Source: a virus. Taken from it: 22,361 bases of DNA. This document shows positions 1-22,361 of the stretch, piece after piece. Positions within the stretch are counted from its first letter, which is position 1, and every line of letters starts with the position of its first letter. Both the position numbers and the translations under genes were made by a program. Location of the stretch: IMG/VR virus record IMGVR_UViG_3300030328_000558, positions 1-22,361 of that record, one strand, 5' to 3'. The notes under the pieces are model-generated. The model saw only the letters and a program-made list of their open reading frames with translations. It made no database searches and was not told where the DNA came from.

Positions 1-1016
1 TTGAAAGCCAAGAGCAGTTACCTGGAAAAGCAAATCGTGAAAAGCGGTGCCGTATCTATACGTGTATCAAGTGGGAAGGTAATACAGTCACCTGGCACCA
101 AGAAGCAAAGAACAAGCTTATCCCTGGCACCGAAGGTCGTTCTCCTGTGGATGTCTCTCCGTGGATTCCCCTGCGAATGACGAAAATTGATGGAGCAAGC
201 TATGGGGTTTCGTATGTCGAATCTGCTGCTCTAGCTGATCTTCAAACTGTAGAAGCATTAAGTCAAGCAGTAGCGGAATCAGCATTAGCTTCCTCGAAAA
301 TTTTATTTCTGACTAAACCTTCAGGGGTCACGAAGGCCGCTGACCTTGCAAAAGCTCCTAATGGAAGTTTTGTGACGGGAGATCCTAATGATGTACTGGC
401 TTTGCAAGTTCAAAAGAGTCAGGACATGTCAGTAGCGATGCAGGCTAAACAACAAATAGAAGCAAGACTTTCTCAGGCATTTATGCTTTCAAATCCTAGA
501 GATGCAGAGAGAGTTACAGCCGAAGAAATAAGGCTACAAGCATTGGAAATAGAGAACTCTTTGGGTTCTATTTACTCTATTTTAACGAGTGAATTTCAGT
601 ATCCTTATGTCTCCAGAAAACTCAATATTTTAGAGAGAGAAGGCAAAGTTCCAAAGATGGATGATAATTATGTGAAGGTAGTTATGACAGTTGGTTTAGC
701 CGCTATCGGTAGAGGAAATGATCTTGAACAGTTAGTGAGGTTTGCTCAAACACTTGGGCAGACGATGGGGCCAGAAGCCCTGTCTCAATACGTCAAGCCG
801 TCAGAAATGATTAAGCGTTTGGCGTATTCAATGGGTATCGACATTGTTGGCCTTGTTAAGTCAGAGCAAGAACTAATGGCAGAAGCGCAGCAACAGCAGC
901 AAGAAGCATTAGTAGCTCAGGCAATGCAGGGCGGAATGGCCGATCCTCAGAAAATAGCCAATGCTGCCCAAACACAACAGGACATGCAGATGGCTCAACA
1001 ACAACCTCCTGAATAA
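1..1016 (+). CDS. T7-like head-tail connector (portal) protein, 5'-truncated by window edge
   Basis: This is the C-terminal part (337 residues) of the portal protein, the dodecameric ring through which DNA is packaged and ejected and onto which the tail is built. The frame is open from base 3 with no start, so the gene begins upstream. A GTG at 147 is an internal Val codon, not a start. Seen: a segment WIPLRMTKIDGASYG (internal residues about 54-68) typical of T7-type portals, a long helical middle with RDAERVTAEEIR, and a Gln-rich C-terminus (about the last 45 residues, with QQQQQ and QQQPP). T7 gp8 is 536 aa, so about 200 residues are missing. The stop lies 2 bases before the scaffold gene, as expected for a gene 8-9 pair. 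Identity rests on these motifs plus synteny with scaffold and capsid genes. Confidence 0.93.
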   Translation, partial: ESQEQLPGKANREKRCRIYTCIKWEGNTVTWHQEAKNKLIPGTEGRSPVDVSPWIPLRMTKIDGASYGVSYVESAALADLQTVEALSQAVAESALASSKILFLTKPSGVTKAADLAKAPNGSFVTGDPNDVLALQVQKSQDMSVAMQAKQQIEARLSQAFMLSNPRDAERVTAEEIRLQALEIENSLGSIYSILTSEFQYPYVSRKLNILEREGKVPKMDDNYVKVVMTVGLAAIGRGNDLEQLVRFAQTLGQTMGPEALSQYVKPSEMIKRLAYSMGIDIVGLVKSEQELMAEAQQQQQEALVAQAMQGGMADPQKIANAAQTQQDMQMAQQQPPE

Positions 1017-1018
1017 CC

Positions 1019-1858
1019 ATGACCGAAACTCCACAACTTTCAGTACCAGAACAACAAGAGGGCATGATTGCCCCTGGTCAAGAGAAACTTGTTGAGCAAA
1101 TACAAGAAGGTGAGTCTTCTATACCTGAGAAGTTTCAGAACTCTTCAAGAGAAGATGTCATCAAGGCTTATCAAGAATTAGAGAAGATGAAGGGACAGTC
1201 TCAAGAGACTGAAGCTCCTGGAACTCCTTCTTCTGAAGAACCCGCTGAAGCTACTCAAGAACTTTCTTATACAGCAGAAACCGCTGGTGATTTTTATGGC
1301 AAGGAAAACGTAGCTGCTCTTGCTGAAAAGGGAGTAGACATGGCTTCTGTTATGCAACGAGCCGATGCAGGAGAAGATGTAAGTGATTCTTATGAAGCCC
1401 TTGCTGAAGTTTTCAAGGTATCAACAGGTGTGATAGATACTTTTGTTAAGTCCTCAGTGTCGGGAGAAGGCGAACCTTCAGGATTGACTGAGCAAGATGG
1501 TGTAGATGTCAGAGAAGCACTTGGAGGTGATCAGGCGTTTAAAGAAGTAACTGAGTGGGCAGGTAAAAATTTAGATAAAGGGATGCTTGATGAATACAAC
1601 AACATCGCTGATACCAATAAAGAGGCGGCGATATGGGCGTTAAGAGCTATGCAGTCAATGATGGGTAATCCTAATGCAGTTGTAGAGCCAAAGCTATACG
1701 GGGGTGGATCTGAGCCAACTGCACAAAGATTCAATAGTAAGCAAGAAGTCTTAGATGCAATGAATAAAAAGAACGATAAAGGTCAAAGGTTATACGATGT
1801 TGATGAGGCTTATCAGCAAAAAATTGCAAATATCATGGCGAAATCTGATGTTTTTTGA
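1019..1858 (+). CDS. Capsid assembly scaffolding protein (T7 gp9-like)
   Basis: The 279-residue protein should guide capsid-subunit assembly around the portal and leave before or during DNA packaging. It is acidic, rich in Glu, Gln and Ser, with a disordered-looking N-terminal third and a helical remainder. Its C-terminus (residues 245-279: SKQEVLDAMN, then LYDVDEAY near 258-265, ending AKSDVF) follows the gp9-type pattern of an AM...RYD.D..Y tail ending in a Ser/aromatic helix, the part expected to contact the capsid protein. The ATG lies 2 bases after the portal stop and no in-frame start further upstream is needed. Scaffold sequences diverge quickly, so the call leans on its position between portal and capsid plus this C-terminal signature. 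Confidence 0.88.
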   Translation: MTETPQLSVPEQQEGMIAPGQEKLVEQIQEGESSIPEKFQNSSREDVIKAYQELEKMKGQSQETEAPGTPSSEEPAEATQELSYTAETAGDFYGKENVAALAEKGVDMASVMQRADAGEDVSDSYEALAEVFKVSTGVIDTFVKSSVSGEGEPSGLTEQDGVDVREALGGDQAFKEVTEWAGKNLDKGMLDEYNNIADTNKEAAIWALRAMQSMMGNPNAVVEPKLYGGGSEPTAQRFNSKQEVLDAMNKKNDKGQRLYDVDEAYQQKIANIMAKSDVF

Positions 1859-1971
1859 TATTTTATTAAACAGATAGCATCCAAAGCGCCAGGCCCGTTT
1901 AGGCGGATAACCTGTGAGGGCAATGGTATGAGCGATCTAAAAAGTATTTTTCAATTTAACTAACCAATCTC
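1859..1971 (+). promoter_or_regulatory. Structured leader of the major capsid gene
   Basis: This 113-base gap is the longest non-coding stretch in the window. It holds a GC-rich patch (about 1886-1921) in otherwise AT-rich sequence. Possible pairings are ATCC 1879-1882 with GGAT 1905-1908 around GCC 1888-1890 with GGC 1902-1904, or CAGG 1890-1893 with CCTG 1911-1914, or GCCC 1893-1896 with GGGC 1918-1921. The last would hide the GAGGG at 1916-1920. Being mutually exclusive, these pairings could be alternative states. No T-run follows the hairpins, so this is not a terminator. No convincing T7-type promoter is visible. A role in controlling capsid translation or mRNA processing is inferred. 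Confidence 0.45.
1928..1963 (+). CDS. Possible 11-codon leader ORF before the capsid gene
   Basis: ATG at 1928 opens an ORF encoding MSDLKSIFQFN and stopping with TAA at 1961-1963, 8 bases before the capsid ATG. GAGGG at 1916-1920 lies 7 bases upstream of this ATG, ideal SD spacing, whereas the capsid start has no SD. A second start, ATG 1923, gives only MV-stop and overlaps it (ATGGTATGA). Ribosomes could load here and re-initiate at the capsid start (translational coupling). An ORF this short can arise by chance, and expression is unproven. Confidence 0.3.
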   Translation: MSDLKSIFQFN

Positions 1972-2997
1972 ATGGCTGTTGTACTCAGCCGTACTGGTCA
2001 GATTAGAGGCTCCGCCGCCACTTGGGGTGCGGGTGCGTCTGGACTAGATACGGATAGAGCTTTGATGCTCAAACTCGGTGCTGCCGAGGTTTTAGATGCT
2101 TTTGAAACGGCTACTGTTTTCAAAGGAAAAACTAGGGAAAGGAACATCCGAGGAGGAAAATCCGTAGCCTTCCCAGTAACGGGTAAGCTACTCGCTCGCT
2201 ACCACCAACCGGGCACCACCATTGATGGAACAGGCAATGATCCTTCTGATTTGAATGAGAAGGTCATCAGCCTTGACGCATTGATGATCAGTGATGTTGC
2301 TGTACTAGAAGTAGACGAATTGATGTCTTACTTCGATGTTCGCCAGGTTTATACAAAGGAACTTGGTCGTGCATTAGCTAAGGAGTATGACAAGCGTGTA
2401 GCGAGAATGATCTTCGCTGCTGCGAGTGTTTCTTCTGAGCCTTTAGCTCAATCTCATAACACAGGTAAAACTGGTAACGGTATTACTCTTGGTACTGACT
2501 ACACAGGTGGTGCTGCCACTCGTCAGGCAAAAGGTGATGCTCTAGTTAATGCAATCTTTGATGCAAGAGTTGCCTTCGAGGAGAAGGACGTAAGCATTGA
2601 TGATATGTATGCCGTATTTACTCCAGAAGATTATTACCTAATCTCACAATCAAGTAGAGCAATAAACACCGACTTCGGTGGTGCTGGAACGATTGCAGAT
2701 GGTAGAACTTTAAGAGTTGCTGGCATACCGCTTTACAGTTCTAATCACGTTACTCAGGCTGCATATACAAACGTAGCTGGTGATCACAACGCTGATTATG
2801 CTCAGAACTTGAGCAAAACAAAGGGTCTGATCTTCAACAAAGAAGCCGTTGGAGTTGTTACTCTTCTCAGCCCTCAACTACAGATGACTGGAAATGAGTA
2901 CAAGGTTCAGCACCAGGCGGATCTTATGGTCGCAAGGCAAGCACTAGGAATGGGAGTTCTTAGAGCGGAATCTGCAACCAAAATCGTTATTCCTTAG
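1972..2997 (+). CDS. Major capsid protein (T7 gp10-like)
   Basis: The 341-residue protein forms the icosahedral shell and should have the HK97 fold. Compared from memory with T7 gp10A, it shares the order of motifs: GKSVAFPVTG at 62-71 (T7 GKSAQFPVLG), EKVISLDAL at 96-104 (T7 EKVITIDGL) and YFDVRQVYTKELG at 120-132 (T7 HYDVRSEYTSQLG). Length matches gp10A (345 aa). The ATG at 1972 is the first possible start after an in-frame TAA at 1957. It has no SD (upstream bases are CTAACCAATCTC), odd for what should be the most abundant phage protein; see the leader. The gene ends with two in-frame stops, TAG then TAA (2995-3000), and I see no slippery site for a gp10B-like frameshift extension. An intrinsic terminator follows 26 bases downstream of the TAG. 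Confidence 0.96.
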   Translation: MAVVLSRTGQIRGSAATWGAGASGLDTDRALMLKLGAAEVLDAFETATVFKGKTRERNIRGGKSVAFPVTGKLLARYHQPGTTIDGTGNDPSDLNEKVISLDALMISDVAVLEVDELMSYFDVRQVYTKELGRALAKEYDKRVARMIFAAASVSSEPLAQSHNTGKTGNGITLGTDYTGGAATRQAKGDALVNAIFDARVAFEEKDVSIDDMYAVFTPEDYYLISQSSRAINTDFGGAGTIADGRTLRVAGIPLYSSNHVTQAAYTNVAGDHNADYAQNLSKTKGLIFNKEAVGVVTLLSPQLQMTGNEYKVQHQADLMVARQALGMGVLRAESATKIVIP

Positions 2998-3023
2998 TAA
3001 ACTTATTAAGGAAAGAAAAGAAA

Positions 3024-3055
3024 AAGAGGTCATTAATTTGGCCTCTTATTTTTTT
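3024..3055 (+). terminator. Intrinsic terminator after the capsid gene (T7 T-phi position)
   Basis: AAGAGGTC (3024-3031) pairs with GGCCTCTT (3040-3047), an 8-bp stem with one G-T wobble and an 8-base loop ATTAATTT. It is followed by A and seven T residues (3049-3055) and preceded by an A-rich tract. This is a textbook Rho-independent terminator. It sits between genes 10 and 11, where T7 has its late terminator T-phi, which lets the capsid transcript dominate while partial readthrough expresses tail genes. Activity on this phage's polymerase is inferred. Confidence 0.88.
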
Positions 3056-3092
3056 GTCGTTTATGATGTACGCAACGGCCCTGTAATAGTTA

Positions 3093-3755
3093 ATGGGAAT
3101 AGCAAATCAAGCAGTTCCTCCTGGACGGACAACGCTCTTAAATGCGGTAAATGTTCTGTTGGAAAATATAGGCGAGCAACCAATCAACAGTCTGGAAACC
3201 GAACAGGTAATGGATGCCAGGGTTGCAGAAAGAACTCTTCTTGAATTTCATAAAGAAGGTCAAGGTAAAGGTTGGCATTGGAATACAGAGTTCAATTATC
3301 CCTTCACTAAAGACGACACAACGAATGAAATAAGAATACCTGCCAATATTTCTGAGTTTGCAATAGATCCATATCTTTATGCAGGGCGTTATGTGCAAAG
3401 AGGAGAGAAGTTATACGACACAGAAAAAAGGTTATATACAATGGAATCTACGGTTACAGAAGTAAAGGCTGATGTTATCTGGCTTCTTGCATGGGATGAA
3501 GCTCCAGAACCTTTTAATAGATGGGTAACTATTAGATCAGCAAGAGTATTTGCAGATCGGATGTTGGGATCTGAAGCCCTCTTTAAATATACGCAAAAAG
3601 ATGAGCAAGACGCATTAGCTGTTCTTGAGCGAATGGAACAGCAAGTCGATCAGCCAAACATACTGACAGGTGGAAGAAATTATCTACCATTCCCAACTTA
3701 TGAGCCTGCTTATGGCCTAGCGACTAGACGCATTAGTACTGCTTACAGACTATGA
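3093..3755 (+). CDS. Tail tubular protein A (T7 gp11-like, portal-tail adaptor)
   Basis: The 220-residue protein should form the dodecameric gatekeeper ring joining portal to nozzle and holding the fibre trimers. Motifs line up with T7 gp11: AVNVLLENIGEQPINSLE at 18-35 (T7 AVNDILASIGEPPVSTLE), GKGWHWNTE at 58-66 (T7 SRGWTFNIE), a Y-rich middle, then a W.LAWDEAPEPFNRWVTIRSAR region matching T7's DYDEMPECFRYWIVTKASR. Size is close to T7 gp11 (196 aa). The ATG at 3093 follows an in-frame TAG at 3087 and has no SD; translation may depend on initiation without SD. The last bases overlap the next gene as ATGA, so the two tail genes are probably translationally coupled. Confidence 0.95.
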   Translation: MGIANQAVPPGRTTLLNAVNVLLENIGEQPINSLETEQVMDARVAERTLLEFHKEGQGKGWHWNTEFNYPFTKDDTTNEIRIPANISEFAIDPYLYAGRYVQRGEKLYDTEKRLYTMESTVTEVKADVIWLLAWDEAPEPFNRWVTIRSARVFADRMLGSEALFKYTQKDEQDALAVLERMEQQVDQPNILTGGRNYLPFPTYEPAYGLATRRISTAYRL

Positions 3756-6253
3756 GCTTAGTTTCATACAACATTCCTAATCTTGTTCAGGGTGTCAGTC
3801 AGCAACCTGACGCTCAGAGAGATCCATCTCAAGGTGAGATACAGATCAATGGAATGTCCTCAATTGTTGAGGGGTTAAGAAAAAGAGATCCAAGTGAAAC
3901 ATTAGCTCTTGTATCTAACTCGGATTTCGGTGATTGTTTTATCCATGAAGTTCTAAGGGATAACACAGAGGAATATTTAGCAGTTATTACCAGTTCAAGT
4001 ATCAAGGTATTTGACTTAGATGGAGCAGAACAAACCGTCAGCGCTCCAAGTGGATATAGCTACTTAAGCAACGTAACTGATGCGAAATCACAGATAAGAG
4101 CAGTAACAATTGCTGACTATACGTTTGTTACCAATACCCTGAAAGTACCAGCAATGACGAGCGATACCGCTCCAACTGTTGCAAGACCTGCCACAAATGA
4201 AGCCCTAATCTGGGTGAGGGCAGCGACATACGGTCAAACTTACCGAGTTAATGTCAATGGAACAGAAGTCACGGTTACAACAGCAGTTGCCCCAGTCGTT
4301 AGCGATGGAAGCTCGGTTACAGAAAACAGAATCAGTTCCGAGGATATTGCCCAAAATATTATTAACGGGTTTTCATCTTTATCTGGCGTATCTTTTGCTC
4401 GTAGCGGTGCAGTTATACATGTCACTTCATCAAGCGCAATCACAATATCTGTAACCGATGCTCGTAGTGGTGCAGATATAAGTGCAATTTTTGACAAGGT
4501 TCAGGCTTTTACAGAGTTACCAACTGTTGCTCCAACTGGTTATCAAGTAACAATTGAAGGTGATCCAGGAAACTCTTTTGATGATTACCATGTTTCCTTC
4601 CTTCCTAAGAGTGGAACATTTGGAGAAGGTACCTGGAGTGAAACGGTAAAACCTGGAGACAAGTACAAGATCAACAAAGATCTAATGCCTCATCTCTTGA
4701 TCAGGCTTCCTAACGGTACTTTTTACTTTGGCCCTGCTAATGGGACAACACAAAACACAGTAGTAATTCCAACCTGGGGTGAACGGATTTCGGGTGATAC
4801 AACAACTGCTCCAGATCCAAGTTTTATTGGTTATCCAATTAATGACATATTCATCTATAAGAACAGATTAGGTTTCCTTTCAGATGAAAACGTCATTCTT
4901 TCAAGGGTTAGATCGTTCTTTGATTTCTTCCCTGAAACAGTTACAGCAGTTTTAGATACTGATCCAATTGATGTTGTTGCAAGTAATAACCGAGTATCAG
5001 TTCTAAAGTATGCAGTTCCTTATCAGGATGAGTTAATACTTTTTAGTTCACAATATCAGTTTAGATTTAACGCAGCAGAGACAGTTCTTACTCCAGCCAC
5101 AGCGCAGATAACAGTTCTAACTCAGTTTGAAATAGATACAAATGTCAGGCCACAACTGGCAGGCGGTGGTATTATCTTTGCTCAAGCTAACGGTGATTTC
5201 TCACAGTTTAGAGAATTTAGTGTTAGAGGTGCGGGTACGGCATTAACTGCTGATGCACAAGATTTAAGTGGTTATGTCTCCGCTTTTGTGCCAAGTAGTA
5301 TTCACAAAGTAACTGTTAATGATACAAGTAATGCCTTGTTCGCTGTTAGTAATAAGACAGGATTCAAGGATCGTATTTATGTCTATAAGTATTTCGTAAG
5401 AAGCTCAGGAAACAGCGTAGAGAGAGCGCAGTCAAGCTGGTCGTATTGGAATTTTGCAGGAGCAGATGAAATCCTGCAAATCTTATGCGTAAGAGAAACT
5501 TTGTTTTGTCTTGTTCGATATGGCACGAAGATTTATTTAGAGAGAATGCCAGCGCAGGATAGAAGTCCTGAACCTCCTACTGGTTCTCCTTATCCATTGC
5601 TTTTAGATCGAAGAGTTTCTACTGAGACTGAAACTCCTACGGCAATGAGAGTTGCGAATGGAACTTACAACGCTAATACTCAGACAACCACTTGGACTCT
5701 GCCTTATACCGCAGTAGCTACAACACAAGCCTGGAGTGGATTTAGTTCTTCTTCTACTGGTGGAGTTTTACTTTCTACGATTACTTCCGGTACTTCGATG
5801 GTTGCTAGTGGTGATTGGAGGAATAAACCTATTTATTTCGGTGAAGCTTATGAATTTAGATATAGGTTCACCAGGTTCAAACTCTACAAAGAGATTGGAG
5901 GAGGAAAAGCAGCAGCTAATGTTGAACGTACTCAAGTAAGACATGCCAAACTTCGTTATCACGAAACTGCTTACTTTGATATTGAAGTAACTGCGGAGAG
6001 AAGAGATACTTCTACTTACAAATTTGATGGAACAGTTTTAGGAGTTAGGGAATCATTAGTTACAAGTACTTTGCCTGCTGGTGGATATAGCACCGATGAC
6101 GACAGATACAAGGAAGGAGTATTTAATATTCCGATTATGTCCAAAGGAGAAAGGTGTGTTGTTGAGATAAAAAATGATACTGCTCATCCATGTAAATTCT
6201 CTACTTGTGAGTGGGTTGCATTAGTTACAAGAAAGGCAAGTGCATTGAGATGA
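3752..6253 (+). CDS. Tail tubular protein B (T7 gp12-like nozzle)
   Basis: The 833-residue protein should form the hexameric tail nozzle. The N-terminus GVSQQPDAQRDPSQGE...NGMSS..EGLRKRDP (residues 14-47) matches the T7 gp12 start (GISQQPDILRYPDQGS...NGWSS..EGLQKRPP). Downstream there are beta-rich repeats, GDPGNSFDDYHVSF near 270-283, an RLPNGTFYFGP block near 317-327, and YKNRLGFLSDENVILSRVRSFFDFFP near 370-395, a well-conserved part of the family. T7 gp12 is 794 aa; the small excess may lie in the beta-rich segment around residues 150-260. It starts inside the stop of the previous gene and ends inside the start of the next, both as ATGA. Confidence 0.96.
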   Translation: MSLVSYNIPNLVQGVSQQPDAQRDPSQGEIQINGMSSIVEGLRKRDPSETLALVSNSDFGDCFIHEVLRDNTEEYLAVITSSSIKVFDLDGAEQTVSAPSGYSYLSNVTDAKSQIRAVTIADYTFVTNTLKVPAMTSDTAPTVARPATNEALIWVRAATYGQTYRVNVNGTEVTVTTAVAPVVSDGSSVTENRISSEDIAQNIINGFSSLSGVSFARSGAVIHVTSSSAITISVTDARSGADISAIFDKVQAFTELPTVAPTGYQVTIEGDPGNSFDDYHVSFLPKSGTFGEGTWSETVKPGDKYKINKDLMPHLLIRLPNGTFYFGPANGTTQNTVVIPTWGERISGDTTTAPDPSFIGYPINDIFIYKNRLGFLSDENVILSRVRSFFDFFPETVTAVLDTDPIDVVASNNRVSVLKYAVPYQDELILFSSQYQFRFNAAETVLTPATAQITVLTQFEIDTNVRPQLAGGGIIFAQANGDFSQFREFSVRGAGTALTADAQDLSGYVSAFVPSSIHKVTVNDTSNALFAVSNKTGFKDRIYVYKYFVRSSGNSVERAQSSWSYWNFAGADEILQILCVRETLFCLVRYGTKIYLERMPAQDRSPEPPTGSPYPLLLDRRVSTETETPTAMRVANGTYNANTQTTTWTLPYTAVATTQAWSGFSSSSTGGVLLSTITSGTSMVASGDWRNKPIYFGEAYEFRYRFTRFKLYKEIGGGKAAANVERTQVRHAKLRYHETAYFDIEVTAERRDTSTYKFDGTVLGVRESLVTSTLPAGGYSTDDDRYKEGVFNIPIMSKGERCVVEIKNDTAHPCKFSTCEWVALVTRKASALR

Positions 6254-6699
6254 GAATTATTCCTACTCCTACAAATTGTTTTGCAGAGCATATTGCTCTA
6301 CACATGCGAATAGAAGATCAAGAGGAAATAATGCTGAGTCATGGTATAACTCCAGAAGAAGCTATACATTACAGTTATGCTCATAGCGAGATCTGTGGTG
6401 GGATCGAAGGAGACGATGGTATGCCAGTAGGATTAACAGGTGTTACTGGAGATAGAATTTGGATGCTTGGGACAGAAGAAATAGCAGCCACAAAGAATCA
6501 CCGACTACAACTTTGTCTACAGGGTCGTAAGTGGGTAGACTCTTGTTTAGAAAAGGTTGGCAAGCCAATCGGTAATCATGTTTTTTCTAAAAACAAAATG
6601 TCAATTAGATGGCTTAAGTATTTAGGTTTCACGGTTGCAGAACCAGAACCATTTGGCCCATTTAATGCAGAGTTCTGTCAATTCTGGAGGGCTGCATAA
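6250..6699 (+). CDS. gp13-like small internal virion protein, acetyltransferase-like fold
   Basis: The 149-residue protein lies where T7 has gene 13 (138 aa, internal virion protein A). The sequence looks like the GNAT-type acetyltransferase relatives in this family: start RIIPTPTNCFAEHIALHMR, a beta-strand pair around GLTGVTGDRIWMLGTEE (61-77), a helix with RKWVDSCL (93-100), then MSIRWLKYLGF (117-127), which resembles the closing helix and strand of a GNAT domain. A clear acetyl-CoA binding Q/RxxGxG/A loop is not visible, so catalysis is doubtful. I chose ATG 6250, which overlaps the previous stop as ATGA; an in-frame TTG at 6211 would run 40 bases into gene 12. Likely role: a minor virion or assembly protein. 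The family call is moderate and the function is inferred. Confidence 0.75.
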   Translation: MRIIPTPTNCFAEHIALHMRIEDQEEIMLSHGITPEEAIHYSYAHSEICGGIEGDDGMPVGLTGVTGDRIWMLGTEEIAATKNHRLQLCLQGRKWVDSCLEKVGKPIGNHVFSKNKMSIRWLKYLGFTVAEPEPFGPFNAEFCQFWRAA

Positions 6700-7481
6700 T
6701 GGTTGCCATTACTGCTGCTACTGCTGCTTACGCTGCTGGAGGTTCAAGTGTTTTAAGTGGACTTCTTGCGTATCAAGGGAAGAAGCAGGATTACGTTAAT
6801 CAGGTTGCTTACAAGAAAGTTTCTGATGAATTTGCTAGGTGGTCAGCAAGACAACAAGCATCTCAAGCTGACTTAAACAATCAATATAAATTCTGGCAAG
6901 AAAGAATTAATTATGGACAACAACTTGCTTATACAAATCAACTAAGAAACTACGAACTAAGTACAGCTATAGCGAGTGCAGAAGAAGTTGGAAGGGTTAG
7001 ATCGTCTGCTGGTGCGGATTACATGCAAGAAAGTGCCGCATATAACGAGGCATTTAGGCAAGAAGCAATGGCTGATGCTGTTTCTCTTATGCAGTACAAA
7101 GTTCAAGCATTAAAGGCAAAAAGTGCTGTAGCTGCTGGTGCGACTGGTGGTAAATCTATTGACCGTTTGATCAATGATTACAGCCGTCAAGTAGGTGATT
7201 TTGAAACTCTACAAAATATCAATCAAGGATTCAAAGAAAGGCAATACACGAATAAGCAGGCAGGGGCTATTACTAAATACTTAAACCAATACAACAGTCA
7301 ACAGTTCTATCAGCAAAAAGAATATCAAGATCCAATCCAGCCATTTACACCATTACCAACACTTATTTCTGCTGTTCCTCCTTCAATGGTTGGTAGCGCT
7401 CCAAGCTTGGGGGCGGCGATTGTCGGCTCGCTCGCTGGTGGTGTTTCTACTGGTGCTAGTACTTACGCCGCTTTAAAGTAA
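6699..7481 (+). CDS. Internal core/ejected protein gp14-like (internal virion protein B)
   Basis: The 260-residue, Ala- and Gln-rich helical protein corresponds to T7 gp14 (196 aa), an ejected protein placed at the outer membrane of the host. Supporting features: a small-residue hydrophobic N-terminus (residues 2-25), a helical body, and GATGGKSIDRLINDY at 147-161, resembling T7's GSSMDRIKR region. A Gly/Ala-rich hydrophobic stretch at 237-256 could insert in a membrane. It starts at ATG 6699, sharing one base with the previous TAA, and has a clear SD, GGAGG at 6686-6690 with 8-base spacing. Position between gp13- and gp15-like genes is the strongest support. Confidence 0.85.
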   Translation: MVAITAATAAYAAGGSSVLSGLLAYQGKKQDYVNQVAYKKVSDEFARWSARQQASQADLNNQYKFWQERINYGQQLAYTNQLRNYELSTAIASAEEVGRVRSSAGADYMQESAAYNEAFRQEAMADAVSLMQYKVQALKAKSAVAAGATGGKSIDRLINDYSRQVGDFETLQNINQGFKERQYTNKQAGAITKYLNQYNSQQFYQQKEYQDPIQPFTPLPTLISAVPPSMVGSAPSLGAAIVGSLAGGVSTGASTYAALK

Positions 7482-9794
7482 ATGGTCAAAGAACTTCCTA
7501 AGAATCAATTAAAGCCTGCTGCACAGCCAGTATCTAAATTCCTTAGCTTTAGATCACAGCAACCTGGCGCACCAGCGCAGCCTCAAATGGCTCCGCAGGT
7601 AAAAGGAGTCAATATTATTCAGCGTGGAAATGTTCAAAATGTTCAAGGGTATAACAGCTTTACTGAATGGTCGAACGCCATGAAGCAAGTCTCTGGAGCT
7701 ATTAGTTCTGGAGCGCAGGTTTATAAAAGTGTTCAAGAAACTCAAGGCAAGAATCAAGTTGATAAAGCAATTTATAATATTAAAAAGCAGCAGTTAGAAA
7801 GCGGTCAGGAATGGACTGAAACTCAGAAGAAGGTAGCCAAGGATAATCTGGAAGCAGCTTTAATGATGGATCAAGTCAATCCGTTCAGACGGGTTGCAAT
7901 GGAGAAAAGGCTCTCCGAACTTGCTGGTTTAGAAGTTAATAGTGAAATGACTCGGCAGTATAACGCTGTCGCAAAAGACATTATTGGTCTTGATCCAGGA
8001 GATCAAAGAGTTAATGCAATAAAAGCAAAAGTTGTTAATGAGTTGTCTAATAAATATTTATTGAATGAAAGCAGGGCAGGTTTTGTTGATAATTTCCTTC
8101 CTGCTGTAAATGAGAGTTGGCTAAAGATTTCAGATAAACATTTAAAAGCTAATGTCAAATATTTTAAGTACAAACAGAACGCACAAACTCAGGCAAAGTT
8201 ATTCACTACTGCACAAACTTACCTGGAAGCCAACCCAGGGAATTACACAAATTTACCTTCATTATTAGGAGATATTCTTAATCAAGAAGCTATACAGCTT
8301 GGTCTTCCATTGGAGCCTACTGAGTTCAAGAAGGATGTAATTGTTGGCTTGGTTGGGAAAGTTAGAGGAAGTGATATTGGTAATAAAGATCAAATTATTT
8401 CTCAGATTGCAAAGATAGTTATTGGTCAAAAGAAGAATGACAAAGGTGAAACAGAGACAACATACGCTGGCGATTGGTTTGGAACAGAGATGCTTTTAGA
8501 GAATGTAAAAGTATCAAAAGCTAAATATGAGCTAAATAAAAAAGATTTCGAGATTAACAAGCAGGTAGCGATGGATAAGCATGAAGATGCAATTACAGGA
8601 ACAATCAAAGGTAGTCCTGAATATGATGAGGCTGTTGCAGCTTTCATGGCTGATAGTGATGGATTAAGTCAAACAGAGAAAAAATTAGTTTTAAAAGAGA
8701 TAGATGCTAGGGATACAGATATTGCTTTATTTGATTTCAAGGTATCGAGAATTGATGATGTCTATGGGGAATTAGAAAGCACATTAGCTATCAACTACGA
8801 CCCCGCAGAAGCAAGGACAAGGATGCAATCTTTATTTGCTGGAGGAAAAGCAGAGGGATATGGAAAACAAGAATTAGCAGAGCTATATCGGAAAACAATG
8901 AAAGATGTTTCTGATCTAAGCAAGAGGAAACAACAAGAACTTACGAGCGGTACTAACGCCACTGAAGTTAGAACTGCGGTTAAGAGAGTGACAGAAGCAA
9001 AGGTCGGAAGTTTATATCCTGAACAATCGGGGGCGTTGAATCGTGGAATCAAGAAAGATAATCCAGAACTAAAGTTAGATAGGAGAGCTTATAAGGCAAA
9101 TTATGAAACGATAAAAGCTCAAGCTTATGGAGTGATTCAAGATGAGTTTTACAGGATGCTGCAAAGTGCTTTTAGGGATGCACAAGGAAAAGAAGGAAGA
9201 ACAGAGCTAACACCTGAAGAACAAAGCGCAATTATTGCTGATACTCAAAAAGATTTTATTGATAGATTTGACGAGATAACAAAAGACAAATTACCTGAAT
9301 TACCAATAATCAAAGATACAAATTACAAACCACCCGAAGGAGGTAATGCTGAAAATACCAGTAATACCAATACATCTAGCAAACCACAGTATAAAACTTT
9401 TTCAAGAAGTTCTACTGTTCATCCAAAATTTATTGATAACGATGCTTGGAAAGTAGCACCTATTTACGATGAGGCTGATACCAGGAAGATGATTGAACAG
9501 GTCATAAAAAGTAAAAGTTTAAAAGGCTTGCCTACTGCATTTATCAATACAGCGGAAAGAGCAATGCCAAACGGAAATGTAGTTGAATTTCTTTTTGAAC
9601 ATGCAGAAAGACATCATCCAGAAATTGAGATAGATCCTATTCAAAAGAAATTAACTCTACAAAAAATGAATGCGATGACTGGTCTTCAGTCGTCAATAAG
9701 AAAGGCATCTCCTTTAGGTGGGCCTTTGTCTTATTCAACTAATTACATGACTGCTTTGCTTACAGGCGAAGCTCCGATCCTACGATCCTCTTAA
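7482..9794 (+). CDS. Internal core/ejected protein gp15-like (internal virion protein C)
   Basis: The 770-residue protein fits T7 gp15 in size (747 aa) and place. In T7, gp15 and gp16 form the core stack above the portal and are ejected to make a periplasmic channel. The sequence is mostly long charged helices, with a Pro/Gln-rich N-terminus (about residues 10-45) and a polar linker near 620-640 (ENTSNTNTSSK). The C-terminus, near 739-759, has a conserved-looking ASPLGGPLSYSTNYM segment. No catalytic motif is visible. The ATG immediately follows the gp14-like stop (TAAATG) without an SD, so it probably relies on ribosomes finishing the upstream gene. Assignment is mainly by synteny, size and helical composition. 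Confidence 0.82.
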   Translation: MVKELPKNQLKPAAQPVSKFLSFRSQQPGAPAQPQMAPQVKGVNIIQRGNVQNVQGYNSFTEWSNAMKQVSGAISSGAQVYKSVQETQGKNQVDKAIYNIKKQQLESGQEWTETQKKVAKDNLEAALMMDQVNPFRRVAMEKRLSELAGLEVNSEMTRQYNAVAKDIIGLDPGDQRVNAIKAKVVNELSNKYLLNESRAGFVDNFLPAVNESWLKISDKHLKANVKYFKYKQNAQTQAKLFTTAQTYLEANPGNYTNLPSLLGDILNQEAIQLGLPLEPTEFKKDVIVGLVGKVRGSDIGNKDQIISQIAKIVIGQKKNDKGETETTYAGDWFGTEMLLENVKVSKAKYELNKKDFEINKQVAMDKHEDAITGTIKGSPEYDEAVAAFMADSDGLSQTEKKLVLKEIDARDTDIALFDFKVSRIDDVYGELESTLAINYDPAEARTRMQSLFAGGKAEGYGKQELAELYRKTMKDVSDLSKRKQQELTSGTNATEVRTAVKRVTEAKVGSLYPEQSGALNRGIKKDNPELKLDRRAYKANYETIKAQAYGVIQDEFYRMLQSAFRDAQGKEGRTELTPEEQSAIIADTQKDFIDRFDEITKDKLPELPIIKDTNYKPPEGGNAENTSNTNTSSKPQYKTFSRSSTVHPKFIDNDAWKVAPIYDEADTRKMIEQVIKSKSLKGLPTAFINTAERAMPNGNVVEFLFEHAERHHPEIEIDPIQKKLTLQKMNAMTGLQSSIRKASPLGGPLSYSTNYMTALLTGEAPILRSS

Positions 9795-9795
9795 C

Positions 9796-12700
9796 ATGGC
9801 TGACGAATTAATTAATGTAGATCAACCTCAAGATGAGGAAGAGGAAAAGTCTTGGTGGGAATCTATTAACGATAGTGTCATAGTTAAGGGCGCAAAAGTA
9901 TTAGGAGCGGCAGGTGGTCATGTCTCTATAAATGACGCTGAAGAAGTACAAGAAAATAATCCTGAGATGGATTTATATACAGCCGCTTTAATGGCGAATA
10001 AGAATAAATTTGAAGCAGCAGGTGGATACAACCCAATACCAAGATTAAAAAGATTTGGTGGGTGGCTTCAAGAGGAAGGTCAAGACTGGCAAGAGATTAT
10101 GAAGGATAGAGCGGAAGATCCTCATGGCCCATCTGGAGGTGCTTACGGAAAAGTAATTCATTACGCTTCTAATCTTTTCCCTGAACATATTGGCAACACG
10201 ATTGAGCTAGGAACAGCAGGTTTATTATCTGATGCTTATAGAAATGTCGCTGATTTTGCAAACGAAAAAGATCTAGCAGATACGCCCTGGGGCGCTCGTA
10301 TTGACAAGTTTGAAGAGGACATTTACACCAATACGAAGCATAAGCCTCGAAGTGAGATGACTTACGAGGAACGGGTGGGAGATAACGCTAGAGCGCAAAT
10401 GATGCTCAGTTTCTACTTGATGCCATTGCTATCAAGGATGGCTGGAGGAGTGGCAACATCTCAACTTGCTACTAAATACCCGATGTTGGGTCAGGCGATG
10501 AACGCAATGAATCCAGCAATGATTCAAAGAGGAGGCTTTGCTGGATTCTCTGAATTTATGTTGAAGGCTGGTGCTTTAAATATTGCTGAAGGTGTTCCAC
10601 ATACATTGCTTTCAGATAACACTTATGGAAGTTTTGCCTCGTTATTGTTGGGCGAGAAAGATCCTGCATTGGAGGCTGACGGCAATGCGGAAGCAGCATT
10701 GAAATCAATAGTTCCAAATGCAATTGGAGATACGTTGATGTTTTTTGGAATGAAGGGTTCAGGTGCGGTTTTAGAAGGCGGAGCAAAAAGAGTTTCTCCA
10801 CTGATTGCCGATACTTTTAAAAACGTAACTAGATCTAAAATTGCAAATTCATTTAAAAGGAATAGAAACAAAGTTGTAAGGAGACAAATTGACTCAGGTA
10901 TTATTGAAATAGATGAGAACGGGAAAGGTGCTTTTGGAGCCACTTACAAACAAGATGGCGATGTAAATTTAAACGCACCAGAAACAACAGAGATAGAAGA
11001 AGCCTTATCTAATTTTGCTTCTTACGATGACAAGATTCAAATAAGAGATTCAGAAGGAAGTGTCCCAGAATCTATTGAAACTTTATTAAACAGACCCAAC
11101 GAAATTCCAGATCAAGTTTATAGATATGAAGATGTCTCTGCTCCTATCGGTTCTTATCCAACAGCAGATACTTTATGGTCAAATCAGTTAGGGAAAGTAC
11201 CAACAAAGAATTTAATATCTTTAGCTGATCCAAATAACAGTCCAGCTTTTGCAGACAGACTTTTAGATATTTCTGGTAAAGATTATTCTCAAGCAACAAG
11301 AGCAGACATTGTTGAAGTCGTTAAATCGTTTGAGGCTGAAGGTAAGGTTTTGATGCCTAACCGTTTAATGGGAGGAAAGATTCTTAGAAGTGATGAGATC
11401 AATGTCAACCCTGAAGTATTCCAATTCAAAGGAAATGTAGATCCTGAATCTGGAGTTGTTTTAGGTGATGATTCTTTAGCAGGTGTTGAAAGGTATAACC
11501 CAACAATGGAAGGGACTTTAAAAGTCTGGGAGGATAACGAAGGTGGTTATAACTTGGTTGATGGTCATAACAGATTTGGTTTAGGTCAAAAGTTAGGCAT
11601 ACCTTCTTATCGAGTTGAAGTTTTAGATTCGATGACACCAGAAGGCGCAAGATCGCAAGGCGCTTTAGCAAATATCTCAGGAGGAAAAGGAACTGGAGTT
11701 GATGCAGCTAATTTCTTTAAAAATGAAGGGATCACAAGTCCAGATCAATTATCAGGATTAGGTGTTCCTCTTAGTTCAGGGACAGCCACCAAAGGTTTAG
11801 CTTTAAGTAAATTGCCAGACAATATTTTCAGGGATGTCGTTGAAGGAAATATTACTGAGTTAAAGGGGGCAGCTATTGGAGGCAGCGGTCTAGATGAAAA
11901 CGCAATGCAGCAGGCTTATAAGATTTTAAAAGATACAGAACTAACCGAATCACAATTAAGAGAAGTTCTACTCCAGGCGAAGAACGCTCCTACTGTTGAT
12001 GGCCAGGTGGATCTTTTTGGTAATACTGAACAACTTAATTTGATGATTGAGAAGGCAAAGCTTGCCTCTGCAATTAATAGAACAATTTCAAAAGATAAGA
12101 ATTTATTTAGTCGTGTTGGCTCAAATGTTGAGAGACTTAAAACCGCTGGTACAGATGTTGATGTTTCCGAGGCTGCTAATCAAAGAGCTATAGCAGAGCA
12201 GCTAAGTACACAATTTAATGCTGACAAGTATGCGGAATCAGAAGTCAGCAAGATCTTGAACGAAGGAGCGATAATGCTGTCAGAAGGTGGAAAGACAGGG
12301 CCAGTTTCAAGAAAAATATATCCAAGAATTGTTAAAGCAATTACTGAAGATCCAACAATTCCTGTGAAAGCTCCTGAAGCAGAGCAAACAGTTATGGCAA
12401 GAAAGATGCCAACTGATGATGAATTAACTGATGAGATATTGAAGAAAGCAATTAAGAATGGAGAAGCAAGACCTCCTTCAACTCCTGACTTTGAAATACC
12501 AGAAGATACTGGATTGTCTTATTCAAAAGTGCTTGATGATTTAGCAGAAGGAAAAATTAGTGAAGAGATTGGTTCTTTAGTTGAGGCAGAGCAAAACGCT
12601 GCTCGTCAATTTGGAAAGATAGATGATGCGATGGAAGCAGATCGAATTGCGACAAAAAGAGATGCGGCTGGATATGACTCAATGACGTTTAAAGAGAAGA

Positions 12701-14289
12701 AAAACAATGGTTTGCTGAGTACAAAATTAAAAGAGAATTTAAAGAAAGTAGCCGAATCAGATGCAAGAACTTTAAGAGAGACAGATGAATTGCTTGGGCC
12801 TACAAAGAAAGAGCCTTTTAATATGCAATCACTTAAAGACGCAAGAGCAACTAAGAAAAGAAATCCTAGATACACATACTTTTCTCTCCCTCCTGGATTC
12901 AATAAAATGAAGCCTAGATATGGGCAGTTAACACCAGTCTTCGAGTCGGATCTGGATCAGGTTGCTTACATTATTAGAAGTGGAAAGAAAGCTTCAGTTA
13001 GAGAACCAGAGATACTTAAGATTGTTGAAGAATATGGATTAACGCCAGCAGAAGTAAAACGTCATGGAATGAAAGTTCATGCAAAGATAAAAGAGATGGT
13101 TAAAGAGAAAACTGGCAGTGCTTCTGCTTCTCCTGATAACACAACAGGATTAGAATTAACAGTTCCAAATCAAGATTTCTGGGGAGGGGGTGACGGGAAA
13201 ATAAGAGGAGCTTTTAATCCTAGTGAGTATGGATTCTTAGATAACGATTTCACTGGCGGGAAATATAACGAGGCTGCTACCAGGAAGTCGATGATGTGGA
13301 ATGAGGCGTTAAAACAAAAGAATGAGGCGAAGAAATTACAAGATTGGGGTAGAAGGATAGCTGACAGCAGTAAAGATGTATTACGACAAAGTAGAGACGA
13401 TGCTGAAGCGCTTGTAGAGGGAATGAAAGAGGCTTCAAAGATTGCAGGTATTCCCGTTGAAAATATAAAAATCGTTGACGAAATAGATGCTATTGAAATG
13501 TTTGGTTTAGACGCTACTGCTGGAGCAGTTTCAAAATGGGATCCTCAAAGAGCGACCTTTATGATTCGTAATCCTAAAGATCCTCTGACTCATAAGACTG
13601 GCGGTGAATTCTTAGGACTAAACCTGAAGTCGGAGACTGAGAAGGTGATGGATGGTTCGATATATCTTTCTCTGTATCCAGCCATTCAGAACCGTTACAA
13701 AGGTTTAGCTTCAGGTGTTTTAGAAACTGGAAGACCTTTCCGACAAGTGCTTTACCATGAGGCATTTCATTCTGTTCAGGATTGGTTAGATCTTAGAGGA
13801 AACAAAAAGCTTTTAGGAGCATTAGAAGCACCAACTGCAATAAAAGAAATGATGGATATTATCACTGACAACAGAGGAACCTTTGTAAAAAATATGACTA
13901 ACAAAGAAATACAGGCAGAATCTTTTGGTTGGTGGCTTAACAATCGGAGAGTGAAACTTAAGGATGGAGGATTAAAAGGGGCGTTTGAAAGACTGAAAAT
14001 GTATCTCAGTACTTTCGGTAGAAAATTAAAGCAAAGGTTGAGTAAGAATCCAACTTATATAGATATTTTTGAGTTAGCAGCCAGTGGAGATATAGCGAGA
14101 AAAACGATGGTTCAGAAACTAACGCCAGAGCAAATAGCTTCTTATGTAGGTCGTATTGATGCTGACACTCATCGTTATATACCTGAACTAACTGAAAGAG
14201 TAAATCAATTTCTGTTCTTTAAAAAAATAGAATTCGATGAAGCCATGAACAGATGGGACATCGAAGCCAACTCAGGAGGATGCCTCTAA
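9796..14289 (+). CDS. Giant gp16-position ejected protein with ParB/ddrB-like and HExxH metallopeptidase motifs
   Basis: This 1497-residue protein starts one base after gp15. Seen in order: an acidic N-terminus; a Gly/Ala/Met-rich helical part at about 190-330, possibly membrane-seeking; a ParB/ddrB-like region (about 510-645) with LVDGHNRFGLG at 587-597 and ANISGGKGTGVDAANFF at 625-641; long charged helices; a segment near 1055-1110 (PRYGQLTPVFESDLDQVAYI) resembling associated domains of large phage polyvalent proteins; then a zincin-like domain with HEAFH at 1321-1325 and a candidate third zinc ligand in KEIQAES (E1371 or E1375). I see no lytic transglycosylase, which in T7 gp16 is N-terminal. 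Known: ddrB-type ParB and metallopeptidase domains occur in polyvalent proteins delivered with phage or conjugative DNA. Inferred: it is packaged in the core, ejected, and acts in the host or on the cell wall. Domain calls come from motifs only. Confidence 0.72.
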   Translation: MADELINVDQPQDEEEEKSWWESINDSVIVKGAKVLGAAGGHVSINDAEEVQENNPEMDLYTAALMANKNKFEAAGGYNPIPRLKRFGGWLQEEGQDWQEIMKDRAEDPHGPSGGAYGKVIHYASNLFPEHIGNTIELGTAGLLSDAYRNVADFANEKDLADTPWGARIDKFEEDIYTNTKHKPRSEMTYEERVGDNARAQMMLSFYLMPLLSRMAGGVATSQLATKYPMLGQAMNAMNPAMIQRGGFAGFSEFMLKAGALNIAEGVPHTLLSDNTYGSFASLLLGEKDPALEADGNAEAALKSIVPNAIGDTLMFFGMKGSGAVLEGGAKRVSPLIADTFKNVTRSKIANSFKRNRNKVVRRQIDSGIIEIDENGKGAFGATYKQDGDVNLNAPETTEIEEALSNFASYDDKIQIRDSEGSVPESIETLLNRPNEIPDQVYRYEDVSAPIGSYPTADTLWSNQLGKVPTKNLISLADPNNSPAFADRLLDISGKDYSQATRADIVEVVKSFEAEGKVLMPNRLMGGKILRSDEINVNPEVFQFKGNVDPESGVVLGDDSLAGVERYNPTMEGTLKVWEDNEGGYNLVDGHNRFGLGQKLGIPSYRVEVLDSMTPEGARSQGALANISGGKGTGVDAANFFKNEGITSPDQLSGLGVPLSSGTATKGLALSKLPDNIFRDVVEGNITELKGAAIGGSGLDENAMQQAYKILKDTELTESQLREVLLQAKNAPTVDGQVDLFGNTEQLNLMIEKAKLASAINRTISKDKNLFSRVGSNVERLKTAGTDVDVSEAANQRAIAEQLSTQFNADKYAESEVSKILNEGAIMLSEGGKTGPVSRKIYPRIVKAITEDPTIPVKAPEAEQTVMARKMPTDDELTDEILKKAIKNGEARPPSTPDFEIPEDTGLSYSKVLDDLAEGKISEEIGSLVEAEQNAARQFGKIDDAMEADRIATKRDAAGYDSMTFKEKKNNGLLSTKLKENLKKVAESDARTLRETDELLGPTKKEPFNMQSLKDARATKKRNPRYTYFSLPPGFNKMKPRYGQLTPVFESDLDQVAYIIRSGKKASVREPEILKIVEEYGLTPAEVKRHGMKVHAKIKEMVKEKTGSASASPDNTTGLELTVPNQDFWGGGDGKIRGAFNPSEYGFLDNDFTGGKYNEAATRKSMMWNEALKQKNEAKKLQDWGRRIADSSKDVLRQSRDDAEALVEGMKEASKIAGIPVENIKIVDEIDAIEMFGLDATAGAVSKWDPQRATFMIRNPKDPLTHKTGGEFLGLNLKSETEKVMDGSIYLSLYPAIQNRYKGLASGVLETGRPFRQVLYHEAFHSVQDWLDLRGNKKLLGALEAPTAIKEMMDIITDNRGTFVKNMTNKEIQAESFGWWLNNRRVKLKDGGLKGAFERLKMYLSTFGRKLKQRLSKNPTYIDIFELAASGDIARKTMVQKLTPEQIASYVGRIDADTHRYIPELTERVNQFLFFKKIEFDEAMNRWDIEANSGGCL
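14274..14279 (+). promoter_or_regulatory. Consensus Shine-Dalgarno that decides the start of the second large core gene
   Basis: AGGAGG lies 9 bases before ATG 14289, within the end of the preceding gene. Two other in-frame ATGs exist. That at 14253 lies upstream of the SD, and that at 14280 touches it, so 14289 is the supported start. It is one of the few full SD sequences in the window. Confidence 0.7.
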
Positions 14290-17200
14290 TGTCTACATGT
14301 GATGATCTATTCCAAAAGCGTCAGTCTTTATTAGCTGAACAGAAAAAGAACAACGAGGACATTGCTCGCATTGAGTCGATAAGAGCTTCAGTGGATTTCC
14401 CTGAAGAATCAAGGTGGCAAGACATTAGAGATAAGCTTGCTAAATACATGGAGGATCAGCAGGCAGCGAAGAGAATTAGAGAAGCAATGGATGATCCTAA
14501 GAAGAAAGGGTATTCATCTATTCCTACAGATCAGCCGCTTAACTTTGTCCAAAAGATGAGGACAAATCCTGATGAAATGGTGGTTGATATAGCGAATGTA
14601 GCTCAAGCATTTTTAAAGGCTGGAAAGGAAGGGACTCCAGAGCAATATGCTTTTTTAAAGGCTGATCCTTACGAGGCTGCTAAACATATTTCATCAACAA
14701 TGAATACTGCAAGGACTCCAACGGAAGTCCTGAATATGTTGTCTGATTTGCAAGCAGTACCAAATAGCACTCAAGATCTTTTAGAGAAAACATTGAGAGC
14801 AAGATGGTTTAACGAGAAAGGTAGAGAGGCGTTTATAGATACTTTCTATGAAGTAGAGAACTTCATGGAGGCGAATCCAAACAAAGAAGTTCCAATGGAA
14901 ATGTTGGAGAAGATGTGGAACACAGAAAAGATTGCTTTCTGGTCTGAGTCTGCATACGACTTCTATAGAAACCAATGGCACAAGCAAGGTAAGGCGATGC
15001 AAGGGGATATGTTTAGCGATGATGTTTTGGAGTTAATGGATGATGCAAAAGCCGTTAATCCAGATAATTATCCTGATCCTGTTTCTTATGCCAATTCATT
15101 AGGAATACTTGATAAAACATTAGACGATGTAAGTCCTGAAACTGATGCAACAGCAAGGGTATGGCAAGCAGCAGCAGATAATGTAACTAGACCAAAAGAA
15201 GCAACCGAGCAATTAGCTCTTGAAATTGCCAATATCAAGATTCAAGGTGTTGATCCACAAAAAAGAAGGCCTATCGGCAGGGAAGAAATACGAAACAAGA
15301 AACTACGAATAACAAATTTATTAGCTAAAGATCATCAATTATTTAATTTAAGAACGATTGGGCTTGCTGTTCAGTCCAATAGTGTTATGGCAATTTATGG
15401 GCCATATCATACGTTCTTGAGAAATAGTATTTATAGACCTTACGGAACAAGTTTGCAGGAAGGTATTTTTGAAGCTTTTGAAGCGAATTGGAAAGGTTTA
15501 CGCCAAGGGTTTAAAGCATTAAAGGAAGGAGGTATCGCAACGATGAATGATACTTACAAAGGAAAGTCTTCTTTCTATGCGTCTAATGTTGAAACCTATG
15601 GAAAGTTTAATGACAGTGTTTTAGAGAGAAAGCAAGACCTGGAGTTCTTGTTGTCGCCAGATAAACCCAGTGGAATGAAGGACACAATTCAATGGGCGGT
15701 TAATCCAGAAAGAGCGTTTAGATATACACATGCTGCACATCGTCTATGGCTATATAAAAAGACTGGAAATCCAATGACATTAAGGCCAGGCTTTACTGCT
15801 TTATCTGCGGCTGATGGCCCTGCTGGATTGTTTTATACGAACTTTAAATTAAGAACTGAGTATGAAATGAAAGCAAGAAGAGAAGGAGTTCAGCGTGAAT
15901 TGAAAGAGGTGTTAGAAAGGGAGCCAAATCAGAAAGATATTGATAATTGGGTTAACGAAAGAATGGAAGAGGCTTTCTATAAAGAAGATCCAACTGAAGC
16001 ACAGATCCAGGCATACAGAAAAGAACAAAACATCCCAGAAGGAGTGATGAGTGATGATGCTGTCGCTGATGAGATCGTGGAGACAAGAGTAAGAGATAAC
16101 TATTCAGGGCCAGTACCTTTGATGGATGACGATGTAGTAAGAGAAGCTTCTGAATTTTCTGCTCGTAATAGGTTCCAATCAGTACCCCAGGAAGGGAATT
16201 ACTTGAAAGGTGCATACGAAGGAATGAATAAGTTAAGAAAAAATCAGCCCTATGCAGATATAGCTGTTCCTTATTTGCAAGCTCCTGTCGCTGGTGTTTC
16301 GCTTGATGGACGATTAATAGGTGCTGGTGTTGTTAATGATTTTGTGACTGGAAGACTAGGAAAAATGACTCGCAAACAAAGAGCAGGATCAATGGCTGAC
16401 TTGCTTATCGCTTCTCAGGTTTGGGGTCTTTTCCTTCTTGCTGATAGTCAAGGACAAATAGAAGGCAATGGGCCAATAGATCAAAAAGAAAGAGCTATGT
16501 GGAGAGCAGATTTAAAGAGACAAGGAAAACGACCTAATACTATTTATGGGATTCCTTTGGTTGGTGGTTTGCCTGTCGCTAGTGTGATGTTCCTGTTGCA
16601 TGATGCGAATAAGGCTTGGGCTTTGCAAGCAAGATCGGCGCATGATGATATTGAATATACAGATGCTATTTGGACAGTTTTGGTTGGTCATATTCAAAGG
16701 AATACAGGTGTAGGTCAATTAGGTCAGATAATGGAAATTATGACCAATGCCGATTTCAATATTGCTAATCCTGTTAGTAAAGCGAGGTCATTAGCTGGAT
16801 ATATTGGCGCTGGTCGTACTCCTGGTATTGGCTTAACTAGACAAGCGGAAAGAGTGACAGATAGCAGTAAATATAATTTCTATAGAGATTCAGATGTGAA
16901 GTCTTACGAGGCAGAGTTATTTACAGAAGAGCAAACAAGCAAAGCAATGCAATACATAAAGGATGTTGTTGCACTTGGAAGAAATGCAGGATTTGATGTC
17001 ACTGGATTAACGGGAGTTTTGCCAGGCGGAAGCAGAAAGAATAAGGATTGGCTGGGTACGAATATTAGTTATCCCTGGGGAACGAGAATTAAAGATTTCT
17101 TGTTCAACAGGCATGAACCAGCGTTGCATCCAAAAGATAAGGTTTACGCAGAACTTAAACAGCTTGGTCTTTTAATTGCTCCACCAGTTCTCTATGACAA

Positions 17201-17792
17201 AAAGCTAGATGGTGTTCCAATGGATGATGATATGCAGAAGGTATATAACGAGATATATGGATCTATCGGCCCTGGTCTACAACCAATAGACGGAAAGATT
17301 GTTGATAAGTTACCAAGTGAGGCGATGGAAAAACAAACTTTTAAATATGCTAAATACGACGATTCTGATCTTGACTTCAAATATACAGATGGAGAATACG
17401 AGAAAGATAGAAGTGATTTCCAGGAAATTGATTTGTTAGAGATAATGGACGAGCATGTAATAGATAGCAGCGGCAAAGGTCGTAAATTCATAGATGCAGC
17501 TAGATCAATCATCAATAGTCCTAGATACCAAAAATATCAAAACAATCCAAATACAACGACTGATTTTGGTGTTGCCGATCATCCTCCACACAAGAGAGAG
17601 GAGCAATATGCAATGAAAATAATGAGATCTCTTAGAAGATATTACGGAATACTTGCAGCAGATTCTTTTAGAATGTCAGATCATCCAGCGGCAGATGTTT
17701 ACAGGAACTTCAAAAACAATGAACAGGTAAAAACTAATTTTGAAGCAGACTTGTCAGGAGAGAGTGTTGAGGGAATAGAAGATTCTCTATAG
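14289..17792 (+). CDS. Second giant gp16-position internal virion protein
   Basis: The 1167-residue protein starts in the TAATG overlap with the previous gene. Seen: an N-terminal coiled-coil-like stretch (5-60); charged helices to about 330; a region near 360-500 with YGPYHTFLRNSIYRPYG and NPERAFRYTHAAHRLWLY; a conserved-looking block near 640-760, PYADIAVPYLQAP, a hydrophobic helix at 702-718 (MADLLIASQVWGLFLLA), then GQIEGNGPIDQKER and IYGIPLVGG; and an acidic C-terminus. From memory, this layout (PF..TP, hydrophobic helix, G.I.G.GP, R, G.rP.SI) recurs at the C-terminus of very large virion or polyvalent proteins of marine phages. No enzyme motif was found. It may supply the gp16 structural/channel part while the upstream gene carries the enzymatic domains; T7 does both in one 1318-aa gp16. 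A single split gene versus two distinct proteins cannot be decided here. Its stop codon overlaps a promoter-like sequence. Confidence 0.75.
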   Translation: MSTCDDLFQKRQSLLAEQKKNNEDIARIESIRASVDFPEESRWQDIRDKLAKYMEDQQAAKRIREAMDDPKKKGYSSIPTDQPLNFVQKMRTNPDEMVVDIANVAQAFLKAGKEGTPEQYAFLKADPYEAAKHISSTMNTARTPTEVLNMLSDLQAVPNSTQDLLEKTLRARWFNEKGREAFIDTFYEVENFMEANPNKEVPMEMLEKMWNTEKIAFWSESAYDFYRNQWHKQGKAMQGDMFSDDVLELMDDAKAVNPDNYPDPVSYANSLGILDKTLDDVSPETDATARVWQAAADNVTRPKEATEQLALEIANIKIQGVDPQKRRPIGREEIRNKKLRITNLLAKDHQLFNLRTIGLAVQSNSVMAIYGPYHTFLRNSIYRPYGTSLQEGIFEAFEANWKGLRQGFKALKEGGIATMNDTYKGKSSFYASNVETYGKFNDSVLERKQDLEFLLSPDKPSGMKDTIQWAVNPERAFRYTHAAHRLWLYKKTGNPMTLRPGFTALSAADGPAGLFYTNFKLRTEYEMKARREGVQRELKEVLEREPNQKDIDNWVNERMEEAFYKEDPTEAQIQAYRKEQNIPEGVMSDDAVADEIVETRVRDNYSGPVPLMDDDVVREASEFSARNRFQSVPQEGNYLKGAYEGMNKLRKNQPYADIAVPYLQAPVAGVSLDGRLIGAGVVNDFVTGRLGKMTRKQRAGSMADLLIASQVWGLFLLADSQGQIEGNGPIDQKERAMWRADLKRQGKRPNTIYGIPLVGGLPVASVMFLLHDANKAWALQARSAHDDIEYTDAIWTVLVGHIQRNTGVGQLGQIMEIMTNADFNIANPVSKARSLAGYIGAGRTPGIGLTRQAERVTDSSKYNFYRDSDVKSYEAELFTEEQTSKAMQYIKDVVALGRNAGFDVTGLTGVLPGGSRKNKDWLGTNISYPWGTRIKDFLFNRHEPALHPKDKVYAELKQLGLLIAPPVLYDKKLDGVPMDDDMQKVYNEIYGSIGPGLQPIDGKIVDKLPSEAMEKQTFKYAKYDDSDLDFKYTDGEYEKDRSDFQEIDLLEIMDEHVIDSSGKGRKFIDAARSIINSPRYQKYQNNPNTTTDFGVADHPPHKREEQYAMKIMRSLRRYYGILAADSFRMSDHPAADVYRNFKNNEQVKTNFEADLSGESVEGIEDSL

Positions 17793-17797
17793 GGTTT
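17775..17797 (+). promoter_or_regulatory. T7-like phage promoter candidate 1 before the tail fibre gene
   Basis: Aligned to the 23-base T7 consensus (-17 to +6), 14 of 23 positions match, with CTCTATAGGG against CACTATAGGG in the core (-7 to +3). The predicted start is G17792, the last base of the upstream stop codon. The site corresponds to T7 phi-17. It lies in coding sequence, so some similarity could be chance, and the phage's polymerase specificity is unknown. Confidence 0.35.
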
Positions 17798-17809
17798 AGC
17801 AAAAAACCA

Positions 17810-17832
17810 CAAAATAAGGCACAATAGGGCTA
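17810..17832 (+). promoter_or_regulatory. T7-like phage promoter candidate 2 before the tail fibre gene
   Basis: Also 14 of 23 matches to the T7 consensus, with CACAATAGGG against CACTATAGGG in the core. The predicted start is G17827, 33 bases before the fibre ATG. It lies in the only gap between the core genes and the fibre gene (17793-17859), making it the better placed candidate. The same bases include AT..GGCAC, a weak partial match to the cyanophage Syn5 promoter as I recall it, so the recognised element is uncertain. Confidence 0.4.
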
Positions 17833-17859
17833 CATGGTTGTTGAGTATTACAGGATCGT

Positions 17860-20800
17860 ATGGCCCAGTCTTATGTAACCTTCACAGGGAATGGGTCTTC
17901 CACTGGCCCTATCACTCTTGGATTTAACTATATCCTTAAGGCTCACGTAAAGGTTTACGAAGGAAGGGATATTCTTGCTAACACCGGAACATTAAAATCA
18001 GAGACTACTCATTACACCTTTAATGGTGCAGGTACTCAAATTTCACTGGTTACTGCTCCTGCTAATGGAGTAATAATCACGATAGAAAGACAGACACCAA
18101 ATGATGATCAGATTGTTCCTTATGCAGATGGTTCAAACTTAATTGCAGATTCGTTAAATAACTCAGATAAACAGACTCTTTTTTGTACCCAGGAATTAGA
18201 AGACCGCCAGGCGCTAAGTGCTGCTAAGGCTGATGCTGCTAAGACTGCTTCTGATACTGCGACTAGCAATGTAACTACATTGACAGGTACACAGTTCAAG
18301 ACTGATGGAAGTGTGCCTATGACAGGCAACATTAATGCAAACAGCAATAAAGTTGTTAATCTTGCTGATCCGACTAGCGCACAAGATGCAGTTACAAAAG
18401 CGTACCTGGAGCGCACTGGAAGCATTACAACGACACAGATTTCTGATGGCACAATTACCAATACAGATATAAATGCGAGTGCAGCAATATCAGGATCGAA
18501 GTTACAAGCTTCTTCTGGGTCTAACGCAGGAAGCATGTCTTCTGCTCATTACACCAAAATAGAAGGAATAGAAGCTTCGGCCACTGCTGATCAATCAGCC
18601 ACGGAAATAAAGAGTTCATACGAATCTAATTCAGATACCAACGCTTACACAGACGCAGAGAAAACAAAGCTCTCTGGAATTGAAACCAGCGCAACCGCCG
18701 ATCAATCTGCTAGTGAAATCAAGTCGTCTTACGAAAGTAATAGCAATACCAATGCTTTCACTGATGCGAATAAAACTTTAGTTGATGCGATTTCCGCAAC
18801 TGCTACAGAAATTAATTACACAACGAATGTCACTTCTGATATTCAGAGTCAGATCAATAACAAGCAACCACTGGCTAATCAGCTAAACACCCTTACAGGG
18901 ATGGTTCAGGCAACGGCCAGTAAATTAGCTGAAAATCAAACTTTAACGGCTGATATTAATGATCTTAACCAGATTGATGGACTAACAAAACAAGATGGTA
19001 CTAATTTATCTGACACAGATAGTTCTTTCCCTACCTCTAAAGCTGTAGTTAATTATGTCGCTGCACAGCTTGCACCTATTGGCGGTCTTGAAGTTGTAGC
19101 TACTGAGGTTGCTTTCCCTAATACTCAGCCTGCATCTGGTGTAGTTATTTCGATTAGTGATGCCGGTGGAGTTGTTGTTAATGGATCAGGAGTTAGTACG
19201 ACAGGTCGAACATCTGGTGGTGCAACAGTAACGATTAATGGTTTTCCTTCCAGTCTTCAAGGAGAAACCTTAGTTGCTGGTGTTGGCTTAATGGTCAGTT
19301 CTACCGGCTCTAGCCAAACTTATAATTACCATAAGATCCTTGGAAAAGAAGATGATATTAAACAATTATCAGATGATATAAATAATTTCAACGAAAGGTA
19401 TCGTGTAGAGAATACATTACCTGCTGCTAATAGTTCAACGAACCATGATGGTGATTTGGTCTGGGCTAAAGATGTTGGAAAGATGTATGTCTACAGTGGA
19501 GATTATGATGGTACTCCAGTAGGAAGTTTTGGTGAAGTTCAATCCATTGGTAATTTCTATATATCAACTTTAAGTCCTGCGTTTAATGGCACCCTTCAAG
19601 ATTTCACAATTACAAATGCACCTTCTAGTGCAGAACAAATCCTTTTAAGTATTAATGGTGTTCTTCAACGTCCAAACGCAGGTAATTCCACACCGTCAGA
19701 AGGGTTTGCGTTAAGTGGAAGCACAGTAAAGCTTGCTGCTGCACCAGCTAGTACAGATACCCACTTCGCAGTTGTTCTTGGATCAACGGTCAATATTGGA
19801 ACTCCAAGTGACAACACAGTAGATACAGACATATTGATGAGTGGAGCCGTAACAGGAGATAAGATAGCAACTAACTTAGATCTAGTAGATAATAAGAAAA
19901 TTCGTTTTGGGACAGGTAATGATTTAGAAATTTTTCATAATGCTAATGATGGAATTATTAAAGAAACAGAGAGGGATTTATTCCTAGTTAATACGGTAGC
20001 AAACGGTCAGATAATACAGAAAACTGATGGTAATTGGTTAGTCTCAAATCAAAACCAAAATGAATATAGAATTAAAGCCTTTAATAACGGAGCCGTTGAA
20101 CTCTATTACGACAACAGTAAGAAGCTTGAGACGACTAGCACGGGTACGAAGATAACTGGACATTTATTTATTGATAACGCAGGTGACGATGGTTTATATA
20201 TTGGCGATGCTACTGGTAGTAACACTTATATTGATATAGATTCAGCAGCAAATCGAAGAGCAGTTCTTAGATTTAGGTCAGCCGGAACAACAAAATGGGC
20301 GATGGGTCGTGGTGATTCAGATGATCTTAGTGCAGATTCCTTCTTTATAGGCGTTGGTAATAGTGGTGGAGGGAGTAGTGATGCAAAATTCACGCTTACA
20401 AATACAGGTAACGCTACTTTTGTAGGAGATGTAGATTTAGCTGATAGTAAAAAGTTAAAACTCGGAGATAGTGATGATCTACAGATCTACCATGATGGAT
20501 CTAATTCATATATAGATAATGCTACTGGTAATTTATATATAAGGTCTGGTGGTAATCATATAGTTCTTAGAGCAAAGGATGATGAACAAAGTATTCAATG
20601 TGATCCTAATGGTGCTGTACAACTCTTTTACGACAATAGTAAGAAGTTTGAGACTGCTTCAAACGGAATTAGTATCCCTATTACTGCAGCACAGGATGGT
20701 ATAAGACTTACTGCTTCTGGTGCCCACTATGCAGCCTTATATGCAGATATTAATAGAACTGGTGCAGACGAAAATCTATTAAATATTCGTGCAGCCTGGG

Positions 20801-21648
20801 ATGGTACATCAGTTGGTCAAATTTTATTTAAGACTGGAGCTGACACTACAAACAAAGATGACGGTGCGATCCAATTTAGAACAGCATCGGCTGGAAGTTT
20901 AGTTGACAGTTTAAGAATAACTAATAACGGACATTTAGAATTACCTGATTCTAGGGAGCTTAGAATTGGAACTGGAGATGATCTGAAAATCTACCATGAT
21001 GGATCTAATTCATACATAAAAGATGCGGGTACAGGTGATCTAATTATTAATGCAACTGGTGTAGAAATAAAGAATGCTAATGATAATGAAACTATGGCTA
21101 CGTTTACTAGAGATGGTAGTGTAGATCTCTATTACAATAACGTTAAAACGTTTGAGACAACTAGCACTGGTGTCACCGTAACAGGAAGACTAAAGCAAAC
21201 TACAGGATGTGCCTTCAGAGCAAGACCAGCTAGTAATGGTCAAAGCATCGCTGATAATGTACCTACAAAAGTTAATCACGGGACTGAGATATATGACTAC
21301 GGTAACAATTACAATACAACTACTTCTCAATTCACTTCTCCTGTAAATGGTGTTTATCATTTTGATGCTGCGGTCAGAGTAGGTACTCCCTCTTCTCCTT
21401 GTAGATTTGAAATAGCCTTTTATATCGATGGTGGCAATAGCTCTAATACTCCTGGTGTTGGTTGGAACCAAACAGATGGCAACAATGCTGGACTTATGCT
21501 TTCTGGAGATGTGTATTTAAATGCTAATCAAACTGTTGAAGTGAGAATAGAAACAAATGGTGGTAACACTACTGTTGATGTTGATGCAAATATGGAGGGC
21601 TATGACAACGCTACTTGGTTCTCAGGGCATTTAGTACATGAGGTATAA
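17860..21648 (+). CDS. Tail fibre with T7 gp17-type attachment domain and C1q-like tip
   Basis: The 1262-residue protein should trimerise and bind the host receptor. Domains in order: residues 1-115, T7 gp17-type tail-attachment domain (YVTFTGNGSS..., TIERQTPNDDQIVPYADGS, then L...Q...); 116-190, helical linker ending MTGNINANSNKVVNL and AVTKAYLE, common in phage fibres; 237-310, a 37-residue tandem repeat; 390-640, beta-rich parts; 674-1109, three copies of a shaft module (G..DDL.IYHDGSNSYI...YYDN.KK.ETT..G); 1117-1262, a C1q/TNF-like jelly roll (CAFRARPAS, TSPVNGVYHFDAAV, LSGDVYLNANQTVEVRI, TWFSGHLVHEV). The tip is the probable receptor-binding part. T7 gp17 is 553 aa, so this fibre is over twice as long and its distal part is unrelated. 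A weak SD, AGGA at 17852-17855, precedes the ATG by 4 bases. Confidence 0.93.
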   Translation: MAQSYVTFTGNGSSTGPITLGFNYILKAHVKVYEGRDILANTGTLKSETTHYTFNGAGTQISLVTAPANGVIITIERQTPNDDQIVPYADGSNLIADSLNNSDKQTLFCTQELEDRQALSAAKADAAKTASDTATSNVTTLTGTQFKTDGSVPMTGNINANSNKVVNLADPTSAQDAVTKAYLERTGSITTTQISDGTITNTDINASAAISGSKLQASSGSNAGSMSSAHYTKIEGIEASATADQSATEIKSSYESNSDTNAYTDAEKTKLSGIETSATADQSASEIKSSYESNSNTNAFTDANKTLVDAISATATEINYTTNVTSDIQSQINNKQPLANQLNTLTGMVQATASKLAENQTLTADINDLNQIDGLTKQDGTNLSDTDSSFPTSKAVVNYVAAQLAPIGGLEVVATEVAFPNTQPASGVVISISDAGGVVVNGSGVSTTGRTSGGATVTINGFPSSLQGETLVAGVGLMVSSTGSSQTYNYHKILGKEDDIKQLSDDINNFNERYRVENTLPAANSSTNHDGDLVWAKDVGKMYVYSGDYDGTPVGSFGEVQSIGNFYISTLSPAFNGTLQDFTITNAPSSAEQILLSINGVLQRPNAGNSTPSEGFALSGSTVKLAAAPASTDTHFAVVLGSTVNIGTPSDNTVDTDILMSGAVTGDKIATNLDLVDNKKIRFGTGNDLEIFHNANDGIIKETERDLFLVNTVANGQIIQKTDGNWLVSNQNQNEYRIKAFNNGAVELYYDNSKKLETTSTGTKITGHLFIDNAGDDGLYIGDATGSNTYIDIDSAANRRAVLRFRSAGTTKWAMGRGDSDDLSADSFFIGVGNSGGGSSDAKFTLTNTGNATFVGDVDLADSKKLKLGDSDDLQIYHDGSNSYIDNATGNLYIRSGGNHIVLRAKDDEQSIQCDPNGAVQLFYDNSKKFETASNGISIPITAAQDGIRLTASGAHYAALYADINRTGADENLLNIRAAWDGTSVGQILFKTGADTTNKDDGAIQFRTASAGSLVDSLRITNNGHLELPDSRELRIGTGDDLKIYHDGSNSYIKDAGTGDLIINATGVEIKNANDNETMATFTRDGSVDLYYNNVKTFETTSTGVTVTGRLKQTTGCAFRARPASNGQSIADNVPTKVNHGTEIYDYGNNYNTTTSQFTSPVNGVYHFDAAVRVGTPSSPCRFEIAFYIDGGNSSNTPGVGWNQTDGNNAGLMLSGDVYLNANQTVEVRIETNGGNTTVDVDANMEGYDNATWFSGHLVHEV
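18568..18789 (+). repeat. Two-copy 111-base tandem repeat in the tail fibre gene
   Basis: Unit 1 is 18568-18678 and unit 2 is 18679-18789, each 37 codons. The protein copies are near-identical (ATADQSA.EIKSSYESNS.TNA.TDA.KT), but many codons differ synonymously, so the duplication is old and kept at protein level. It lies in the shaft between linker and beta-rich region, and probably forms a repeating coiled or triple-helical stalk segment. Confidence 0.8.
19880..21190 (+). repeat. Three degenerate shaft modules in the tail fibre gene
   Basis: Modules occur at residues about 674-767, 858-940 and 1028-1109. Each has the frame G.(G/D)(N/D)DL.I(F/Y)H, then a TG.L stretch, then (L/Q)(Y/F)YDN or YYNN, K, ET. 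Between them lie longer beta-rich stretches with SAGTTKW or TGADTT patterns. A 26-base exact direct repeat at DNA level (20485-20510 and 20989-21014) marks the module starts of copies 2 and 3. Two further copies are in the next gene. Confidence 0.8.
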
Positions 21649-21690
21649 ATGAAAATCTTACAAATAATTATTGCACCTGAGAGTGCATAA
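21649..21690 (+). CDS. Possible 13-codon ORF after the tail fibre gene
   Basis: ATG follows the fibre stop without a gap (TAAATG) and encodes MKILQIIIAPESA. GAGGT at 21640-21644 lies 4 bases upstream. It ends 22 bases before the next gene, whose own start lacks an SD. It could be a coupling ORF that hands ribosomes on, or a chance ORF; the peptide is hydrophobic but too short to assign. Confidence 0.25.
   Translation: MKILQIIIAPESA
21668..21690 (+). other. Small hairpin between the two fibre genes
   Basis: TGCAC (21672-21676) and GTGCA (21683-21687) pair around loop CTGAGA. TTA 21668-21670 and TAA 21688-21690 extend the stem across a one-base bulge. No T-run follows, so it is unlikely to be an intrinsic terminator. 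It overlaps the end of the 13-codon ORF and could affect mRNA processing or re-initiation at the next gene. Confidence 0.35.
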
Positions 21691-21712
21691 ACCATTCAAC
21701 TAATTCACAACA

Positions 21713-22361
21713 ATGGCACTCACTAAAATTGACGATAGAGGTGTTACCTATCCTCTAGATTTATTAGACAACGAGCAGATTCGTTTCGGGACAGGGAATG
21801 ATTTAGTTATATCTCACAATGGATCTAATTCTTTCATAGAAGAGTCAGGGACAGGTGCCCTCTATGTAGATTCAAATCATATTATTTTCAGGAAACAAGG
21901 TACAGCTGAGGTTCTATCTCAGTTTATTGGGGATGGAGCCGTTGAACTTTATTACGACAACGTTAAGATGTTTGCTACGACTTCGACAGGTGTTTTAATA
22001 GATGGAAGTAATACAACTGGTTCAGAAGTTCGAGGAGATTTTAGATTTAAATCGGAATCGAGTGGTGTATCAAAAGTTATATGGGATGGTAGTCTTGATA
22101 TGATGCGATGGCAGGATACATATAAAGCTACATTTGGAACAGGATCGGATCTACAAATCTACCATAATGGAACATCCAGTCTTATAGATAATAATACAGG
22201 TCATTTATACATCAGAAATAATGTTAATGATGATGACGGATCTAATATTTATATTGAAGCTAAAGCAGGTGAACAAAGTGCTATCTTTACCCATGATGCT
22301 GGTGTAGAGCTTCGATATGACAACGCTAAGAAGTTTGAGACAAATGCTGGTGGAATATTAG
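21713..22361 (+). CDS. Second tail-fibre-type protein, 3'-truncated by window edge
   Basis: The frame opens at ATG 21713 (MALTKIDDRGVTYPLD) and runs to the window end, 216 codons without a stop. It repeats the shaft module of the preceding fibre: IRFGTGNDLVISHNGSNS near 23-40, GAVELYYDNVKMF.TTSTG near 75-93, then FGTGSDLQIYHNGTSS near 140-155 and GVELRYDNAKKFET near 197-210. It lacks the T7 gp17 attachment domain, so it is more likely a distal fibre, a subunit attached to the first fibre, or an alternative tip protein than a stand-alone T7-type fibre. No SD precedes it (ATTCACAACA). The C-terminal, receptor-binding end is outside the window. Confidence 0.85.
   Translation, partial: MALTKIDDRGVTYPLDLLDNEQIRFGTGNDLVISHNGSNSFIEESGTGALYVDSNHIIFRKQGTAEVLSQFIGDGAVELYYDNVKMFATTSTGVLIDGSNTTGSEVRGDFRFKSESSGVSKVIWDGSLDMMRWQDTYKATFGTGSDLQIYHNGTSSLIDNNTGHLYIRNNVNDDDGSNIYIEAKAGEQSAIFTHDAGVELRYDNAKKFETNAGGIL

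What the first reader, a model, noticed from the sequence alone, without database searches (positions are those of the whole stretch)
9796..14289. Core protein at the gp16 position carries a ParB/ddrB-like domain and an HExxH metallopeptidase
Residues 587-641 show LVDGHNRF...followed 28 residues later by ANISGGKGTGVDAANFF, the pattern of ddrB-type ParB domains. Residues 1321-1375 show HEAFH plus a downstream KE..AES. In polyvalent proteins such domains are delivered with the DNA to counter host functions. Placing them in a T7-type ejected core protein implies that the phage injects a protease and a DNA- or nucleotide-acting domain together with its genome. This would be an entry-effector role beyond a channel.
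Basis: partly seen in the sequence, partly recalled or inferred. Interest (0 to 1): 0.75.

Follow-up and report, generated by a model that had tools for sequence, protein, structure and literature searches.

The report
Likely phage injection protein, swappable enzymes
In marine phages related to T7, the big gene next to the DNA-injection proteins encodes a ParB-like DNA/nucleotide-binding domain plus an intact zinc-protease domain; the protease is inserted or missing even between nearly identical phages, which suggests these phages carry exchangeable enzymes into the cell with their DNA (delivery itself not yet shown).

Summary
Residues 518-734 are predicted (pLDDT 92) to have the fold of ParB/Noc: the CTPase-type N domain plus the helix-turn-helix domain. 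Nucleotide-site residues (Q543, K545, GHNR 590-593, N626) are invariant or nearly so in relatives. It is not ddrB-type: the ddrB-ParB profile, the comparison with P1 DdrB and the ddrB-specific extra helix all fail. Residues ~1155-1432 are a zincin: HExxH is kept in 36/36 homologous domains and the third ligand is E1371 (34/34), not the Glu of 'AES'. Best fold matches are lethal factor and PPEP-1. The gene always sits between a gp15-like gene and a constant-length (about 1150 aa) neighbour, but neither is detectably T7 gp16. New here: the zincin behaves as a swappable cassette (at least 5 changes on a tree of 33). Two phages 97-99% identical in flanking DNA differ by a 924-bp zincin insert and a second swapped domain. 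Best reading: a polyvalent, probably ejected protein with constant parts and a cargo bay. Virion presence, ejection and catalysis are untested. Describers of the related P-SCSP1 phages could not annotate the gene.

The parts
9796..14289 (+). Polyvalent core ORF, 1497 aa, between gp15-like and the 'next' ORF
   Evidence: order gp15-core-next-fibre with median gaps 4/3/32 bp in relatives
9796..11346 (+). N-terminal conserved region, aa 1-517; one weak hydrophobic segment at aa 202-220
   Evidence: invariant columns in 23 cores; hydropathy
11347..11685 (+). ParB-CTPase-type N domain, aa ~518-630
   Evidence: AF2 pLDDT 92; Foldseek Noc 7nfu E 1.3e-5; VIA Z 9-10
11563..11574 (+). Box II (P motif, GxxR) = GHNR, aa 590-593
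   Evidence: G590, H591, R593 52/52 (partly a retrieval condition) and 25/25 in the set without that bias
11686..11997 (+). ParB/Noc-type helix-turn-helix (DNA-binding) domain, aa ~631-734
   Evidence: 7nfu_A aligned over model 14-228, 4umk 128-227, 6y93 127-230
11998..12345 (+). Helical extension of the ParB region, aa 735-850
   Evidence: AF2 secondary structure; conserved in 52 relatives
12346..12879 (+). Charged linker, aa 851-1028; cassette site 1 in relatives
   Evidence: sequence; L035/L039 swap at this place
12880..13179 (+). Module A3, aa 1029-1128: uncharacterised domain of large phage proteins, also in P-SCSP2, which lacks ParB and zincin
13258..14091 (+). Zincin-type metallopeptidase domain, aa ~1155-1432; cassette site 2
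   Evidence: AF2 pLDDT 81; all top VIA rows are lethal factor/PPEP zincins, Z 5-6.2; N4 vRNAP zincin E 1.4e-4
13756..13770 (+). HEAFH active-site helix, aa 1321-1325
   Evidence: 36/36 homologous domains keep HExxH; in helix 301-320 of the model
13906..13908 (+). E1371, predicted third zinc ligand
   Evidence: 34/34; in helix 355-368 of the model
14092..14286 (+). C-terminal tail; its terminal Gly-Cys is encoded across the Shine-Dalgarno of the next ORF
14274..14279 (+). AGGAGG Shine-Dalgarno for the next ORF (ATG at 14289 overlaps the core stop, TAATG)
   Evidence: read from sequence; conserved in most of 21 relatives shown
14289..17792 (+). 'Next' ORF, 1167 aa from the likely start: constant-length neighbour with two membrane-like segments; better gp16-like candidate by length and topology
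   Evidence: no sequence match to T7 gp16
7482..9794 (+). gp15-position ORF, 770 aa
   Evidence: position and size; homologues in relatives
6699..7481 (+). gp14-like ORF, 260 aa
   Evidence: PF24072 T7_gp14 E 6.9e-6, just under cut-off

Best explanation
The ORF encodes a polyvalent internal virion (ejection) protein of a clade of T7-like marine podoviruses. Its N-terminal region and ParB-like domain pair (nucleotide-binding N domain plus HTH) are the most constant parts within this clade. The half after the ParB region, around module A3, is a cargo bay into which enzyme domains are swapped; in this phage the cargo is an active-site-intact zincin. Most likely the protein leaves the head with gp14/gp15-like proteins, threads unfolded into the cell and refolds there. 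The ParB part, sensing cytosolic NTP, then holds or clamps the entering DNA, and the zincin cuts a host protein during the first minutes. Shown here: domain folds by prediction, conserved active sites, gene order and cassette swapping. Inferred: packaging, ejection, nucleotide binding, the clamp role, and the protease activity and its target.
For: ParB fold: Foldseek's 15 hits at E<=0.001 are all ParB or Noc, VIA up to Z 10.6. Nucleotide-site residues conserved. Zincin: HExxH 36/36 and E1371 34/34, both in predicted helices, every VIA row with Z>=5 is a lethal factor or PPEP zincin, relation to the N4 vRNAP zincin, whose carrier is an ejected protein (PMC12633501). Position: next to gp15-like and 'next' ORFs throughout the clade (43/43 for 'next'). 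Another A3-bearing giant protein matches phrog_6651 'internal virion protein' E 4.6e-31. Cargo behaviour: zincin state changes 6 times on the ParB tree, at least 5 forced; near-identical phages L035/L039 differ by a 924-bp zincin insert and a swapped upstream cassette; core length 1120-2633 aa against 1123-1180 for the neighbour.
Against: No proteomics, no ejection data and no catalytic assay. Foldseek alone finds no significant PDB match for the zincin model; VIA Z 6 is middling. No sequence match to T7 gp16. Neither PF02195 nor PF18763 detects the ParB domain. P-SCSP2-type phages lack the ParB domain too, so ParB is constant only within this clade. L035/L039 are metagenomic assemblies, so a chimera cannot be excluded.
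Confidence: 0.6

Rival explanations
1. The zincin is a processing enzyme: it cuts the polypeptide itself (in the head, or after entry) to release the ParB part and other cargo, as proposed for P1 DdrB and N4-like polyvalent proteins.
For: Proposed role of polyvalent MPTases (PMC5512222). The zincin sits at the C-terminal end after a charged linker. In L039 and L025 it co-occurs with an upstream ART-like cassette.
Against: At least 9 complete T7-like relatives keep ParB and the tail but lack any zincin, including L035, nearly identical to L039, so processing by this domain is not required. In the window the zincin is the only recognisable cargo. N4 vRNAP is packaged unprocessed (PMC5512222).
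Confidence: 0.25
2. The protein is not in the virion: it is a late intracellular enzyme whose ParB part binds or segregates phage DNA and whose protease degrades host proteins during replication.
For: No virion data exist; canonical ParB proteins work inside the cell (PMC12704722).
Against: Invariable place between gp15-like and 'next' ORFs, with 3-4 bp gaps. Related HExxH and DdrB proteins are packaged (PMC5512222, PMC12633501). The P-SCSP1 authors also guessed that genes of this block are internal virion proteins (PMC9860041). No ParA-like gene among the window's ORFs.
Confidence: 0.12
3. The ParB and zincin folds are catalytically dead structural fillers of a core protein.
For: Folds can persist without activity; the GERR of canonical ParB is GHNR here.
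Against: Every active-site residue is invariant while the surroundings are 16-48% identical; the zincin is inserted or lost as a unit, without degenerate copies found.
Confidence: 0.05

Closest known systems
Hypothetical protein BAQ94395 (UniProt A0A6S4PA15) of uncultured phage MedDCM-OCT-S31-C1 (Nohivirus)
   Same: Same gene slot, same order ParB - A3 - zincin (HESWH); 28-43% identity by segment
   Different: Only an automatic name ('large polyvalent protein associated domain-containing'); no domain study found in the papers searched
Prochlorococcus phage P-SCSP1u 2563-aa ORF (gene PSCSP1u_00023)
   Same: ParB (28%), A3 and HESFH zincin in the same order and slot
   Different: About 1240 further residues after the zincin, with an ART-like motif by eye; published as not annotatable (PMC9860041)
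P1 DdrB (DdrB-like ParB + C-terminal MPTase)
   Same: A ParB-superfamily domain followed by a C-terminal HExxH domain in one phage protein; packaged after processing (PMC5512222)
   Different: ParB family differs, no extra Tyr helix here; P1 is a myovirus and ddrB is not in an ejection-protein block
N4 virion RNA polymerase (gp50), C1 HExxH domain
   Same: Giant ejected podovirus protein with an HExxH domain; profile match at the active-site strand and helix, E 1.4e-4
   Different: Carries an RNA polymerase, no ParB; Schitoviridae, not T7-like
T7 gp16 ejection protein
   Same: Similar size and gene neighbourhood; gp16-C binds and is proposed to clamp incoming DNA (PMC8954989)
   Different: No sequence relation found, no transglycosylase domain found; two ORFs fill the slot here

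Membership tests
DdrB-like ParB (PF18763) | Match to the family profile or to a DdrB alignment | tested here: not met
   P1 scores 5.9e-42, none of 15 relative records at E<=10; hhalign against 6 DdrB-type ParBs P 0.19; the DdrB set is small
DdrB-like ParB (PF18763) | Extra helix with conserved Tyr between the GxxR helix and the next strand (PMC5512222) | tested here: not met
   Model: helix 87-96 runs straight into strand 100-106; the DdrB set has a longer stretch with conserved Tyr there
DdrB-like ParB (PF18763) | Asp/Asn at the end of strand 2 and pocket Arg | tested here: met
   N/D589 52/52 and R593 52/52; not specific to DdrB
ParB-CTPase fold superfamily (ParB/Noc/Srx) | Fold of the N domain | tested here: met
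   Foldseek E 1.3e-5, probability 1.00; VIA Z 9-10
ParB-CTPase fold superfamily (ParB/Noc/Srx) | Box II P motif GxxR | tested here: met
   GHNR invariant at G, H and R
Canonical ParB/Noc | HTH domain after the N domain | tested here: met
   Aligned to model 127-230
Canonical ParB/Noc | PF02195 sequence match | tested here: not met
   Silent in 16 records while the control genomes ring
Canonical ParB/Noc | CTP binding and ParA partner | not testable with these tools
   CTP binding needs an assay; no ParA-like ORF in the 22-kb window, but the genome is incomplete
Zincin-like metallopeptidase of polyvalent proteins | HExxH on a helix plus Glu on a second helix | tested here: met
   36/36 and 34/34; positions in model helices
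Zincin-like metallopeptidase of polyvalent proteins | Zincin fold | tested here: met
   VIA: rows with Z>=5 are all lethal factor or PPEP-1/Zmp1, best Z 6.2 rmsd 5.9 over 197 aa; Foldseek alone not significant
Polyvalent proteins (Iyer et al. 2017) | Two or more biochemically unrelated domains in one mobile-element protein | tested here: met
   ParB-type plus zincin in one ORF
Polyvalent proteins (Iyer et al. 2017) | Delivered together with the DNA | not testable with these tools
   Needs proteomics and ejection assays
T7 gp16 ejection protein | Sequence homology to gp16 | tested here: not met
   hhalign probability <1% for core and neighbour
T7 gp16 ejection protein | Place after gp14 and gp15, before the fibre | tested here: met
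   but shared with the next ORF

The most novel reading that the evidence does not exclude
A ParB-type, nucleotide-switched DNA clamp has been built into the ejectosome of an ocean T7-like lineage. It would hold the entering genome, gated by cytosolic NTP (a counterpart of the gp16-C clamp), and share one polypeptide with a cargo bay through which these phages trade injected enzymes (zincin, ART-like and other cassettes), much as polymorphic toxins trade tips.
Probability: 0.25. Interest if true: 0.85.

Novelty: new variant of a known kind. Interest (0 to 1): 0.62.

Why it matters
Ejection proteins of T7-like phages are usually described as a channel with at most a wall-cutting enzyme. Here a constant ParB-bearing part and a swappable enzyme site in one probable ejection protein suggest that marine phages deliver, and quickly exchange, host-directed enzymes with their genome. 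L035/L039 are a natural presence/absence pair. The finding gives predicted domains to a gene that the describers of the MPP-C cyanophages could not annotate, and cultured phages exist (P-SCSP1 group on Prochlorococcus MED4) in which proteomics and assays are possible.

Tried and rejected
Single-sequence scan of viral contigs with the whole protein found nothing; domain alignments did. Sequence searches of the PDB with the single protein and with profiles found no ParB or zincin. Pfam and NCBIfam scans: no family on this ORF; Pfam on relatives and on alignment members gave only chance-level hits. ddrB type rejected. T7 gp16 homology of core and neighbour not found. The invariant C-terminal Gly-Cys looked like a protein signal, but it is encoded across the AGGAGG Shine-Dalgarno of the next ORF. 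phrog_21's label 'portal protein' is misleading: the match is the ParB region. P1 DdrB's MPTase shows no significant profile match to this zincin beyond the aligned HE..H. Foldseek PDB search with the A3+zincin model gave no significant hit. An ART domain in L039/P-SCSP1u is by eye only; Pfam does not find it.

Full report
WHAT WAS CHECKED. The window is a 22.4-kb IMG/VR virus record with a T7-like structural block: portal end, scaffold, capsid (PF21703), tail tube (PF17212), nozzle (PF25675), a 162-aa ORF, a gp14-like ORF (PF24072, marginal), a gp15-position ORF, the 1497-aa ORF of the finding, a further ORF of about 1170 aa, and a fibre with a T7 N-terminal domain. All quoted motifs are at the stated residues. 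By residue shuffling, HExxH alone would occur in 1% of such proteins, HExxH followed by ExxA at 30-70 residues in 0.3%, and the GHNR-type motif in none of 5000.

RELATIVES. tblastn in annotated phages finds the protein in uncultured phage S31-C1, the Prochlorococcus P-SCSP1 phages, P-SCSP2 (module A3 only) and Dunaliella 'virus' SI2 (ParB only). Two viral-contig scans, one with the ParB region and one with module A3, gave 160 loci. In those with T7-like neighbours the order gp15-like / this ORF / next ORF / fibre is kept, with median gaps of 4, 3 and 32 bp, and the next ORF directly adjacent in 43 of 43. The core ORF varies from 1120 to 2633 aa while the neighbour stays at 1123-1180 aa.

PARB DOMAIN. 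A 52-sequence alignment gave an AlphaFold model of residues 505-850 with mean pLDDT 92. Foldseek's 15 matches at E<=0.001 are all ParB or Noc (best Noc 7nfu, 1.3e-5), and VIA-align places both the CTPase-type N domain and the HTH domain (7nfu_A Z 9.7, rmsd 4.8, 200 aa). Q543, K545, G590, H591 and R593 are invariant and N626 nearly so; this holds in relatives retrieved with module A3 rather than with the ParB motif (25/25), which matters because the first scan used the GHxR motif as a search pattern. The GxxR box is the P motif that contacts phosphate in ParB-type proteins (PMC12704722). It is not ddrB-type: PF18763 recognises P1 (5.9e-42) but none of 15 relative records, hhalign against a P1-type set is negative, and the diagnostic Tyr-bearing extra helix described in PMC5512222 is missing from the model. 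PF02195 is silent as well, so the assignment rests on fold plus site conservation.

ZINCIN DOMAIN. Residues 1015-1497 were modelled from 24 sequences (pLDDT 81). The model places HEAFH in one helix and E1371 at the start of a later one. Foldseek alone is not significant, but in VIA-align all rows with Z>=5 are lethal factor or PPEP-1/Zmp1 zincins. Across homologous domains HExxH is 36/36 and E1371 34/34. The profile aligns with the N4 virion-polymerase HExxH domain, E 1.4e-4 with the HExxH in register, above shuffled controls; N4 vRNAP is an ejected protein (PMC12633501). The same fold family was reported for polyvalent MPTases (PMC5512222).

CARGO BEHAVIOUR. On a tree of 33 ParB domains from T7-like cores, presence of the zincin needs six changes, at least five forced by strongly supported branches. 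The clearest case is L035 against L039: their DNA is 98.6% identical over 6.5 kb upstream and 96.5% over 4.3 kb downstream, yet L039 has a 924-bp zincin insert that L035 lacks, and the cassette between ParB and A3 is different (an ART-like motif by eye in L039, a helical-looking cassette in L035 whose relative lies N-terminal of ParB in L128). Zincin-lacking proteins keep the same C-terminal tail. P-SCSP2-type proteins keep A3 but have neither ParB nor zincin, so ParB itself is constant only within this clade. Natural loss of the zincin argues that it is not needed for assembly or for obligatory processing.

IS IT gp16? By place, partly: two ORFs fill the slot. By sequence, no: hhalign against six T7-type gp16 proteins is negative for both. 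The neighbour has two strongly hydrophobic segments and the core only a weak one, and gp16 homologues are described as membrane-spanning (PMC8954989), so the neighbour is the better gp16-like candidate and the core may be an added, dedicated cargo protein. One A3-bearing giant protein from another phage group matches a PHROG named internal virion protein (E 4.6e-31).

MECHANISM AND LITERATURE. T7 gp16-C binds DNA and is thought to clamp the genome at about 850 bp on entry (PMC8954989). A nucleotide-switched ParB clamp in the same machine is an attractive but unproven counterpart. The describers of the MPP-C cyanophages guessed that genes of this block are internal virion proteins but could not annotate them (PMC9860041), and UniProt names the S31-C1 protein only automatically. 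The idea of polyvalent injected proteins is therefore known. The ParB+HTH plus zincin composition in a T7-like ejection block, with cassette exchange between near-identical phages, was not found described in the papers searched.

LIMITS. Everything is prediction and comparison. Packaging, ejection, NTP binding and proteolysis are untested. The viral contigs are metagenomic assemblies, and the second zincin HMM was built from HExxH-bearing members, so rare degenerate copies could be under-counted; the third-ligand Glu was not part of any selection.

Noticed in passing
L035 7417-11958 vs L039 5842-11094: Near-identical phages whose core genes differ by a swapped cassette and a zincin insert; L039 cassette 1 (8952-9580) has an ART-like HG...GNGLYST motif by eye.
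   Followed up: partly
window 14274-14289: The core's conserved C-terminal Gly-Cys is encoded across the AGGAGG Shine-Dalgarno of the next ORF, whose ATG overlaps the stop (TAATG).
   Followed up: yes
window 12880-13179; L137-L167: Module A3 recurs in giant proteins (2000-4400 aa) of phages without T7-like neighbours; no Pfam name found, and one carrier (L161) matches phrog_6651 'internal virion protein'.
   Followed up: partly
L002 12624-20315 (P-SCSP1u): Residues after the zincin include an ART-like stretch (RKGT...GQAVYFTTD) and further unassigned regions.
   Followed up: no
L128 433-627 aa: The cassette of L035 reappears N-terminal of the ParB domain in L128, so cassettes also change place within the protein.
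   Followed up: no
window 6211-6699: 162-aa ORF between nozzle and gp14-like ORF sits at the T7 gp13 position and, by eye, resembles a GNAT fold.
   Followed up: no
window 17860-21648: Tail fibre with T7-type N-terminus and a C1q-like C-terminus (E 6.6e-5); a second fibre-like ORF starts at 21713.
   Followed up: no
L190, L191: Relatives lie on contigs binned with Sphingomonadaceae and Cyanobium genomes, a weak hint of host range in the clade.
   Followed up: no
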